Positions 1 through 64,000 of a stretch of 64,000 nucleotides of DNA are shown piece after piece; position 1 is the first letter of the stretch; each line of letters begins with the position of its first letter. A model generated the notes under the pieces. It worked only from the letters and a program-made list of their open reading frames with translations. It was not told where the DNA came from and ran no database searches. The stretch is from Limnobacter alexandrii (GTDB lineage: Bacteria; Pseudomonadota; Gammaproteobacteria; Burkholderiales; Burkholderiaceae_B), in NCBI RefSeq assembly GCF_005871185.1, contig NZ_SWKN01000011.1:62001-126000 (forward strand), in the 5' to 3' direction. A program made the translations under genes and the position numbers.

Positions 1-1001
1 GTTTCCAAATGGGATTGAATGCACTGCCCTGCCACATCAGCGGGATTTGATGTTGGTGAATAAAGCTTGACGTGAGATTCGAGTCCGGGCGCTGCGATGG
101 TGTGCTGACCGCTCCAATTTGGGGAACTGTGCATAAGCTTTGAGGACAAAGCAGCAACCACGGGGCCGTAACGAAATGTGGTACTCAGCGGATAAAGTTT
201 GGCGTTCTGAAAGTGCTTGGCCAATTGCTCCGTCACGAACTGAGGCTTTGCCCCCAAGAAACCGTAAATACTCTGGTCGTAGTCGTAGACCACAGTGAAG
301 TTTGACTCTGGAGCCTTTAAGCACATGGCCAATGTAATTTGAGCCCAGTTCATGTCCTGAGCTTCATCGATCATGATGTGATCAAAGTACTGGCTCATCT
401 CATTAGATAGCTCCGTGTCGTTCTCAGTCAGCGACACCAAGCAGTACAAAAGATCAGCCTCAAATATCAGGTTGTATTTGCGACAGCGTTGCTGATAAAG
501 CTCAAATGCAGCCTTGTCGAGCTGACTCACGTTAAGAGCCGGGTCTTGTTGAGAGCCCAACCCAAACAATCCATTGGATAAGCGACCGATGATGTCTGCC
601 ACAAGCGTCGAAGTTAGATTCTGAGCGCCTTTGAACTTCTGAACGGTTTGATCGCATGAGATCTCATGACAGACCTGCATAAATTGGTCTGCTGTGCCTA
701 TCGCGGACACGCGTTTGGGGTCACGAGCAACAAGCATCGCGTACGCAAAGCTGTGAAAAGTATGGATATGGACTGCGGTGCAGTCTACGGATTCGGTTTT
801 GGATAGTCGCTCAATGAATTGTTGCCTGACGGTGCGGTTAAACATCAAGGCAATGATTCGCGATGGTTGCGCGCCGGATTCAATGAGGTGTTGAATCCTA
901 GCAACTAGCAAAGTTGTTTTGCCCGAACCAGGGCAGGCTTGCACAAGCACACACTGTTCTCTGGCTTGGACTGCGGCGAGCTGTTGTTTGGTGAGTGACA
1001 T
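1..1001 (-). CDS. UvrD/Rep-type superfamily 1 DNA helicase, C-terminus cut by window edge
   Basis: The reading frame stays open from an ATG at 1001 to the left edge, giving about 333 N-terminal residues. I see a Walker A motif GSGKT at about residues 25-29 (in QACPGSGKTT), Walker B DEAQDM near residue 211, a motif III-like stretch YDQSIYGF and a motif IV-like FRYGP. These are the ordered motifs of UvrD/Rep/PcrA helicases, which move 3' to 5' on single-stranded DNA using ATP. The rest (2B domain, motifs V-VI) lies outside the window. A TTGCGC-type promoter sits at 1026-1056, about 50 bp upstream, so this is the first gene of its transcript. The plasmid role is probably replication or recombination repair. 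The family call is firm and the exact role is inferred. Confidence 0.88.
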   Translation of the reverse strand, partial: MSLTKQQLAAVQAREQCVLVQACPGSGKTTLLVARIQHLIESGAQPSRIIALMFNRTVRQQFIERLSKTESVDCTAVHIHTFHSFAYAMLVARDPKRVSAIGTADQFMQVCHEISCDQTVQKFKGAQNLTSTLVADIIGRLSNGLFGLGSQQDPALNVSQLDKAAFELYQQRCRKYNLIFEADLLYCLVSLTENDTELSNEMSQYFDHIMIDEAQDMNWAQITLAMCLKAPESNFTVVYDYDQSIYGFLGAKPQFVTEQLAKHFQNAKLYPLSTTFRYGPVVAALSSKLMHSSPNWSGQHTIAAPGLESHVKLYSPTSNPADVAGQCIQSHLE

Positions 1002-1025
1002 GATGGAAAGTTCTCCTTTCCATCC

Positions 1026-1056
1026 TTTTTACAGGGAAAGTCAATTCGCGCAAGTT
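1026..1056 (-). promoter_or_regulatory. TTGCGC-type promoter of the UvrD-like helicase gene
   Basis: On the minus strand AACTTGCGCG (1056-1047) carries the -35 TTGCGC, and the -10 TAAAAA lies 16 bp further on (1031-1026). The start codon is about 52 bp from the TTG. It matches the shared promoter pattern found upstream of many other genes in this window. Confidence 0.6.
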
Positions 1057-2045
1057 CAGACGATTTTCAGGTGGCCACGTTGCTTTGTTGTACCGTTCTG
1101 AATTGAAGTATCGGACTGATCAGTTGTATCTTCGTTTTTTGGTTGTTCTGCAATGGCCTTCTGGTAGACAGGATTTGAGTGAAACCGCTGCTCAAAGAAG
1201 TGCTTAATTTTGCCCAAGATCATCGGGGCACAAATCCAGCCAGAAATCTTGAGTTGCTTGAAAACCTTGCCTTGGCTGTCCAAGAACCCGATGCTGGCTG
1301 AAACTGGATTCTCGAACCGATCAATCTTCACCGGCCCAACCGAACGGCCGGATTTGAAATTTCGTGAAATCTCAATGGCTGTATCGGCAATTAACGCGGC
1401 CATGCCCGACGCAAAAGTGGAGTACATCAATACTTGTACGGGCCATGATCCCGTGTGACCTGACGGAAAATGTGTATTCAGAAAGGCCTCGACCGGTGTT
1501 TTGGCTGGTTTCAATACGTTGCCCGTTTCAGACAATTCGGCTTGGCTGCTAATCGGAACACACTCAATTGAAAACACTGCACTCATATAGCCTTCGGGCT
1601 GTGAGGGGAAGCCGGTTTGAATAATCTCATCACGCATGATGGGCTTTTCGGTGAGCCAAGTCTCTGTCAAGCAACGATAGATGTAGTTAATTTGGTGAGG
1701 GCCAAAGGCCAACAGTTCGCGAAGTGTGAATATTTGCGGAAATGCGAAACTTCTAACGCCCGATTGGTTGTCGGAGGTCGTCATGAATGCATCATTTAAA
1801 CGCTGAACATCGGGAATATACCGAAAATCATGCAAATCGAGATGCGCCTTGGAAATGGCCATGGTGTGCATTCTCAGGCTTACCCGATGGAGTCCGCTTG
1901 GAGTTTTGAAGCCCTGAATAAACATGGCTTGAAATTGATTCATCAAGCGATCATGGTCAATCAGATGCAGGCGAGCATCAAGGTATGGCTTGTGATGATT
2001 GGCCAGGGTGTTATTCAGTAATGTGATCTCGAAGTCTTTGCTCAT
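1056..2045 (-). CDS. Conserved-type plasmid protein of unknown function (329 aa)
   Basis: I do not recognise this protein. It is a mixed globular protein with no clear transmembrane segment and a hydrophilic, probably disordered C-terminus rich in Q, T, N and D. I chose the ATG at 2045 (MSKDFEITLL); an upstream TTG at 2102 is in frame but would add a basic, low-quality leader and run over the likely promoter. The stop falls inside the promoter of the downstream UvrD-like helicase gene. Between the divergent gene at 2194 and this one there is a TTGCGT promoter for the plus strand and a weaker TTTGCCC element (2102-2097) for this gene. Context suggests a plasmid maintenance or DNA metabolism role, but nothing in the sequence shows one. 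Confidence 0.7.
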   Translation of the reverse strand: MSKDFEITLLNNTLANHHKPYLDARLHLIDHDRLMNQFQAMFIQGFKTPSGLHRVSLRMHTMAISKAHLDLHDFRYIPDVQRLNDAFMTTSDNQSGVRSFAFPQIFTLRELLAFGPHQINYIYRCLTETWLTEKPIMRDEIIQTGFPSQPEGYMSAVFSIECVPISSQAELSETGNVLKPAKTPVEAFLNTHFPSGHTGSWPVQVLMYSTFASGMAALIADTAIEISRNFKSGRSVGPVKIDRFENPVSASIGFLDSQGKVFKQLKISGWICAPMILGKIKHFFEQRFHSNPVYQKAIAEQPKNEDTTDQSDTSIQNGTTKQRGHLKIV

Positions 2046-2135
2046 AAGCTCAATGTGGTTCCTTTTTTTTATAGAAATATCACGAGAGGTAGGTTTGGGC
2101 AAATTTTGGCGGGCCTTTGCAGCTTGAGGTGCTTA

Positions 2136-2166
2136 AACTTGCGTGAATTCGATTTTGTTAGATCAT
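2136..2166 (+). promoter_or_regulatory. TTGCGT-type promoter upstream of the 2194 gene
   Basis: AACTTGCGT at 2136-2144 gives the -35 TTGCGT (2139-2144). Sixteen bases later GATCAT (2161-2166) is a degenerate -10. The start codon at 2194 is 55 bp from the TTG, the same geometry as at 45484 and 47371. Confidence 0.6.
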
Positions 2167-2193
2167 GGGTTTATCTTTTGTTGGAGATCAACC

Positions 2194-3228
2194 ATGAGAA
2201 TCAAACGTGAAAACATGAAGGCCGCACATCTGGTCGTGGGTCAAATCAAGATCGGTGGCAAGGAAGTGGACAGTGAAGGCCGGATTACACCTTTCAGCAG
2301 TGACTATTTCAGCATCACCGGGCGCGAGACTGATGGCGTTGGCCGAGCCCTGCCCCACCCTGTTTTTCAGTCTGTTGTGAAGCGGCAAGCCAAAGATGGT
2401 GCCAGCGATCCAAAGTCTTTGGTCGAATTGGAGGTTGTTATTCCTTCTGATCACATCGATTTTTTCATGCAAAGTAACTACGAAGTTTGGGGCTTGGAAA
2501 GTAATGCATTCAATCAACGCATTCCTGTTCGTGTTTGCATTGGGGATGGTGAGAAGGCACAACGAAGGACCGGCTCAATCACCGCTGCAGAGAACTGCCC
2601 ATCCTGTAGTAAGTGCGAATTTGGCATGAACAACGGTTGCAAATTGATGAGTCGCTTGTTTTTCTCATTGTCCGAGCACCCAATGCCACACGAGCTTTTT
2701 GTGTTGAGGACTGCAAGCACCCAGTCGTCTGATTTTTTGGGCGAATTTTTCGAGCAGATCCATGCGCAATTTGAAAAAATTGGTGGCTTGCACATCAAGT
2801 TAAGGCTTCAGCGTTGTGTGGAAACGTCTCAACAGGCTGAATACTTCATTGTGCGCGCGGCCTTGGCTGATGATTTCGCAACAGCACAAAAACGTCGTGA
2901 CGAATGGCGCTCAAAGTTTGGTTCAGAAGAGGCCTTTGTTCGCATGGACGACAATCGTTTCGATCGGTTGATGAAAAACGAAGACGGTTTCTCGGAAGAT
3001 CATCCAGTTGAGGTTGTGGAGTTTTATTCTCGACTCACGCCCACGGCGCAACCCATGACTGGTGCGATTGATCAAGGCGTAAAATCCAATTCAGGAAAGC
3101 CAAAGCGTTCACCCCCACCAGCTCCGGTGGATGGGAACCAGTTTTTATCAAACATCAAGCTTAATTCTTCCATGCAATCCGTTCCGGTGGATTCAGTAGA
3201 CACACAGGACTTAGCCAAGGGGGAATAA
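2194..3228 (+). CDS. Cysteine-motif protein, possibly of the gp3-like recombination directionality factor family
   Basis: This 344-residue protein starts at ATG 2194, preceded by GGAG (the frame extends upstream without support). It has a central Cys cluster, CPSCSKCEFGMNNGC at about residues 129-143, followed by a short beta-rich stretch (SRLFFSLSE, then LFVLRTAST). That arrangement resembles phage and plasmid proteins annotated as gp3-like recombination directionality factors or as metal-binding proteins. The C-terminal 60 residues are proline- and serine-rich and probably disordered. It is driven by a TTGCGT-type promoter. The cluster makes metal binding likely. A directionality factor would pair with a serine integrase, and none is visible here (only a tyrosine recombinase at 12 kb), so the functional name stays tentative. 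Confidence 0.6.
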   Translation: MRIKRENMKAAHLVVGQIKIGGKEVDSEGRITPFSSDYFSITGRETDGVGRALPHPVFQSVVKRQAKDGASDPKSLVELEVVIPSDHIDFFMQSNYEVWGLESNAFNQRIPVRVCIGDGEKAQRRTGSITAAENCPSCSKCEFGMNNGCKLMSRLFFSLSEHPMPHELFVLRTASTQSSDFLGEFFEQIHAQFEKIGGLHIKLRLQRCVETSQQAEYFIVRAALADDFATAQKRRDEWRSKFGSEEAFVRMDDNRFDRLMKNEDGFSEDHPVEVVEFYSRLTPTAQPMTGAIDQGVKSNSGKPKRSPPPAPVDGNQFLSNIKLNSSMQSVPVDSVDTQDLAKGE

Positions 3229-3253
3229 ATTATCAAGGGCGGTATTGTCCGCC

Positions 3254-3784
3254 CTACCCTCTCCAGGTTCGCAGACCGCCGGTGTCGATGTGGATGAATC
3301 CGCGAGAATGATAAACGCCCACACCCCCTCCTCTTAAGTACTTGGCAAGCTTTTCAAGGTCTTTGGTGCTTACACCAGGCATATAGATGTCGGCGGCTCT
3401 GCCCTTGGTGTGAAATGAGTTTTTGGCCGAGCCTTTGGTTTCAGCGTTGGTTGCCTTGTTGCGGTACCCGCTATTCACATAAATGGGCTTGTACTGGCCA
3501 TGTGCCTCGTACCAGCCTTGCATACCACGAAGAATATCCAACAGCACAACGTCGATTTGAACTGCTTCTTTCCCGCGTACATCACGCAAAAGCCGGCAAA
3601 TCTTCTCATAACCCGGCCAATGTAGCTGACCATTGATCCAGTAGTATTCTCTGACCTCTTCTTTGGTTGACGGCCGGTAGAGCCAAAGCCAACGGGGTTG
3701 ACTCCAGAAATCGGCGGCTCCGATTGAGGTTGGCGCAACGCCTGCGAGAAACCCAGCGAATAAGAACTGCCTCCTGTTGATCAT
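3254..3784 (-). CDS. M15-type (DUF882/YcbK-like) peptidoglycan peptidase, exported
   Basis: This 176-residue protein has an N-terminal twin-arginine-like export signal (MINRRQFLFAGFLAG). Its C-terminal half carries HTKGRAADI near residue 124 and HIDTG near residue 166. These are the H-x6-D and H-x-D zinc ligands of the peptidase M15 / DUF882 fold, which includes enzymes that cut cell-wall peptides. The SGYR motif of this family is also present. Its start codon overlaps the stop of the upstream 606-residue gene (3781-5598), so it is translated as the last gene of a coupled operon after an ExeA-like ATPase. A local wall-remodelling activity at an envelope apparatus is a reasonable inference. 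Confidence 0.82.
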   Translation of the reverse strand: MINRRQFLFAGFLAGVAPTSIGAADFWSQPRWLWLYRPSTKEEVREYYWINGQLHWPGYEKICRLLRDVRGKEAVQIDVVLLDILRGMQGWYEAHGQYKPIYVNSGYRNKATNAETKGSAKNSFHTKGRAADIYMPGVSTKDLEKLAKYLRGGGVGVYHSRGFIHIDTGGLRTWRG

Positions 3785-5598
3785 AAGCCAAGTCTGTAGC
3801 GAATTTTTCTGAAGGCAGAATTAACAAAAGACTGGCCCACAACTGCGGTCGATTCAACAGCCTCGTCGAAATTGGTCGCTCCGATAGTGACCATCCAATT
3901 TTCAAACCATTGGGGCCTTTGAATGGCCTGATTGTCTTGTACTTCACAAGACTGGTGTTCAAGAACTCTTAATTGCTGGAAATATTTATCGTGAGTTTTG
4001 TGAACACTATATGTTGTGTTGAGATGGTCGATGAGCATATCGATTTGAGGGTCTTCAGTCTCGATGAATGACCAAGCCACCATGCCTTGCATATTGAGAG
4101 TGGCGCACACCTGACTCAAATGGTAGGTGGAGAAATTAAGCGCCATGTACTTGTGATTGAACCCGTCTTTGGTAATTGCTGGAATCAACAGAAAGTGAGC
4201 GTGTTGAAACACATCGAAAGGCGGCAATAATTTGAGATGCGAAGTGGCTTTCAAATCTGCGATGGCTCTATAGGCTTTATTGATCATGGCCACGTATGCA
4301 AGCTGCTTGCTAAAATTTGAATGAACAAGCTTCTCGACGTAAGGAACAAGAAGTGCATTTGGAGCGAGCGTGTTAAGGCGCGTCGTGGCATAACCAAGAT
4401 CCAAAATTGAACCATTGATTGAACTAATTTCAGATCTCAAACTGGCATTGATGTCGCTGTAATCAGGTGGGCCACCATCAAACGTGTTCATGAACGGTGA
4501 AAAGATTGAACTCACCCACTTGCGAATATCGAATTGCTCAAGCCGGTAAAAATTCGCAGCCAAAGAATCGAGAAGTTCGATTGTCAAAAGAAGGTGTTCC
4601 CACTGCTCTGGGGATTCTGGAAGTTTGTGGGTTCCGATGGCATTGATGATTTGAACCTTGCCAACATCGCTAAATGGCATCTTGTGATCGAAATCTGAAT
4701 AACCAGCGAGTTTTTTCACCACATCCCTGTTGATGTCTAGTTTCTCCGACAAAAATTCGATCATGTGATCGAGAAGACTAAATGACGGCAACGGTTCTAC
4801 AAGGTAGGACGGATCGATTGAGGCAATGGTTAGTGCCGGGAAATTAGTGAGCAGAAGATGCTTGTTTTCGAACTGTTCAGGGCTAGTATTTGCCAATAAC
4901 CAAGGGTAGACAATTCCAGGTTGTGTCGTTCGCAAAGCAAGTGCCAGCTTTTCTTTGTTCAAATGCATGTAAGCGTCATTTCTCAAAGCGCGTGACAGCT
5001 TGGCAAGGTTGGAGTAGTTCATCGACGCTGACAAAAGCGCCCTGCCCTCTTGGGGCAAATACTTCATCAGCCAGTTGATTTGAGGATTCTCGTTCTGCTG
5101 TGCAAATGTGCGGTGAGTGAACTCCGCCATTTGGTCCATACCAAGATCAAATGGGCTTGGATTGACTGAGTTGACGCGTCGGTACCAACTGGTTGACACA
5201 GAGTAAAGCTCTGAGTGGTTCATCAAGTCACTGACTATCTGATCGAATTGGGCCGAAGGCTCACCGTTTTCGCAGAACAGCAGGTTTGAAAAATTGTTGA
5301 TGAAATCCAGATCAGTAAGTTGGAGAAAAGCGGCGCTTTTTCTGTCCACTGCATATACGAAAGGAATTTGATCCGAAACTGATTTTGAAAGGCCTTGTTG
5401 AAAATTCTTAACGATGAACAAAGCCTCGATATTCGTTTTTCCGTTTGGATCAGTGACTTTTAGGGCGGCAGGGCCAAGCAACAGTTGGCGGGGTATTACA
5501 GGAACAGAAAGGCCAATGTCACGGGTGACATCCAGGCTGACTGGAATCAACGATTGGATATTCTCGTCGAGTAAATAATAAGCCTTTCTGGTGAACAT
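3781..5598 (-). CDS. Large protein of unknown function in ExeA-like ATPase operon (605 aa)
   Basis: I do not recognise this family. It is a largely alpha-helical soluble protein of about 605 residues, with no signal peptide, membrane segment or clear catalytic motif. The start ATG (5598) overlaps the stop codon of the upstream AAA ATPase by one base (TGATG), and its own stop overlaps the start of the M15 peptidase. The three products are therefore probably made in fixed ratio and may form one complex. ExeA-like and TniB-like ATPases usually act with a partner protein, and this could be that partner, but no TniQ or pilus-assembly motif is evident. Confidence 0.75.
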   Translation of the reverse strand: MFTRKAYYLLDENIQSLIPVSLDVTRDIGLSVPVIPRQLLLGPAALKVTDPNGKTNIEALFIVKNFQQGLSKSVSDQIPFVYAVDRKSAAFLQLTDLDFINNFSNLLFCENGEPSAQFDQIVSDLMNHSELYSVSTSWYRRVNSVNPSPFDLGMDQMAEFTHRTFAQQNENPQINWLMKYLPQEGRALLSASMNYSNLAKLSRALRNDAYMHLNKEKLALALRTTQPGIVYPWLLANTSPEQFENKHLLLTNFPALTIASIDPSYLVEPLPSFSLLDHMIEFLSEKLDINRDVVKKLAGYSDFDHKMPFSDVGKVQIINAIGTHKLPESPEQWEHLLLTIELLDSLAANFYRLEQFDIRKWVSSIFSPFMNTFDGGPPDYSDINASLRSEISSINGSILDLGYATTRLNTLAPNALLVPYVEKLVHSNFSKQLAYVAMINKAYRAIADLKATSHLKLLPPFDVFQHAHFLLIPAITKDGFNHKYMALNFSTYHLSQVCATLNMQGMVAWSFIETEDPQIDMLIDHLNTTYSVHKTHDKYFQQLRVLEHQSCEVQDNQAIQRPQWFENWMVTIGATNFDEAVESTAVVGQSFVNSAFRKIRYRLGL

Positions 5599-6575
5599 CA
5601 AATCCTCTCCTTTCGGCCGGCATTTAATCTGGCCATGTCGAGTGACGGATCAGTGGCCTTCCAAATTGTTTCTGAGTGAATGACATCAAGATGCGATGAG
5701 CCGTTGACTCTTAGCAGGCGGTCTAGGAAATTTCGCAGTTTGCCCGGTGGGGAGTGGGTTTGTGCCTGAAACCGAATCATTCCCAGTTTTGTGGCTGCCT
5801 TGATGACAGTTGACTCAGTGATGGAAGTTTCTTGATCGAGAGCAGCTTCAATGAGCGAAGCCTTGGCCAACGTATTGATCCTGAACAGCACCCCGCCGGT
5901 ATATTCCTGCAAAGCCAATATGGCGCTTTGATGGAAAATGGCCGGATCGCCAGAAGAAGCAAAGACTCGGTGAGACACGTATTGGTAGATTTCTGTGACG
6001 TTTAATGGCTCAAATCGGATATGCGCACTTAGTTGTGCTTTCAGATGTGCCAATGGGGGGAGGCTCAAAAGGTGGGCAAGTCGCTCTTGCCCAACAAGTA
6101 CAAAAGTGATTAGGGTTTGGCCGTGGATGTTCCACTTTGCGAGATTGGCTATTTCCAAGAGAAGGTCTGGATCAAATCGGTGAGTCTCTTCAATCTCAAC
6201 CAGCACCGGCCCATGGGTTCTTGTCATTGAAAGAAGATGGGAGAACAATCGGCGTTGCTGCGTGATTGGAGATTCAGAGTCATAGCATTGCATCCCTACA
6301 CTCTTTGCAATGCTTTGTATGAACTGAGCACGATTCAAGTGAGTTGCGACGAGTCTAACCCAGGTCATGCTGGAGTAAGTTTCGCGTACCCGGTTGGCGA
6401 GGAAAGTCTTCCCCATCCCGCTTGGCCCAGTAATAACGATTGGACCAAGGCCGGATCGAGTTGCTTTCAATGCAACTTTTAGCGCCTCTTCCCGTTGATC
6501 GGACCAAAATTCGTGAGTCTTGGTCGGATTAAGGGCGAAAGGATCGGCTTCCAAGTTGAAATGAGTCAGATACAT
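5598..6575 (-). CDS. ExeA/MshM-like AAA ATPase
   Basis: This protein opens with the family signature YLTHFNLEADPFALNP, typical of ExeA, MshM and related AAA ATPases. Walker A is GPSGMGKT at about residues 52-59. The Walker B region reads VLVEIEETH, where most relatives have DEA, so the catalytic acidic pair is altered to EE. Sensor-like and C-terminal helical-lid sequences follow. ExeA proteins energise secretin or pilus assembly, while TniB-type relatives act in transposition. The linked M15 peptidase favours an envelope role. ATG 6575 and GTG 6584 are both possible starts and neither has a strong ribosome site. The gene is first in a three-gene coupled operon. Confidence 0.8.
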   Translation of the reverse strand: MYLTHFNLEADPFALNPTKTHEFWSDQREEALKVALKATRSGLGPIVITGPSGMGKTFLANRVRETYSSMTWVRLVATHLNRAQFIQSIAKSVGMQCYDSESPITQQRRLFSHLLSMTRTHGPVLVEIEETHRFDPDLLLEIANLAKWNIHGQTLITFVLVGQERLAHLLSLPPLAHLKAQLSAHIRFEPLNVTEIYQYVSHRVFASSGDPAIFHQSAILALQEYTGGVLFRINTLAKASLIEAALDQETSITESTVIKAATKLGMIRFQAQTHSPPGKLRNFLDRLLRVNGSSHLDVIHSETIWKATDPSLDMARLNAGRKERI

Positions 6576-7129
6576 ATCGATCACTTTAATTGTTGACGAA
6601 ACAATTATTGCTCACCAAGGAAAATAGTAAGTTCGCTGAAAGCCTTATTTTTTAGGACTTTCAGTCATTAAGTCCGAACCAAGAGAGATGCATATCGAGT
6701 TATTGACCATTTTAAAACGTTTGGGCGATATGAAATTTGTCGTGGGGAAGTGAGAGAGCGACTGCGCCCTACCCCACACTTTTGCTTGTAATGCAAAGTG
6801 CATGACATGTCTATAGGTTTACTCCATCGGCTCACCCCATTTAATAGCATATCTCTTCAAAACGAGAAATTGCTTGAAAGAATGGTTAGGCCAAATCAAG
6901 TTAAACCGCGAAGACGGCTTAAAACAGCTCAGATTGCGTTTATTGGCGACGGCCTTATCTGGGTATACCGTAGCTCGAAGAAACCCAATCAAGAAGATTC
7001 TCGAAGGCCTGTCCGCAAAGCAAGATCTGACGCGGGTTTGCTGGGAGTTTAGTTTCACCAAATGGCGTTTTTTAGGTAACTTTGGACAAATCGTTGGAAA
7101 TATGGTTTTCAGCGCATGCCATTTGGAAT
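6576..7129. other. Intergenic region between the ATPase operon and the centromere-like tract
   Basis: About 550 bp without a supported gene. A frame from TTG 6874 could encode a basic helical stretch (GLKQLRLRLLATALSG and onward), but it lacks a ribosome site and continues into low-complexity sequence, so at best it is a gene remnant. The promoter of the minus-strand ATPase operon must lie near 6580-6700. Confidence 0.4.
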
Positions 7130-7800
7130 ACTATTTCGTATGTATTATTGAATACATTGTGATATGTTAGTTGCCGATGTATCTTTTATGACATTGATAC
7201 TATATTACTATGTACACTTGGAAATACACGGGCACCTACACCCCGTTCTACTTTTGGCCGTGTTGCCGAGGATGGTATCGATCGATGTATTCTGTATACC
7301 ATAACTTGTACTTTGTAATGATCCATTGCAGATACTCACTAGGCCACACTGCGACCTAACAGTCCATCTACCATTCAATAAACCTTACAACATAGACCGT
7401 CATCTACTATCGCTTGTACACTTGAATTTACCTTTTTTGGATGTATCGTTACAAGTATTGTTTATACCTTTTGGCCTGCTATGCATACTATATTGCTTTA
7501 TACCATTCGGGAGGTTGTTCTCTGTAACATTTCATCTACCTCTACGCCTACCTTGTTGCATGTTACCAAGCATACGATTATATAATCTATCCAATGGCGT
7601 ACATTCAGTAGTAGGTGATATGTACTGCAATAAGCCTCCGCTTATAACATGCTGCCTACACTAGAAAATACATTGTGCTATGTCTTAACCTATAGATTTT
7701 TTTATACCTTCGCACAATGTTGTGTTTATACACTTACAACTACATTTATAAATACTCTTTTATTTGTTCTTTAGACTACTTTTCTGTATAGTTTTCCACA
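7130..7800. repeat. AT-rich centromere-like tract upstream of parA
   Basis: This non-coding tract is AT-rich and poor in G on the plus strand. It is full of short degenerate repeats: TATACC or TATACA (about 7295, 7463, 7499, 7703, 7727), CATCTACC/T (7367, 7411, 7533) and TGTACACTTG (7211, 7417). A longer direct repeat, AATACATTGTG(A/C)TATGT, occurs at 7151-7167 and 7667-7683, near the two ends. Arrays of short repeats upstream of a ParA gene with a small DNA-binding partner are typical partition sites. The function is inferred. Confidence 0.5.
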
Positions 7801-7818
7801 TAGTATGTGTAATGTTAT

Positions 7819-7847
7819 TTGACAAGGCAGAGAAGGGCGTAGAATAG
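7819..7847 (+). promoter_or_regulatory. Likely parA promoter
   Basis: A consensus -35 TTGACA at 7819-7824 is followed by TAGAAT or GAATAG, 15 to 17 bp downstream. The parA start codon is at 7891, with ribosome site CAGGAGA. Confidence 0.5.
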
Positions 7848-7890
7848 CTTTGGTAAACGCTCACAATGGATTTGAAACAGGAGATTTTTA

Positions 7891-8631
7891 ATGGCAAAGA
7901 AGCCTTTAGGCCGTGTAATTTCTGTGGTAGGCGTGAAGGGCGGAGTAGGGAAAACCTCGACCGCCGTCATTGTTTCTGCGCTGCTTGCGAGAGCAGGCTA
8001 CAAGGTTGCCGTGATTGATACTGATCCTCAAGGAACTGCATTCAAATGGGGCCAGGCCCGGAAAGAAAGCAAGATTTATGAACAGGTGTATATGTTTAGC
8101 CATGTACTAGATCATGGACTTTCTGAAGTTGTCAGGAACCTTGTCAATGACTACGACTTCATCATTATTGACACGCAAGGACAAAACAATACCGCCATCG
8201 GAAACTCGATCTACGCTTGTCACTACGCAATAACACCTTTGCCTCCTAGAGCATTTGATACATGGTCTATTTATCAAACAGCGAACATCATTGCGCAAGC
8301 TAACGAGACAAGAGTGAAGCTTGGTTTGCCAGTTGTAAGGCCATTGCTGTATATCAATATGGCAAAGCCAAGATCTCCCGAGCTCTCCGACATGCTTGAG
8401 TTTTTGGCTACAGATGACAAGTCAAAACAGATCTTTCGGTATGCCGAAACGATTATTTTCGACAGGGTTCAATACAGTCGTAAAGCGTCGGATGGTGGAG
8501 CTGTCACTGATTATGACGGTGCAGATGTGCAAGAGGAAAAGAACTGGTTTGTCAGCTTGGTGAACGAGTTGCTGGATGGGAAGTTCAAGGTTGTTTTGAA
8601 GTCAAAAAGTAAAGATAACGTAGGAGTGTAA
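7891..8631 (+). CDS. parA: ParA-type partition ATPase of replicon 1
   Basis: This 246-residue protein has the deviant Walker A KGGVGKT at residues 16-22, the switch I-like DTDPQG near residue 43 and an IIDTQGQ Walker B near residue 92. That is the pattern of ParA/MinD ATPases. It lacks an N-terminal DNA-binding extension, so it is a type Ib-like small ParA. Such ATPases bind the nucleoid and move plasmid copies apart through a centromere-binding partner. The next gene starts only 4 bp after its stop and is the likely partner, and the repeat-rich tract upstream is the likely centromere. The ribosome site AGGAG is 7 bp before ATG 7891. The family is certain and the partition role is well supported by context. 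Confidence 0.93.
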   Translation: MAKKPLGRVISVVGVKGGVGKTSTAVIVSALLARAGYKVAVIDTDPQGTAFKWGQARKESKIYEQVYMFSHVLDHGLSEVVRNLVNDYDFIIIDTQGQNNTAIGNSIYACHYAITPLPPRAFDTWSIYQTANIIAQANETRVKLGLPVVRPLLYINMAKPRSPELSDMLEFLATDDKSKQIFRYAETIIFDRVQYSRKASDGGAVTDYDGADVQEEKNWFVSLVNELLDGKFKVVLKSKSKDNVGV

Positions 8632-8635
8632 GAGC

Positions 8636-9202
8636 ATGAGTTCCAACAAAAGACGCAATTCATTACTGTCCGGGCTGACATCGCACAATCCGCCTGAAAC
8701 GGGTGACGCTACTGCAGTTGATCTTTCAAAAATAGACTTCTCATTGCTCAATGAGAAAAGAGAGGAGGGGGCTTCGTCGAATCCCGCCGTGGCAGATAGA
8801 ACCGGTGGGGGTGAAAAGGGCAAAGGTTTTGGCAGTGCAGCTTTGTCAGCTACATCGCCGTTGCAGAGCATGCAGACATTCGACGAGCAGGCGATTAGTG
8901 AGATGATTTCACTGGTTCATGTAGGGCCGTATGTTTCCATGGTTGATTCGTTAGTGGATTACCTGCAAAAGAAAGGGCTGAAAAAAGCAAACAGAAACAG
9001 CGTGATGAGGTCGTTGATGTACCGCAGTTTGCTGATTGATTTACAAGCTGTAGGTTTGCCGATCCCTGAAAAGGCTGCTGAACATATGGAGCTTATTAAC
9101 AGCTATGTTGCTGAGCCTAGTAGCTTTGTTTTCACCTCAAAGGATTCTGAACTTCTAAAGCCGCGCAAAATGGCAAGAAAAGGGCCAAAGAAGGTTAAAT
9201 GA
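8636..9202 (+). CDS. Likely centromere-binding partner of ParA (188 aa)
   Basis: This small protein follows parA by 4 bp, with ribosome site AGGAG overlapping the end of parA. The first 90 residues are hydrophilic and probably disordered, rich in S, G, N and E. The second half is helical (SMVDSLVDYLQKKG and RNSVMRSLMYRSLLIDL), followed by a very basic tail (KPRKMARKGPKKVK). No HTH or ribbon-helix-helix motif is certain, but the size, basic tail and position fit a ParB-like DNA-binding adaptor. It is not related in sequence to the large PRTRC ParB at 30.7 kb. Confidence 0.7.
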   Translation: MSSNKRRNSLLSGLTSHNPPETGDATAVDLSKIDFSLLNEKREEGASSNPAVADRTGGGEKGKGFGSAALSATSPLQSMQTFDEQAISEMISLVHVGPYVSMVDSLVDYLQKKGLKKANRNSVMRSLMYRSLLIDLQAVGLPIPEKAAEHMELINSYVAEPSSFVFTSKDSELLKPRKMARKGPKKVK

Positions 9203-9225
9203 GAAGCATAGCGAGGGTAGGGGAG

Positions 9226-9246
9226 GGGGCCTTTAGGAAAGGCCCC
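9226..9246. terminator. Hairpin between converging parA operon and rep gene
   Basis: A perfect 9-bp stem (GGGGCCTTT / AAAGGCCCC) with a 3-nt loop lies between the converging genes at 9202 and 9269. It has no long T run, so it may work weakly in either direction. Confidence 0.55.
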
Positions 9247-9268
9247 TGCGGAGTATTAAGAGTGTTTA

Positions 9269-10888
9269 TTACTCTGATTCAGGGGTTGACGAACTGTCTT
9301 TTGATAGCCTCAGCCAGTTTGTGAATTCTAGACGCAGTCCAGCGTCGGATTCTAGAAGCTTTTCCAGGTCTTCCATGGTCATAGGCTTGTGATTGATCTC
9401 AGTATTTATGCTTAAGTACTTTCGCAGTTCATTCACGATGATTTTGTAATTTACTGGTTCACTGAAGGTATGCTGTGCCAAAGTTTTAATACGCACCATT
9501 CCTAGGTCGTTAGGCGATGAATTCTTATTTGCGCGCTCTTGAATAAAATTTTGCTTTTCTTTGATTTCTTTTTCGTTGAATAGTCCAGGTTGGGTTTTCA
9601 TCAAGTGTTCTTCTTTTTGGTTTTTGAGAATTTTCTTGTATAGCGCAAAGTTACTTTTTACCGTGTCACCATTTTTCTCAAACCTGGCCTTGCTCGCTTC
9701 GAACATCTCAACGCACGCAGTCATTAGTTCAAGGTCGAATTCTCTAGATAGAGCGTCTACCTTCGCAGGGGCAATTCCTATTCGCTTTGCAATTGAGTCT
9801 TTCTCGATGGCCAGCCACTCTAAGTCTTTTTTGTATGGTTTGTAGCTGAAGATTACATAAACGCCGGTGACTTTTCGATGTTTCCTGGTTAACTTGAATT
9901 CTTCAATGAAAAGGTCAGTATTTTCATTGATGTCGTTTTGAGCTCTGCGAAGAACAGCTTTTAAGAAGACTCTCCAGCCACCATCTTTGATCTCAAGATT
10001 TTTCCAAGGGTCTTTGTCTTTGTCGAACTCTGGGTGGTACATCCAGTATGTTTTCTCGTCCTTTGCGTTAGAACAAACTAAGTTGTGAAACTCAATTGCA
10101 GTAAATTGACGTGTGAAAAGCCTTTGACCAGGTTCGATGGGCGCTAGTTGTTGACCTGTTCTTAGATAAAACTCCTGTTTCAAAATGCCATAAAGAGCTT
10201 GCCCGTATTTGGTTTTGATCTGAAGTCTTACGTTAAGATCCAAGACAGCATATAAGGACTTTGTAAAGGCGAAACAGGCCTTTACCGGGCTACCCCATTC
10301 AATCTGCAATATGTCTGAACGGGACCACTTTTGAAGGCTTCTTTGTTTATCGAGCACTTCAATGGTACCGTTTTGTGGGCGCAGCTCAAATTCGGATTCT
10401 TTGCTTTCTTCTCTTAGAAACCTTGTGTACCCATTTATCATTACACCCTTCATTCGTGCGGCATAAACTTTATTCTTTGGTTGGTTTATAACCTGGTCGT
10501 CAACTGGGAAGTGGTTGAAAAATTCTTTGATTCTGTCGCCCAGTACATCGAGTTGTACTGGTAATAGATTGATCGTATCGAGCAGTTTTTCCATGCGATC
10601 GATGTGCTGGATATTTAACATCGTCATGAGAGAACCTACTTCCACGGTGACGTAGTCACTTGGTTTATCAGTGCCACGTCGTTGTTGTAAATCTTTTGAA
10701 ATATATATGAGGGTTTCAATGAGCTGAGTAGCCTTTACTGATACGTCGGCCCAAGGCTTCGTGTCATCACCGTACCCGAGAAAAATAAGACCAGACTCTT
10801 TGGCGTATTGTGGGTTGTCCTGGAAGAACTTCGAATCGATCTCTTCAAAGACCAGCTCATTGGGATCGAGCTTTGTTGTTGAATTCAT
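9269..10888 (-). CDS. Plasmid replication initiator of replicon 1 (Rep_3-like)
   Basis: This 539-residue protein has the two-domain winged-helix layout of iteron-binding initiators. The stretch KTKYGQALYGILKQEF near residue 215 matches the helix-turn-helix entry typical of Rep_3/RepB proteins. The basic, coiled C-terminal 150 residues are extra. The start is ATG 10888, with GGAG upstream. Transcription runs away from an adjacent region holding three DnaA boxes and phased copies of GGAAAACTTTGTC (10997-11594), which are the expected binding sites. The protein would melt the origin with DnaA and set copy number. It is only distantly similar by eye to the second Rep protein at 25-26 kb. Confidence 0.82.
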   Translation of the reverse strand: MNSTTKLDPNELVFEEIDSKFFQDNPQYAKESGLIFLGYGDDTKPWADVSVKATQLIETLIYISKDLQQRRGTDKPSDYVTVEVGSLMTMLNIQHIDRMEKLLDTINLLPVQLDVLGDRIKEFFNHFPVDDQVINQPKNKVYAARMKGVMINGYTRFLREESKESEFELRPQNGTIEVLDKQRSLQKWSRSDILQIEWGSPVKACFAFTKSLYAVLDLNVRLQIKTKYGQALYGILKQEFYLRTGQQLAPIEPGQRLFTRQFTAIEFHNLVCSNAKDEKTYWMYHPEFDKDKDPWKNLEIKDGGWRVFLKAVLRRAQNDINENTDLFIEEFKLTRKHRKVTGVYVIFSYKPYKKDLEWLAIEKDSIAKRIGIAPAKVDALSREFDLELMTACVEMFEASKARFEKNGDTVKSNFALYKKILKNQKEEHLMKTQPGLFNEKEIKEKQNFIQERANKNSSPNDLGMVRIKTLAQHTFSEPVNYKIIVNELRKYLSINTEINHKPMTMEDLEKLLESDAGLRLEFTNWLRLSKDSSSTPESE

Positions 10889-10996
10889 CACAGCACTCCA
10901 TAGTCTATTTATAAGACATAAAACAAGACTTAAATAGGGTAGGGCGCTCGCTACCCGGAATCCGCAGTTTTCTTGATTTTTTACAAAGAGTTAGCC

Positions 10997-11015
10997 TGTG
11001 GATAACTTATTCACA
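10997..11015. promoter_or_regulatory. Two DnaA boxes in oriV1
   Basis: TGTGGATAA (10997-11005) is the exact complement of TTATCCACA, and TTATTCACA follows at 11007-11015. They sit directly beside the first iteron. A third box (TGTGGATAA) lies at 11102-11110, just beyond the fourth iteron. Confidence 0.7.
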
Positions 11016-11017
11016 AG

Positions 11018-11093
11018 CGGAAAACTTTGTCACCAAGTGGAAAACTTTGGCAGCGCTTTGGAAAACTTTGTCGGCTAACCGGAAAAGTTTGTC
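11018..11093. repeat. Four phased iterons of oriV1
   Basis: Copies of (C/T)GGAAAACTTTGTC begin at 11018, 11038, 11059 and 11080. The spacing of 20-21 bp is two helical turns, so all copies face the same side of the DNA. The second copy ends in GGC and the fourth has AAAAG instead of AAAAC. Confidence 0.75.
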
Positions 11094-11271
11094 GCTAGAT
11101 ATGTGGATAACTTTCCGGTACGCACTTCTCAATATGTCTGTTAGGAAGATTTAAGCATGAAAATCACTTTCCCAGTCACAAAAAACCGGTTTTTTGGAAA
11201 GAAGATCAGTTGCCATTTTCCAAGAACTGCAGATATGCCCGCAATTTTGCATTTTAAGGGTTATTTTTGCT

Positions 11272-11594
11272 GACAAAGTTTTCCGGAAAGGTTACTGGTG
11301 CCTTATGAAAGTGTTCTCTAGGTTGATTGATGATCATTGTTCAAAGGTAATTGATCAAAGCGGAAAACTTTGTCAGGCGTAAAGATGATCTTGGCGGCGA
11401 ATTGGCGATTTCTGAGCGTTATTGCTTCTTTTGGAAAGTGAACAGGACTTGTTTTTCCGTTACGAGGCGCATTTCTGGGTCGTTTGAGAGATATTTGAAA
11501 GAATTGCTTTAATTGTTCTGACAAAGTTTTCCGGATGGGGGGAACATGGAAAGCTATCTCATAATTCACTTAATTTTTGCTGACAAAGTTTTCC
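11272..11594. repeat. Dispersed iteron copies distal to rep
   Basis: Four more exact cores lie at 11272-11285, 11362-11375, 11520-11533 and 11581-11594. The one at 11362 has the same orientation as the phased set; the others are inverted (GACAAAGTTTTCCG). Inverted distal copies can serve copy-number control by handcuffing. Confidence 0.65.
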
Positions 11595-11626
11595 GCTTTG
11601 AACATATTGAGCTTATCGCGGCAGCT

Positions 11627-12766
11627 TTAATCGTCTAAGACTGACGTGCTGGCGGCCCTCTCCGAATCGAGAAGGTGAATGTAACCTTCAGTGGTGCTGA
11701 TGCTCGCGTGGCGCATGTTATCTTGCAGGTGTTTCAGCGGCATACCTTTCTTGAGCGCGGTGGTGGCATAGGTGTGGCGTAGCCAGTGAGTGGATGCTTG
11801 GTGTAAGTCTTGCAGAATTTCCGGATCGACGGTTTGTTTGGCGAACTGCGCAAGCCTTCCTTTTATTTCAGCGTACAAGGCCGAATAACTCATAGGGGCA
11901 ATCGTCTTGCCCTTTACTGTGAAAAGAAGTGGTGATTTCTCATCGGGGGAGGGCATTGTAAAGCCGAAGCCAAAGCTTTCTCGATATTCTGATATGTAAG
12001 GAATGGCAGAGGAGGGAAGAGGAACGCGTCCTTCTTTTGAGCCCTTTCCTGTGACATTTACCCACCAGGCCCCATCCTTTCTAATGAAATTTCCCATTTT
12101 CAAGGTCGTTAGTTCCTCGCGTCTCAAACCGCTTAGCAAGAGCAAATTAAAAATCAATAGGGCCCTTGAACGAAGTTGTCGATGGTAAAGGGTTTGATCG
12201 GGCATCAGTATGAGAGATCGTTGAATAAAAATCACGGTCTTGTCGGAGAGGACCTTGGTGCGACTGGCGTGTAATGTCTTAAATCGCTTTGCCGGAAGGA
12301 GGCGAATGGGGTTGGTTAAAATCCAATTGGTGTTGGCTGCATACTCCAAGAGGCTATTTAGAATCACACGAGCCTGATTGTAGGTACTGGATTTGGTGAT
12401 TGGGCCGGTGAATGGGCGCCAAGCAGGGTTGGTGGAGCCGTCAATTTGGTAGGGACGGGAAGGTCCTACCAGGTCAGGCGGCGGGTTTTCCATAAACTTG
12501 AAATAAGCCTGCACCTCAGTAATTGTTAATTCAGGCAGTGTGAGGTCGTTAATATCCATCCAGATTAGCAAACGCCTGGATTCCCTGATTCGCTGAAGTT
12601 CAAGTGACTTAGTGTTGGCAAGGCGAATCCATTCCACCAAAAGTTCCAGATCACTTTTCGCAGATGTTCGTGGCGGGTTAACGAAGTTTGAGAGATCCCG
12701 CACGGCAGCTGCTCGACTGGATTTCCTGTTGATAAGTTCTGTTGGTTTAATTGGTTTAATACTCAT
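11627..12766 (-). CDS. Tyrosine recombinase (XerC/D-type integrase)
   Basis: This 379-residue protein has an N-terminal SAM-like core-binding domain and a C-terminal catalytic domain. The catalytic Arg lies in SGLRREEL near residue 213, HWLRH is near residue 327, the next His is in MRHASISTTEGY, and the Tyr nucleophile follows near residue 361 in EGYIH. It begins at ATG 12766. Next to an origin such enzymes usually resolve plasmid dimers; integration is also possible. No attachment site is obvious, though the gene lies between the origin repeats and the kfrA-like gene, and the iteron at 11581-11594 ends only 32 bp from its stop. Confidence 0.9.
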   Translation of the reverse strand: MSIKPIKPTELINRKSSRAAAVRDLSNFVNPPRTSAKSDLELLVEWIRLANTKSLELQRIRESRRLLIWMDINDLTLPELTITEVQAYFKFMENPPPDLVGPSRPYQIDGSTNPAWRPFTGPITKSSTYNQARVILNSLLEYAANTNWILTNPIRLLPAKRFKTLHASRTKVLSDKTVIFIQRSLILMPDQTLYHRQLRSRALLIFNLLLLSGLRREELTTLKMGNFIRKDGAWWVNVTGKGSKEGRVPLPSSAIPYISEYRESFGFGFTMPSPDEKSPLLFTVKGKTIAPMSYSALYAEIKGRLAQFAKQTVDPEILQDLHQASTHWLRHTYATTALKKGMPLKHLQDNMRHASISTTEGYIHLLDSERAASTSVLDD

Positions 12767-13251
12767 ACATGAACCTAATGGGTAGGGATAAATTGCTTGG
12801 TCTTACGCAAGAATGTCACTTAAAAGGGTGCTTCGAGGCAGTACAAACCGAGGCGCATGATCATCTCAGATTACTTTCAGCGTTTGTGCTTGATGTTATT
12901 GAGAACGGCTCTCATTTAATGACACAAATTGAATAAAAAGACATATGACTTGAAAATCAACTTGGTTTTTTTAACTTCGGAGTCACATAAAAAAGGCTGT
13001 TTCACGAAATTCTCATATTTCAGTGCTCTTGGCTATCGTTAGGCTACTTGGTACTTACAAGCCGATTATTATTATTATAAGTATGAATCATCTTGGCTAA
13101 AGCGTTTTATAAACAGCTTACAGATGCATTGTTTTTTATTATGCCGATTATATAACTAATCGGCATAATACACGATAACAGGTAGCGTATCGCGTTACTG
13201 TTTGCTTCAAATTGTGCTACTCTGTGAAAAATTTAAAGCGATGAGGCGTTC
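12767..13251. other. Intergenic region upstream of the kfrA-like gene
   Basis: About 485 bp with no supported gene. It is AT-rich, contains a short TTATTATTATTATAA stretch near 13070 and ends with a long perfect inverted repeat (13137-13170, listed separately). Promoters of both flanking divergent genes must lie here. Confidence 0.4.
13137..13170. promoter_or_regulatory. 14-bp perfect inverted repeat, likely operator of the KfrA-like protein
   Basis: TATTATGCCGATTA (13137-13150) and its exact complement (13157-13170) are separated by 6 bp. The element lies about 80 bp before the kfrA-like start codon. It lacks a T run and precedes a gene, so an operator is likelier than a terminator. KfrA proteins repress their own promoters at such sites. 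Confidence 0.5.
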
Positions 13252-13992
13252 ATGGCCAAGAAAACTCTCAATCTATCAATGGTGGTTGCTGCGTTACAAA
13301 GTTTTCCATCTGACGGTCCTCAACCAAGTCAGCGTGCGCTGCATTCTAAAATTTCTGAGCTTTTTGGGGTTTCACCCAGCTTCTCAACGCTTCAGCAGTA
13401 CATGGATGGTAGCCAGCCGGTGGTGCGCTCAATTCTTGCTGATTTCTCGAAAAATGATGATGAAGCACTTCTGGGCGAAGGAAACACTGGAACCGAAGTG
13501 GCTACTTCTGAAGATTTCCATGTCGATTCGAGGGTCTTGGCGGAAATGGAAAGATTGGGCTTGAAATCAAAGCTTGAGCTGGCCATGCAACAAAATGCCC
13601 AGTTGAAATCGCTCCTGCAGGAACTCTCCTCAGATTACAAAGCACTCCAAAACGAATACATCACCCGGTTCCAGGCAATGAGCAAAGACTTCATTGATCT
13701 AGGGGAAAAATCCTTGTCGGAAATTCAAGAGGTTTTAATGCAGTCTCGGGCTGATAGAGCTGCAGCAGAAGATCAATGGAAGGGCTTGAGGTCTTTCTTG
13801 TATCAGGAGGTAGATAGAATTCGAAATTCTCAGGCCGGAAGGGAGGATTTGCTCAACAAAAGAATCAGTGATTTGGAAACTAGGCTTTATGCTGAAACAC
13901 AACTGAAAAATAAATGGTTTGAAAAATACTCGGAAATTCGCATGAAGCATGAGCCAAATGAAGGACCAGAGGATTTTCTTGAGAAAGAGTGA
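13252..13992 (+). CDS. KfrA-like DNA-binding coiled-coil protein
   Basis: This 246-residue protein has a short N-terminal domain (about residues 1-70), with a helix pattern compatible with DNA binding, followed by a long coiled coil (about residues 100-230, rich in E, Q, L, K and R). That two-part layout matches KfrA of IncP plasmids, a transcriptional autoregulator that helps plasmid segregation. The sequence is not close enough by eye to be sure of the family. The long palindrome at 13137-13170 is the likely operator. Curiously, the gene contains a 12-bp copy of the oriV1 iteron core (ACAAAGTTTTCC at about 13295-13306). Confidence 0.6.
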   Translation: MAKKTLNLSMVVAALQSFPSDGPQPSQRALHSKISELFGVSPSFSTLQQYMDGSQPVVRSILADFSKNDDEALLGEGNTGTEVATSEDFHVDSRVLAEMERLGLKSKLELAMQQNAQLKSLLQELSSDYKALQNEYITRFQAMSKDFIDLGEKSLSEIQEVLMQSRADRAAAEDQWKGLRSFLYQEVDRIRNSQAGREDLLNKRISDLETRLYAETQLKNKWFEKYSEIRMKHEPNEGPEDFLEKE

Positions 13993-14091
13993 ATCGAGTC
14001 ATGGGCTGTTGAACAATTGATAACTCCAGCGAAATTTGACAGGACACTTCTATGTGGGAGGATCAGTTAAATAAGACTTCAGGAGTGCTTA

Positions 14092-14499
14092 ATGCGTGTT
14101 GTTTTAACAGACGGTGGTAGATTCAAAGCTGGCTTTAAGGGGCTGGCAGATGACTGTGTTTGTAGGGCGATTGCAATCGTGAAAGCGCAGCCTTACGAAA
14201 ATGTTTACTCAGAGATCAATTTGATTTGTCGTGAGATGGGATACAAGGGACTAACCGCGCGGAAAGGACTCCCAAAAGTCGTGATGTTTGAAATAATGAA
14301 GCGCATGGGTTTTGAATGGAAGGCGCTGTGTGCGCCGGGAAGTAAACAACGGATTCATTTAAGTGAATCTGAGCTTCCAAGCGGTCGAATCATTTGCAGG
14401 GTGACCAGGCATGTCGTGGCGGTAATCGATGGGGTGATTTATGACAATCACGACCCCCAGCGAGACGAAAAGCGAATGGTTTACGGGTATTGGTATTAA
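14092..14499 (+). CDS. Small protein with papain-like Cys-His-Asp pattern
   Basis: This 135-residue protein has DDCVCRAIAIV near residue 20, then RHVVAVIDGVIYDNHD near residues 105-120 and a terminal YGYWY. The same order (Cys in a helix start, later His before a strand, then Asp) is seen in uncharacterised phage and plasmid proteins that look like small papain-fold or C39-type peptidases. Enzyme activity is not shown. AGGAG precedes ATG 14092, and a TTGACA element lies near 14037. It starts a short run of three small same-strand genes. Confidence 0.65.
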   Translation: MRVVLTDGGRFKAGFKGLADDCVCRAIAIVKAQPYENVYSEINLICREMGYKGLTARKGLPKVVMFEIMKRMGFEWKALCAPGSKQRIHLSESELPSGRIICRVTRHVVAVIDGVIYDNHDPQRDEKRMVYGYWY

Positions 14500-14520
14500 T
14501 AAGAATGTGAGTGAGTAAAT

Positions 14521-14826
14521 TTGGACAAGATCGACAAACTCCGAAGGCTAAGACTAACTGATTCTGAGCGACTGGCCCTAGATAGGCTAATTGCGACGAC
14601 TAAAAGTGATTCAGGCCAAGCAGCCAAGGCTGCAAAATTTCTATTGGCATGGTGGAACGCAGAGGAATTTGGCGGATTTGACCCAGCAACATTGTGGTCT
14701 GTTGATCAGGAAATCGCTCAGGACATGCTGACTTGTCTCGAAATGATTCGAAGGTTGGGCAGTTATCCAGACGCAGTTGGATACGAAGAGGAATTTAAAG
14801 GTGTTGTGTCCCGATGGGGCAATTGA
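14521..14826 (+). CDS. DUF7673-like small protein
   Basis: This 101-residue protein contains FLLAWWNAEEFGGFD, then a conserved-looking LWSVDQEIAQDML and a C-terminal YP...GYEEEF. I recall this pattern from DUF7673-type proteins common on plasmids and genomic islands, with no known function. The likely start is TTG 14521; no strong ribosome site is visible. It follows the peptidase-like gene by 21 bp. Confidence 0.6.
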   Translation: MDKIDKLRRLRLTDSERLALDRLIATTKSDSGQAAKAAKFLLAWWNAEEFGGFDPATLWSVDQEIAQDMLTCLEMIRRLGSYPDAVGYEEEFKGVVSRWGN

Positions 14827-14856
14827 GAATTAGTTCGAAAATAATCTGGAAAGAGC

Positions 14857-15105
14857 ATGAACGTGAACAACGATGATGAGCTGCATTTTAAAGAGTTAAC
14901 CGTGAGTAAGCATGATCTCACAGTGCTTGAAAGAGTGATTCAAAAACACTTGGACAAGCTTATGGAGAATTACCAATCGGAATACCATGACGATTTGGTG
15001 ATCGCTGGACTCTCGCGGATCATGTTGGCATTAGGTAAACGAATTAATATTGATCGCGATTCAAGTGGCCGAGGATACTTGGTTGAAATCGTCGATGAAA
15101 AATAA
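14857..15105 (+). CDS. Small protein of unknown function (82 aa)
   Basis: An acidic, helical 82-residue protein with no recognised motif. A ribosome site (GGAAAGAG) is 4-10 bp before ATG 14857. It is the last of three small plus-strand genes and is followed at once by a strong bidirectional hairpin terminator. Confidence 0.6.
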   Translation: MNVNNDDELHFKELTVSKHDLTVLERVIQKHLDKLMENYQSEYHDDLVIAGLSRIMLALGKRINIDRDSSGRGYLVEIVDEK

Positions 15106-15106
15106 A

Positions 15107-15133
15107 AACCCCATCCTTTTGAGGATGGGGTTT
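15107..15133. terminator. Bidirectional intrinsic terminator
   Basis: AACCCCATCC and GGATGGGGTT form a perfect 10-bp stem with a 6-nt loop, flanked by an A run on the left and TTT on the right. It separates the converging genes ending at 15105 and 15147. Confidence 0.75.
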
Positions 15134-15146
15134 AGTCAAGGCAGGC

Positions 15147-15458
15147 TTACTCGTGACGGCCACATGGGCAGCAGTAAATGTCGATGCCTGTTGATGCGCA
15201 CTCCCCTTCTTCGGGTTCATACGGTGAGTAGTGAGGGTCATAACCGTGCCATGTGAGCGCAGCTAAAACCGTGTCTCTCTGATCGGTTGGTGTTCGATCA
15301 AGTATCAGTTGCAAACCATCTTGGAGCATTTTTTCATAAAGGATGTCGGACAGTCCGCATCCAAAAGTTGCTCGTTTGGTGACTTCATCGATTTTCGCCA
15401 TAAGAGCTGGATCAATGTTGTGTGCATCTTCAACTGTGTTTACTGGTTGATAGGGCAT
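15147..15458 (-). CDS. Small protein with C-terminal CCPCGRH motif
   Basis: This 103-residue protein is not recognised. It ends in the sequence IYCCPCGRHE, whose Cys and His residues could bind a metal. Ribosome site AGGAG is about 8 bp before ATG 15458. It is the last gene of the minus-strand block of small genes that runs from 19.4 to 15.1 kb. Confidence 0.6.
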   Translation of the reverse strand: MPYQPVNTVEDAHNIDPALMAKIDEVTKRATFGCGLSDILYEKMLQDGLQLILDRTPTDQRDTVLAALTWHGYDPHYSPYEPEEGECASTGIDIYCCPCGRHE

Positions 15459-15487
15459 GATGAATCTCCTGAAATTTTGGATTGGAA

Positions 15488-15919
15488 TTAAACGCGGCTC
15501 AGAAACTTTTCTGGGTAACGAATCAATTCCGCTCGAATATCTTCAAGATCGAAACCATCTCCCTCGTCAATGACTTCTACTTCAAAGCCAAATTGACGAT
15601 ATCGACTGACCAGTTTGCGCATTGCAAGTACCATTGATTTTGGAGTCAATGTGGGTTTGTTTTTGCGCTGGACGGGGACACAACTTAGGGTGATCTCCAA
15701 ATTCTGACGATCGGCCGCAGCTGTAAACTGCTGCATGGCTTCTTCGACAAAAAAAGGCAGAACCACTGGCTGCTTTTCCAGGTAAGCAAGCACTATCCTG
15801 GGTTCGTTTTGACTTACCCCCCGAATACAGTAATGAAAATCCACCCCGAAACAACTCCAGGTGGCATTTTCCGTATCTTGGGAAAGGTCAAATGAAAAAT
15901 CTTCGTTATTAAACGACAT
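15488..15919 (-). CDS. Protein of unknown function (143 aa)
   Basis: This acidic 143-residue protein has no recognised motif. AGGAGATCATC precedes the ATG, the same leader used by several neighbours. A strong terminator lies just upstream (15937-15960), so this gene needs either its own promoter or read-through. Confidence 0.6.
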   Translation of the reverse strand: MSFNNEDFSFDLSQDTENATWSCFGVDFHYCIRGVSQNEPRIVLAYLEKQPVVLPFFVEEAMQQFTAAADRQNLEITLSCVPVQRKNKPTLTPKSMVLAMRKLVSRYRQFGFEVEVIDEGDGFDLEDIRAELIRYPEKFLSRV

Positions 15920-15936
15920 GATGATCTCCTAAGAAA

Positions 15937-15960
15937 AAGCCGAGCCCCAAAGGGCCCGGC
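15937..15960 (-). terminator. Intrinsic terminator within the small-gene block
   Basis: Read on the minus strand, GCCGGGCCC, a short loop and GGGGCTCGGC form a 9-bp stem with one G-U pair followed by TTTTT. It lies after the 72-residue membrane protein gene and before the 143-residue gene. Confidence 0.75.
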
Positions 15961-15975
15961 CAAAACAGCGTTGGT

Positions 15976-16194
15976 TCAGAACCAGACGTTCCAGACCAGA
16001 ACAGAAACCCACGCTATGTTGAATAAAGCAGCGACGATAACCATAAATTTTTCACCTGGCCCTGCGATGCAATTCCAGTAGTAGGTTGGATAGGTGACAA
16101 ATAGCTCACTTACCATTTTCGACGTGCTGAAAAAACCTGCGGCAATCACAAGGATTGAGCAGATGATTTTCCCGATGATTACGATGGTCATCAT
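15976..16194 (-). CDS. Small membrane protein (72 aa)
   Basis: Two hydrophobic segments (about residues 3-22 and 49-70) make this a two-pass inner-membrane protein. The ATG at 16194 overlaps the stop of the preceding 55-residue gene, and AGGAGATTCC lies just upstream, inside that gene. Function unknown. Confidence 0.65.
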   Translation of the reverse strand: MMTIVIIGKIICSILVIAAGFFSTSKMVSELFVTYPTYYWNCIAGPGEKFMVIVAALFNIAWVSVLVWNVWF

Positions 16195-16358
16195 TTGGAA
16201 TCTCCTGAGAGTTGATTGTGATTTAGAGCATCTGCGTACCGTTCCAATTCATCCTCGGAAAAATACTCAAGTGCTGTTGCAGCCTGGCTGACGAGTCGCG
16301 TGATTTGAGCCTCATAGAGTGGATCTATTTGGCTGCCGTCAATGAACTTAGTGCTCAT
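16191..16358 (-). CDS. 55-residue acidic protein, translationally coupled
   Basis: A short gene with a strong ribosome site (AAGGAG, 7 bp before ATG 16358). It overlaps its upstream neighbour's stop (16348) and its own stop overlaps the downstream ATG (16194). The product is acidic and helical (FSEDELERYADAL). Its function is unknown, but the two overlaps and the good ribosome site make the gene credible. Confidence 0.6.
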   Translation of the reverse strand: MSTKFIDGSQIDPLYEAQITRLVSQAATALEYFSEDELERYADALNHNQLSGDSK

Positions 16359-16938
16359 AACAAAGCTCCTTATCAGACTTGACGATTATTTCGCCTCGCC
16401 AGAATAGAGAACCGTGCTGACGAGCTGCGCCTCGTTTTGCCATTTGTTGAAGTCCGACCAAATCCTTTGCGGAGGCATTGGATTCGGGAAACACAGTGAT
16501 GTCATAGGCCCTGTTCTCAAGTGAACCCTTGGGTTCAATTCGAACGTGGCCAACACAATCATTACCGTGGCGTACATCAAACTGCCAATCAAATCTTGCG
16601 GAGTATGCAGGCTTAATTTTCGAAAGATCCGTAAATTGTTGCCTGCTTAGTTCCTTGACTGCTGCCTTGCCGTTTCGCACATCGATTCGACAATAAACAT
16701 CGCTCTCGTTCAAAGAGCTTAGGTGCCAAATCAAATCGCTTTGCTCCTCGGAAATACCGACCAAGGCGCAATGCGTGTGGCTGTTCCCTACTACCCAGGC
16801 GATGGTCACGCCCTCCACAAGATTTTCTTGTAAAAAGCGGCGATCATGTACCAGAAGGTCAGCGGGGTAACGAGACATCAGTTCAAGACCCTTTTGCTTC
16901 ACAAGGTCCACCATTTTGTCGATGAGTTGATCAATCAT
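16348..16938 (-). CDS. Protein of unknown function (196 aa)
   Basis: This soluble 196-residue protein has no recognised motif. AGGAG lies just before ATG 16938. It is part of the compact minus-strand series of small genes. Confidence 0.6.
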   Translation of the reverse strand: MIDQLIDKMVDLVKQKGLELMSRYPADLLVHDRRFLQENLVEGVTIAWVVGNSHTHCALVGISEEQSDLIWHLSSLNESDVYCRIDVRNGKAAVKELSRQQFTDLSKIKPAYSARFDWQFDVRHGNDCVGHVRIEPKGSLENRAYDITVFPESNASAKDLVGLQQMAKRGAARQHGSLFWRGEIIVKSDKELCYEH

Positions 16939-16947
16939 TTCAGTCTC

Positions 16948-17160
16948 CTAGTCGTTGTTCAGAAGATGCCGAACACGCAATGCTGTCCGGATGACGCTTA
17001 GGTTCAGATAGCCCGAAGGCAGTTTCTGATCTCCCATTGCTACCCACGAATAAAGGGCAGAGGTTGCGTCGGATTGATTTCCCACCAAGTTGGTGATGGC
17101 TCTGTGAATCCGTGGGTACTTGGAAAGCACCTCGGATACATTGATGTTTGGTTTAATCAT
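16948..17160 (-). CDS. Small protein of unknown function (70 aa)
   Basis: ATG 17160 is preceded by GGAGATCATC, so it is the better start than an in-frame upstream codon at 17196. The 70-residue product is basic with no recognised motif. Its stop is 9 bp from the next start. Confidence 0.55.
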   Translation of the reverse strand: MIKPNINVSEVLSKYPRIHRAITNLVGNQSDATSALYSWVAMGDQKLPSGYLNLSVIRTALRVRHLLNND

Positions 17161-17209
17161 GATGATCTCCAAAAGAAGTGGCCACAAAGGCCACATAGAT
17201 GAAAAGCAC

Positions 17210-17707
17210 TCAATGAAACATTGGTGCCAGGCTGGTCATCCGTTGACTGGCGGTGCCAATCTCGGGACAAGGTGATCCGATCAGATCGTTTAACTCCGAT
17301 CGATTTGCGGTAAAGGTAATTCCGTGCAATGGAACCATTTGGTCTTGCAAGTGAGCTTCGAGCAATTGTTTTAGCAACAAACAAACCTCAAAGTTCAAAA
17401 GCCTCAAATCTTTGGTTTCGTCGAACTTGCCGCGCAAGTCATGGACTTGGTTGGCCAGTGTGAAGAAGACTGGCGGATAGGTGACTTTGATCCCACAAAC
17501 CGGAACCCAGCTTGAGTTGGAACTTCGTTCATATCGAACAGTGATGTTCTGAACGTCAGGGTTATCAGCAAGTACCAACAGCAGGAGCTGTGAAATTGCT
17601 AGATTTGCAAATGATTGAGCTTCTTGAGACAGTTTTGCCTTGTCCTTTGATGCCTCAACCAGGTTGTGAAGCCTTTCAAGTTGAAACTGAGCGGCGTAGA
17701 TGGTCAT
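17210..17707 (-). CDS. Protein of unknown function (165 aa)
   Basis: This helical 165-residue protein has no known motif. Its ATG (17707) overlaps the stop of a 45-residue membrane peptide gene, and GGAG lies inside that gene. A short hairpin (GTGGCC / GGCCAC, about 17178-17195) lies between it and the next gene, without a T run. Confidence 0.6.
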   Translation of the reverse strand: MTIYAAQFQLERLHNLVEASKDKAKLSQEAQSFANLAISQLLLLVLADNPDVQNITVRYERSSNSSWVPVCGIKVTYPPVFFTLANQVHDLRGKFDETKDLRLLNFEVCLLLKQLLEAHLQDQMVPLHGITFTANRSELNDLIGSPCPEIGTASQRMTSLAPMFH

Positions 17708-17841
17708 GATTTTCTCCGATGAGATAAGACCCGAATGAAATGATGGGTCGTTGATGAAATGCGCTTGCGAATTTGCTTGCGCGAGTGCAGCAGCATTAGT
17801 AAGACCAATGCTGTGTTGAACATATCGAGGATGGAAATCAT
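17704..17841 (-). CDS. 45-residue single-pass membrane peptide
   Basis: A very short gene linked at both ends by stop/start overlaps (ATGA with the gene ending at 17838, and again with the gene starting at 17707). The N-terminal 19 residues are hydrophobic (ILDMFNTALVLLMLLH) and the rest is strongly basic (RKQIRKR, HRRKS). That fits a small inner-membrane protein with a cytoplasmic basic tail. Confidence 0.55.
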   Translation of the reverse strand: MISILDMFNTALVLLMLLHSRKQIRKRISSTTHHFIRVLSHRRKS

Positions 17842-18587
17842 GCGAATTCCCCCTCTAGCTCTTTGAGAGCCTGTTTGATCTCTTGCCGAACGCCCGGTAG
17901 CACATCTTTTAGAAAGTTAAATGCCATCGATCTTGCTTTCCCTGTGGGGTAGCACTCAGCGCGAGTTTCTTCGTAAATTTCCTGACCATCGACTTGAATA
18001 GTTAGCTCAAAGGCGTTGATTGCTATTTCACCTCGGAGGTAAGAATCAATGTCTTCTTGGTCACACTCGGAGTCGCCTGACAGGTAGTCTGAGATGTCGT
18101 CATCACAATGTTTTGCTTTGACTTCAATCTGCAGGTTTGGCCCGTTGAACTCGAACACGGTTTCTCCATCGAACAAGCTGGCAAGCAAAGCGTCGTAGCC
18201 TTGGCTTTCCAGTTTTTTACATTGTGCGATGTAGTCGTTTGTGACGATTTCGTCGAGAAGAGAAACTGCGAAATATGGGGTATTTAGCGTTTCCGTGAGA
18301 TGGTAAAAGTCGTCACAAAAATCAAGGTTGGTTGACCTTTCATGACAATAGTGACCATTGCCGCGTGTAACGACAAGCTTGCAATCACTGAGGTCTTGCT
18401 CATAGAAATAAAGCAAGCCTTGATCACGATTTCCTTGGGCATGAAGCCTTTCGAGAATGGTTCGTAGATCAAATTTCCCAGTGAACGAAACTCCATCGCC
18501 TTGGCAGGAATTTAAAGAGTAAGAAACCTCAGCATCTGAGAAGCCCAGTTGCTCAAGTTGATCCTCAAAAATTTTCCGAAGGGACAT
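17838..18587 (-). CDS. Acidic protein of unknown function (249 aa)
   Basis: The start at 18587 (MSLRKIFEDQ) has AAGGAG 7 bp upstream; the longer frame to 18704 lacks support. The protein is acidic, with Asp-rich stretches (HCDDDISDYL, CDQEDIDSYL), and no family is recognised. It is the first gene of a coupled chain with the 45-residue peptide and the 165-residue protein. Confidence 0.65.
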   Translation of the reverse strand: MSLRKIFEDQLEQLGFSDAEVSYSLNSCQGDGVSFTGKFDLRTILERLHAQGNRDQGLLYFYEQDLSDCKLVVTRGNGHYCHERSTNLDFCDDFYHLTETLNTPYFAVSLLDEIVTNDYIAQCKKLESQGYDALLASLFDGETVFEFNGPNLQIEVKAKHCDDDISDYLSGDSECDQEDIDSYLRGEIAINAFELTIQVDGQEIYEETRAECYPTGKARSMAFNFLKDVLPGVRQEIKQALKELEGEFA

Positions 18588-18658
18588 GTTGTTCTCCTTT
18601 GAAATCACCGAGGCAGGCCACATTGAGTAGCCTGCTTTGAGTGGGTTGAGATGTGGAA

Positions 18659-18904
18659 TCAGTCCGCTAACTTGTTGATTAGCAGCTTGAGTTTTTTCCA
18701 CCATAGTTTTCGACGAGAATCAGTCAAAACCAATGCAAGCAGTTGCAGCACGGTCAGGACGATGTTTTCAAGCGAGTCAATAATCTCCGAGGCGGTAACA
18801 GATGGTTCAAAGCACATGGCGACAAACTTTGCGAGTTTGAAGACCAGGGTGAGAATCAAAATTACGTATGGGAGGTTCTTTTTTGGAAAAGATTTTTTGG
18901 TCAT
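18659..18904 (-). CDS. Small two-pass membrane protein (81 aa)
   Basis: Hydrophobic segments lie at about residues 12-31 and 48-62, with basic ends (MTKKSFPKKN, RRKLWWKK). AAGGAGG lies 9 bp before ATG 18904, the best ribosome site in the block. Function unknown. Confidence 0.6.
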   Translation of the reverse strand: MTKKSFPKKNLPYVILILTLVFKLAKFVAMCFEPSVTASEIIDSLENIVLTVLQLLALVLTDSRRKLWWKKLKLLINKLAD

Positions 18905-19048
18905 GATGTGACCTCCTTCTTATTTTTGGGTTGATAAACCCTCAAGCAGGAGTACACACATCAAGAATTCTCTTTCGAGGTCGTGTTGCGTGACCCCTTC
19001 AAGAGAGAGCTGAAATCCCAGATTTTTTCAGTGGTCTGGTCCCACCTT

Positions 19049-19105
19049 TTTTCGGCATAGCCGAGAAAAATCATCTTTCGAAACACTCAATGGTGTTTCG
19101 AAACC
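19049..19105. terminator. Cluster of hairpins after the 19.1 kb gene
   Basis: TTTTTTCGGC ATA GCCGAGAAAAA (about 19049-19072) is a bidirectional terminator-like hairpin. Next to it, TTTCGAAACAC and GTGTTTCGAAA (about 19077-19104) form an 11-bp stem. Together they isolate the downstream small-gene block from the 19115-19360 gene. Confidence 0.6.
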
Positions 19106-19114
19106 TGACTTTTG

Positions 19115-19360
19115 TCAGTTCACCTCTGGCTGATGTTTAGAGATCAGTTTCCAACGGTGTATTCCCCGAAGGGATGTGTAGGTAAATCCAATTTGCATCA
19201 CGACAAGTGCCGGCACGTTGTTGATGACCCCAAAAGCAATCCAGCAAAAGTTGGACAGCAGGAATAAAACAAAGCCGTAACCTGAGTTCTTTGAATTGGA
19301 AGAAAGCAAAAATGCACCGGCCAACCCGGTAAGGCAGCCTAATATTTCGAGAATTTCCAT
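19115..19360 (-). CDS. Small membrane protein resembling YgjV/PnuC/SemiSWEET-type halves
   Basis: This 81-residue protein has three hydrophobic segments. Its middle (GFVLFLLSNFCWIAFG) recalls the small three-helix proteins annotated as YgjV-, PnuC- or SemiSWEET-like. The start at 19360 has AGGGTG upstream. A transport role is a guess. Upstream lies an imperfect hairpin (CGGGTTA / TAACCCG, 19381-19413). Confidence 0.6.
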   Translation of the reverse strand: MEILEILGCLTGLAGAFLLSSNSKNSGYGFVLFLLSNFCWIAFGVINNVPALVVMQIGFTYTSLRGIHRWKLISKHQPEVN

Positions 19361-19605
19361 GGTGGGCACCCTGAGAAAATCGGGTTACCCGAGCCACCAG
19401 GCTGGATAACCCGGTGGTTAGATGATAGACGCTAAGTCTGAAGACGCATAAAGCGTTTTGGAAGCTCCATATTATTTGCAAGGCAGTAATTTGGCAAGTA
19501 TTCGTGAGAAATGTGGTTAAAAGCCATAAAAATCAGCACTTTCAATAACATAGGGTGGCCCAGTTCTCGTAGAAAATGGGGAGGTTAGTTTTTCAAGGTT
19601 TCGTG

Positions 19606-20478
19606 ATGCGAATCGCTACATTTGAGAAAACAAGGTTGTTTAAATCATGGTCAATTGAGCCGATGGTTTGGAGCAACAAAAAGAGCTTGGTCATGGGTGC
19701 GGAGATGAGCTCCATTGCGCGCGCTTACTATGCTGGCCTTGTTCAAATTAAAAACCCCGAACTGGCAGCCGTGGTCGCTTCATGCCCTTCTACAAAGAAC
19801 GCGCTGAAAATTAGTAGCGCATTTTGTGATGAACAAAAGATTGCGCCTGACTCCCGTGTTTTGGAATGCTGCCTTCTGGCTGCGATTCGCGATGGAGCCC
19901 TTGAGCTCTCAGAGCTTGAAGATGCTGTCAATGAAATCGACAAAAAGAGTCATGGCAGCCACAGCACAATACTCGGAATGCATTTCGCCGCAGTCAGGGA
20001 CTGCCTGGTTCGTGTAATCAACGGGTTTTCACCGGGCAATGGAGTATTAATTCTGGGCAATAGTAAATTCGATGTTCAACACCTGGTCAATGCGTCAAAG
20101 CAGTTGAATTTCAATGAAATCGGTTTTGTGCACGTTCTTAGCAAAGACTTCCATGCTCAAGACATCACGAACTGGGCGTTAAGCAGGCGGATCGTTTGCT
20201 GCTATCACCATGGCAACGGAGAACGAATCTTGAATGCGGAGCTGAGATCCGCGTCTGAAAATACCCAGGCTGTGATTGTATTTGGCGAACCAAAAACGGA
20301 TCGGATGAAGTCCTTTGTCGATGAGGTCGCCACGACGCAGCGAGTTGGTGTCGTTTCGCGCAACCACTTTGACTGGTATGAATTGAAAAAGAAAAGACAA
20401 GCACCAAGGCTGGTTAAGAGCTTGATGAGCGATTCCAAACAGATCGGGTGTGAACTACAAAATGGAGAACTTTTTTGA
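19606..20478 (+). CDS. Protein of unknown function (290 aa)
   Basis: A soluble protein with an alternating strand/helix C-terminal half (GVLILGNSK, EIGFVHVLS, AVIVFGEPK) that looks like a Rossmann-type fold, but there is no P-loop or other signature. I prefer ATG 19606 (AAGG upstream); ATG 19576 is also in frame. It heads a three-gene operon with a two-pass membrane protein and a DUF1173-like protein. Confidence 0.6.
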   Translation: MRIATFEKTRLFKSWSIEPMVWSNKKSLVMGAEMSSIARAYYAGLVQIKNPELAAVVASCPSTKNALKISSAFCDEQKIAPDSRVLECCLLAAIRDGALELSELEDAVNEIDKKSHGSHSTILGMHFAAVRDCLVRVINGFSPGNGVLILGNSKFDVQHLVNASKQLNFNEIGFVHVLSKDFHAQDITNWALSRRIVCCYHHGNGERILNAELRSASENTQAVIVFGEPKTDRMKSFVDEVATTQRVGVVSRNHFDWYELKKKRQAPRLVKSLMSDSKQIGCELQNGELF

Positions 20479-20864
20479 AAGCGAGATTTATTAGAGCCAT
20501 GGGACTTGCCCTGCTCGTGTCAATTTTGTCGGTTGGAGGGTACGTTTTCTTGATGTCGGAGAATCTTGACAGGCGACTTGATGGGCTGAATCAACAGGGA
20601 TTTCAGCTTGAAAAGTTCGAAGAGTCATTGAACGAGCAAAAAGCGAAAGGCGTTGGCTTCTCGAATGACGCTGTGACACAGTTGGCGGACAGGAAATCAA
20701 AGGTTGAACGCGAGAAAGAAGAATTGATGGATTCTTTTTGGGCCTGGGCCATTGGAATTGGACTGGGAGTATTCACTGTTGTGATCCTTGTCGTTTTCTT
20801 GACCCGGTTCGAAGAGGAAAAGAAGTTTCGTTTGCAAGACCTTTCGTCGAGGTCAAAAACTTAG
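20475..20864 (+). CDS. Two-pass membrane protein with periplasmic coiled coil (129 aa)
   Basis: One membrane segment is near the N-terminus (about residues 8-27) and a second lies at about residues 89-110. Between them is a charged coiled-coil stretch rich in E, K and Q. The likely start is TTG 20475, which overlaps the previous stop (TTGA) and has GGAG 7 bp upstream. Function unknown. The topology suggests a sensor or scaffold linked to its operon neighbours. Confidence 0.6.
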   Translation: MKARFIRAMGLALLVSILSVGGYVFLMSENLDRRLDGLNQQGFQLEKFEESLNEQKAKGVGFSNDAVTQLADRKSKVEREKEELMDSFWAWAIGIGLGVFTVVILVVFLTRFEEEKKFRLQDLSSRSKT

Positions 20865-20872
20865 GAGTTGCC

Positions 20873-21934
20873 ATGGACGACCAAGTAGAAAGTCAATTGG
20901 TACAGGCTCGGGATCGAACGCTTGAGCTTTCTCAACTCGAAGCAAACCACCAAGAACTACTGGGTCAAATGCATGGGCATGGTGAACAGGTCAAGTGCCT
21001 GTGCAGCAATGTGGGCATGGCAATACACAAAAGAAGTCGTTACTTCGTCTACAGATTGCCGAAATCTGGCTCTTTACATAAACCAGAGTGCCCGTCTTTC
21101 TCAGAAGAAAGTGACGATGGCGATGAGGAAGCAATTGTAAAACTGGGATTCGCTTTGAGTCGGTTTGTGAATCAAATCACGGATTCTGGTTTGAAGCGGG
21201 ACCGTCAATCTCAAAACACGTCCACCTCAACTCACACCAAAATCATCACGATGCAAGAGGTCATAACCCGGTACTACAAGGAAAGTGGTCTGGGTTACAT
21301 GCGGCCGGAGTGGCATCTGGTGAGGGGGTACAGGATACTGGAGAGCAAAGTTAGAGCCGCGGTTGCGAAAATACCAGGCACGTGGGCTGAGAAACTATGC
21401 GAGCAGGTTGTGGTGATTCCGAAATTCGATAAGGCTGTTTCGGAGGAATTTGAACGCTCGCTGGACAAAAGATTGGCAAAAACAGGTGTACGTGCCAAAA
21501 CCTGTTTCATCATTGGCAAGGTGAAAGCACAGATCGGCGTTGATGAACCCCCCTCCTTCAGGTTCGAGCAATTTAGAGGTGCCTTCAAGTGTGTCGGTGG
21601 CGCGAAGCTACCGCCGGTAGGATCGCTTGTCATGGCATCCATCAAGACTGGTGCGAAAGGTCACTATGAGGTGGACAACACAGCATGGTTGTCGTTGACC
21701 GAGGATCATCTGGTGACTGAAAGTTCTATCGAATCGGATTTGTTTGAATTTCTTTGCAGCATTGGGTGTGTGTTCACGGTTAACGCAGACCACATAGGCG
21801 ACCCATCTCGACCAGCTGCGTGGATCAAACGAATGAATGGGAGCGTTCTGAGCATTTTCGTGGATGGGAAGATACGCGATGGAAACCGCTTGAACTACCC
21901 GCTTCAGAAGCAAGAAATTGCCAAAGCCGTTTAA
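20873..21934 (+). CDS. DUF1173-like protein
   Basis: The true start is ATG 20873, with AGGAG 6 bp upstream. The 353-residue product begins with a helical leader, followed by VKCLCSN, a YFVYRLPKSG stretch and HKPECPSF. That order of a CLC motif, a YxxxRxP segment and HxxxC is the pattern I associate with DUF1173 proteins on integrative elements and conjugative plasmids. Their function is unknown; the Cys and His residues could bind zinc. It is the last gene of a three-gene operon with a membrane protein. Confidence 0.65.
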   Translation: MDDQVESQLVQARDRTLELSQLEANHQELLGQMHGHGEQVKCLCSNVGMAIHKRSRYFVYRLPKSGSLHKPECPSFSEESDDGDEEAIVKLGFALSRFVNQITDSGLKRDRQSQNTSTSTHTKIITMQEVITRYYKESGLGYMRPEWHLVRGYRILESKVRAAVAKIPGTWAEKLCEQVVVIPKFDKAVSEEFERSLDKRLAKTGVRAKTCFIIGKVKAQIGVDEPPSFRFEQFRGAFKCVGGAKLPPVGSLVMASIKTGAKGHYEVDNTAWLSLTEDHLVTESSIESDLFEFLCSIGCVFTVNADHIGDPSRPAAWIKRMNGSVLSIFVDGKIRDGNRLNYPLQKQEIAKAV

Positions 21935-21959
21935 TTAGAGGCTGTATTGTGTTGTGTGC

Positions 21960-22517
21960 TCAGTGTCTATCGAACACTAGGTAGTTTTTAACAGCCAACA
22001 CGTCCAAATTGCTGGAAATGCTGTTGAGCAGTTGGAGGTAGGCATTGTAAAAAAAGTGGGTTTGCAACACGTCGGTTGGTGCATGGTGAAACGCAATAGA
22101 ACCGGCAATCTCAGCAAATGGGTTCCGTTTGGCCAAATCCAGCGACTTTCTTTGGTTGTCATGTTCGTATGACATCTGCCAAAAAATAGTGGCACTGGCC
22201 AGTTCCGTGATGAATGTGTAGATGAAACCACCACGCCGGGTTTCTGCGTTGCTGCAGGAATGCGTTTTGAAGAAATGCACGGCTATTTTCAGTGCTGAGT
22301 CAAATGCGCTCTCAAATCCTGGTCGGTGTGACGGCATCATCAGCCCAAATCTTGAGTGTGCTCTGGCCAAAAACCGCATGATTGGAGTGTTGCATTGAAA
22401 AGTGTCGAACGAGGCTTCTTCCCCGATTCGGTTTAGGGCTGCCTTGAGAAGCCGTTCATTGGAATCGAATTGCAACCCGGGTTCTGGATTTCTAATGACC
22501 TTTTTTACTTGTTGCAT
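21960..22517 (-). CDS. Unknown third gene of the FlhDC-like operon (185 aa)
   Basis: A helical 185-residue protein transcribed after the FlhC-like gene (110 bp gap). No motif is recognised. Its position suggests a role with the FlhD/FlhC-like pair, or it may simply share the transcript. Confidence 0.6.
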   Translation of the reverse strand: MQQVKKVIRNPEPGLQFDSNERLLKAALNRIGEEASFDTFQCNTPIMRFLARAHSRFGLMMPSHRPGFESAFDSALKIAVHFFKTHSCSNAETRRGGFIYTFITELASATIFWQMSYEHDNQRKSLDLAKRNPFAEIAGSIAFHHAPTDVLQTHFFYNAYLQLLNSISSNLDVLAVKNYLVFDRH

Positions 22518-22627
22518 TCAGCACCTCAGAGATGAAGTCTTATTTTGAACGATACGAAATTTGGCGTATTGGTTGAAAACGGACTTTTTTCAGGCTTTGG
22601 AGCAATTGACTGCATAAAGCTGCAGAT

Positions 22628-23266
22628 TTATGTACCTGTACCGGGAGCTTCTGCGATCTCGGTCAACACACGTTGCTTAATCCTGTGGCGATGTTTGGAC
22701 AGTAGTTTGCAACTTGGACAGTCCGCAATTTCATATTCGTCACCCGCAAAGACCTCGGCATTCCAGTTTCCACATTTGTCGCATAGCGTGAGGCGCCAGT
22801 GACCGCTGACCATAAAGCGTAGATGGTGAAGTACGGAGGGAATGTTGAAATTGCGGCCATAGACCGGGTGGACAAGAAAGCGCTGAATGTTGATTAGTGT
22901 GAAAGCGAGCAGCAGTTTATGCCCCTTTGCGAAGTGACGCATGTCCAATTCGCGCTTGGTGTCCTGTTCCATCCTGACTGCCTGGCCGATGAGATGGATT
23001 GCGATGATGTTGGCGGGCAATAATCGGTTTTCTGAAATTGGTGATTTGCTGACTGTGGGGCCACTGCCAATCTGAGTTTGAGCGCATGCCTTGCTCGCAT
23101 ACTTGATAAGCTCCTTGTCTTCACCCATCAAGCCAGTGATTATGCTTAGCGTTTCATTTTTACGCATGTGAAGGGCAATCAACACGTCAATGAGTGTTCT
23201 ATCGACGATTTTTTCGATGTCATGGCTTGTGCTACCGCCGTATATAAGATTTTCCAGTGTGTGCAT
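22628..23266 (-). CDS. FlhC-like transcription activator subunit (SetC/AcaC type)
   Basis: This 212-residue protein follows the FlhC plan. Residues 20-60 hold the helical region TLIDVLIALHMRKNETLSII and GLMGEDKELI, which fits the HTH of FlhC. A helical middle follows, then a C-terminal zinc-type cluster LCDKCGNWNAEVF...DCPSC at about residues 158-184. FlhC-like proteins on mobile elements (SetC in SXT/R391, AcaC in IncC plasmids) join an FlhD-like partner to switch on conjugation genes. The gene directly upstream (23300-23827) has FlhD-like features, supporting a two-subunit activator. The identification is by pattern recognition; the target promoters are unknown. Confidence 0.7.
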   Translation of the reverse strand: MHTLENLIYGGSTSHDIEKIVDRTLIDVLIALHMRKNETLSIITGLMGEDKELIKYASKACAQTQIGSGPTVSKSPISENRLLPANIIAIHLIGQAVRMEQDTKRELDMRHFAKGHKLLLAFTLINIQRFLVHPVYGRNFNIPSVLHHLRFMVSGHWRLTLCDKCGNWNAEVFAGDEYEIADCPSCKLLSKHRHRIKQRVLTEIAEAPGTGT

Positions 23267-23299
23267 TGCTGGGTGTCTCGTAAGTTTGTAGGTTGATAG

Positions 23300-23827
23300 T
23301 TAGCTAGACAACTTAATTGGATAATTCGGCTGTTCTGCGTGGATGTACAACTGCTCAATGGTGAAACGTGGTCGGGTGCTGATGTCGATGCTTTTGGCCA
23401 GGCTGTTTCGCTTGGCCAAGGTCAATGATTTCAATTTAAGTAGATCGGGGATTTTGATCCCTGCATCTCTTGCAAGCGCAAAGTCTGAGCCAAGGCAGAT
23501 GTACGTCAGCACTGATTGGAAAAAGTTGGTCAGGTAGGCGGGATCTGAGCCAGGTGTTTGTTCTGAAAGAAGCAGTGGATGCACTGTGTAGATCAGTTCA
23601 GTTGATCCAGAGCGAAGGATTTGGTCATACGTCCGGGCAGCCATACTTGGATGTGGGCAATGCGCAAAAAGCTGTGCGCAGAATTTGGGCTCAACCAAAA
23701 ACCTCTCTTCAATGATCAGGTAGTGCCTCTGATCGTACGCCGCGCGAAGTGTGTCGAGATAAAGTTCATTTAACTCAGCAATATGTCCTTGCAGCAGTTT
23801 CTGCCCTAAGTGCGCGTCTACTTGCAT
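23300..23827 (-). CDS. Probable FlhD-like partner subunit (175 aa)
   Basis: The C-terminal half (about residues 108-165) reads LTYICLGSDFALARDAGI, then IPDLLKLKSLTLAKRNSLA. This matches the FlhD/SetD/AcaD pattern of a helix with LAxxAGI, a short turn, and a second helix with LTLAxxNxLA. The protein is longer than typical FlhD (about 110 residues) because of an extra N-terminal helical region. It sits 33 bp upstream of the FlhC-like gene in the same direction. Upstream there is an AAAGTCGA element (about 23905-23913 on the complement) like the repeats of the adjoining origin. Confidence 0.6.
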   Translation of the reverse strand: MQVDAHLGQKLLQGHIAELNELYLDTLRAAYDQRHYLIIEERFLVEPKFCAQLFAHCPHPSMAARTYDQILRSGSTELIYTVHPLLLSEQTPGSDPAYLTNFFQSVLTYICLGSDFALARDAGIKIPDLLKLKSLTLAKRNSLAKSIDISTRPRFTIEQLYIHAEQPNYPIKLSS

Positions 23828-24083
23828 TTGATTGTTCCTGTGCCCTCTTCCGGCTAAATGGTAATTTACTAAAGATAGGAAAACAATAACATTTCGGCCG
23901 TTTCTCGACTTTACTCAAAAATGGGTATGCATGCATATCCGTGTCTGTTCATTTCGTACTCAGTTGTCCTAGAAATGGATGTTACAAAAACGAAAAAACA
24001 AACAGTATTTTGATTAACAATTTATTGGTTAAAACTTTAAGACCCTTCAATCTGTTTACTGGTGCGGGTTTGCGGGAACTTCC

Positions 24084-24846
24084 GTGGGAGGATTTATGAC
24101 ATTGTGAGCCCAAATGTAGGAGCGTTTATGACATATCCCCCCGCAATTGAGGGGGGATATATGACACTCTCGTTTTAATGAGGGATTTTTTATGACGGAT
24201 AAGTATCTCTACGCACTGAGAATCGGTGAAATGATTTTCTTGTGTGTGGAAAACATGACTCCTTGGTCTTAATGTGGGAGTTTTTATGACAACGATGAGG
24301 AAGCCAACAAACTGATATGCATAAGTGAACATTCGTTAACAAAGTTAATGTTTTGTATGCATGCGATGCAGGGTTTATACCTGCGGGATCCAGGTTTCGG
24401 TGCTTGGGCGAGGTAGTTCCGTACCAGGTTGTGCGTTTTACGCTTACCTGATCGCATACAACAGCCATTTTCGACTTTTTGCCGAAGCCCAAATGTGGGA
24501 ATTTTTATGACATGCGAGTAGATGATGTTTTTTGGATTATTGAAGGGGTGCAATGTCATAAATCCTCCTACATTTGAAAGCGAAGGGCGGATCAAGGGTA
24601 CACGCGTATTAAAGTCGAAAACTGTTGAGGCTGCTGGAGAACGATTACTGGAGTCTAATCACGTTTCCAGACGCTTGGGAGCCCTGATCTGGCTTGCTTC
24701 ACAGGAAAAGGCTGAGTGAGCTGAACCGAAGTGAGCCGCGTTGTGAGTGCCGGCGGGTGTTTTCGACTTTAATCGCCAGTTTTCGACTCGATTGGTTGAG
24801 CAATCGGTGACTGTGACTGCCGAAGTGTGGGATTTTTTATGACATG
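24084..24846. repeat. Interspersed TGTGGGA...TTTATGACAT repeats
   Basis: Copies lie at about 24084-24103, 24112-24134, 24150-24167 (degenerate), 24178-24197, 24271-24292, 24491-24513, 24553-24575 (inverted) and 24822-24846. Spacing is irregular, so these look like dispersed binding sites rather than a phased array. One extra copy sits far away at 49003-49023. Confidence 0.7.
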
Positions 24847-24900
24847 CCGGTGCCTATGGAATGGCAAGCGAACGAGGTTCTTTTGGTTTGCCGGGATATA

Positions 24901-24952
24901 AAAGTCGAAAACAAATTATTAAAGTCGAAAACAAATTATTAAAGTCGAAAAC
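24901..24952. repeat. Tandem AAAGTCGAAAAC iterons
   Basis: Three copies start at 24901, 24921 and 24941, with the 8-bp spacer AAATTATT conserved between them, giving an exact 20-bp period. Single copies lie at 24611-24622 and, inverted, at 24468-24478 and 24759-24770. The array is about 105 bp before rep, the usual place for the initiator's own sites. Confidence 0.75.
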
Positions 24953-25056
24953 TGAAAGTGCCAAAAAAGTGCCGTTTCAACGAAATTAGCTGGATCTTGA
25001 GTGACGACTGAAAGCGACCGTGGCAGATTAATTTCTCTCGGTTAAAAAAAGTTGTC

Positions 25057-26373
25057 ATGTCGGACCAACAGCCAGGCCAAAACATCTCCAGACTAAGGAA
25101 GCCCAATGACTCGATCCACCTTCGTGTCAACCGTTCGCGCCTGACAGTCAATGGCATCCGTATTTTCAATGTGATTATCGCGCTGGTTCAGAACGAAACA
25201 ATGCGCGGCACTAGGTTGATTCCGTGCAAGGACAAGACCCTTGAGGGCCATTACTGGATGTCAATGCCTGATTTTCAGGCTGCATTGAACATGGACAGGC
25301 GTAACAAACCGTACCTGGTCAATTCTTTGAAGCAATTGCACAGCGTCGAGGTCAGCGGCTTAAGTGATGATCAATGGGTGTACTCGAACCTCTTGATCGG
25401 GCATTCGATCGTCGAGAGAAGTGCCGTGCATGACTGGGCCAAAGGCTCAAGCTGGGTGGGTTTTTTCTTGCACCCCAAAGTGATTGACCACATCAAAGAC
25501 CCCATGACTCGATACACGCCGATCGAGCTGATGTATCAGAACCGGCTGAGCACAGTCTCGGCAATTATCCTGTATGAACACTGCCTCTCCTTTCTCAAGC
25601 TTGGTAGAACGATGAATCATCAGGTCGATAACCTGATCATGTTTCTAAGGGCGCAGGAATCCAGTAAAGACCAACGGAAAATCAGCTACCGTGAGTTCAA
25701 AAACGATTATCTGAAGAAAGCAATCGCTGAGATCAACACGCAGACCAATGTGACGATCAAAGTGAAGGAAAAACGCAAAAGCAGGCGTATCGATGAGGTT
25801 TATTTTGAAGTCCTACCCAGGATCGACGAAGTCATTCAGGAGCCCGTGAGAAGCATCGACCAGGCGCTGGAAGCAAAGGAACTTCAGGCTCGATTGAACG
25901 AAATTGGTTTCTCAGCCAAGGAAAGCAATTTGATCCTGGCCGCGCACAGAACTGAGAGGGTTCGACTGGCCTTGGACGAATTTGGGATGATATTGAAAAA
26001 AGGCAAGAAGTTCACCACCAGCGCAAAGGCATACTTCCGCGCATTGATCAGCCGGTTTGATGAAGAACAGACCTTGGCCAAGAAAATGTCTGCTGGGCAA
26101 CTGGACTGGATCAGTGAAGACCGCATTTCAAGTTTTGAACGCGCTCAGTTCGAGAAAGAGCGCCAAGACGAGGATAGGCAGATTGCAGTGGCTGATTCAT
26201 GTTCGAACGAGGAGCTGGAGCTGTGCTGGCGCGAATTGCTTGAAACGATGGATGATCGCCAGCGTTTGATGTTTGCTGAGAAGCATCCAAAGGATTTTCC
26301 CAAATCAAGGGCGATGGTGGGTCGCTACATCATCAAAAAACGAGAAATTCAATCATTGTCAGACCAGTGCTAG
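25057..26373 (+). CDS. Plasmid replication initiator of replicon 2 (Rep_3-like)
   Basis: This 438-residue protein has the paired winged-helix plan of iteron-binding initiators. The segment LSTVSAIILYEHCLSFLK near residue 170 corresponds to the first winged-helix entry of Rep_3 proteins. The region after residue 280 is a long helical tail. ATG 25057 lacks a strong ribosome site, so initiation may be weak, as is common for rep genes. Upstream repeats AAAGTCGAAAAC are the likely binding sites. It differs from the Rep protein at 9.3-10.9 kb in sequence and in iterons, so the window holds two separate replicons. Confidence 0.82.
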   Translation: MSDQQPGQNISRLRKPNDSIHLRVNRSRLTVNGIRIFNVIIALVQNETMRGTRLIPCKDKTLEGHYWMSMPDFQAALNMDRRNKPYLVNSLKQLHSVEVSGLSDDQWVYSNLLIGHSIVERSAVHDWAKGSSWVGFFLHPKVIDHIKDPMTRYTPIELMYQNRLSTVSAIILYEHCLSFLKLGRTMNHQVDNLIMFLRAQESSKDQRKISYREFKNDYLKKAIAEINTQTNVTIKVKEKRKSRRIDEVYFEVLPRIDEVIQEPVRSIDQALEAKELQARLNEIGFSAKESNLILAAHRTERVRLALDEFGMILKKGKKFTTSAKAYFRALISRFDEEQTLAKKMSAGQLDWISEDRISSFERAQFEKERQDEDRQIAVADSCSNEELELCWRELLETMDDRQRLMFAEKHPKDFPKSRAMVGRYIIKKREIQSLSDQC

Positions 26374-26388
26374 GCCTTGTTCTCTTGA

Positions 26389-27174
26389 TCAAGACGTTGC
26401 CTGTGGCTTGTAGCCCATTGATTTCCAGACTGTAGGGTTGATATTGATCGGGTTTGCACGACCTGATTTTAAATCCATGAACTGACCGTGAATGGAGATC
26501 TGACCGTGGAAAATCAAGTCCCACAAGCAAGCCAAGGCTTGAGAAGTCAGCGCCTTGTTGATAAAAAGCGACTGCTTTGAGAGCGATACAGCCATCGAGC
26601 AACTTGGTTCATCGGGAGCCTCTTTGGACGGGTCTGTCAGTTCTGGCAACAATTCATTGGGCATGGGCAACTCAGGCTTTCCTGATGTTGAACCAAGAAC
26701 CCATTGTCCGGTGTGCGAGGAGTTACCCAAATCAAGCCAGTAGTCGTAATCCTGTGCTTTGGTGGCGATGATTTGACGAGAGGCCACGCTGTCAACGCAA
26801 CTAATCAACACATCCATTGATGACCTGAAATGACGGGTTCTGATTGATCCGTCAAAGCGAACAGGCATTGATTGAAAGTCCAAGCCGTAGGCCATATTGA
26901 TTCGACTGATCAGGCAGTCTGTTTTGTGTCGGCCAATATCGGCTGGAAAGTATGGTTGTCGGCCTATGTTGTTGGCAGATACGGTGTCTGGGTCGTAGGC
27001 TGTTACGCGAAACCGCTTGTCCGTCATGGCATGAATTGCGTGAGCCATGCTTGCAAGGCCGGTGATGATTTGAGAACCCGTGCCCCCTGCCCCAACGACA
27101 ATGAAGTTCAGTTCTTTGCACTGCAATGCCTGTTGACTGATGTAGTGAGTTTGATTGGTTTCAGGGCTTGTCAT
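26389..27174 (-). CDS. PRTRC system ThiF-family (E1-like) protein
   Basis: This 261-residue protein has the E1-type nucleotide-binding glycine motif GAGGTGS near residue 28, the acidic strand YDPDTV and NNIGRQ near residue 70 and SCVDS near residue 125. These are hallmarks of ThiF/MoeB/E1 adenylating enzymes. The later PSCSMAVSLSKQSLFIN matches PRTRC ThiF proteins. In E1 chemistry the enzyme adenylates the C-terminal glycine of a ubiquitin-like partner; here the partner would be PRTRC protein C. It is the last gene of the PRTRC operon (9 bp after protein A). The family assignment is firm and the activity is inferred. Confidence 0.9.
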   Translation of the reverse strand: MTSPETNQTHYISQQALQCKELNFIVVGAGGTGSQIITGLASMAHAIHAMTDKRFRVTAYDPDTVSANNIGRQPYFPADIGRHKTDCLISRINMAYGLDFQSMPVRFDGSIRTRHFRSSMDVLISCVDSVASRQIIATKAQDYDYWLDLGNSSHTGQWVLGSTSGKPELPMPNELLPELTDPSKEAPDEPSCSMAVSLSKQSLFINKALTSQALACLWDLIFHGQISIHGQFMDLKSGRANPININPTVWKSMGYKPQATS

Positions 27175-27183
27175 GGCGCGTGT

Positions 27184-27861
27184 TCACTGGAAAGTAATGA
27201 GTTCACTTAGTATCTCGCAGACTTCGATTTGCGCAAGTTCTACGCCCCTGACCATGATCTTTGAAGCAATTGAGACTTCATCTTGGTTCAGGTTCCCAAT
27301 CACCATGCTTATCTTGGTTGATCCGTGGTCGTCGGTTTTGTCGGTAGGAGAAAAGAAAGCCTTGTGAACCCCATGGCTGTGGATGTCAATGACCAAGGAC
27401 TCGAATCGGTCAAGATCGGGGTAACGGTACGAGATGTGTGCGCCAGTGGCACGAATAACGTGTGGAAAGTGCAAAGAGTACTCTTTAGTCTGTTGATTAA
27501 ACGAGATCAGGCAAGCCGCTTCCAAAGGGCAGGCGCTGCGGAAATGGTCAAGCACAGCGCGGCATATTTCGCCGGGCACCTTTGGGAGATTGATTTTCAC
27601 GAATTCATGGGCCTTGCCGTATGGTGGGCTGAAATTCGCACAGAGTTGGGCAATCTTGAATTGTGTTGAGATCCAGGTATTTGAATGATTGAGAAACACC
27701 CCATTGCTGGCTACGACTATCTTATCTTCACCAGCCTGAACGGATGCAAAATCCGTGGAAATTGCTTGTCCTGAGTAGGACTGCGCATGCAGTGGAACTC
27801 GGTCAATTGCGATTGTGTCAAACGCTTTGATATTGGTGGGCGAGAGGTTTTGAAAATTCAT
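27184..27861 (-). CDS. PRTRC system protein A (JAB/Mov34 metallopeptidase-like)
   Basis: This 225-residue protein carries a JAMM-like pattern: a Glu in LEAACLI near residue 115, HSHG near residue 160 and a following FSPTDKTDD segment with Ser and Asp ligands. JAB/Mov34 enzymes cut ubiquitin-like tails, so in this cassette it would process or remove the Ub-like protein C. AAGGGA precedes ATG 27861. It lies 2 bp after protein B and 9 bp before ThiF, in one operon. Confidence 0.88.
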   Translation of the reverse strand: MNFQNLSPTNIKAFDTIAIDRVPLHAQSYSGQAISTDFASVQAGEDKIVVASNGVFLNHSNTWISTQFKIAQLCANFSPPYGKAHEFVKINLPKVPGEICRAVLDHFRSACPLEAACLISFNQQTKEYSLHFPHVIRATGAHISYRYPDLDRFESLVIDIHSHGVHKAFFSPTDKTDDHGSTKISMVIGNLNQDEVSIASKIMVRGVELAQIEVCEILSELITFQ

Positions 27862-27863
27862 GC

Positions 27864-28634
27864 TTATCCCTTCAATTTCTTGTTGATCAAATCGCCCAAG
27901 GTCATGGGTAGTGGGTTGCCATCATCTTTGACCATAATCTGGTTTAAAACGCGCGTAGGAAAGGTTTTTCGAGGCTTCTTACTCAGCCTTGCCCACAGGC
28001 CACCAATACCCCCTTTTGCGCTTGTGAAGCTTTGTGTACCGGCATTGGGGTGGGTGTATGTCGAGTCAAACAGCACGGTTTCCCAGCCCTTGATCGCTTG
28101 AGAAATGGAGTGGTGCTTTGGAACCGTGTTATTGCCCATGCAAAGGGAGTTGTTGGAAAAGATATTCATCAGTGGCGCGTGGCACAACACGGTTTCCGCG
28201 CTTGGGCGCTCTTTGGTGCAATCCTTGGTTTGAATGGCGTAGACGCTCAAATTGGACTTGTGCACACAAAAGATCAGGTCCGGGTAAGGCACTTCGAATA
28301 CGCCAGTCACAGACGGTGACTTGAAAAAGGTCTTGCGAACTTGGCCTTTGCATGACCAGATTAGCACTCCGTTGTCGTTAAAAAGCACATTGGCTGGGAG
28401 TACTTCTGCGCCTGAGTCCGCCTTGCGTGACTGGATCTTGCAAATACTGCGCATCGTTCTTTGGGTCAGTGGTTTTCCTGCGCCAATGATGGGGCGATTT
28501 TGTTCGTCCATTTGGACGTTGTGAACGGTTGCAAAGCTGGACTGTTCTTTGTTGTCTGAGTACAGCAAGATTGCTTTTCTGATTGAAAAGTAACTTTCGT
28601 TGGTATTCAGTGCATGGTTTGCCGAGATATTCAT
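27864..28634 (-). CDS. PRTRC system protein B (prokaryotic E2-like)
   Basis: This 256-residue protein starts at ATG 28634 with GGAA upstream; a GTG at 28658 is also in frame. The segment CHAPLMNIFSNNSLCMGN near residues 158-175 matches the PRTRC B / Prok-E2 family D pattern, whose Cys (in LCMGN) is the candidate thioester site. Downstream, THPNAG resembles the loop after the E2 active site. Together with ThiF, protein A and protein C it completes a set of E1-, E2-, protease- and Ub-like parts. The C-terminus is basic. Confidence 0.82.
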   Translation of the reverse strand: MNISANHALNTNESYFSIRKAILLYSDNKEQSSFATVHNVQMDEQNRPIIGAGKPLTQRTMRSICKIQSRKADSGAEVLPANVLFNDNGVLIWSCKGQVRKTFFKSPSVTGVFEVPYPDLIFCVHKSNLSVYAIQTKDCTKERPSAETVLCHAPLMNIFSNNSLCMGNNTVPKHHSISQAIKGWETVLFDSTYTHPNAGTQSFTSAKGGIGGLWARLSKKPRKTFPTRVLNQIMVKDDGNPLPMTLGDLINKKLKG

Positions 28635-28654
28635 GGTCGTATTCCGAAGTTGAG

Positions 28655-29725
28655 TCACTTGGTTAATTCAATCAGAGAATCGATTTTGCGCAAGGTTGTG
28701 GCAATGGCTTGAAGCAAGGCGAAGGCATCATTTAGTTCTGGTTTGGACTGGGCTACCAGATTGAGTTGGAAGTAAGACGCACAGTCGCCTTGCATGACTT
28801 GTTGGTGCAATTCGTCCATTGTTTGTTCAAACATGGCGTGGCCGTTCATGTCCAGAAACAGGGCTGGAAAAACATCGTGGCAGTCCTCGTCGGCAAGTTG
28901 GGAATAATTGGCATCTAGCAAAGACTGGCAACGTGATTCAATCGTTTTGGTGAGTTTTAATTTTCGAGCTTCATCGCTCCAGGCAATTAACTGTTCGTGT
29001 AGTGAACTGGTAGACGCATTGATCGCCTGTTTACGCGAGGACTTGGTAATACCAATGTAGCTTGAGAAATTCTCCTTCAAATGGCTTGGCAGCGAGGGGT
29101 TTGATTCAAGCCATTCCTGCATTTCATCTTCTCCCATGCCGTAGCAGCGTTCATCGATGTATTCAGCGTCATCTTCCATGCCAAAGAACAGGAATCCGTT
29201 GGCGTGATAAACCATTTCAGCAGGGGTGGTAACGAGGTGAGCGACAAAGGGCAACTTTCCCAAAGAATCGATGACATATTTGAGGATTGGCGCTGGCAGT
29301 GTTTCAGAGTTCAGTAGTGGCAACTCGTACAGAGTTGGGTCGAAGCAAAGGTTCAGCAAAAAGCTATTGCCAGTGGCCTGTACATCAAGGAAGGCTTGGA
29401 TGTGCTTGTATTGAGCAGATACTATCTCGGAAGGTATATTGGAGAGTAGTACGCCAGTTAGCGAAGATGATAGAGATTCCAGCGACTCATGCTTTTCAGC
29501 CAATATGCCGGGGTCAAGCCACTGGAAAACTTCGAAGTCCCTGTTGGTAAGGCCAGAGGGGAGGAACTGTAGCTGTGCCGGAACTTCGTGCGTCAGACTA
29601 GGAATCAACCCAAGCGGGTCGAATCCATGCTGGTTCAGAACAGCAGAATCGCCGCGCTTGGAGGCTCCAGAGGGCTTTGTTGGTGACCGGAGTTTTGGAT
29701 AGCCTGAGAAATGATCTGAGCGCAT
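28655..29725 (-). CDS. PRTRC system protein F
   Basis: This 356-residue, mostly helical protein occupies the usual place of PRTRC protein F, between C and B. There are no catalytic motifs. The start at 29725 has an excellent ribosome site (AAAGGAG), which means the gene begins inside a 67-residue frame that ends at 29635. Its family role is unknown. Confidence 0.8.
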   Translation of the reverse strand: MRSDHFSGYPKLRSPTKPSGASKRGDSAVLNQHGFDPLGLIPSLTHEVPAQLQFLPSGLTNRDFEVFQWLDPGILAEKHESLESLSSSLTGVLLSNIPSEIVSAQYKHIQAFLDVQATGNSFLLNLCFDPTLYELPLLNSETLPAPILKYVIDSLGKLPFVAHLVTTPAEMVYHANGFLFFGMEDDAEYIDERCYGMGEDEMQEWLESNPSLPSHLKENFSSYIGITKSSRKQAINASTSSLHEQLIAWSDEARKLKLTKTIESRCQSLLDANYSQLADEDCHDVFPALFLDMNGHAMFEQTMDELHQQVMQGDCASYFQLNLVAQSKPELNDAFALLQAIATTLRKIDSLIELTK

Positions 29726-29838
29726 TTGCTTGCTCCTTTAATCTGCTTTTTCGTCATGGTTGTCGTGGAACCGTGTTCCAAAATTTCCGACAAGGTGTAT
29801 TCCTTGACCGTGCCTTGGGGTTTCGAGTGTGCGCTCAT
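29635..29838 (-). CDS. 67-residue ORF overlapping PRTRC F
   Basis: It begins 5 bp after the stop of PRTRC C, with a weak purine-rich ribosome site (AAGGGTTAAGAG). Its last 30 codons overlap the start of PRTRC F in another frame. The non-overlapping part is basic and hydrophilic (KEYTLSEILEHG, TKKQIKGASK). It could be a real small component or only a coupling leader for F. Confidence 0.4.
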   Translation of the reverse strand: MSAHSKPQGTVKEYTLSEILEHGSTTTMTKKQIKGASKCAQIISQAIQNSGHQQSPLEPPSAAILLF

Positions 29839-29843
29839 TGCTC

Positions 29844-30050
29844 TTAACCCTTCGTACCAACACTTCGCTCAAACTTGTAGATAAGCTGGTCACCAACATG
29901 GTTGGCTGGCCCGATAGAGGCGTTGAGCAGATCAGGGTACATGGTCGAGTAAAAGTCTTTGACCATGCTCGGTGGCATGTCAGGGCTTGGGCTTGGCAAA
30001 AGTACTCCGTTGTAATCGTAGACAACGGTGAGTTCGGCGGTAACCATCAT
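29844..30050 (-). CDS. PRTRC system protein C (ubiquitin-like)
   Basis: This 68-residue protein matches PRTRC protein C: YDYNGVLLPSPSPDMPP early, MYPDLLNASIGPA in the middle and the end YKFERSVGTKG. The Prok_Ub group has a beta-grasp fold, and the chain ends in a glycine, as expected for an E1 substrate that needs no trimming. GGAG precedes ATG 30050. It lies between E and F in the operon. Confidence 0.88.
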   Translation of the reverse strand: MMVTAELTVVYDYNGVLLPSPSPDMPPSMVKDFYSTMYPDLLNASIGPANHVGDQLIYKFERSVGTKG

Positions 30051-30079
30051 GGTGTAGTGTCTCCGTTTGGGTGCGTTGT

Positions 30080-30535
30080 TTAGAACAAGCTCAGTGTGTG
30101 GGTATCAACAACTGGCGAGGTCGCTGAATCAGATTCATCGTCTAAATCCGCATCCTTTTCGATGGGCGACTGTTGGGTTTCGCTGGGAGCACTCACTGCC
30201 TGTTTTTGAGCTTTGGGTGGTGTTTCGGCCTTGGGTGCGGATGCTTTCACGGTGACCTTGGCGGCAGTGACCTTGGCCTGTTTAAGCTCCTCCTTTTGCT
30301 GGGCAATCAGGGTGGCGAGGTCTGCGTAGTCATTGGACATTTCGAACAATTGATCCAAGAGCTGCGCATCAAGTTCGGCGGCGGTGCCGGTGAATGTCAT
30401 GGCCTTGGTGAGCAATGAATCCGGTGTATTTGGCGTGGGAATCAACACAATGTTGATCTTCTCGTCTTTCATGGCGGTGATCATCAGGTTGAGTTTTGCG
30501 TGGGCAAGAATTGGGGTCAGTGCTTGAAAAAACAT
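30080..30535 (-). CDS. PRTRC system protein E
   Basis: This 151-residue protein begins MFFQALTPILAHAKLNLMI, the start typical of PRTRC E. The first 70 residues are compact; the rest is a long Ala/Lys/Pro/Glu-rich, probably disordered tail ending in THTLSLF. It is the first gene of the PRTRC operon after ParB and has its own TTGCCA-type promoter at 30574-30604. Confidence 0.82.
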   Translation of the reverse strand: MFFQALTPILAHAKLNLMITAMKDEKINIVLIPTPNTPDSLLTKAMTFTGTAAELDAQLLDQLFEMSNDYADLATLIAQQKEELKQAKVTAAKVTVKASAPKAETPPKAQKQAVSAPSETQQSPIEKDADLDDESDSATSPVVDTHTLSLF

Positions 30536-30573
30536 GATCGTTGTTCCTTGTTTGTTTGGTTAATCTTGAAATC

Positions 30574-30604
30574 ATTGTTTCACCGTTTTCGGTTTTGGCA
30601 AGTT
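30574..30604 (-). promoter_or_regulatory. TTGCCA-type promoter of the PRTRC E-to-ThiF operon
   Basis: On the minus strand AACTTGCCA (30604-30596) gives the -35, and AACAAT (30579-30574) follows after 16 bp. This matches the shared promoter pattern with one change in the core palindrome. Confidence 0.6.
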
Positions 30605-30636
30605 AGGCGCAAAAGGCCGAAAGCCCTGCCAATCCG

Positions 30637-30652
30637 GGGTGATGCGTCACCC
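30637..30652. promoter_or_regulatory. Inverted repeat GGGTGA-N4-TCACCC, possible ParB site or terminator
   Basis: A 6-bp inverted repeat with a 4-bp centre lies between the end of parB (30708) and the promoter of PRTRC E. Just beside it is CACAA-GTTG-TTGTG. No T run follows, so a protein-binding site such as parS is possible. Confidence 0.35.
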
Positions 30653-30707
30653 ACAAGTTGTTGTGAGTAACGCAACAGATCAGTACAACTTTGCTAATTA
30701 GACGAAG

Positions 30708-32513
30708 TCAACTTTCTTGTTTCTCGGCTGATTCAGTACAAGCTGGAACCGTTGTCGCATCTTGTTTTGGTAGCTTGCGCTGCTGCAACACAGAGGTGTG
30801 TGGCAGGGCAATTGCCGAGGGAACCACGGTGTCCCAATCGACAGTCAGCGAAAGAATCGAGTCGATGAATTCGGGCTTTTTTCCTGAAAGGGCTTTCTTG
30901 AATGCCGATTGCGACTCGAAGAAGGTGTCCAGTCCAGTCTCGTTGCACATGGATTCGAGTTCTGATTTGGTGAACAACTCCAGGTATTCTTTCGTTATTT
31001 TCCAATGTTTCATCAGGTCAAATTGATAAAACTGCGCGATCTCAAATACCTCTGAAATTGGGATGGTCAGCATCAGCGAGGCAATGGCAGCGTTCGTCCC
31101 GCTTTCGCGCTGCTCCTTGGGCAGTGTTGTGAAGTCAGACAGGGTGATGTCCTTAATTTCGTCATTGCCTCTGTCAAAACCAAAGAGCTTTGTGGACAGC
31201 TTTTTCACGTTGCTCGACTGGTAATGACGCATTGATCCCGTGTACATCAGCGAAAGCAATATGGTGGATGCCTTGTGCGTGTCAGCGAACAATTCATTGG
31301 CGACGACCTTGCGCCATGTTTTTTGTTTGAATTCATCGGCACGGACGTTGTTGGTCTTGCGAGCCGTGGTTTCGGTGACCTTGATCTTTTTTATCGCTGG
31401 CGAAGTTGGTTTTGCGCTGGCCGTGGTTTTGGCCTGTGACAGCGATTCAACTGAATTGCCTTCTGATTCAGACTCGGATTGGGTGTTGGCTTGTGCTTTT
31501 TTTGCAATTTCTAATGCGTGGTTCGTCACCATTTCCGAGTTGCATTGCGTATCAAAGCACTGGTTCTTGGATACAAGGCCAACGGAGTCGGCAAGCGTGG
31601 AAACCGTGGCACCATAGTTTGCACAGCCTTTACATGAATTGAACTGGTTTGAACCCACCGATTGTTCATTGACCAACACAACCTTGATGCTGTGCAAGTC
31701 ACGTACTATTTCAACCTTGGGCAATTCTTCTTGTAGCTCTGAGGCGATTTCTTGAATCTTCTGCTCTGTTTTCGCAGTGAAGCATTCGCGGTTTGTGCAA
31801 TAGCCCTCCCCTACACAGTTTTCCAGAAGGGTGGCCTGGACCTCTGAATTGCTCACGCAGTTTTGGCAATCTGACTTGTCAAAAATCGCGGTTTGTAGCT
31901 TTTGGCTCACGCGTGTAAGAAGCTCTTTGGTTTGTTGGACGGTGAGCTTGTTTTCTATGACATTTCGCAGTGCGATTTCTTGGTTTGTTCGTGCGATGAC
32001 AGCAATCAATTCGGCATGACCAAGCAAGATACGGCGCTCGTTTAATGCCACTTTGACTACAGGCTCCAGATGTTGAAGCGCCATTCGTGCATCGAACAGC
32101 GAAGGCTTCCAGCCAAGAAGGCGCATCGCCTCGGCCTTGTCGCCGTTGACATCGTTAAGAATCTTCAGGGCTGCATCGCTTTCCTCGGTGGGACTCATTT
32201 GTTCACGCTGAATGTTCTCGATCAGTGCGATTCTTCGAGATTCTTCTTCGTTCTCCTCCTCTTTGATCAACACAGGAATTGAGCCTGACTCCAGCCCGAA
32301 AGCCAAGATGCTTGCACGCCAGCGTCTTTCTCCGGCAATGATTTGGTATTGGGGATTGTCTACGCTGCCAATTGGTTTGACCAAGATGGGCTGGAAAACA
32401 CCATGCGCCTTGATGGTTGAACAAAGCTCCTCCAGCTTGGTTGGACAGAAAAATGTTCTAGGGTTTTGGCCTGAGACGATTTGCTTCAATGGCATGTTGG
32501 CGACGTATTTCAT
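30708..32513 (-). CDS. PRTRC system ParB-family protein with cysteine-rich middle
   Basis: This 601-residue protein starts with a ParB/Srx nuclease-like domain: NPRTFF near residue 17, then IIAGERRWRAS near residue 58 and ALIENIQREQMSP near residue 95. An HTH-like region follows. The middle holds two Cys groups, DCQNC through CTNREC (about residues 214-245) and CKGCANY through CFDTQC (about 290-325), which could bind metal. The C-terminal half is unlike chromosomal ParB. GGAG is 7 bp before ATG 32513. ParB proteins bind a centromere and use CTP; this one defines the PRTRC cassette. Confidence 0.9.
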   Translation of the reverse strand: MKYVANMPLKQIVSGQNPRTFFCPTKLEELCSTIKAHGVFQPILVKPIGSVDNPQYQIIAGERRWRASILAFGLESGSIPVLIKEEENEEESRRIALIENIQREQMSPTEESDAALKILNDVNGDKAEAMRLLGWKPSLFDARMALQHLEPVVKVALNERRILLGHAELIAVIARTNQEIALRNVIENKLTVQQTKELLTRVSQKLQTAIFDKSDCQNCVSNSEVQATLLENCVGEGYCTNRECFTAKTEQKIQEIASELQEELPKVEIVRDLHSIKVVLVNEQSVGSNQFNSCKGCANYGATVSTLADSVGLVSKNQCFDTQCNSEMVTNHALEIAKKAQANTQSESESEGNSVESLSQAKTTASAKPTSPAIKKIKVTETTARKTNNVRADEFKQKTWRKVVANELFADTHKASTILLSLMYTGSMRHYQSSNVKKLSTKLFGFDRGNDEIKDITLSDFTTLPKEQRESGTNAAIASLMLTIPISEVFEIAQFYQFDLMKHWKITKEYLELFTKSELESMCNETGLDTFFESQSAFKKALSGKKPEFIDSILSLTVDWDTVVPSAIALPHTSVLQQRKLPKQDATTVPACTESAEKQES

Positions 32514-32546
32514 CGTGCTGCTCCGAATGACTGTGAGTGGAGCGTT

Positions 32547-32578
32547 TGATTATCCAGACTTCCGAAAAATTGCAAGTT
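32547..32578 (-). promoter_or_regulatory. TTGCAA-type promoter of the PRTRC parB gene
   Basis: On the minus strand AAACTTGCAA (32579-32570) supplies the -35, and ATAATC or TAATCA follows after 16-17 bp. The parB start is 57 bp from the -35. Confidence 0.55.
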
Positions 32579-32672
32579 TGTGTGTACGTGCCGGGTAGTG
32601 GTGGTGTGGATTTGAGATGTGAACGAGTGAGTTCAATGCTTGAATCTGAGAAGTGCATAAATTTGGCTAAAG

Positions 32673-32700
32673 TTGCGCAATCCGAGTTTTGTTTTAGCCT
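32673..32700 (+). promoter_or_regulatory. TTGCGC-type promoter of the dinG-like gene
   Basis: TTGCGCAA (32673-32680) holds the -35, and TAGCCT (32695-32700) follows at 16 bp spacing. The start codon is about 105 bp away, longer than at the other sites. Confidence 0.45.
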
Positions 32701-32777
32701 GTGGGAGGGTGTGCTGCAATGGCGATTTTCATCGCCGAATGCGGTACCAAAATTTGATCTCTGGCATGGCATAAACA

Positions 32778-34895
32778 ATGAACAACAATCAACTAGAGCA
32801 GAAAGTCTTTGATTCAATCAAAGGGATGATCAAGCAACTTGAAACAAGCTGGCCAGGTTACAAGGTCCGTTCTGGACAACAGGAAATGATGTTTTGCGTG
32901 GCCAAGGCAATGCTCGACCACTATTCGCCCGAGACGCGAGGTGCTGAACGGACAGGGAAAAATATCGCTGTAATTGATGCGCCCACCGGCGTAGGCAAAA
33001 CCTTGGGATACCTGATTCCCGGTATTGCGGTGTCCTCTGAGCTTGACAAGCCATTGGTGCTAAGTACCGGCACTGTTGCACTTCAGGAGCAGCTTGTGAA
33101 TCGTGACATTCCCATGCTTGAGAAGGCGCTTGGGTTGGATCTGGACTACGGACTGATTAAAGGGCGTGGCCGGTACATGTGTTTGGCCCGCGCCAAGCGT
33201 TTACTCGGTGATATTTCCCAGACCAGCTTTCTTGAAGACATGGACAACAATGCAGCGATTAAGACTGAGGAAATCGAATTGGTCCGTGATTCGCTCACGC
33301 TTTTCACCAAAGGCAAGTGGGCGGGCGATGAAGACAGCATGACCACCAAAATTTCACCCGTGGTTTGGAGGCGTATGAACGCGGATCGCAATATGTGCAC
33401 TGGACGCACATGTAAGGAATTTGGCAAGTGCGCGTTTTATACCGCCAGAGCAGAGGCCAAGAGCTGCAAGATCATCGTGTCGAATCACGATCTGATTTTG
33501 AGCACGTCAGAAAATGAGTCCAATGCCTTGCCCGACCTTGATAACTGCCTGGTGGTTTTTGATGAGGGGCATCACTTGCCCGATCGGGCTTTGAACCATG
33601 GTGTGAAAAAAAGCCATGTTGATGCGCTCAGAGCAGACGTTCCCAAATTGTTGGGCCCTTATACGAGCGCAATGAACCTGTTTGGTGTGATGAAAGAACT
33701 CAAGCAGCCCATTGACGGTTACACAAGCCAGTTGGGAGACGAGCTAAGAACAGTGTATTCAATACTGGCCAAGCAACGCGAACTCAATGAAAGTGAGCGC
33801 GGTTTGTGGCGTTTCCAGCATGGTGTGGTACCTGCTCCATTGCTTGATTGCATCAAAAAGGCAAAGGACATCACCAGCGATTTGTTAAAGGCGTTAAACA
33901 CAGCGATCGAGGGCTTTAATGAAGTCATGGAGTCTGTGACTGACCAGGAGCTTGCTCAGACAATTTTGATGGCTTTGGGTGGGCATGTAGACAGACTGGA
34001 ACAGTTTGAGCAATTGGCCTCAATTTGGACACATGAATCGCAGATTCCGAATGCAAAATGGGTGCTTAAGGTCACCACCAAGGGGCAGTCCGGCCATGTC
34101 GATTTTGTATTGCACGGCAGCCCAATGACAGCATCGTCAATTTTGAACAAATTGTTGTGGCGAAAAGTCGGTGCTGGCGTGGTTTGCTCAGCAACGATCA
34201 CCAGCTGCGGAAGCTTCGATTACTTTGCAAAACTAAGCGGTTTGATGCGCCTTCCCAATGTGAATTTCACAAGTGTACAAAGCCCATTTGATTACCCTTC
34301 ACAGGGCACATGCACTGTGCCATCCAAAGGGTTCAATCCCAAAGAGGTGTCTACGCACACCGCTGAAGTGATCGAGTTTTGTGGCAAGGCTATTGCGCAA
34401 AATCAACACGGGATGCTTGTGCTTTTTGCAAGCCGAAAACAAATGGAAGCGGTTTACGCCGGGTTACCGACAAAGTTTAGACATCAGGTGCTTGTGCAGG
34501 GCTGTATGCCCAGGCACAAGATTTTGGATGCCCATCGTGATTCGGTCAAACGTGGAAACGCAAGTACATTGTTTGGCCTGCAGGGTTTTGGGGAGGGGTT
34601 GGATTTGGCTGGCCAGGATTGTGAGCATGTGATTATTGCCAAAGTCCCTTTTGATCCACCAGACTCACCCATTGAAGAAGCGTTGAGTGAATGGCTTCAA
34701 ACCCAACAAAGAAACCCGTTCATGGAAATTACAGTACCCAAGGCGGGAATCAAGCTGAATCAGTATGCAGGTCGATTGATTCGAACAGAGTCGGATCAGG
34801 GTCAGATCAGTATTTTGGACAGTAGGCTTGTAAACTCAAAGTACGGTGCGGTTCTTCTGAATGGGCTACCCAATTTCACAAAAAATATTGCGTAG
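32778..34895 (+). CDS. DinG-family superfamily 2 DNA helicase with Fe-S cysteines
   Basis: This 705-residue protein has Walker A APTGVGKT near residue 69, VVFDEGHHL (DEGH box) near residue 261 and the C-terminal motifs LQGFGEGLDL and QYAGRLIR. Four cysteines at about residues 206-230 (MCTGRTC, GKCAF and SCKII) fit the iron-sulphur domain of DinG/XPD helicases, which unwind 5' to 3' and act on R-loops and forked DNA. A TTGCGC-type promoter lies upstream. A second, Cys-poor DinG relative (CasDinG) sits at 59.5 kb. Confidence 0.92.
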   Translation: MNNNQLEQKVFDSIKGMIKQLETSWPGYKVRSGQQEMMFCVAKAMLDHYSPETRGAERTGKNIAVIDAPTGVGKTLGYLIPGIAVSSELDKPLVLSTGTVALQEQLVNRDIPMLEKALGLDLDYGLIKGRGRYMCLARAKRLLGDISQTSFLEDMDNNAAIKTEEIELVRDSLTLFTKGKWAGDEDSMTTKISPVVWRRMNADRNMCTGRTCKEFGKCAFYTARAEAKSCKIIVSNHDLILSTSENESNALPDLDNCLVVFDEGHHLPDRALNHGVKKSHVDALRADVPKLLGPYTSAMNLFGVMKELKQPIDGYTSQLGDELRTVYSILAKQRELNESERGLWRFQHGVVPAPLLDCIKKAKDITSDLLKALNTAIEGFNEVMESVTDQELAQTILMALGGHVDRLEQFEQLASIWTHESQIPNAKWVLKVTTKGQSGHVDFVLHGSPMTASSILNKLLWRKVGAGVVCSATITSCGSFDYFAKLSGLMRLPNVNFTSVQSPFDYPSQGTCTVPSKGFNPKEVSTHTAEVIEFCGKAIAQNQHGMLVLFASRKQMEAVYAGLPTKFRHQVLVQGCMPRHKILDAHRDSVKRGNASTLFGLQGFGEGLDLAGQDCEHVIIAKVPFDPPDSPIEEALSEWLQTQQRNPFMEITVPKAGIKLNQYAGRLIRTESDQGQISILDSRLVNSKYGAVLLNGLPNFTKNIA

Positions 34896-34929
34896 CTGCC
34901 CCTTTGTCGCCTGAATGTGGAGATCTCGA

Positions 34930-35487
34930 TTGAAATACGTTTTCATTCTATGTGGATTGATAAGCCTTGCAGGGATCGGTCACAGTGTCTGGGTCAATCG
35001 GGCTGAGACGAACGCAGCGTTTGCTCCAGTGGTGAGTCGAATCGTCGATACTTCGCAGCAAATTGTCACCGAGGCGAAAACCATCTACGAGAGCAAGAAA
35101 AGTGAAATGAAGACACCTTCTGAATCAGCCAGGCCGACCGCAGATGTAAATCCGGGAGTACCTAATACCCCTGTTGTTTCTGAGATCGACTGGCGGGCGC
35201 TTTTGACTATGGAACAAGGGTTGGATCAGGGAGGCTTTGCTCCGTATGTGTTGGATCGCTACGTTGTAAACGAACAGACAGGGGGTAGAAGTATTTTTGT
35301 GGTGTTGAAACAGCCCTTGCCGGGGACACAGATGGAGCCCGCGCAAAAAGTTGCGCAAAAATGGTTTTGTGAGAGGATGAATTCATTGGGTATCGCGCCA
35401 CAAGACAGGCCAGTAGTGGTTCTGGAGCTTCAATCGAATTTTGGTGAGGTTCTGGATTCAGCGCAGTTTTCTGTCATGAATTGTTAG
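34930..35487 (+). CDS. Membrane-anchored protein of unknown function (185 aa)
   Basis: An N-terminal hydrophobic segment (about residues 3-20) is followed by a periplasmic-looking chain with a coiled stretch and a Pro/Ser linker near residues 55-75. TTG 34930 has GGAG 7 bp upstream, so I prefer it to ATG 34915. It sits between dinG and ssb, probably in one transcript. No family is recognised. Confidence 0.6.
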   Translation: MKYVFILCGLISLAGIGHSVWVNRAETNAAFAPVVSRIVDTSQQIVTEAKTIYESKKSEMKTPSESARPTADVNPGVPNTPVVSEIDWRALLTMEQGLDQGGFAPYVLDRYVVNEQTGGRSIFVVLKQPLPGTQMEPAQKVAQKWFCERMNSLGIAPQDRPVVVLELQSNFGEVLDSAQFSVMNC

Positions 35488-35528
35488 GTGACGCGGTCTT
35501 TTTTAACCTCCAATGAATGGGGTAAATC

Positions 35529-36086
35529 ATGAGTTCAGTCAACAAGGTAATTTTGGTAGGTTCGGTTGGGAAAGACCCAGAGGTTCGATACATGCCCGAC
35601 GGCGGCTGTGTAGCAAACATCAGCCTTGCAACCAATTCGTCGTGGAAGGATAAAAACACAGGTGAGCGTCGTGAGGACACGGAATGGCACCGTGTTGTGG
35701 TCTATGGGAAATTGGCCGAGATTGCCGGTGAATACGTCAAAAAAAGCCGATTGGTTTACGTCGAAGGTCGCTTGAAAACACGCAAGTGGCAGGATCAATC
35801 CGGTGCAGACCGATACACGACCGAAATCATCGCCGATTCACTGCAATTGCTGGGCTCCAACGGCGGCAGGTCGGCAGACCAAGCCTCAGACGATGGCAAT
35901 GAGGGTCAGTCAAGCAGTGGCGGCGGCCAAGCGGCGTCTGGTCGTCAAGCCCCGGCAAGTAGCGCACAGGCCCCTGCCCCACGGGCACAAAACAAGCCAA
36001 ACCAGCAACGCCAACCCGCCATGGCAGGCGGCGGACTCATGGATGATGACATTCCATTCGCCGCAGTCAAACACTGGGAAGTTTAA
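35529..36086 (+). CDS. ssb: Single-stranded DNA-binding protein
   Basis: This 185-residue protein has the SSB OB-fold signature from its start ([19 protein letters not shown], then [13 protein letters not shown] and [12 protein letters not shown]). A low-complexity linker rich in Q, S, G, A and P follows, then the acidic tip MDDDIPF, which recruits repair and replication proteins. The residues KHWEV after the tip are unusual, because SSB normally ends at or near the DDDIPF motif. Plasmid SSBs coat DNA during transfer and replication. A terminator follows inside the convergent gene. Confidence 0.95.
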
Positions 36087-36088
36087 TG

Positions 36089-38422
36089 TCATGATGCTTT
36101 GTCGGCAGTAGTCTCGAAAGCGCCCTTTTTGGGCGCTTTTTTCTTGGGTGATCGAGGCTCGCTGATGCCTTCGTTTGCGAAGTGAAAGAGTTCTCGAAGC
36201 TCCGGCATGCTGGGCAGACATGGGTGTGATTGGTTAAATGTCAGCGATTTGCTAAACAACTGTTTTAAGGCGCTCCAATCCATGTCACTGAGATCGTGCC
36301 AAAGCGCAGACACTTCACTGACTACCTCTTCGAAATTGGGTGGCAAGGGCTGTTTTGAGTCGTTCAGTGTGCCTTGAATGTATTTCATCCCGGCAACGGC
36401 TGTGAGGCGGCGTGGCGGGTTGCCAAAAAACAAGCGATGGAAACGAAGGCGAACCAGGACATTTTGAATCTGGCTAATCGATTCTTTTTTCGGGTCGAGT
36501 CTCACCATCTCCAGTGATTGCCAAATTATTCGCCGAAGCACCTCGGCTTTCAGTGGGTTGTCCAGTGTGCGGGCGGTGTCACTCACCATGTTCAAAATGA
36601 ACTGGGTCTTTGCGTGTGTTTGGGAAAACAACTCTGAAAAGGCTTGAACAGCCAGGTCGAGATCGGATTGTGAGAGCCAGTACTTTGGATCTAGTAGAAA
36701 ACGGTTTTCGTCATTTTTGAGCTTCTTTAGCACCTCCTCGACGACCTCTGGCCCTTTGTCTTTCAAGCGAAGGTCACCAAAGCGGCCTTGGGCTGGTAGA
36801 GATTCAAGCAGTTTAGCGGCATGCTCCCGGACTTCATCCGGCTGCCCAGGGTCGCTAAGTAACCTGGTGATGGCTTCAATCAGGTATGGCTGATGGTTCG
36901 GTTGTTGGATGCGCAGCAGCTGTGTTGCAGCCTGCTCGAATTGATTGGTCATGGCGTAGCCAATGAACAGGGTGTGCGCGGCCAATTCAGAGCTTGAATC
37001 GATGGACTGCTTAAATGACTGTAGTTCGGTGATTTTGAGCGTTAAGGCCAGTGAGAAAACCCCTTGGTCCAGACAGATTCTTGACAGGCGGCCCAATATA
37101 CTTGGGTCAGTTTTTTTAAACTCTTTGTGCTCAACGAGTTCAAGAATCAAAGTGTCGAGATCGCCGGAGCCTGTCCTGTGTTGATAGTGAGCATAGTTGT
37201 GCAGAACTTCAGTCCAGAGTCGAAAATTCGACGATTTGATGGAATCCAGGAATTGGCGGATCTCGGTCGATGCCTCTTCAATGTAGGGGTAGGTGTCGAT
37301 TGAAAAAGCATTGGCCAACAGCAGTGATTTTAGCGGTACCAGAGCGTGAGTCCGATCGGGGTAAATCTCACTTTTCAGGTTCACGATCAAGTCATTGAGT
37401 AGCGTAGATCTTGCTTCATAGAAGGGCTGAATGTTAGGCCCCAAAGACATCCCTTTGTAAATGTGAAACTCGGTTTTTTCCTGAATCTGTTTTGTTTCCA
37501 GCAGCTCGTAATTGACCACCATGCTCTGGGCTTGATAGACCTTGGCCGCCACGCGCATGAAAGGCTGGCGAAATTGTGTGGTGGCTTGCGGTGCAGCTTG
37601 TGGGTTTGCAACAGCCCACAGCACCAGGCTGCAGGCGTGGCCCAATGAACGAGGTGACCAGTCAATTGCCGGCCAGATCGGCGTTTTCTCAATATGAAGA
37701 AACAGTGATTTGAGAAAACTGGAACTTGGCTGGCAAGGATGAGAAAGCCGCACCTGAAGGCATGCCAGAAAAAGGTGCTGGGCGGCTGGCGGCATTGCTG
37801 CAGCCTGTGCGACGTAATCGATCAAACGGTAATCATTGGCTTGAACCATCGCAGGGTAATTGCGCATCTCGGGCGTAGACAGGATGAGATGAAGAATTTG
37901 TAAGCTGTGAAGCTCAGCATTGTCATGATCGTGGTCACGGATTCTGGACAAGCTTGTTCGGATCGCCAATTGAGCAGTTTCGGAGTCGGTGCGCCCTGCC
38001 CTCAGATTGGCCAGTGCAGCAATCGCATCAAGCATGGCTCCGGGTGAGGAATGTTTCACCGGGTCAATGTCGTCTTTAATCTGTTCGGCAAAATCCAAAA
38101 CCCAGCTTAATTGGGCTGATTTATTGTTCTGAAAAAGAAGTTTTGCCAAATGAGTGGCGGTCCACAGCGCGCCGAAATCTTGCCTGCAGGTTCTTAGCGT
38201 GTGAACAAGCACATCGCGTGCGGCCAAGTGCTTACCGGCATTTGCAAGGATTCTTGCCCGTGCATAAATGGGTTTTAAATAATCCGGGTGCCGGGATAGC
38301 CAGGCTCGGCACAGCTCGATCTCTTGTTTGCTGGGTGAGATGGGTGAGCGAAGGTAAGCGGACTCAAGCTCAAACGGATTTGGAAGCTGGTTGGTCTGAT
38401 CGGGATTAAAAATTTCGTTCAT
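36089..38422 (-). CDS. Large alpha-solenoid protein of unknown function (777 aa)
   Basis: This protein is almost wholly helical, with repeated helix pairs near the N-terminus (AWLSRHPDYLKPIYARARIL, then NAGKHLAARDVLVHTL) that look like TPR repeats. The last 20 residues are basic (KKKAPKKG). No catalytic motif is seen. The final codons overlap the terminator of the convergent ssb gene. A small lipoprotein gene lies 6 bp upstream, so the two are probably co-transcribed. A scaffold role is a guess. Confidence 0.7.
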   Translation of the reverse strand: MNEIFNPDQTNQLPNPFELESAYLRSPISPSKQEIELCRAWLSRHPDYLKPIYARARILANAGKHLAARDVLVHTLRTCRQDFGALWTATHLAKLLFQNNKSAQLSWVLDFAEQIKDDIDPVKHSSPGAMLDAIAALANLRAGRTDSETAQLAIRTSLSRIRDHDHDNAELHSLQILHLILSTPEMRNYPAMVQANDYRLIDYVAQAAAMPPAAQHLFLACLQVRLSHPCQPSSSFLKSLFLHIEKTPIWPAIDWSPRSLGHACSLVLWAVANPQAAPQATTQFRQPFMRVAAKVYQAQSMVVNYELLETKQIQEKTEFHIYKGMSLGPNIQPFYEARSTLLNDLIVNLKSEIYPDRTHALVPLKSLLLANAFSIDTYPYIEEASTEIRQFLDSIKSSNFRLWTEVLHNYAHYQHRTGSGDLDTLILELVEHKEFKKTDPSILGRLSRICLDQGVFSLALTLKITELQSFKQSIDSSSELAAHTLFIGYAMTNQFEQAATQLLRIQQPNHQPYLIEAITRLLSDPGQPDEVREHAAKLLESLPAQGRFGDLRLKDKGPEVVEEVLKKLKNDENRFLLDPKYWLSQSDLDLAVQAFSELFSQTHAKTQFILNMVSDTARTLDNPLKAEVLRRIIWQSLEMVRLDPKKESISQIQNVLVRLRFHRLFFGNPPRRLTAVAGMKYIQGTLNDSKQPLPPNFEEVVSEVSALWHDLSDMDWSALKQLFSKSLTFNQSHPCLPSMPELRELFHFANEGISEPRSPKKKAPKKGAFETTADKAS
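36117..36142 (+). terminator. ssb terminator inside the convergent gene
   Basis: AAAGCGCCC TTTTT GGGCGCTTT plus TTT forms a 9-bp stem, 5-nt loop and T run about 30 bp after the ssb stop. The same bases encode the basic C-terminus of the 777-residue protein. Confidence 0.85.
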
Positions 38423-38428
38423 AGCGCT

Positions 38429-38698
38429 TTATTGCGATCCCAAGTACTCAGGATGCGCATCTTGGAGAATTAAACGGCAGTCGTCTCGATTTAGGCCGCG
38501 GCGGATCAGCTCTTCGTGCAGGGATTGATAGTAGCGCGTCCATGCTTGGCCAGAAAGCTCGATGTAGCGGGTACACAAGGGTTTGCTCGCAAGATGCTCT
38601 GGTTTGGGGTTCAGTGCGCCTGTGTAGATTGTGACCGGTGTGCAGCCGATAGTGAGAAGCGCAAGGAACAGACTAAGTGATCGAAGGAGCATGGCCAT
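38429..38698 (-). CDS. Small lipoprotein (89 aa)
   Basis: A signal peptide ends in the lipobox LTIGC near residue 19, so the mature protein is lipid-anchored. The remaining 70 residues are mixed, with two Cys that could pair. A later in-frame Met (MLLRSL) is also a possible start. Small lipoproteins on conjugative elements often act in entry exclusion or the secretion channel, but nothing shows this here. Confidence 0.65.
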   Translation of the reverse strand: MAMLLRSLSLFLALLTIGCTPVTIYTGALNPKPEHLASKPLCTRYIELSGQAWTRYYQSLHEELIRRGLNRDDCRLILQDAHPEYLGSQ

Positions 38699-38848
38699 GG
38701 TGATCGGAAGGGGTTTATCAGCCTTAATTGTGTGCTTTTTGGGAATGTGAAGAGTCCTTTAAAACAGCCCTTTTTTGGGGTTTTGAGCCAAAGTGCCCGA
38801 GTCGGTTACGTGTTCCAATTGTGGAAGTCGTCATTTTCGGGATTCAAA

Positions 38849-39307
38849 ATGAAAAACAGCAAGAATTTTGCGCGGAAGATTGCTTTGAGCGCCTTGGCAA
38901 TCGCCATATCAGGATGTGCCACGACCGCACAAAACTCGGCGGCACCATCGCAAGCAAAACATCAGGCTGGCCTTGATCAATACCGGTTTGTCGATGTGAT
39001 CTCAATTGGGACCGGCGAGCGGGTTCGTGGTGAAGTCGAATTCGTCACGCCAGGAACAATGTGGGATGTGAAATTCAAAGGGGAGTCGGAAAAATACCGA
39101 CTCTACATCTTTGAGCCCGATTGCAAGGGCGCTTCGGATTGCATTGAAACCTACAGGGTTCAGGGAGAAATTGCTTTTAAAAAGGTAGCGGTGAATTGTA
39201 ATTTGTTGATTACTCAGGTTTTGAGCGAAAACCCTTTGGACAATTCCGCAAGAGGGGTTTGCAAAGACCAGGTTGACCGCAGCTACAGCATCACTGTTTT
39301 TAAATAA
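38849..39307 (+). CDS. Lipoprotein of unknown function (152 aa)
   Basis: Starting at ATG 38849, the protein has a basic N-terminus, a hydrophobic stretch and the lipobox AISGC near residue 20. The mature part is beta-rich and has four Cys residues. The frame extends upstream to 38732, but that part lacks signal-peptide character. The gene converges with the coiled-coil gene at 39308-39499. Confidence 0.65.
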   Translation: MKNSKNFARKIALSALAIAISGCATTAQNSAAPSQAKHQAGLDQYRFVDVISIGTGERVRGEVEFVTPGTMWDVKFKGESEKYRLYIFEPDCKGASDCIETYRVQGEIAFKKVAVNCNLLITQVLSENPLDNSARGVCKDQVDRSYSITVFK

Positions 39308-39499
39308 TCAGTTCTCGGCTTTTGAGGTAGTTAAATCAGATTTGGTTTGATGTTTCAGCGCTTCAAGTCTTTGCTCTTCAAGTTCTTTGTCGGACATGGA
39401 TAAAATCTCCGACAAATTTTCAATGGCATTGTCCAGTTCATGCATGTGCTTTTTTCTTAGCTTTTCCAGCTTGAACTTTTTCTTTTCGCTTTCATCCAT
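39308..39499 (-). CDS. Small coiled-coil protein (63 aa)
   Basis: A highly charged helical peptide (KKKFKLEKLRKKH, then LSEILSMSDKELEEQ). It abuts the convergent lipoprotein gene with no gap. GGAG is about 14 bp upstream of the ATG, rather far. Moderately credible. Confidence 0.45.
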   Translation of the reverse strand: MDESEKKKFKLEKLRKKHMHELDNAIENLSEILSMSDKELEEQRLEALKHQTKSDLTTSKAEN

Positions 39500-39774
39500 G
39501 ATCTGGTTCCAATCTCCGGTACAACTGAAGTTTTCAAAGGACTAATAATTGAATATTCTGAATAATTAACGCCCGAGTATTATATAAGTTGACGTTTTAT
39601 AATGTGGTAGGTAAACGGAAAAATCAAGCTGAGCCTTGAATCTGAAGGCTTGTTTTATTCCTACACCATGAAAATCCATTTAACAATGGCGTGGATTCTA
39701 ACACTAACTTGATTTATTGAAGAATAACGGCTTGGGCCACTGAATACTCAATTGATTTCAGCCTTGGAATTTCG

Positions 39775-39969
39775 CTATTGATTTAGCCTCATGATTTCGA
39801 TCAAAGAGTGTAGATCATATCCACGTTGCTTTGCTTCTCGTAGAAATTCATTGAATGCTTGTTCCTTGAGCCGCCTTTGATGTAGTTGTTGCTCAACCTC
39901 CATTAAAAGTGCGGTGAGCTTTTCGCTGGAGAGTTGCTTTAAATTAAGATGTGTTTTTCTTTTGGGCAT
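39775..39969 (-). CDS. Small coiled-coil protein (64 aa), possibly nucleoid-protein-like
   Basis: It starts 5 bp after the stop of the S49 protease gene, so it is part of that operon. The sequence is a charged helix (LLMEVEQQLHQRRLKEQAF) followed by REAKQRGYDLHSLIEIM, faintly like the oligomerisation part of H-NS-type proteins. No DNA-binding motif is present. Confidence 0.55.
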   Translation of the reverse strand: MPKRKTHLNLKQLSSEKLTALLMEVEQQLHQRRLKEQAFNEFLREAKQRGYDLHSLIEIMRLNQ

Positions 39970-39974
39970 GGTGT

Positions 39975-41015
39975 TTATTGCGCCTGAATTGTGGGTGTTG
40001 ATTGGGGAGGCAGCATGCTCAAGCCAAAAGTATTGATCGAGACCTGGTCTTTGAAGGATTGAACCCCCAGGCCAAGCAAGTTTTGCAAGAAAGGCTGTTG
40101 TGACTGGTATAAACGCACGCGCTCGACTTCATGTTTGTTCAATAAAAGACTTTGGTAATCAGACAAGCCATCAACAAGACCGAGTTTCATGGCGGTTTGC
40201 CCATCCCAGAACCGGCCATCAAAGATCTGTTCTTCAGCAGGGTTCAACTTGCCAGCCCGATTTTGAATCACGGCAGCAATGAAGTTGGTGTGTACGTTTG
40301 ACAGGGTGGAGAGCATTTGTTTTCGGCTTTCCGGTGATTCAGGCGAGAAAGGATCCAGCATGCCCTTGGATTGCCCTGACGTGTAGAGACGACGCTCAAC
40401 GCCCACCTTGTCCATGAGATCGATGAAGCCAAACGAGCTTGCCACCACGCCGATGGAGCCCACAAGGCTTGAGGAATTGGCATAGATTTCATCGGCGGCC
40501 AGTGCGATCAAATAGGCGCCAGAAGTCATCGAATCTTCAGCCACGGCGTACACGGGTTTTCCATACTTCGATTTCAATGCCAGCACCCGGTCATGAATCA
40601 TCATCGACTGCACGGCAGATCCACCAGGCGAATTGATTTGAATAACGACCGCTTTTGCATTTGCATCGGCAAACGCGCCTTCCAGTGAGGGCAACAGAGA
40701 TGCGAAGGATGCCGGTCCGTCGGGCGTAATCTGACCCGTGATCTTGACCATGGAGGCGTATGGCTTTTCTTCGAAAAGATTACCAAACCCCTGTGTGGCT
40801 CGCTGAAGTGCCGCGCGTGGGTGCCCAGTGGAGACGAAAAGAACCAGAATGTACAAGATGATGATGGAGGAGACGAGAATCCAGCGAAGTCGCTTTGATC
40901 GAGCTTTCTCTTCTCGGTCAAGCTGCATCATGTACAAAACAGGGTTTGATTGAGCCAATTGAATCAGCGCTGGGTCGGGTTGTTTGGGGGCTCTTTTAAA
41001 CAGCTTTGCAATCAT
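39975..41015 (-). CDS. S49-family signal peptide peptidase (SppA-like)
   Basis: This 346-residue protein has one membrane segment at about residues 45-63 and a crotonase-like protease domain. The Ser nucleophile is in MTSGAYLIA near residue 163 and the Lys general base in SGQSKGML near residue 215; the INSPGGSA motif is also present. SppA/SohB-type enzymes digest cleaved signal peptides and misfolded membrane proteins from the periplasmic side. Here it follows a secreted nuclease gene by about 27 bp in one operon. Confidence 0.92.
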   Translation of the reverse strand: MIAKLFKRAPKQPDPALIQLAQSNPVLYMMQLDREEKARSKRLRWILVSSIIILYILVLFVSTGHPRAALQRATQGFGNLFEEKPYASMVKITGQITPDGPASFASLLPSLEGAFADANAKAVVIQINSPGGSAVQSMMIHDRVLALKSKYGKPVYAVAEDSMTSGAYLIALAADEIYANSSSLVGSIGVVASSFGFIDLMDKVGVERRLYTSGQSKGMLDPFSPESPESRKQMLSTLSNVHTNFIAAVIQNRAGKLNPAEEQIFDGRFWDGQTAMKLGLVDGLSDYQSLLLNKHEVERVRLYQSQQPFLQNLLGLGVQSFKDQVSINTFGLSMLPPQSTPTIQAQ

Positions 41016-41042
41016 GGCTCAATCCGTGATGAAAATCAGGTG

Positions 41043-41810
41043 CTACTTAATGGGCGGATTTAATCCGGGCAAAAGGTCCAGACCGAATCTGGTCTTGAAC
41101 TCAGAATAGGAAATTCGTGTGGGTCTGGTTTCATAGTCGTTGTTGGGGACAATGAAAACCCATGATCTATTAAGGGTTTGGTCGTAAACCAGCTTGTAAA
41201 GCGCATCGGGCACGCGCACGCGGTTGCCAATGAAGTTGGGTTTTCTTGCGGTTTCATACAAGGTACCAGTCACCACGAAAACTGTAGAGCGAGTGCGAAA
41301 CACATATTTCCGTGTGGCTGACTCAACGCTTTTGGCCCAAACGCCACTGTTCATTTCACCGGCTTGTGGAACGATGTTGGCCAGGCTGAAGCTCTGAGCT
41401 TCAGAGGCATAAGTGGGCATGGATGCCGATGGGCCAAGATGACCGCGGTGATAGCCCGATCCCCGATAATCGTCCAGTGTGGCTCTGGCAGCCCTTGGCA
41501 GGCGAGCCTCTTCATAGAACTGATCCGATCGTGGTACGGCCTGTGCCCGACCAAGCGACTGTGGCGTGTAGCGTTGCGCGGTAAACAGTGGCGTCTTGGT
41601 TGAGCCGGAGTACAACACCGCGAATTCATCAAAACAGAGTTCGAACAATTCGGGAGCTTGGAAACTGGGAACAGCCTTTGGTGCGAAGTGCTCAGCGCAT
41701 TTGGAGAAATCTGCTCTAGCCTCATGCAGGCCGGTGGCCAGCACTAGCAGCGTGAAGACTTTGGTGAGCAGGTATCGTCGTACAAGCATTTTTATGATGA
41801 ACCGGATCAT
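41043..41810 (-). CDS. Secreted DNA/RNA non-specific endonuclease
   Basis: The start ATG 41810 has AAGGAA 8 bp upstream. A signal peptide covers the first 33 residues (ending near ARA-DF). The catalytic region YHRGHLGPS near residue 123 has the DRGH-type His, and downstream SLANIVPQ gives the conserved Asn, both typical of NUC1/EndA enzymes. Residue D in the usual DRGH is replaced (HRGH). Such nucleases act in the periplasm or outside the cell; plasmid copies may help DNA scavenging or block incoming DNA. Confidence 0.9.
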   Translation of the reverse strand: MIRFIIKMLVRRYLLTKVFTLLVLATGLHEARADFSKCAEHFAPKAVPSFQAPELFELCFDEFAVLYSGSTKTPLFTAQRYTPQSLGRAQAVPRSDQFYEEARLPRAARATLDDYRGSGYHRGHLGPSASMPTYASEAQSFSLANIVPQAGEMNSGVWAKSVESATRKYVFRTRSTVFVVTGTLYETARKPNFIGNRVRVPDALYKLVYDQTLNRSWVFIVPNNDYETRPTRISYSEFKTRFGLDLLPGLNPPIK

Positions 41811-41841
41811 GGCAATTCCTTTTCGTTTAATGGACAAGGAA

Positions 41842-41872
41842 AGTCTGCCTGTGAACCGATTTTGCGCAAGGC
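41842..41872 (-). promoter_or_regulatory. TTGCGC-type promoter of the nuclease/SppA operon
   Basis: The palindrome TTGCGCAA at 41862-41869 gives the minus-strand -35, with CAGACT at 41847-41842 as a poor -10 after 16 bp. The start codon is about 59 bp from the -35. Confidence 0.5.
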
Positions 41873-41943
41873 TGTGAAGTCAATTCATTTTATTAAAAAC
41901 GCGCATTGAACGTATCAGTTCAAAGTGGCATTTTTAAGGGCTT

Positions 41944-42189
41944 TCAACCCGTGGTCTGGAAAGACACAGTTGCTCCACTGACCAGACCAAGTTGCGAATA
42001 ATGCTTTGAGTCACTGTCTAAAACCCCAGTGAATTCATTGTGTTTGATCTGTTTGCATGAAAGAACCCAAACAACCTCGCCGAAAAGGAAGATTTGTGCC
42101 TGGCCATTGTCTGGGCCCTTGTCCCACAAAGGCGGCATGGCAGCAATAAAGTCTTCCAGATGGTTTAAATAAATTGGGCTGCTATTCAT
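41944..42189 (-). CDS. Small protein of unknown function (81 aa)
   Basis: An acidic protein of mixed structure, with GGAG about 13 bp before ATG 42189. No motif is recognised, and it stands alone between two TTGCGC promoters. Confidence 0.5.
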   Translation of the reverse strand: MNSSPIYLNHLEDFIAAMPPLWDKGPDNGQAQIFLFGEVVWVLSCKQIKHNEFTGVLDSDSKHYSQLGLVSGATVSFQTTG

Positions 42190-42308
42190 TGTTGTAATTG
42201 ATCTCCATACGACATATTAAGTGGTGTGGAAATTTTCCCCGTTTGTCGAAAGTGGCAAAAAAAGGGGGTTTGGCTGGTGTTTTCGTATTCGAGGGTGAAT
42301 GAGTCAAA

Positions 42309-42338
42309 ACTTGCGCAAATGGGCTTCTCTGATAACTT
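42309..42338 (+). promoter_or_regulatory. TTGCGC-type promoter of the RecE-like nuclease gene
   Basis: AACTTGCGCAAA starts at 42308, with -35 TTGCGC at 42311-42316 and TAACTT at 42333-42338. The ATG at 42379 is 68 bp away. Confidence 0.6.
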
Positions 42339-42378
42339 GGAATCATGCCCTTGAGACTGTTTGCGGAGAAAAATTGCC

Positions 42379-43275
42379 ATGAAAGTGATCGACCAAGAAG
42401 TAATTGAATTCTTGAAAGCAGACCCTTCTTTTGAGTTCCGTCAGGGTGTGAGCAGCGAATCATTCGCCATTCGCCTTCCGGCGGAGATGTACCACGCGAA
42501 CACCAGTGCCATCTCCAGCTCGCGCCTGAAGACAATCTCGCGTTCACTAGCGCATTACTTGATCGGCGAGGAAGAGGCCGAAAGCGATGAGGATGACAAA
42601 TCCGAGAAAGAGTGCATGAGGCTTGGAACGGGTGTTCATTCCTGCACGCTTGAGCCACATCTTTTTGATGCGGAGTCAGTGGTGTGGCTGGGAAAGAGCA
42701 AAACTTTGCTGAAAGACGGCTACAAGGACTTGGTGAAAGCAGCAGAAGGCAAAAACATCTTCAAAGTTGCTGACTACAAGAAGATCACGGGTTGCGCCCA
42801 AGCAATCCGCAGCGTAGGCAATGGGATTATTGGCGAGATCATCGACGGGGCAGAAAAAGAGCTTTCGATTTTCTGGCGCGATCAGGAAACCGGGATTTGG
42901 TGCAAAGTCCGTCCAGATGTGCTCAACATGGAATACGGCATCTACGACGTGAAATCAACGAGAGATGCCCGCGAGGAGTCGTTCACCAAGGACGCTTACA
43001 ACAAGGGCTACTACGTATCGGCTGCCATGTACAAGGATGGTGTGTCCCAGTTCCTTGGTCAAGACTTGCCGTTTGTCTTGGTTGCTGCCGAGCTGGAACC
43101 ACCGCACGGGGTTTTGCCCTATGTGGTCGATGGCCCCGCGCTGGAGTATGGCAATGAGGTGTACCGGAGAAACCTTCGCAGATTGCAGAAGGCACAAGAA
43201 ACGAATGAGTACCCGAACTATCCGTTTTTGGTGCGCCAAGCCAGATTACCGGCTTGGGCGCGGGTTGAAGATTAG
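42379..43275 (+). CDS. RecE-like exonuclease (PD-(D/E)XK fold, DUF3799 type)
   Basis: This 298-residue protein matches the PDDEXK nucleases of the exodeoxyribonuclease VIII group. I see SSSRLKTISRS near residue 50, LGTGVHSCTLEP near residue 85, RPDVL near residue 182 and the catalytic strand YDVKSTRDA near residue 192 (D...K), then YYVSAAMY. Such nucleases chew 5' ends to expose single strands for a Red-type annealase. No annealase is seen in the window, although SSB is present. GGAG precedes ATG 42379, and a TTGCGC promoter drives it. Confidence 0.85.
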   Translation: MKVIDQEVIEFLKADPSFEFRQGVSSESFAIRLPAEMYHANTSAISSSRLKTISRSLAHYLIGEEEAESDEDDKSEKECMRLGTGVHSCTLEPHLFDAESVVWLGKSKTLLKDGYKDLVKAAEGKNIFKVADYKKITGCAQAIRSVGNGIIGEIIDGAEKELSIFWRDQETGIWCKVRPDVLNMEYGIYDVKSTRDAREESFTKDAYNKGYYVSAAMYKDGVSQFLGQDLPFVLVAAELEPPHGVLPYVVDGPALEYGNEVYRRNLRRLQKAQETNEYPNYPFLVRQARLPAWARVED

Positions 43276-43296
43276 TATTGATTGAGATTTTCAATC

Positions 43297-44550
43297 TTAG
43301 AGTTTCATGCATGTGTGGTGGTATACATAGTCGAACCCAGGAAAACTGTGCCTTGAGAATCCTGAAGGACAGCTGACAATAGGGTCAGAACCCATGCATG
43401 GTCGCATGGCAGGTCCTCGGCCATCGCCCGTTACGCGCATGCCGCACATTGATCCTTGAGGAAGTTCAGCTTCTTGTTTTTTATAAGTGCCGGACTCACA
43501 TGCGAGAATGTCTCCGGTACTTGTTCTTCGGATTTGACCGGGCGTTGAACATCCTTGACCAGAGCTAGCTACTCCATCCACTACAAGATTGGCGGCGCGA
43601 ACAACGCCGTTACCACCTGTTGCAGTGATGTTGGTGCCAGTAATGTTTCCTGAAACAACTAAGCTGCCTGCAACAGTCGCAGATGCCATTGAGAGATTTC
43701 CAGAGATTTGAGCAGAACCTGCCGTCAACGCGCCGGAGAAAGCTCCGGTTGTTCCAGAGACTTGTCCTGTGGTTGTTAGTTGACTTCCTGAGACAGTGCC
43801 TGTTGCTGTGATTGTGGAAGCACCAAGAATCTCGTTACCGTTCATGTCGAGTTGCCCGATCATTCGGTTGGATCCGTCGCGACGTAGATATGCATCAAAG
43901 GTAGCGCCATAGGAAACTTGTGCCATCAAAAGGCCTTCAGGAGTACCAGCGACGGGATTTGGCATTGTCCAACCATTTCTAAAGCCGCGGATTGTCGTGG
44001 GGTCACTAGGGTCATTAGTTCCGATTAAACCTTGGCCTGTGATCACAGCTTCACCGATTACAACGCCATCTATTCCGCCACTCACTGGTTCAAGGATTGG
44101 GGTTGGGATGTGAACGGTGGCGGTGAGAATACAAGTTCCAGCTACACAACCGGCCGGGGATCTTTGAACTGAGAAGACGTAGTTTGAGCCAAACATGCTG
44201 ACTGGAGAGCTTGATGCATCGGCTAATGAAAGTCCTTGTAGATCTGCGAAGGTAGGGGCGAGTCGATTGGCTACCGCACCTGTACCATTGTTGTATGGGA
44301 TTGCAACGTTGTTTGAGATCTGAGTGTAATACTCATGCATGTAAATATCTAATGCATTTGCAAGCCTGACAAGCTGTTCACCCTGAGCACGACCTATGTC
44401 GCTTCGTAGTGTTTGTTGCTGCGAGTAAAGTGCCGCGCTGGTTCCAATTGTGGCAATTGTTCCTGCCAAAGCGAGTTCAATAAGCGTGAAACCGGCAATT
44501 CGCTTTTTCATGCTTCGATTAAATCGCTGCATTACGCTCAATTTGTTCAT
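43297..44550 (-). CDS. Orphan type IV pilin-like protein with PilV-like repeats (417 aa)
   Basis: The start ATG 44550 (GAGGTGAAG upstream) gives a leader followed by the prepilin site KKRIAG/FTLIELALAG, in which Glu5 of the mature chain is present. After the pilin helix comes a long Gly/Ser/Thr-rich stretch with short repeats (TATGTVSGSQ, TTGQVSGTTG, GALTAGSAQISGN) and a Cys-containing C-terminal domain. This resembles PilV tip adhesins of conjugative thin pili. No shufflon repeats, prepilin peptidase or pilus genes are nearby. It would depend on pilus genes elsewhere. Confidence 0.82.
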   Translation of the reverse strand: MNKLSVMQRFNRSMKKRIAGFTLIELALAGTIATIGTSAALYSQQQTLRSDIGRAQGEQLVRLANALDIYMHEYYTQISNNVAIPYNNGTGAVANRLAPTFADLQGLSLADASSSPVSMFGSNYVFSVQRSPAGCVAGTCILTATVHIPTPILEPVSGGIDGVVIGEAVITGQGLIGTNDPSDPTTIRGFRNGWTMPNPVAGTPEGLLMAQVSYGATFDAYLRRDGSNRMIGQLDMNGNEILGASTITATGTVSGSQLTTTGQVSGTTGAFSGALTAGSAQISGNLSMASATVAGSLVVSGNITGTNITATGGNGVVRAANLVVDGVASSGQGCSTPGQIRRTSTGDILACESGTYKKQEAELPQGSMCGMRVTGDGRGPAMRPCMGSDPIVSCPSGFSRHSFPGFDYVYHHTCMKL

Positions 44551-45045
44551 TTCTTCACCTCTGTGACCTCTGTCAAGGTCGTAATCATTAATTGTTGTCC
44601 ATCCGCATTGGTCGATGGACTTGGTTTTTGGGTATATAGGTACATAACGCCAATGCACGCGTTGTAGTGAATCTGGAGATCTGTAGCGATCGAGAACACG
44701 TCAATTTTGTAGATGCGTGTTGTGGACCTGCTTTCGGACGAGATCTTTGAAATTATTTGCAGACCAGGGTCTTGCGTGATTGGAAAACCGTGCTGAGATC
44801 TAGTTCAGTGGTATATATTTCCTATTGATAGGAAATAAGAAAAGACAGTTAAGTGGTCTTGACCAGAGCAGAAGCAATTGGTTTTGATGGATTGACGATC
44901 TGGGTGTAACCGGACGTGGAGTTGAGAGCCTTGCGGCGGGCCTGAGAGGCTAGGTGCGTTAAGCACGATGAAAGGATAATTCGACCGGGTTGATTCGTCA
45001 ATAGTCAAACTGGTGTAAATAGCGGAACCTGAAGGGATTTTTGGT
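44551..45045. other. Intergenic region with palindrome
   Basis: About 495 bp with no supported gene. It contains a near-perfect palindrome ATTTCCTAT-TG-ATAGGAAAT (44817-44836); thirteen bases of its complement recur at 47335-47347. The promoter of the gene at 45046 must lie in the distal part. Confidence 0.4.
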
Positions 45046-45477
45046 ATGAAAGAGCTTAGACGCTCATTGAAAATGAACGATGGCCAGTGGGTAGCAGCCA
45101 GGTCGGCCGAGGAAGCTGACGCTGTGGTGAATATTCTCGTGAACGAGAAGGCCAAGAAGCTTGTTCTGTTTGTGGTGTTTACAGACCGTAAGAAGGATCC
45201 AGGGATTTATTTGTGCGCAATTGCTAGAGCCATGGAGTTTTGTGATTTCGCCGAATTCGATGTCTTCTTGTATGGCCTTGATGCCCAGAGAAAGAATTGG
45301 TTTGGTCAAAGGCTCGGAAAATTTGCTGGAGGGATCAAGTCCAGTGGCGTTGGGAATACATTCACAGGCATGAATCCCATTCTCAGTGAATTGCGTGGCT
45401 ATGAAATTGAGATCAACCCGATGTTCCTGGATCAGATAGATCAATCGATCAAGCTCATCTATATGAAGGATCGGTGA
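45046..45477 (+). CDS. Protein of unknown function (143 aa)
   Basis: A compact alpha/beta protein (KLVLFVVFTDRKK and EFDVFLYGLDA are strand-like), with no known motif. The start is ATG 45046 with a weak ribosome site. The next transcript begins just after its stop with a TTGCGC promoter. Confidence 0.6.
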   Translation: MKELRRSLKMNDGQWVAARSAEEADAVVNILVNEKAKKLVLFVVFTDRKKDPGIYLCAIARAMEFCDFAEFDVFLYGLDAQRKNWFGQRLGKFAGGIKSSGVGNTFTGMNPILSELRGYEIEINPMFLDQIDQSIKLIYMKDR

Positions 45478-45480
45478 CTA

Positions 45481-45511
45481 AACTTGCGCAAATCGATTTC
45501 TTTGTTTCAAT
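45481..45511 (+). promoter_or_regulatory. TTGCGC-type promoter of the 45.5 kb operon
   Basis: AACTTGCGCAAA begins at 45481, with -35 TTGCGC at 45484-45489 and -10 TTCAAT at 45506-45511. One of the best examples of the shared pattern; the next ATG is 58 bp from the TTG. Confidence 0.65.
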
Positions 45512-45541
45512 GGTTCTAGTGAAACAACCAAGGAAATTTTC

Positions 45542-45661
45542 ATGACAGAAGTGGTGAGCTTTGTGGGCTTAGGCTGGGAGCTTTTAGTGTGTGCTGGGCT
45601 ACTGTATCGGTCGGCATTGTTTTTGAACCGAGAAGCAAGTATTGAGGGCGAACAGCAATGA
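45542..45661 (+). CDS. 39-residue single-pass membrane peptide
   Basis: AAGGAAA precedes ATG 45542. The product is hydrophobic in residues 4-24 (VVSFVGLGWELLVCAGLLY) and its stop overlaps the next start (ATGA). Although short, it has its own promoter, ribosome site and coupled partner, so I regard it as a real gene of unknown function. Confidence 0.55.
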   Translation: MTEVVSFVGLGWELLVCAGLLYRSALFLNREASIEGEQQ

Positions 45662-45858
45662 GAGCCCTAAACTACAAAAAACGGTGCGCCGAGATCATCG
45701 AGATGGCCGACAAAGTGATCGATGCGGCCTCGGCTTCCAGTCGGGTTGAGAAACGAATCCTCACCATGCGCATCAACGCGCTGAGCCGAATGGCGCGATA
45801 TTTGAGTGACGACCACCGCCGTCGATCGTCTAGCGCTGACACGAAAAGATCCGATTAA
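45658..45858 (+). CDS. Small basic helical protein (66 aa)
   Basis: It is coupled to the 39-residue gene by an ATGA overlap. The protein is rich in Arg and Ala with a Ser/Arg tail (HRRRSSSADTKRSD). It could bind nucleic acid but shows no defined motif. Confidence 0.55.
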   Translation: MRALNYKKRCAEIIEMADKVIDAASASSRVEKRILTMRINALSRMARYLSDDHRRRSSSADTKRSD

Positions 45859-45955
45859 TTGTGTTGTCGCAGCCAGATTTCATTGTTCTTATTCATCGGG
45901 TAAAATGTCAGTGGATGATGATCTGTTTGTATAGAACCGAGTAGGAATCGGCAAG

Positions 45956-46315
45956 ATGAAAGTTGAATTGGATGTTGTCATTGATCCATTAGAGCAGTCC
46001 AAGGAGTCAGATTCTCCATGGATTCTGCTGTTTAATCAATTCCACGACGAAAGCACCTATATCGTTAATCTCCCAATTAGAAAAAGTGGGGAGGTATCGA
46101 CTTTAGGTGTCGCTTTTCATCCTTGTAGTCCGCTTGAAGAAGATCGTTTGTTGACATGGAACGACCAAGCTGAGGCTTTTGCTCGTTCATTGGGATTTGG
46201 AAGCGTCCCGAAACTGGTTGAGTTTTACATTAACCAGGCACGTCGATGGGGTGAGTACGGAGTTCTGCATGGCGATCCAATTTGTAGCAGGTTCCCACCT
46301 TTTTTTATTGGATAG
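45956..46315 (+). CDS. Protein of unknown function (119 aa)
   Basis: An acidic protein with AGGAA 9 bp before ATG 45956. No motif is recognised. It converges with the gene at 46350. Confidence 0.55.
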   Translation: MKVELDVVIDPLEQSKESDSPWILLFNQFHDESTYIVNLPIRKSGEVSTLGVAFHPCSPLEEDRLLTWNDQAEAFARSLGFGSVPKLVEFYINQARRWGEYGVLHGDPICSRFPPFFIG

Positions 46316-46349
46316 AGATAATTTTTAAGCGGTAATCCAGTTCCATCGG

Positions 46350-46961
46350 CTAGATCACAAATCCCCGCATTTCCTTCATTCCCATTTCATTCAAGAATAG
46401 AAACTGTGTTCTGCTTCGGATGGGCTCATTGCCATCCAGACTAAACTCACAACGAATGCCATAAATGGGCATGAGTTTGAGCAAAAGCGGCATCCACGTT
46501 CGAACGCCCTGCTCTGTGCTGAGCATTTGTCTGAGGTTACGCGGTTTGAGCTGGGCGATTTCCATCAACTTGGTTTGTTGGTCAGCGGTGTTCAATCTGA
46601 GGCTTGCGGGATTCTTGGCCAAGTGCTCGATCAATACCTTCTTGCAGAGATCGACTCCAGACTGGTTGACATATCTCGTATTCACAAAGCCAGTCGCAAG
46701 GATGTGCTCAGCCGTGCTGGGTAGGCCCCGGGCAGCGGGGTTACCTGAGTCAAACGCAGCCACAAATGTTGGGTAATGTTTGTCGTTTTCCATCCAGGGA
46801 GTTGTAGGAGACTTTCCCTCGACCATGTAGCCATAGGCCCCAGGCATTTTAAGCAAGGGTTCAATGAAGTGAATATCTTTTGTTGGTGTTGTGGACTGGC
46901 CAGTCAACTTCACGAACCCTTGGAATTCTTCACTGATTTTGCGGATTAGTTGCAGACTCAT
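46350..46961 (-). CDS. Protein of unknown function (203 aa)
   Basis: AAGGAG lies 7 bp before ATG 46961. The sequence is globular with no recognised motif. A weaker TTGCAC element at 47022-47017 may be its promoter, with the same distance to the start as the TTGCGC promoters. Confidence 0.65.
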   Translation of the reverse strand: MSLQLIRKISEEFQGFVKLTGQSTTPTKDIHFIEPLLKMPGAYGYMVEGKSPTTPWMENDKHYPTFVAAFDSGNPAARGLPSTAEHILATGFVNTRYVNQSGVDLCKKVLIEHLAKNPASLRLNTADQQTKLMEIAQLKPRNLRQMLSTEQGVRTWMPLLLKLMPIYGIRCEFSLDGNEPIRSRTQFLFLNEMGMKEMRGFVI

Positions 46962-47166
46962 GTTTTCACTCCTTTGTACTGTGTGAATTCATTCTTCTAC
47001 AACGATGCTCTGTTTGGTGCAAATTTGGGTATCTGTTGGGATTAAATTTGCATTTTTGCTTAGACAGTACTGAGTAAGTAAATTTATTGAATGGGGCAGG
47101 TCTGGAGAAAAAGATACCCGCTTGTGAAGGCTGGCTGAGTGGGTGTACCTGAGATGGAGATCAAGA

Positions 47167-47230
47167 CGTGAAGACCGACGCGATATGATCCTTTTACAGA
47201 TCGGTCTGGAAGCAGTTGGCGGCCTTCACG
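47167..47230. ncRNA. Possible structured RNA element
   Basis: CGTGAAG (47167-47173) can pair with CTTCACG (47224-47230), and inside it ACCGA (47174-47178) can pair with TCGGT (47201-47205). The element lies alone in a gene-free region. It could equally be a chance fold. Confidence 0.2.
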
Positions 47231-47367
47231 ACACCAATTTTGCACAATTAAGCACGGCTTGCAAGATAATTCGACTTGTGTGTTCAAAACTCAATTTTTA
47301 ATAAAAAATCATTATTGTTCTGTTGGAATTTCGCATCAATAGGAAATATCCAAGCAGGAATTTCGCA

Positions 47368-47398
47368 AACTTGCGTGATTGGGCTTGTGTTGGACAAT
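47368..47398 (+). promoter_or_regulatory. TTGCGT-type promoter of the PAPS reductase-like gene
   Basis: AAACTTGCGT begins at 47367, with -35 TTGCGT at 47371-47376 and -10 GACAAT at 47393-47398. The ATG at 47431 is 60 bp from the TTG. Confidence 0.6.
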
Positions 47399-47430
47399 GA
47401 ATTCATGACCCAGTTTTGGAGTGAATTGAG

Positions 47431-48564
47431 ATGTTCGAATCAAGCCCACTGATAGCCGATCGAGACGGCTTTGATGACCTGGTTGTGATCCCCTCTCTTG
47501 GCGAGCAGTTGGGGTTGTTTGAATCTTCAGAACTTGAATCTGGTTTGAACCAAGACGGACGCTGGTTCAATTTGGACAGTGTCGATCCAAATACCTATGA
47601 CCGAGTGATTGTCTGCATGTCAGGTGGCAAGGACAGCATTGCTTGTTTGCTCTATCTGCTTGAACTGGGCGTGGACACTTCACGGGTCGAGCTGTGGCAC
47701 CAGTGCATTGATGGCGCACCAGGTCAAAGTGATTTGATGGATTGGCCTTTTACACACGCCTATAATCTGGCGCTTGGCCGCCACTTTGGGTTGCCGGTGT
47801 ACTTTTCATGGATCGATGGCGGGTTTGAAGCAGAGATGCTGAAAAACAATTCGTATAGCCGTGCGCATTACATGGAGACTCCGGACGGTCTGGTTAAGCT
47901 TGAGCGCGATGTCACCCGGGCCAAGCCCGGCACCCGGATGCGTTTCCCACAGCAATCTGCATCACTTTCAACCCGTTGGTGCTCCTCACTGAAAATCGAT
48001 GTTGCCAGACGGGCATTAAACAACCAACCGCGCTTCAATGGGAAAAAGGTGCTGTTCGTCACTGGGGAGCGCCGGGAGGAAAGCGCAAATCGCTCGAAGT
48101 ACTTTCAGATGGAGAGACACGCGTGCGACCGACGCGATGGGAAGCTGGCCAGACACGTCGATGCTTGGCGAGCGGTGCTGGGTTGGAATGAGCAGCAGGT
48201 TTGGGAAATCCTGCAGCGTCACAACATACTTGCGCCAGTTCCATATCGCTTGGGCTGGAGCCGCAGCTCGTGCCGCCAGTGCATCTACAACGACGACAAT
48301 ATCTGGGCCACGATTGCGGTGCATTTTCCTAAATCGCTTTCAAAGATCAGTGGCTACGAAAAACAATTTGGAACCACCATTTCTCGGGAGAGAATTGGGG
48401 TAGATCAGCGGGCACAGCGTGGAAAAGCATTGAGTGTGAATGATGCCTTGGCCCTTGAGCAAGCCAGTCGAAGTGATTACTTCTTGCCGGTTGCCGCCGA
48501 TGCAGCGAACCCCTGGTTCATTCCGCCAGGCGCTTTTGAAAAAGCGGGATGTGGGGCGGTGTGA
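47431..48564 (+). CDS. PP-loop enzyme of the PAPS reductase family
   Basis: This 377-residue protein has the PP-loop SGGKDSIACL near residue 64, the ATP-pyrophosphatase signature. Downstream are ELWHQCIDG, TRWCSSLKID near residue 187 and SSCRQCIYND near residue 285, whose Cys residues may hold a cluster or act in sulphur transfer. Enzymes of this fold activate substrates by adenylation, and plasmid and phage members are often annotated as PAPS reductases without proven sulphate reduction. No other sulphur-assimilation gene is present, so nucleic-acid modification is as likely. A TTGCGT promoter drives it. Confidence 0.82.
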   Translation: MFESSPLIADRDGFDDLVVIPSLGEQLGLFESSELESGLNQDGRWFNLDSVDPNTYDRVIVCMSGGKDSIACLLYLLELGVDTSRVELWHQCIDGAPGQSDLMDWPFTHAYNLALGRHFGLPVYFSWIDGGFEAEMLKNNSYSRAHYMETPDGLVKLERDVTRAKPGTRMRFPQQSASLSTRWCSSLKIDVARRALNNQPRFNGKKVLFVTGERREESANRSKYFQMERHACDRRDGKLARHVDAWRAVLGWNEQQVWEILQRHNILAPVPYRLGWSRSSCRQCIYNDDNIWATIAVHFPKSLSKISGYEKQFGTTISRERIGVDQRAQRGKALSVNDALALEQASRSDYFLPVAADAANPWFIPPGAFEKAGCGAV

Positions 48565-48572
48565 TGACGTAA

Positions 48573-48603
48573 AACTTGAGTAAAAAGTAATTTGGTGGAT
48601 TAT
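48573..48603 (+). promoter_or_regulatory. TTGAGT-type promoter of the 48.6 kb gene
   Basis: AAACTTGAGT gives -35 TTGAGT at 48576-48581, with GATTAT at 48598-48603. The same layout as the TTGCGC group, but with the palindrome lost. Confidence 0.5.
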
Positions 48604-48649
48604 TTTTTTGTTCCTGAAGTTATTGTGAAAAGTGCGAGGGAGTTGAGTA

Positions 48650-48919
48650 ATGGACGTTAATCGAGAACGGTTGATCAGGTTTTGTGATGAGGCGGGAATT
48701 ACCGAGAGCGGCGGGATGGATGATGCCCTTTTTCAGGGTAGCTACGATGAAATCAAAAAGCTGATTTTGATTGCCATGAGTGAGGCCTATCGACAGTCCG
48801 CACAACTAGCATTTCAGATGGGCTGGGATCGTTGCCACAACGATGACTATCAATGCGCGTGTACAGAGTTGGAGGATGGAATCAAGAAGTTGAATAGTCG
48901 CGTCACAAAGCAGATTTGA
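48650..48919 (+). CDS. Small acidic protein of unknown function (89 aa)
   Basis: GAGGGAG precedes ATG 48650. The product is acidic and helical with a Cys pair (CHNDDYQCAC). No family is recognised. Confidence 0.6.
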   Translation: MDVNRERLIRFCDEAGITESGGMDDALFQGSYDEIKKLILIAMSEAYRQSAQLAFQMGWDRCHNDDYQCACTELEDGIKKLNSRVTKQI

Positions 48920-49002
48920 TGATTCATCCAAGCGGTTTGGCTACGCTCGGTTTTTTGCAGTAGTCAGAGTTGGCGAGCGGCACCAAGCAGCAGGTCTGTT
49001 GG

Positions 49003-49023
49003 TGTGGGTGGATTTATGACATT
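49003..49023 (+). repeat. Stray copy of the replicon 2 repeat
   Basis: TGTGGGTGGATTTATGACATT matches the consensus of the oriV2 repeats (24.1-24.8 kb) at nearly every defined position, but lies 24 kb away between two unrelated genes. Confidence 0.6.
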
Positions 49024-49053
49024 ACCCAATCTGGCTTGGGCAAAACCAGCGCC

Positions 49054-49386
49054 TTACTTCTCCAGCCGAATGCACTCCCACTCCTGAAACACAAGGGCAC
49101 TTCTGCCCGCTTTCTCCAAGCCACAAAACACCAGCTTGCCCGCGGCGATCTGGGTGAGTTCAGGCTTTAAAAGCGTGCCCAGTATGCTGCCCGGTTCGCA
49201 GCCATTGACGACGGATGGGTGTACAAGGTCAAGACTCTTGATGCTGTTGCCATTGGGCATGGTTTTGGCAGCCAGGCGCAGGTGACCAGGCATGCCCGGA
49301 TCCACAGACAGCTTTCGAAGATCGATTGGCTGGCCACCGGCGCGTTTTTTCTTCACGGTGTAGATTTCGTCAAGTGCGGGTTTCAT
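49054..49386 (-). CDS. Protein of unknown function (110 aa)
   Basis: A basic, beta-rich protein, with AGGTA upstream of ATG 49386. No recognised motif. It lies 93 bp after the 49480-50124 gene in the same direction. Confidence 0.6.
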   Translation of the reverse strand: MKPALDEIYTVKKKRAGGQPIDLRKLSVDPGMPGHLRLAAKTMPNGNSIKSLDLVHPSVVNGCEPGSILGTLLKPELTQIAAGKLVFCGLEKAGRSALVFQEWECIRLEK

Positions 49387-49479
49387 GGCAAATACCTAAA
49401 GAATATATTCGCCCTGCTTTCAAGCGGCCTGATTGCTGGCAAATTCTTTCTTCCTTGAGCCACCGCCAGCTGCATTTGA

Positions 49480-50124
49480 TCAGAACAAAGAAAACTGAGA
49501 TTCAGCAATGGGTGCTGACTTTTGGGTGAGCGGCAGAGATTCTGGAGCAGTTCTGGATCCAACGCGCAACGCGCTCGATCCGGCCATGCTTTGTGCTTTC
49601 TCCCTTGCCTTTTGAAGTAGCTCGGTGTCGATTCTTTGGCAGGCCTCCTCATAAATTGAATTGAGAAAGCGAATCCCCTCCTCGTCCAGCGAGTTCAGTA
49701 CGGGTTTGAAATCTACCCTGTCTTTGCTCGTTCTCGACGAGCTGGCGAATGCCGAGTTCAGTGATACAGCTGAGCCAGAGGTGCCGAACACGGTGCGCAA
49801 CATGTGAAGTGCAAAGGTCTGGGTCCAGGGCACAGAAAAGGGCTCGGTGTACAGCGAAATGATCTTGAAGCGGATTTCCCTTTTGTAGGTTCGTGGCACA
49901 TTGCGCAAGCGGTTCTGGGCGGAGATCGGCGATTCTTCGTCGCCGGCCGGCCGCATGCTATTGACCGGTGGTTGCCCATGCAACACCTTCAGGCACACGT
50001 TGGCGTAGTCAGCGATGACGTAGGGAGTGAAAGACTCGTGAAACCAGGCTGAAAAGTCCTGAGAAAGCTTTTCCAGATCGGGTTTGGGTGAAACTGTTTC
50101 GACTCGGGTAGGTGCAGAGTACAT
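49480..50124 (-). CDS. Protein of unknown function ending in a clamp-binding-like motif (214 aa)
   Basis: ATG 50124 (MYSAPTRVET) has AGGAG 9 bp upstream and is preferred over in-frame Met codons further up. The protein is helical and its last five residues are QFSLF, close to the QL(S/D)LF peptide with which DNA polymerases and repair proteins bind the sliding clamp. A replication or repair role is therefore plausible. Confidence 0.6.
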   Translation of the reverse strand: MYSAPTRVETVSPKPDLEKLSQDFSAWFHESFTPYVIADYANVCLKVLHGQPPVNSMRPAGDEESPISAQNRLRNVPRTYKREIRFKIISLYTEPFSVPWTQTFALHMLRTVFGTSGSAVSLNSAFASSSRTSKDRVDFKPVLNSLDEEGIRFLNSIYEEACQRIDTELLQKAREKAQSMAGSSALRVGSRTAPESLPLTQKSAPIAESQFSLF

Positions 50125-50320
50125 CTGTCTGACTCCTGCAGGCTGCATGAGCCCGCTCATTGTAGACAATGAAAATAAGTGAAATGGAGTTTAACAGAGT
50201 GCTGTTTATTTGCACAGTATTTGGAAAGTCACCGGCGTAGGTCGTGCCGTGGGTGGCCCGGGTACAGTGGGCCGAATATATTCTTTTGGTACCTGTGTCA
50301 GGTGGAGTGAGCCGACTGCT

Positions 50321-52054
50321 TTAAAAAGCAAATTCTTCCTGAATGTGGCTGTAGGACTGTTCAGGTTGAATGCAGGCGCTTAGCAGCTGATCCAGACCCT
50401 GTGTAAGCAATCCATGGCGGTGGAAGTGATCGGTCGTGGCCACGATGCGGTCGGTTGCCAAAACACCAGGCGCTGAAGCCTTGAGGTAACCGAACTGGAA
50501 TGCTGTTTTCAGCTCAGCGGTTGGACTGGATGAAGCACCGTGGTACATCCCAATGTGACGATCAAGCTCGTAATCAATGAACATGGCCAAGCCTTCGGGA
50601 TTGATTTCGTAGGTGTCAGCAATGTCCATTTGGGTCACAACGGTGTCGGTTTTACCGATCCGCATGGGAGCCATTTCAGCGCAGCTGAGTTCGGACAAGG
50701 CCTCGGCCATGACATTTCGAAGTGGCGAAAACTCGTCTTCAGGGATGCCTACTGGCAAGCGACCAAGGGACTTGCCAAAGCCTGCGGCTCTCGGATGAAC
50801 GGGCGCTTGAACCTCAGAGGGGAACAAGGTGTTGCCATTTTCCACGACGTCCTTGTAAACAACCCAGCCATGGTAGGCCGGGTGAAACCCATAGCGTGCC
50901 CATTGAAGTGACACTGCAGCCACGATTTCTTCGGTGACGTATTGGAAACGTGGGGCAATGCCAAGCGAATCAGATTGCAAGTTCTCCTGATGCTGGATTG
51001 AGCAAAGCATACGCCAGAGGTCTTCAAGGGTCTGTGATGAGAAGGTATCAGGGGCGATGTTCACGGTGCCGTCAGGCGCGATGGTGCGGCCGAGGTAACG
51101 ACGCTTGGTTGGGTCAAAGCGAATTGCATGGAGGTAGTTTCTAAAAGCATTGAGTTCAGCCATGAATCCGTTTTCAGGTAGCTTGATCATCTCCTCCATG
51201 GATTTGTCACTGTGCCCCGTTCGAGTGCAAAATGCACATCCGAAGCGCGCACCACAGCCTTGGCGGGTCTTTGAGTCTTGTTCCAATACGATGTCACCCA
51301 CGACCGCGCAACCGCTGCCAGAGGCTTCTGCGTAAAGCGAAAACACATCCTGCATATCGGAGTACACATCGAACCGGGAGGCCGTGGCAATGAAAGTGAA
51401 AATGTCTTCTTCGGTGAAATGCAGTAATGGGCTGATGCAAGCTTCTTGGTTGTAGACAAAGGGCGTATTGGCCTTGTCCCCTCTTTCCAGAATTCTTGCC
51501 TTACGGGCCTCGGACTCGTCCAAGCGCACGCCCGTGCATGTCAGAAGCTCAATGCCGGGGTATTGTTTTTTCACGAACTGGTGAATGATCTTGGCCTGTC
51601 GATTTTGAACGTTGACTTTCCATTCCATCGAGCATTGGGCTGGCCCATCGGTGTAGGTAGGAAGGCGATTGCCACCGATCACACGCACCACAAATGATTC
51701 AAACAGCTTGGGCTTGGCAATGGAAATCTTGTAATTGATCTTGTGCTTTGCACAGTACTGGCGAACCTTTTGAAGCTCGGTCTTCACCAGCATGTCCATT
51801 CGCGGATTCTCGATCGTGGTGTTGGCGGTGGAAACAATGATTGGAGGGTAACTCAGACCGGCGCGCGATGCGATTGAGGCCGCTTTAAGGACCATGGCCA
51901 GCATGGTTGAAGAGTCTTTACCCATGGATGTGGCAACGCGGATGATCCATTGGCCCGATGACAACAATTCGAGGAATGTTTTCACGCCCTGGTCGAACTT
52001 GTACTCCAGGCTGTCTTTAACAACGATGGGAACTGGGAAAAGGTGCTGCGTCAT
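50321..52054 (-). CDS. DndC-like PP-loop enzyme (577 aa)
   Basis: The PP-loop TSMGKDSSTM lies at residues 42-51, and a Cys motif CGARFGCAFCTRTGHSDKSM near residue 265 matches the characteristic RFGCxxCT...DKSM of DndC proteins. DndC is the ATP pyrophosphatase/sulphur transfer subunit of DNA phosphorothioation. The other dnd genes (dndA, B, D, E) are absent here. The C-terminal half (from about residue 330) is not typical of DndC and may carry a second domain. A TTGCGC promoter precedes it. Family similarity is clear; substrate unknown. Confidence 0.82.
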   Translation of the reverse strand: MTQHLFPVPIVVKDSLEYKFDQGVKTFLELLSSGQWIIRVATSMGKDSSTMLAMVLKAASIASRAGLSYPPIIVSTANTTIENPRMDMLVKTELQKVRQYCAKHKINYKISIAKPKLFESFVVRVIGGNRLPTYTDGPAQCSMEWKVNVQNRQAKIIHQFVKKQYPGIELLTCTGVRLDESEARKARILERGDKANTPFVYNQEACISPLLHFTEEDIFTFIATASRFDVYSDMQDVFSLYAEASGSGCAVVGDIVLEQDSKTRQGCGARFGCAFCTRTGHSDKSMEEMIKLPENGFMAELNAFRNYLHAIRFDPTKRRYLGRTIAPDGTVNIAPDTFSSQTLEDLWRMLCSIQHQENLQSDSLGIAPRFQYVTEEIVAAVSLQWARYGFHPAYHGWVVYKDVVENGNTLFPSEVQAPVHPRAAGFGKSLGRLPVGIPEDEFSPLRNVMAEALSELSCAEMAPMRIGKTDTVVTQMDIADTYEINPEGLAMFIDYELDRHIGMYHGASSSPTAELKTAFQFGYLKASAPGVLATDRIVATTDHFHRHGLLTQGLDQLLSACIQPEQSYSHIQEEFAF

Positions 52055-52087
52055 GGTCGATTGCCTTGTCGTGTTGGCTGTTGATCC

Positions 52088-52118
52088 AATTTCGCATGGA
52101 TCGCAATTTGCGCAACTT
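52088..52118 (-). promoter_or_regulatory. TTGCGC-type promoter of the DndC-like gene
   Basis: The palindrome TTGCGCAA lies at 52108-52115, with minus-strand -10 GAAATT at 52093-52088, 16 bp from the -35. The ATG at 52054 is 61 bp away. Confidence 0.6.
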
Positions 52119-52195
52119 TCTAAGGCAATCGAGAAAGACGAGGTCTGAAAAGTAAAAAATTGTTTTTAAGAGAATGTCCTGAATGTGGTTCTCAT

Positions 52196-52882
52196 TTAGC
52201 GAGTTGCAGCATCAGGCGGATACATGGTGGGGCGGGTCTGCCTTTCCAACTTGTTTTCTTGTAGTTTTTGCAAGAGGTGAACCCAGCGTCGAGCATTCTC
52301 CTCATACATGGGAACTATGACTTCAGAAACCATGATGTCACTGACGACCAAATGAAGCCCGGTTTTCATCTGTGCTTTGGCCGCGTTGTGCTCATTGACC
52401 TGACGAACCTTTTCTTGTTCCATGTGTGCGGCAAGGCCGGTGGCGAAACTCTGATATTCCGTGTGCCCTTTCGCTGTCACGCCGATCTGTTCGATTTCAT
52501 TGAGATTGAAAAGATGTTTGGCAGGTTTTTTGTCTGTCAACTCTTTGTAGGCGATGATGCTCAGTTGATGATTATCAACATCCAGGGCAATGGCTGATGC
52601 GCCGGTGTTGTGATAGTAATCGGCGTGTTTCAAGGCGGTTATCGATTCGTTATACAGTCGCTCTATGTTTTTGTTGATTGAGTTGAAATTCATCTTTTGA
52701 AATAAATAAGTGATGATGACTGGTGAAGCAATTGCAGCAATCCATCCCATAGTTTCGTTTTTTGTCATGACAAAAGTGAAAAATCCGACGGGAGCCGAGA
52801 TTAAAAATACCCAGAAAAGCATGTAAGCGCCAAGCGCTCGCATCCACATGGCGATGAATTGTGCTTTGGTGAGTTTGTTCAT
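52196..52882 (-). CDS. Two-pass membrane protein of unknown function (228 aa)
   Basis: Two membrane segments lie within residues 15-60 (ALGAYMLFWVFLISAPVGFF and MGWIAAIASPVIITYLF). The remaining cytoplasmic part includes ALDVDNHQLSIIAYKE, reminiscent of small phage/plasmid domains of unknown function. AAGGAG precedes ATG 52882. Confidence 0.65.
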   Translation of the reverse strand: MNKLTKAQFIAMWMRALGAYMLFWVFLISAPVGFFTFVMTKNETMGWIAAIASPVIITYLFQKMNFNSINKNIERLYNESITALKHADYYHNTGASAIALDVDNHQLSIIAYKELTDKKPAKHLFNLNEIEQIGVTAKGHTEYQSFATGLAAHMEQEKVRQVNEHNAAKAQMKTGLHLVVSDIMVSEVIVPMYEENARRWVHLLQKLQENKLERQTRPTMYPPDAATR

Positions 52883-52940
52883 AGTTGTCTCCTTGATGAG
52901 TTAAGGCTATCGGCCTGGTTATTGCGAATTGAGAAAAAGG

Positions 52941-53450
52941 TTATTCAAGCGAAAAGGGCATGAGGTTTTTGCCCAGGTAAAGCGGGTGTCCTGGCTCGCC
53001 TGTTTTGGTGAGCACCAGGCACTGAAGATTGGGGATGAGTGGCTTGATGTGCGTAGCACGGTTCTTAAATGCACCGTGGTTTCCCCAGCATGCGATAACA
53101 ATCTCAGCATTCTTGGCCAATTCCACCAAATACCGGTCGTTGTGTGGGCCTACGGGGTCTTCAGCTTTTTTCATCACCTCTGGATCGGTTGCCCGGTACG
53201 CAAACAAGTTGGTCATCACGTACGCATCGAACCCCCAGCGCTTGGTGTAATCAATGCAACGGCGAATGGTTGGGTCGTCATTGGTTTCGTCCGCAGTGGA
53301 TGGATTCAATCCAATGAACATCGCGTATCGCGGGGCGGTGCTCAGAAGCGTTGAGAAACTTCGCCACAAGGCATACCGATGGAGGCGGTCTTCACTGAAG
53401 ATCGCACCAGAGGGCTGACAGAAGTCAAGCGGCAAGAGTTTGGGCTTCAA
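52941..53450 (-). CDS. DUF1643 protein
   Basis: This 169-residue protein shows the DUF1643 pattern: FIGLNPSTADETNDDPTI near residue 46, then GFDAYVMTNLFAYRATDP and ACWGNHG near residue 122. The fold resembles uracil-DNA glycosylase relatives, though activity is unproven. Its start overlaps the upstream gene's end by 26 bp. It is the last gene of a five-gene coupled run (55306 to 52941). Confidence 0.85.
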   Translation of the reverse strand: MKPKLLPLDFCQPSGAIFSEDRLHRYALWRSFSTLLSTAPRYAMFIGLNPSTADETNDDPTIRRCIDYTKRWGFDAYVMTNLFAYRATDPEVMKKAEDPVGPHNDRYLVELAKNAEIVIACWGNHGAFKNRATHIKPLIPNLQCLVLTKTGEPGHPLYLGKNLMPFSLE

Positions 53451-53853
53451 GGTGGGTTTCGTCTTCTAGGAAGACGCCTTTGTTGGTGATAAAAGCGCAT
53501 GCGGCGTTGGCCACCGCCTGATCGGTTACTGCATCAAAGAACTCACCTCGAATAAATGGGTTGTATCGAACATGGCGGCGGTGGGGGTGATCTGGTTCGC
53601 CTAGTGGCAAAGGGTCCACGTCGTAGCGGGTTTCGATCAAATCGAGGCATTGCAGCTCGCCTTGGACGAAGGCGTGAACGTTTTTTACACCGCTTGAGAG
53701 AACCCGGGCCCGCGAGGCCTGTGATACGACAAAACTGGCTTGGTGCACATAGGCGTTGTGCGCATAGGCGATGACCTTGGACTTGTACTTGCCTTCCAAG
53801 GCGATGATGCTCAGACAACCCTTGTTGAGGTTTTTGAACACTCGAACTTTCAT
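53425..53853 (-). CDS. Conserved phage/plasmid hypothetical protein (142 aa)
   Basis: The start MKVRVFKNLNKGCLSIIAL and the later ARVLSSGVKNVHAFVQGEL are typical of a small family common on phages and plasmids, function unknown. Its start overlaps the stop of the small membrane protein gene (ATGA) and its end overlaps the DUF1643 gene. Confidence 0.7.
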   Translation of the reverse strand: MKVRVFKNLNKGCLSIIALEGKYKSKVIAYAHNAYVHQASFVVSQASRARVLSSGVKNVHAFVQGELQCLDLIETRYDVDPLPLGEPDHPHRRHVRYNPFIRGEFFDAVTDQAVANAACAFITNKGVFLEDETHLEAQTLAA

Positions 53854-54059
53854 GAGTGGGCTCCAGTATGGGTTTCATGCTCGGATTCGATCCACTGCAG
53901 GAATGACCAGTGAAAGTGGCTCGTGAACATCAAAAGAAAAGTCAGCTCTGAAAATCCCATTTCATTTGGTCGGCCTATCAAGACAATCAACGTTGCGGCA
54001 TAGGAGATAAAAACCAATCCGGCGCAGATTAATAAAGGGGGCTGGGAGTGCTGGATCAT
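53850..54059 (-). CDS. Small two-pass membrane protein (69 aa)
   Basis: Hydrophobic segments lie at about residues 8-27 and 37-52. It is joined to both neighbours by 4-bp stop/start overlaps (54056-54059 and 53850-53853), which supports its reality. Function unknown. Confidence 0.6.
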   Translation of the reverse strand: MIQHSQPPLLICAGLVFISYAATLIVLIGRPNEMGFSELTFLLMFTSHFHWSFLQWIESEHETHTGAHS

Positions 54060-54595
54060 TTCTTGATGACCTTCACAGAAAACGGGTTTTCAAGCATCCG
54101 CGATTGCCCCTCAAACTCCAGGTACGCGACTTTGAGGAATCGATCGGGGCCAGGATAAAGTCGAAGCAGCATGGTGTCTGTGAAGTGTCCGTGTTCAGTG
54201 GCACCAAAAAAAGGAACGTCATAGAGCACATCAGCAAGCATCAAACTTGGATGCGAGCTTGGATAACGCTGAAGATCTACTTTTTCAATCTCGCCCGCCC
54301 AGGTGAAACCCAAGGTCACCTTCTCCGGCGAATGGGCCTGTCTGGCCGCCAGCTCTGGAGTGTGATGAAAACTTGCCCCGTCGACCAAATCAAATCCGTA
54401 AATTGTTGCAGATTGAAGAATTGAACTGACACATGGCCAAGAAGTGGTGTGAAAAATTGGTTTCACATCGTTTTCGTCACAAAACATGTTGAATTCATAC
54501 CGAGAAGAGTGAACCCAGTCGAATTTCTGCATGACATGGCGCTTTGAGGGATGATCCCCGTTTGTGGCCAAGCTTTTCAATGCTTTCATCAGCAT
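54056..54595 (-). CDS. Protein of unknown function, possibly ADP-ribosyltransferase-like (179 aa)
   Basis: The segment PIFHTTSWPCVSSILQSATI near residue 45, followed by a later GFTWAG, has the order H-T, helix and strand seen near the start of DarT/ART-like folds. No catalytic Glu can be assigned with confidence. GGAG is 9 bp before ATG 54595. It is coupled to the next small membrane protein. Confidence 0.55.
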   Translation of the reverse strand: MLMKALKSLATNGDHPSKRHVMQKFDWVHSSRYEFNMFCDENDVKPIFHTTSWPCVSSILQSATIYGFDLVDGASFHHTPELAARQAHSPEKVTLGFTWAGEIEKVDLQRYPSSHPSLMLADVLYDVPFFGATEHGHFTDTMLLRLYPGPDRFLKVAYLEFEGQSRMLENPFSVKVIKK

Positions 54596-54613
54596 GCTGT
54601 TTACTCCGTTTCG

Positions 54614-55306
54614 TTACAGCGTGTATTGCTTGCGGATCAGATCTTGGACCTGTTGGCAAAGGGCGTTGTCCATCATGGCGATGTGGCACTTGCTTCGCGG
54701 CAAATCCAGTGATTTGGCAAGCCAGGTGTAGGCCTGAGTGCGGGTCCAGCCCTGTTTTTTCCAAAAGGGGTCAAACGAGCCGTGCGCCTTCATGCGCAGG
54801 CGACGCAAGGCAGAGTTGGCCAAGGTGCCCATGGGCACGGTGCCGTCGCCCACGCCGCCTTTGCCGTGCACATCGGCTGCAGGGTGGCAACCCACGTACG
54901 CATCGCAGTCCTGACAAAACCAATAGAGCTTTGGAGCGGATTTGCCATAGAGCTCTTTGTGATCAACCAGGCGCGATGGACGCTGGCAGTAATTGCATTC
55001 CAGGGACAGGCAAGTCATAGGTTTTGTTGCCTGAGCCTTGGCTTGTTTGGTGCGCAGCTGACGCACGAGCTGTTTACGCTTGGCGTTGGATCCGCGGTTT
55101 TTCTTTGGTCCCTTCACTCGGGTTTTAATGATCTCTGGCGAGCCCTGACCTGTGAGTGCAACATTGTGTTCTGTGCTGCAGGCTGATGGTTGGGCAGGAT
55201 CCTGCGATAGGTGATCATCGGGAATGCTCAGCTTGGCAAGTATGCGAGGGGCGCGATACAGCGAAGGGCTGTGAAATGTCGAGTAGCTTAGGCTGTGGTG
55301 ATTCAC
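54614..55306 (-). CDS. DUF3268-like zinc-finger protein
   Basis: Starting at GTG 55306 (AAGGAG 7 bp upstream), the first 90 residues are basic and disordered. The rest has CNYCQRP, then WFCQDCDAYVGCHP, PMGTLANSALRRLRMKAH and CHIAMMD, the zinc-finger layout of DUF3268 plasmid and phage proteins. Nucleic-acid binding is likely. A TTGCGC promoter precedes it, and it heads the coupled run down to the DUF1643 gene. Confidence 0.8.
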   Translation of the reverse strand: MNHHSLSYSTFHSPSLYRAPRILAKLSIPDDHLSQDPAQPSACSTEHNVALTGQGSPEIIKTRVKGPKKNRGSNAKRKQLVRQLRTKQAKAQATKPMTCLSLECNYCQRPSRLVDHKELYGKSAPKLYWFCQDCDAYVGCHPAADVHGKGGVGDGTVPMGTLANSALRRLRMKAHGSFDPFWKKQGWTRTQAYTWLAKSLDLPRSKCHIAMMDNALCQQVQDLIRKQYTL

Positions 55307-55342
55307 GGTAAGGCTCCTTTTAAACTGGTTGTTGATGCATTC

Positions 55343-55373
55343 ATCTTGATACAGAACCGGTTTTGCGCAAGTC
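55343..55373 (-). promoter_or_regulatory. TTGCGC-type promoter of the DUF3268 operon
   Basis: TTGCGCAA lies at 55363-55370, with minus-strand -10 CAAGAT at 55348-55343, 16 bp away. The GTG at 55306 is 64 bp from the -35. Confidence 0.6.
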
Positions 55374-55501
55374 TTAAGGGCTGAGACAGTTTTGGCTTTG
55401 AACCACCCCGCACATGACTAAGTCTAGATTGAACTCAGTTGTTCATTTCTCACTGAAACGGCTCAAAAAAGGGGGTTTGGGTTACCCTGCTTTTCGCGAA
55501 G

Positions 55502-55831
55502 TTAAGAAACTGGGCTTTTTTTCGCTATCTGCCTGGCCAGCATCTTGTCGAACACTTCGAGCAACACAGCCTGAGCGCTTTGGGGCTTTTGGCATGAACT
55601 TGGCCCACGAAGCACAAACCGGCCGGCATGGGGTCCACAATCGATTCGAAGGGCATCATAGCCACGTACGCGCTCACCCCTAAACCTTGGGTAAAAGAGG
55701 TTGGTGTCGTCAGCCTGAATGAGAACCAAGGTACTCAGATCAGCAGAGGCATTCTGAAGGGTTAGACGCTTGGCAACCGCGCTTAATGAAGCTGGGCTCA
55801 AGGCGTAGCGGGATCGATTGCGCGCGCTCAT
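55502..55831 (-). CDS. Small basic protein coupled to the methyltransferase (109 aa)
   Basis: The ATG (55831) overlaps the methyltransferase stop (55828), with GAGGGA upstream, so the two are made together. The protein is basic with a conserved-looking LIQADDTNLFYPRFRGERVRG... stretch. No family is recognised; it could be an accessory subunit. Confidence 0.6.
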   Translation of the reverse strand: MSARNRSRYALSPASLSAVAKRLTLQNASADLSTLVLIQADDTNLFYPRFRGERVRGYDALRIDCGPHAGRFVLRGPSSCQKPQSAQAVLLEVFDKMLARQIAKKSPVS

Positions 55832-57582
55832 TGTTGGAATCCCTCACAAGCGAACATTTCAAGCTGCAGCGTCTGACCAGGCTCACCATGGCCGGATTGC
55901 TCGACCTGGTGCGAATGCGGCGTGATAGGATCGACCATTGGATCGACTTTGTAATCTTCTTTGCCTTCGAATGCCTGAACCACTTGATGCTCTTCAGGGC
56001 TCATCTCGGCATAGGATTTTTTGCCGTAGTTTGGTGGAATCCACGATTTGGCTGCGCCGCAGAAAATATTGAATCGACGAAGCACATCGCGGTTTCTAAA
56101 AGTCAGGTGTAGCGTGCCCTTTTTAAAGAACGATGCAATGAAGTAATCCGACTCGATGGCGCGACTTTGACCGTTCTTCATGGCTGAGAAGATTGCATCT
56201 GAAAGTTTGGTGGTGGCAACGCGCCCGCCGTCGAAATAGGAGATGACCTTTTCGATGTCGTCAAGCCGCTCGGTTAAGCCGCAAGGCATATAGTGGCTAA
56301 TCTTGCCGCTGTAATTGTCAAACAGGTTGAAATGCGGCATCACAACGCGGTGATTAATCTTGTGAGCCTTGTTCGAAGCCCAGCCATTGAAGTAGTGCAC
56401 GTTGTTGGCAGTTTCCGGGTACCAGGCGTGGCGCGAAGTCAATGAATCGAAAAGATCAAGAATGGTTTTTTTCAACTCTTCAGGGTACGCCTGAGAAATC
56501 GACACCACAAAAGCTCGGATATTGCGCTCAGTGACGTCCATGTCGGAGTAAGAGAGCAATTCTTTGCGGTACCGCTTTTTGGCCGCACTGGTGAGAAACT
56601 TGGTCAGCGCTGGGTCATCCATCATGTCCATCCAAGTCTTGTGGCGCAGCTGGCGCAAAAATGCATTGGTCGAGGCCTTCACAATTTGAGTCAGGGTGCC
56701 TTGGTTGAACTCGGCCTCACTGACCCGAAGGCTTAGAAAACCTCTGACCTCGGCTGATTGCTTATAAAAGGACATGATGGTGTTAACGCCCTGCTCTCTT
56801 TGGTGGTTGTAGCGTTGGACAATTGCGCGGATCCGATCGCCATGGACCAAGTCTTGGGAGGCTTTTTCTTCGAAACCACCGGAGTACTGCCCGTCATTGG
56901 CCTTGTCGGTGGTCTGCTCAAAGATCGATTCCTCCACGCTTTGCTGCTTGTTGATGTAGATCAGGGCGATTTCAACACCGGTTTTTCGTTCAGCATCAAG
57001 GTACGCGTCCTCAATAAACTCGATTTTTGCATCCAGCTGCTCAAGCTTCTTCAACAATTCGCGGCGTGCGTTGGTGTTGGGGTTTTTGATTGTTTGGGCA
57101 TTGAGCTGGCAAGAGATCTGGCCAGAAAACAGCCGGTCGATCGCATTGAGCAAGAAAAGCTCACCATTGGCAAACGGTGGATTCATCAAAAAGACATCGG
57201 GTTGATCGGGCGCGTCATAGGTCAGGAAATCCGCACCCAGTACTTTGTATTGCTTTGCGCGCAACACAGCCTGTAGGTTGGTGTCGATCTCCATGGCGGC
57301 CAAAGTGATGTCCCGGCCACGGCGATTGCTTTCATGATCAACAGCCTTTGCATACTCTCCGCTTTGAACCATCTCGTCGAATTTGTCCCAGTCAAATTCC
57401 AAAGAACGGGGAGATTCGAGACAATCAGAAAAGCTGTAAGAACGGTAAAACCGCACAGCGTCGAGCAGGTCACCTTTTCCGGCCTGGCCGTCGATGACAA
57501 AGTTAACGTCTTTCCAGTCGATGCTGAGAATCTGGCGCATGGCCAAGCGGGGAGGAGTCGGGTAAAACTGTTCGCCAAACAT
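55828..57582 (-). CDS. N6-adenine-type DNA methyltransferase (DUF6094-like)
   Basis: This 584-residue protein begins FYPTPPRLAMRQIL, the opening of DUF6094-type methyltransferases. An SAM-binding motif I-like DGQAGKGDLLDA is near residue 31 and the catalytic motif IV MNPPFANGE near residue 133, the (D/N)PPF of adenine-N6 enzymes. The long C-terminus may include the target-recognition region. No restriction endonuclease is adjacent, so it looks like a solitary methyltransferase that could shield the plasmid from host restriction or mark it. A TTGCGC promoter drives it. Confidence 0.85.
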   Translation of the reverse strand: MFGEQFYPTPPRLAMRQILSIDWKDVNFVIDGQAGKGDLLDAVRFYRSYSFSDCLESPRSLEFDWDKFDEMVQSGEYAKAVDHESNRRGRDITLAAMEIDTNLQAVLRAKQYKVLGADFLTYDAPDQPDVFLMNPPFANGELFLLNAIDRLFSGQISCQLNAQTIKNPNTNARRELLKKLEQLDAKIEFIEDAYLDAERKTGVEIALIYINKQQSVEESIFEQTTDKANDGQYSGGFEEKASQDLVHGDRIRAIVQRYNHQREQGVNTIMSFYKQSAEVRGFLSLRVSEAEFNQGTLTQIVKASTNAFLRQLRHKTWMDMMDDPALTKFLTSAAKKRYRKELLSYSDMDVTERNIRAFVVSISQAYPEELKKTILDLFDSLTSRHAWYPETANNVHYFNGWASNKAHKINHRVVMPHFNLFDNYSGKISHYMPCGLTERLDDIEKVISYFDGGRVATTKLSDAIFSAMKNGQSRAIESDYFIASFFKKGTLHLTFRNRDVLRRFNIFCGAAKSWIPPNYGKKSYAEMSPEEHQVVQAFEGKEDYKVDPMVDPITPHSHQVEQSGHGEPGQTLQLEMFACEGFQQ

Positions 57583-57614
57583 GTTGAGAAATCCTTTGAG
57601 CCGGTGTTGGATTT

Positions 57615-57645
57615 ATCGTGCCCCAGAAGCGGTTTTGCGCAAGTT
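57615..57645 (-). promoter_or_regulatory. TTGCGC-type promoter of the methyltransferase operon
   Basis: AACTTGCGCAAA on the minus strand gives -35 GCGCAA complement at 57642-57637, with CACGAT at 57620-57615 after 16 bp. The ATG at 57582 is 60 bp away. Confidence 0.6.
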
Positions 57646-57659
57646 TTGGCCATGACGTG

Positions 57660-58010
57660 AACACAGGGCGAAGGCTACAAACACGGTGGCGCTCAACAAC
57701 TCAGTGTGTTCTATGCTGCAAATTGAAGCTTGGGTGGTTTTGAGATGTTCACAAACTGGGTGAATCGCCAGCAACGGCGATGAAAACCAATTTTGAAGAA
57801 ATGAACAGATTGGTTGGATGCGCGAGAATTGGTTCGGCGTTTGGTGGGCGAGCACGGCTTTCTCGAATTTCATCATTGAACTCATACGTTCAATACGAAG
57901 ATTGTAAGTGACATCTGATTCGCTGAAATCGAGGCTTGAGAGTGGGTGATTATTGGCCCGATTTTCCAATCAAAAAACCTCTAAACCCGCATGAAATATG
58001 GCTTTTAAAG
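57660..58010. other. Divergent intergenic region at 57.7-58.0 kb
   Basis: About 350 bp between two divergent TTGCGC promoters. Frames here lack ribosome sites and good coding character; nothing else is evident. Confidence 0.35.
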
Positions 58011-58013
58011 GGG

Positions 58014-58041
58014 TTGCGCAAATCAAAAAAGATGCTTCAAT
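58014..58041 (+). promoter_or_regulatory. TTGCGC-type promoter of the 58.1 kb operon
   Basis: TTGCGCAA starts at 58014 and -10 TTCAAT lies at 58036-58041, after 16 bp. The following bases CAATGGTTC are the same as in the 45.5 kb promoter. Confidence 0.6.
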
Positions 58042-58097
58042 GGTTCATGTCCAGACCAATGTCGGGGCGTTTTCAAGTGAACTTTTGGAGCAATAAA

Positions 58098-58679
58098 ATG
58101 AGCGAAATGAACACAGTAGTATCGACTGGTTTGGCAATTAGAAAGCAAGTAACGCGATTTGAGACGGTGGGCGATGAGTCCACCGAGGAGCATCAATATG
58201 TGTGTTTTCCCACCTCCATGCAAGGTGGGATGAATTTGGCAATCGCAGGATGTCGCCATGCAATCTGCAAAGTATTAAAGCGCCACGGCATTGTGCGTTT
58301 TGATGCTGAATTTACCGGAGGCGGAGACAGTGGTTATGTGGAGTCGGTGGTTGCGTACAACCGCGAGCTGGAGGAGGTGGAGATTCCAGCCATCAAGGTA
58401 TTTCAGCTTAACCATGTCGGTTTATGGTCTGGATGGGCGCCGAAGGAGATTCGAGACCAGGTTCCTGAAGGCTACGATTTGTTCTACGTTTCGTGTGTGA
58501 GCTTGAAGAAAGCGATTGATGACTTGGTGTGGGACATCTCGCGGCTACACATGGGGGGAGGCTGGGAAAACAATGACGGGGGCAGTGGCGACATTCGGTT
58601 CAACGTGCTCAATAACACCTACAGTGGTGATACGGTGGTTTATTACACCGAATCCGAGCACAACGAGATCGAGGGCTAA
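58098..58679 (+). CDS. DUF6878-like protein (193 aa)
   Basis: ATG 58098 has GGAG 8 bp upstream. The C-terminal segment GGGWENNDGGSGDIRFNV and the earlier FTGGGDSGYVESV match the DUF6878 pattern (GGGDSG... and GWENNDGG). Function unknown. A TIM-barrel gene follows by 4 bp in the same operon. Confidence 0.7.
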   Translation: MSEMNTVVSTGLAIRKQVTRFETVGDESTEEHQYVCFPTSMQGGMNLAIAGCRHAICKVLKRHGIVRFDAEFTGGGDSGYVESVVAYNRELEEVEIPAIKVFQLNHVGLWSGWAPKEIRDQVPEGYDLFYVSCVSLKKAIDDLVWDISRLHMGGGWENNDGGSGDIRFNVLNNTYSGDTVVYYTESEHNEIEG

Positions 58680-58683
58680 GGCG

Positions 58684-59460
58684 ATGAGGAATCTGAATCT
58701 GTCGCTGGCTTGTCTGCCCGGAAAGCATGTACTTGAAGCGGTCTGTATCGCCAAATCAATGCAGGCCGAGGGAAAACTTGTTGATCCACTGCACGGTTCC
58801 ATCTCGCTTGAGACGGTGCAACTGGTTCCCCAGAGTTTTGGCACTCTGGGCTTGCAAACGATTGAGGCGATCCAATCGGCACTTCCTAGCGCCAGATTCA
58901 GACTCCATGCCAACGTCCCCATCGCAGGTCGTGGTTTTGAACCAGACTTGTCCAATGCGAGACAGTACGAAGGTTGGTTTAAGAGCCTGAAAGGGATCAA
59001 TGATGCCATTGGATCGCCGGTTTACACGCTGCACAGCGGGTTGAAAAGCGCCACAGACCTCCAAGGGATGATAGACAACGCAAGGTGGTTGGAAGAGCTT
59101 TTGGGCTGCACAGTGGGCATTGAAGGCCAGTACCCGGACAAACACGACAGATTTTTGATGTCGTCGTGGCAAGAGTACGAAAAGGTGTTTCTCAGCGGCA
59201 TGTCAATGGCGATTGATTTGTCTCACCTGAACATCGTGAGGCATCACAACGGCGGCCAAGCGCCGGTGGATTTAATCTCAGCCGTGCTGGAGAGCCCTCA
59301 ATGCGTGGAGGTGCACCTCTCAGAGAACAATGGATGCGGTGATTGGCATCAAACCTGCACGAAAAAGGCGTGGTGGCATGGCCTTCTTGACCGGATCAAC
59401 CCAGATGCGGTGATTTTCAGTGAGGGTAATCTGCTTCGGTCACGAGCTGAATCACACTGA
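58684..59460 (+). CDS. Xylose-isomerase-like TIM-barrel protein (258 aa)
   Basis: The pattern fits the AP endonuclease family 2 / sugar isomerase barrel: a Met-Arg start, VYTLHSGLK near residue 115, GIEGQYPD near residue 148, MAIDLSHLNIV near residue 178 and VEVHLSENNGCGDWHQ near residue 210 (metal-binding His, Glu, Asp). The barrel uses divalent metals for sugar isomerisation or for cutting abasic DNA. On a plasmid a DNA repair role is attractive, but the substrate cannot be told. Confidence 0.7.
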   Translation: MRNLNLSLACLPGKHVLEAVCIAKSMQAEGKLVDPLHGSISLETVQLVPQSFGTLGLQTIEAIQSALPSARFRLHANVPIAGRGFEPDLSNARQYEGWFKSLKGINDAIGSPVYTLHSGLKSATDLQGMIDNARWLEELLGCTVGIEGQYPDKHDRFLMSSWQEYEKVFLSGMSMAIDLSHLNIVRHHNGGQAPVDLISAVLESPQCVEVHLSENNGCGDWHQTCTKKAWWHGLLDRINPDAVIFSEGNLLRSRAESH

Positions 59461-59486
59461 ACCACTTTGAGAGGCATCACCGATGT

Positions 59487-62324
59487 TCAGATGTCTGAAA
59501 TGCTACTTTTGCGCTTTCCAAACGCAGTGGATGATTTGGTTAATGGTTTGGTTTTAGTGTCGAGGGTTTTGGGTTCCTGAACTGCTGTGCTTTCCACAGG
59601 CTCAGTATAGGCATTGACTGGTTTAGCCTGGACTGCTTCCAATTTGGAAGGAACCGGTTTACTTGGCCCGACCTTGACAGAATGGCGCTTGATTTGATCC
59701 GAAGCTGGTTTCTTAGCGATCAAGGTGGCACCGTCACTTGATTGAATCAACTTTTTGATGAGAGCGCGGGGCAATTGCCCGCGTTTTTCATAAGCGCGAA
59801 ACAAGGTATTGAGCATATTCAATACAGCTTTTCGCTCTTTTGAGTAAACCCGTGAATCCATAAAAAACAATCTGCGATTGCTTTGAAGTCCTGGTCGTCT
59901 TATGAGGCGTCCGACCCCTTGCTTGAGTGTGGATGATGCATCGCCAAGAAGCTGGAGGTGCTTTGATGAAGTGAGTTTTTTCACTTCTGCGGTTATGGAC
60001 TTATTGGTTCCGAAGGGCATGCGTGGGATCACCAGGTCAGTCAGGAGATTGTCCTGCTCTGGGCTGATCTCTGGCAGCGATAGATTCAGCCCGGTCCACG
60101 CCGTGCCCACAGCTATCCAGATTGGGCGCTCCCCGTGTAAATATTTGGAAATAAACTGCCCCTTCAAATCTGATACTGAGTAGCCGGTGTGAGGTTGTGA
60201 CACCAGTAAGCGAGTGGTGATGGATTTTTGTTCTGAGATCAATTGCTCGTACAGGATTTTTGCTGAGTCGTAGCTTGTCATCAGAATAAGAGTGCCACCT
60301 ACCGCAGAATCAACAACCCATTTGCACAGGGTAGACAACTGGGCAATCCAGCTCTTCACTTCATCGGGGGAATTGCCTGGTTGGAGAATCGTGTGTCCTG
60401 TTCCAAAATCCTTGCTAATTTCACCAGGTTTTGGGGGTAAAAAAAGCGTTACCGGATCAGTAAGCCAGGTGTCGTGAATCGACCGATACCCAATTGCCTC
60501 GTCGTTTTGTAGGCCAAGATTGTTAAGAAACCGGGCCGCTGACCATGCGCCCGAGGTATTGGGCATGTAGATGGTTGCTGACAACAACAAAGTGCGCTCA
60601 ATACCCAGATGGTTAAAAAGCAGTCGAAACTCCGAGGTGTGATTGACACTACCCACGAGGATTTGGGGGTACTGACGCACGGGGGAATTGGTGAAGAACG
60701 CAGCGCTTTGGCTGGAGGCCTTTAGCATTTGTTTCAATGCATATCTGGCCACTTTAAATTTTGATGCACTTGGACTGCTGCCTGTAATTGTGACGTCGGA
60801 GATTACTGATGACAAGTCTTCGATTCTATTGGCTATGCCAATAGAATCCCCTTCAAGCGCGCGCCAGTTCAAGTGGACTGGCGATCCATTGTTGTCTATG
60901 TGTTGAGAACCCAAATCAGAGCAAATTTCGTTAATTTGCTTTTGAATTCTGTTTAATGATTTATCCGATTTGACCTGCTTGGTTGACATCAACTCCGCGA
61001 ATAGCGTGGGCAGACGACGAATGGAGATTTTGGTTGTGCTGGCCTTTGAAAAGTTCTCCTCCAGCAAATGCGCCTCATCAACAAGCAGGATTTGGGGCAT
61101 ATCAATACGCCCCACTTCGTTAGCACGAATGTATCGAGCTACTGTTTCATTTTTTTGGTCGATGAGTTCGAGTACATCTGCCCGGGTAATTTTTCGACCC
61201 TTTGCTTTGCCAATGTTTGAATCTGAATAGATGGCCGACAGGACTCGATTTTCGCTGTCTTCTTTTCTAAGGCCTGACAATCCCGATTTCAAACGGGCAA
61301 TTGTTTCAAGGTAAAGGTAGTGGTGGGTAAGCACCACGACGTCGCTCCGATTGGCCAGATCAAATTGGTCCTGGTAGCTCAACTCACCAAAATCATCAGT
61401 GTCGGCATCTGATTCAAGAGAAATATCGGTGTCTGCATACGGAAAACTGGGAACGTGATGAAGAAATGATCCCATTAACCACCGTCTACGGTCGGCGCCA
61501 AAGGGTTTGTCCGCGTACTTATCAATCCATTGAAGTGCCTGCGATGTCCATTGTGCGGAAATTGGGTCAGCCGCATTGGATTTGTTTGAGCTTTCCTGAT
61601 CAATCAGCTCAATCAATTTGGCGTGGCTAACAAATTCTGCCCTGCCCGATACCAATGCGAGCAAGGTATTGCGTGAATCCGGGAACTTTGCTTTGTGCTC
61701 CTGTAGGAATTGTTGTTGAACTGACAGCGATGGAACAGCAATCCAGGTTCGCTGCCCATTCGAAGCCGCATTTGCTGCCAAGTAGAGGGCAAGAAGTGTT
61801 TTGCCCGACCCCGTGCCCAACTCAGCGAAGTAAACACTGGGTTTTATAACTTCGCTTTCCTGTTTCGCTTGACTCCTTGAGTCGTATTCCCAGCCGTTGG
61901 ATAGCAAGTGTGCAAGGACTGAGTTCTGGTTTGGGTTGAGCTTAAAAGCATGGGTAAGTGCTGTTTTTGTGATGCGATCTGGCTTTGTGTGATTGCCGAT
62001 CATGGTGAGCAAGGCGCTATTGACCAGTGCGCTACAGACTTGGTTTGAGCTAACACTTAGCTTTTGCGCAGCCAGCTCGATGGCTTGTCGTTCACATAGG
62101 GTCGTAGAAACCGGTAAACGTCTTGAGTGAAATTCTTCGAAGTAGTCAATCTCAAGCGCTGAAATTCTGTTTGCGCATTCAACTGAATCGGCGCAATTCA
62201 ATATGTTTTTCAGTGCAACGCGACAGGCTCTGGCCAGTGCAAGGTCAGTTTCAAGACACAGTGCTTCCGATAGATAGGAAAAAACATCCGTCGAAAGATG
62301 CACAGAAAAGACTTTTTTTGTCAT
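59487..62324 (-). CDS. csf4: CasDinG / Csf4 helicase of type IV-A CRISPR-Cas
   Basis: This DinG-like helicase has Walker A GTGSGKTLLALY near residue 171, the DEAH box VDEAHLLEENF near residue 415, and QGVGRLIRRPG near residue 805. No Fe-S cysteine set is seen, as in type IV DinG proteins. It is longer than usual DinG because of an N-terminal 120-residue helical extension and a C-terminal 90-residue Lys/Pro/Ser/Thr-rich tail. Divergent csf5 and csf1 next door identify the locus. In type IV-A systems CasDinG unwinds target DNA after the Csf effector binds and is needed for plasmid interference. Confidence 0.88.
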   Translation of the reverse strand: MTKKVFSVHLSTDVFSYLSEALCLETDLALARACRVALKNILNCADSVECANRISALEIDYFEEFHSRRLPVSTTLCERQAIELAAQKLSVSSNQVCSALVNSALLTMIGNHTKPDRITKTALTHAFKLNPNQNSVLAHLLSNGWEYDSRSQAKQESEVIKPSVYFAELGTGSGKTLLALYLAANAASNGQRTWIAVPSLSVQQQFLQEHKAKFPDSRNTLLALVSGRAEFVSHAKLIELIDQESSNKSNAADPISAQWTSQALQWIDKYADKPFGADRRRWLMGSFLHHVPSFPYADTDISLESDADTDDFGELSYQDQFDLANRSDVVVLTHHYLYLETIARLKSGLSGLRKEDSENRVLSAIYSDSNIGKAKGRKITRADVLELIDQKNETVARYIRANEVGRIDMPQILLVDEAHLLEENFSKASTTKISIRRLPTLFAELMSTKQVKSDKSLNRIQKQINEICSDLGSQHIDNNGSPVHLNWRALEGDSIGIANRIEDLSSVISDVTITGSSPSASKFKVARYALKQMLKASSQSAAFFTNSPVRQYPQILVGSVNHTSEFRLLFNHLGIERTLLLSATIYMPNTSGAWSAARFLNNLGLQNDEAIGYRSIHDTWLTDPVTLFLPPKPGEISKDFGTGHTILQPGNSPDEVKSWIAQLSTLCKWVVDSAVGGTLILMTSYDSAKILYEQLISEQKSITTRLLVSQPHTGYSVSDLKGQFISKYLHGERPIWIAVGTAWTGLNLSLPEISPEQDNLLTDLVIPRMPFGTNKSITAEVKKLTSSKHLQLLGDASSTLKQGVGRLIRRPGLQSNRRLFFMDSRVYSKERKAVLNMLNTLFRAYEKRGQLPRALIKKLIQSSDGATLIAKKPASDQIKRHSVKVGPSKPVPSKLEAVQAKPVNAYTEPVESTAVQEPKTLDTKTKPLTKSSTAFGKRKSSISDI

Positions 62325-62405
62325 AGCTACTTGTCATCCTTGAAACAATGGTTATAGTGTATTGGTGACGCGATTATTTGTAAACGCTTTTGCATGGAAT
62401 CGACA
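62325..62405. promoter_or_regulatory. Divergent promoter region between csf4 and csf5
   Basis: Only 81 bp separate the divergent starts. AT-rich boxes such as TATAGT and TTTACA (complement) are present, but no confident promoter can be set, and no TTGCGC element is present. Confidence 0.4.
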
Positions 62406-63248
62406 ATGAGTAGACAATTAACCCTTATATGGGCACTGGAAAAGCATTTGACCGCAAATGAGTTTCGTAAACGTTTTAAAGCAGTCAATGGTTTAGAGCC
62501 TCCTAGCCTTCTCTTTTGGCACAATGAATCCGGTAAGACGATTGGTCAGGGTTATAGGTTGTCTCACGATCAGGAAATCAGCAAGACACAGGCATATAAA
62601 CTGAAAGATGCGCGTAAGCACGGAAGTAACTGGGTTCGAGCGCGCGGACCTCGTTGCGAGGCTGACCTGGCGAACAATAGTCGGACGGAAGACGACGCCA
62701 TGGCAATGATTCGGTTTTTCCACACCAAACGGTCAGTTGGGATTGGTTTTTTGGGGGCCGCAATGATTGAGTTTGCCAATTCAAATCTTCCGATCATTTT
62801 AGATTGTGCGGAGCAGGCACTCGGGCATTGCCGAGTTCGACCCTATGACGGGGAGTTGAGTTTGAGCCTGAAAGGGTTTCCCACCAGGTACGTGATCCCC
62901 ACTTTGGCACTGAAAAGGCCGCACTTCGACTTCTTGGGCAAGCGCCAATACATCGAGCGAATCGTTCAGCAAGACATTGTGCGACAGGCCAAAATTTTGA
63001 ACATAAATATCCCCACTGGGTTCTATATCAAAGTCACCCATTTCGATGACGGGACAGAGCATTGGGTGAGGACCGGAAAGGCCAAAGGCGGTAACAGCGG
63101 ATCGACCGGCGGTGCGCTCACTGTGAAGAATGTTGAGTTTTTAACCAACCTGAAGCTACAAGGGTTCTGGTCTGCCGGATCTCTTGTGAGCAAGGGTTTT
63201 GGAAGGATCATCTTGCCGGGTGGTGCAAGGGGGTCGTTCGATGAATGA
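62406..63248 (+). CDS. csf5: Csf5-like crRNA-processing endonuclease (type IV-A)
   Basis: Starting at ATG 62406 (GGAATCG upstream), this 280-residue RAMP-type protein ends with the glycine-rich loop WSAGSLVSKGFGRIIL near residues 255-270, typical of Cas6/Csf5. A central Arg/Lys-rich helical region (AYKLKDARKHGSNWVRARG near residues 63-81) corresponds to the basic finger of Csf5. The enzyme cuts the CRISPR transcript at repeats and stays in the effector complex. It overlaps csf1 by 8 bp. The csf5 call over a Cas6 name rests on context and overall plan. Confidence 0.78.
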   Translation: MSRQLTLIWALEKHLTANEFRKRFKAVNGLEPPSLLFWHNESGKTIGQGYRLSHDQEISKTQAYKLKDARKHGSNWVRARGPRCEADLANNSRTEDDAMAMIRFFHTKRSVGIGFLGAAMIEFANSNLPIILDCAEQALGHCRVRPYDGELSLSLKGFPTRYVIPTLALKRPHFDFLGKRQYIERIVQQDIVRQAKILNINIPTGFYIKVTHFDDGTEHWVRTGKAKGGNSGSTGGALTVKNVEFLTNLKLQGFWSAGSLVSKGFGRIILPGGARGSFDE

Positions 63249-64000
63249 TTTGACATTGGGGTTCCCTACCCCATCGACCCTTTTGAAGAAGTTCTTGGAT
63301 CAGCATCCAGGTCTTGAGACTCAAGAATTTTACGAGAAAACCGTTGCAGCAGTCGAGGATACGTTCTGTGTGTGTTGCGGGGTGGGGATTAGAAAGGGCG
63401 AGCCTGGACACGAATGCTTTGTCCCTGATTCATTTGTGGATTCGGCGTTTCTTCATGCGTGCGGAGGTGATCAGAAAAGGGGCTTGTTTTGTCCTGATTG
63501 CAAGATGGCCATTGGATTGCGACAGGCCAGCATGCAGTTCTCTTATGCTCAAATCGGAGTTGATCCAGAATCTGGCAGGTACAAGGCCTTCACGGTCATT
63601 GGGATGGAGGATCTGTTAGCCGCCGTGTACAAGCCATTGAGTCCGCCCATGGTGATGACACGTAAAACGCGCAAGCGACAGCACACCATTTGGAAAGGAA
63701 AGGTGAACCTACACGATGTCAAGGCCGAGGACTTCCTGTTTTTCAATTCTGGCGACTCTACAGTAGTCATGCACCCAGCGCGCGTTTTGGGGCTGGTCGA
63801 AAAAGAGCAAGAGCTAATACAGGCAGTTCAAGAACATGTGGCTGGGTTAAAAAATGCCAAAGGTCTGAAAGAAATCTTGCCGGTGCGACTCCTCAAGGTA
63901 AATTTGGACTGTCCAAGTTTTGTGCCGGCGAATTACCGAAGCCCATACGTCGGTATCACATGTGAAAAACTTTTGGCGCGGCTTGATCGCTTTGTTCAAG
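63241..64000 (+). CDS. csf1: Csf1, large subunit of type IV CRISPR effector, C-terminus cut by window end
   Basis: The frame opens at ATG 63241, overlapping the csf5 stop, and stays open to the window end (253 residues). A four-Cys zinc finger is present: CVCCGVGI and FCPDC at about residues 42-85. This is the signature of Csf1, the small Cas8-like subunit of type IV complexes. Expected downstream genes are csf2 (Cas7-like), csf3 (Cas5-like) and the CRISPR array, all outside the window. Confidence 0.85.
   Translation, partial: MNDLTLGFPTPSTLLKKFLDQHPGLETQEFYEKTVAAVEDTFCVCCGVGIRKGEPGHECFVPDSFVDSAFLHACGGDQKRGLFCPDCKMAIGLRQASMQFSYAQIGVDPESGRYKAFTVIGMEDLLAAVYKPLSPPMVMTRKTRKRQHTIWKGKVNLHDVKAEDFLFFNSGDSTVVMHPARVLGLVEKEQELIQAVQEHVAGLKNAKGLKEILPVRLLKVNLDCPSFVPANYRSPYVGITCEKLLARLDRFVQ

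Follow-up and report, generated by a model that had tools for sequence, protein, structure and literature searches.

The PRTRC cassettes of plasmids and phages as a probable ubiquitin-like conjugation pathway

The PRTRC gene families are long-standing annotations with no tested function, and comparison of one such cassette with its plasmid, phage, and other bacterial relatives suggests, at the level of sequence, that the gene set really works as a ubiquitin-like (Ubl) conjugation pathway. The best explanation overall, to which we assign a probability of roughly three in four, is a self-contained Ubl-conjugation pathway of plasmids and phages that probably serves the element itself. A full ubiquitin-like pathway would then be carried by mobile elements, and its role becomes directly testable. 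The reading of the parts as Ubl, E1, E2, and JAB is not new, since Iyer, Burroughs and Aravind described a matching operon type, 6d, and predicted conjugation and JAB processing for it (Iyer et al., 2006; PMC1779556); the new evidence here is comparative. A literature search found no experiment on a PRTRC conjugation cassette, in agreement with the sequence-only reading that no PRTRC function had been established, the conjugation idea itself dating from the 2006 paper.

The cassette lies on the minus strand at 26389-32513 of the window (the whole stretch of 64,000 nucleotides analysed), and its replicon is an apparently circular plasmid of ~135.6 kb. These 6.1 kb hold all the ubiquitin-like parts said to stand beside a ParB, arranged in one direction as ParB, E, C (Ubl), X, F, B (E2-like), A (JAB), and ThiF (E1-like), thus seven PRTRC genes and an extra gene, X, which the sequence-only reading had omitted. 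Six of the PRTRC families (ParB, ThiF, A, B, C, and E) score above their curated NCBIfam cut-offs and are clustered on the one strand. Gaps of 172 nt (ParB-E), 29 nt (E-C), 5 nt (C-X), 2 nt (B-A), and 9 nt (A-ThiF) separate the genes, and overlaps of 91 nt (X/F) and 4 nt (F/B) join others. Joint transcription, also asserted earlier, is suggested by this spacing; a promoter scan gave no excess of sites (6, against 5.6 in shuffled sequences).

The Ubl, protein C (29844..30050, 68 aa), matches TIGR03738 (71.4 bits; cut-off 45.95) and Pfam Prok_Ub (65.2; cut-off 25) and ends in ...SVGTKG, the free terminal Gly claimed for it (VGTKG) being its final residue, Gly68 (codon 29847-29849). Comparison of C-termini places Gly at the canonical Ubl end in 159/160 cassettes, the exception (L144) having Ala. 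ThiF (26389..27174, 261 aa) was assigned from TIGR03736 (243.7 bits; cut-off 144.75), alignment, residue counts, and a profile search of the PDB, in which eukaryotic E1s matched best (1.2e-9), followed by E. coli ThiF (1.1e-7) and MoeB (2.9e-5). It has a Gly-rich loop, N69, R72, and D128 as well as a candidate catalytic Cys192 (PSCS, codon 26599-26601); N69/R72 are found in 160/160 cassettes and the Cys in 159/160.

Protein B (27864..28658, 264 aa, GTG start) matches TIGR03737 (173.7 bits; cut-off 131.45) and Pfam Prok-E2_D (120; cut-off 25), and alignments reveal the motif AP-x2-N-x7-C-x-G (P162, N165, C173, and G175). The cysteine in SLCMGN that had been singled out as a candidate, Cys173 (codon 28140-28142), is a conserved E2-type Cys kept in 159/160 cassettes, with Ala in L159. 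A His downstream of it (THPN in the window) occupies the same place in 9 of 11 aligned B proteins and is thus not absolute in the family. The predicted fold of B appears E2-like: in a model with pLDDT 89.6, E2 enzymes account for 47 of the 50 PDB matches listed, all of them weak (best Z 4.8); Foldseek returned no match at E<=0.001. Protein A (27184..27861) matches TIGR03735 (143.6 bits; cut-off 101.8) and Pfam Prok-JAB (47.6; cut-off 25), the latter preceded by a DUF2016 domain (27.2 bits, residues 15-88). Its JAB motif H-S-H-x7-S-x2-D (H161, H163, S171, and D174) is intact, as expected of the JAB peptidase it was taken for, and alignment finds H/H/D in 91/91 and S in 90/91 of the cassettes that have a JAB gene. 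Judged from homology, conservation, and predicted fold, ThiF would adenylate the terminal Gly of C and then hold C as a thioester on Cys192, and B would receive C on Cys173 and hand it to target proteins.

The homology of ThiF could also point to sulfur chemistry, with ThiF and C acting like ThiF/ThiS or MoeB/MoaD to provide a thiocarboxylate for sulfur transfer and the JAB protein taking part as in sulfur-assimilation operons; a PAPS-reductase-like gene is present in the window (50321-52054), and such genes are nearby in three plasmids too. Sulfur-carrier systems, however, need no E2-like protein, and here one is present with its Cys conserved. The ThiF profile is closer to conjugating E1s, and PAPS-reductase-like genes occur in only 8/160 loci, 4 of these 8 being seeds of that search, so that this role is weak and we consider it very unlikely.

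The main comparison comprised 160 cassettes, 91 with a JAB gene (JAB-plus) and 69 without (JAB-minus). They derive from 98 first loci (the window and L001-L097), 86 of which were used after removal of those without C, B, or ThiF and of a copy of the window (L006), and from 80 viral loci, 74 of which were used after 6 without C were dropped. Near-identical loci were retained in the counts, JAB absence was judged inside the fetched loci, and an E2-like protein is present in every cassette of the set by construction. Among the cassettes compared, a Ubl tail and a JAB gene appear to go together almost without exception: the Ubl stops at its canonical last residue in 69/69 JAB-minus cassettes (68 Gly, 1 Ala) and extends beyond it in 79/91 JAB-plus cassettes (Fisher 3.5e-33 over 160 cassettes, kinship ignored). 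The C of pMOL28 is one that runs on past this point (...AGAKG|AYAQI), and the extensions of L020 and L033 themselves end, by chance, in NG/KG. JAB is alone in showing this exclusive pattern, for among the 79 cassettes with an extended Ubl none lacks JAB, while 25 lack ParB, 14 lack F, and 14 lack E. Predictions had been set beforehand for 40 held-out cassettes (217 further loci less 165 on seen or duplicate contigs, 7 without a C call, and 5 without B), and in these the Ubl is extended in 29/33 JAB-plus and 0/7 JAB-minus cassettes, six of the seven called by script and the other (L211, a mis-registered call) after inspection. One locus, L092, carries a 9-residue Ubl extension although its JAB gene is split into two parts separated by 1.4 kb, and would be an exception to the rule if the split JAB is dead. 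Indirectly, the rule points to a Ubl that undergoes processing and acts through its terminal Gly.

Shared ancestry of two lineages might in principle produce such an association by itself. Independent changes are few (on the tree, the larger version of which omits L010, a minimum of 7 for JAB and 11 for the Ubl tail), and when independent pairs are compared by a conservative sign test, significance is not reached (p 0.125). The same sign test contains zero contrary pairs, however, and held-out loci of divergent clades agree with the rule. Models of correlated evolution in which the root could take only observed states likewise speak against shared ancestry alone (LR 24-39, p 8e-5 to 7e-8), although the fit with an A0E0 root lacks the simple rate pattern; nor do the other cassette genes show the exclusive pattern, and we regard mere kinship as a most improbable explanation. 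There is strong comparative support for A as a putative maturase, which would free the terminal Gly of precursor C, natural Ubl-X fusions included. Since C in the window is already mature and the motif of A is intact, the A encoded there would most likely strip C from conjugates.

Gene X (29635..29838, 67 aa, ending ...LEPPSAAILLF), recognized from its position, its tail, and codon-position tests over relatives, begins 5 nt past the C stop and overlaps the start of F in a different frame. It has no Pfam or NCBIfam match and represents a component missing from the family libraries. In 15 phage cassettes, all JAB-plus, X is fused behind the Ubl, L196 and L175 being examples of such Ubl-X fusions: an X model searched against 71 Ubl extensions produced 15 matches at E <1e-3 (best 1.5e-16), making X homologous to phage Ubl extensions in a test that used phage X proteins rather than that of the window. 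The prediction that X follows C unless the C tail is fused held only partly in the held-out cassettes, where X follows in only 10/27 without a fused tail and in 0/13 with one. Together with an isolated phage, the Ubl-X fusions offer simple test material.

The pathway's targets are a separate matter, for which the sequence-only reading had named partition. ParB (30708..32513, 601 aa) contains ParB_N and HTH domains by alignment and TIGR03734 (495.9 bits; cut-off 278.6), a Cys-rich stretch behind the HTH, and the GERR and ENIQRE boxes. If C were conjugated to this ParB, or via E to ParB complexes, the cassette could control plasmid segregation, and a ParB does lie within 2 kb in 64/91 JAB-plus cassettes. 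One locus (L150) encodes a ParB-E fusion, a 538-aa ParB ORF whose residues 463-534 match the E domain (7.7e-13), and PRTRC protein D, absent from the sequence-only list, is ParM/StbA-like (TIGR03739, 241.7 bits; C11:8081-9058 on the same contig, ~49 kb from the cassette round the circle and 79 kb by the other way). ParB is nevertheless within 2 kb of just 5/69 JAB-minus cassettes (absence being a lower-quality call, with some loci cut short), which argues against partition as the general role of the cassette, and cassettes occur on phages too. No ParA lies within the cassette, unlike in a ParABS system, where ParA stands beside ParB; a ParA gene with one gene behind it is found elsewhere on the plasmid, at 7891-9202 of the window (ParA-like gene 7891-8631). 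Partition is accordingly an unlikely role, and ParB as target loses ground, although the single L150 fusion keeps open a possible functional link between E and ParB. The broader proposal of a conjugation system has good support in the kept catalytic residues, the predicted E2-like fold of B, and the tail/JAB association, whereas its partition and ParB-target part is weak. In the conjugation pathway favored here, E, X, and F would be accessory proteins or candidate targets of the core, and ParB a frequent yet optional partner.

Protein E (30080..30535, 151 aa) consists of an N-terminal domain (TIGR03741, 47.2 bits; cut-off 37.95) and an acidic-rich tail ending ...HTLSLF, for which the tails of relatives were compared; a PDB sequence search with E gave no match. 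A terminal [LIMV][FWY] occurs in 32/93 dissimilar E tails against 1.4 in shuffles, and Q-x-x-[LIM]-F in 6/93 against 0.23, and because these patterns were chosen after the tails had been seen, a sliding-clamp motif in E is a lead only. A more speculative and distinctly doubtful proposal is that the pathway acts on the element's own replication or segregation complexes, E bringing the E2 to DNA and some clades delivering the Ubl fused to X. It builds on the hydrophobic tip that E bears on its acidic tail, clamp-binding-motif-like in some lineages, and on the one fusion of E to ParB, and would, if true, describe a bacterial counterpart to ubiquitin/SUMO signalling at PCNA. Protein F (28655..29725, 356 aa) is divergent, scoring 20.4 bits with TIGR03742 (under the cut-off of 58.4), and was provisionally assigned from its slot in the operon, which is that expected for F, and from a score of 162 bits to a model built from relatives with the window F itself among the seeds. 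A misplaced start was suspected from the overlap with X; AAAGGAG precedes the F ATG, which argues against it. The predicted model of a relative's F (L025; pLDDT 78.6, first ~70 residues <50) had no counterpart in the PDB at E<=0.001 (best Z 3.7).

Defence of the cell or element against phages, in the manner of Bil or CBASS Cap2/Cap3, would employ the same classes of parts, and Bil and type II CBASS are reported to act in this way (PMC10097602, PMC11153139). A PADLOC scan matched ThiF to E1-E2 models weakly (best 8.5e-6) and none of the six proteins ParB, E, C, F, B, and A at E<=0.01, and so gave nothing beyond these weak matches to indicate a known defence system. Cassettes are also found on phages themselves, such as BgVeeders33, an isolated Burkholderia phage. 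This location is equally compatible with counter-defence or with upkeep of the element, and a defensive role appears improbable.

Among known systems, the cassette resembles operon type 6d in its stand-alone Ubl with a C-terminal Gly, its E1-like protein, a helical fifth protein, an E2-like protein with the Cys but a downstream His in place of the HPN His, and a JAB protein with an extra N-terminal domain, DUF2016 in the window (Iyer et al., 2006; PMC1779556). ParB goes unmentioned in that paper, as do, in its available portion, gene X, the fusion of the Ubl to X, and the link between JAB and the Ubl tail. The window encodes the same families as the NCBIfam PRTRC system (TIGR03734-TIGR03742), all but F above cut-off, and shares the order ParB-E-C-F-B-A-ThiF with pMOL28 of C. 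metallidurans; it differs in its sub-cut-off F, in the presence of X, which lacks a model, between C and F, and in the location of D far off on the plasmid. Type II CBASS Cap2/Cap3, Bil, and Bub likewise bring bacterial E1, E2, and JAB-type parts to bear on a Ubl or Ubl-like tail, although E1 and E2 are sometimes one protein there (NCBIfam/PADLOC models), whereas in PRTRC they are separate proteins of other subfamilies (Prok-E2_D). In eukaryotic ubiquitin-ribosomal protein fusions, a Ubl is fused to a second small protein and cut after the Gly of the Ubl. The PRTRC Ubl-X fusions would follow the same plan, with X as the second protein and a presumed cut after the Ubl.

The contig that holds the window (its positions 62001-126000) is 135,698 bases long and its two ends share a 127-base repeat, which suggests a circular plasmid of ~135.6 kb, with a Rep_3-type initiator at 25057-26373 of the window and a second, weak one at 9269-10891. 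The PRTRC gene set described in the sequence-only reading is confirmed: ParB, E, C, X, F, B, A, and ThiF lie in that order from 32513 down to 26389 on the minus strand, and all PRTRC families of the window except F pass their curated cut-offs. X and a distant D gene are additions to that list. Divergent from ParB, 32778-36086 holds the gene of a DinG-type helicase, an ORF of 190 aa, and another ORF whose product, judged by eye only, resembles single-strand binding protein and has DDDIPF close to the end. A likely separate partition locus at 7891-9202 consists of a ParA-like gene and, after it, an ORF of 188 aa with no match in Pfam. A PAPS-reductase-like protein (Pfam PF01507) is encoded at 50321-52054; such genes lie near three gammaproteobacterial cassettes, and at 8 of 160 loci overall.

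Related loci were drawn from named plasmids, genomes, the 80 best genome contigs among 405 relatives, and the 80 best IMG/VR contigs among 153, the latter being predicted viral contigs that may include other elements. Relatives of B, the E2-like protein, occur in 323 of 72,556 PLSDB plasmid records, and of 398 genomes sampled from the window's phylum, 5 encode PRTRC B. In the isolated Burkholderia phage BgVeeders33, the genes for E, C, X, F, B, A, and ThiF are consecutive. Six of these seven proteins match their models at 1.2e-35 to 1e-108, and X is assigned by place and tail; the phage C, the ubiquitin-like protein (Ubl), reads VGTKG followed by 62 further residues. Among the Bacteroidota, some copies are on 0.8- to 5.8-Mb contigs, presumably chromosomes, and downstream of a Bacteroides cassette (L084:19264-20793) an ORF resembles, by eye, a contractile tail sheath protein.

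The C-terminus of C is closely tied to the presence of A, the JAB metallopeptidase. Among 160 cassettes that encode C, B, and ThiF, none of the 69 JAB-minus members has a C extended past its canonical end (terminal residue Gly in 68, Ala in one, the odd Ubl ending TKA at L144:7921-8136), and 79 of 91 JAB-plus members carry 2 to 100 further residues, the 12 without including the window (Fisher 3.5e-33, kinship ignored). No JAB-like ORF was found in the 69 JAB-minus loci even with the threshold relaxed to E 10. The 79 extended cassettes include 25 without ParB, 14 without F, and 14 without E, and none without JAB. A quick tree of 159 rows built from ThiF and B requires at least 7 JAB changes and at least 11 tail changes; independent pairs are never contrary, yet there are not enough of them (sign test p 0.125). 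Evolutionary fits favour dependence between the two whether the root is held to each of the observed states in turn or to all three together (LR 24.1-38.9, p 7.6e-5 to 7.2e-8). In three of the four fits, gain of an extension requires JAB and loss of JAB requires the absence of an extension; the fourth, with an A0E0 root, gives rates that look different.

Predictions were recorded before IMG/VR was scanned with ThiF of divergent clades, which yielded 217 loci. Of these, 52 were on contigs neither seen before nor duplicated, and 40 of the 52 encoded C, B, and ThiF. These were called by script as JAB-plus and extended (29), JAB-plus and free (4), JAB-minus and free (6), or JAB-minus and extended (1, L211). 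Inspection of L211 revealed a 68-aa C ending in AMPKG, with the model five residues out of register. With L211 reread, all 200 cassettes comprise 76 JAB-minus members, none extended (75 Gly, 1 Ala), and 124 JAB-plus members, 108 extended. JAB is in two pieces in 2 of the 124, in overlapping frames beside a C with free Gly at L040:9352-9995, and 1.4 kb apart beside a C extended by 9 residues at L092:7879-9908. The former conforms to the rule if its JAB is dead; the latter, with its extended C, would be the sole exception among the 200 if its JAB is dead too. The prediction that X follows C unless C has a fused tail failed in part.

The predicted catalytic residues are almost invariant. Cys173 of B is kept in 159 of 160 cassettes, the odd member having Ala (L159:9369-9971), and so is Cys192 of the E1-like ThiF, missing only from a ThiF cut short and adjoining a transposon (L010); ThiF N69 and R72 are kept in all 160. 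JAB H161, H163, and D174 are kept in 91/91 and S171 in 90/91, and H-x-H-x7-S-x2-D occurs in 33/33 held-out JABs. Among solved structures, eukaryotic E1s are the best matches to the ThiF profile (1.2e-9), followed by E. coli ThiF (1.1e-7). An AlphaFold model of B (mean pLDDT 89.6) gave no Foldseek match at E<=0.001. In a second structural alignment, E2 enzymes fill 47 of the 50 listed rows, the leading ones spanning 109-121 residues over model residues ~76-238, with a best Z of 4.8, a size that by the tool's own note may reflect mere common arrangement. The uniform E2 list, the Cys, and the preceding AP-x2-N all agree with B as an E2.

An ORF of 45-100 aa, termed X, starts -14 to +20 nt from the C stop in 126/160 cassettes; the same test gives 17/160 after B, 4/91 after A, 30/152 after ThiF, and 88/137 after E, which C itself follows. 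Four hydrophobic residues end 79% of 137 such ORFs vs 7.9% of 18,422 control ORFs (40-110 aa, same loci); the 67-aa X of the window ends LEPPSAAILLF. Differences at codon positions 1, 2, and 3 in 19 related pairs (87, 71, and 157; p 2e-9) fit the pattern of a translated frame. For nine X proteins, neither Pfam nor NCBIfam gives a match at curated cut-off. X was traced by sequence model in 56 loci and is putatively assigned elsewhere by place and tail. Of the 71 Ubl extensions of >=20 residues, 15 match at E<1e-3 (best 1.5e-16) a model built from eight X proteins that are encoded separately in one phage clade, and all 15 are in JAB-plus cassettes. With a general X model only L085 and L036 of the 71 reach 0.01, so fusions in L018, L027, L035, L036, L039, L085, and L098 are assigned from their tails and the absence of a separate X. 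Some extensions are not X: L019, L020, and phages L099-L120 have an extension plus, in nearly all, a separate X.

Residues, tail rule, and fusions together lend good support to a Ubl-conjugation pathway, as the sequence-only reading had proposed. C would be activated by ThiF, handed to B, and passed from B onto a target, and A would mature C where C is extended; since the window C needs no trimming yet the A motif is intact, deconjugation is the likely task of A there. E, X, and F accompany this core, ParB often but not always. The partition role also envisaged is unsupported as a general one. A natural ParB-E fusion occurs at L150:6234-7850, where a 538-aa ParB ORF ends in an E-type domain (7.7e-13), and Aeromonas caviae plasmid pK524-KPC has, between ParB and E, a gene whose annotation is DNA polymerase III subunit beta (DnaN-like; L016:5147-6301); the two may point to DNA-bound complexes as target. 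A post hoc lead in the same direction may come from E tails (window E, 30080-30535), of which 32 of 93 dissimilar ones end in [LIMV][FWY] past an acidic stretch vs 1.4 in shuffles, a pattern chosen post hoc; we take these ends, among them QASIF, QSSLF, and QTSLF in relatives, to resemble clamp-binding motifs.

In the open-licence text searched, no experiment on PRTRC was seen, some matches being the plasmid name pRtrCIAT899, and one published paper, in the part available, gives PRTRC as a putative, untested partition locus. The accessible text of Iyer et al. (2006, PMC1779556) describes an operon type 6d comprising a Ubl, a JAB with an extra N-terminal domain, E1-like and E2-like proteins, and a helical protein, lists Cupriavidus-type hosts, and predicts protein conjugation in which JAB would act in processing and removal (Iyer et al., 2006); ParB has no match in that text. 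From these shared features we infer that type 6d is PRTRC. The cassette is a known kind of operon, to which the JAB/tail rule, gene X, the Ubl-X fusions, and the occurrence in phages are, within the literature searched and to our knowledge, new additions.
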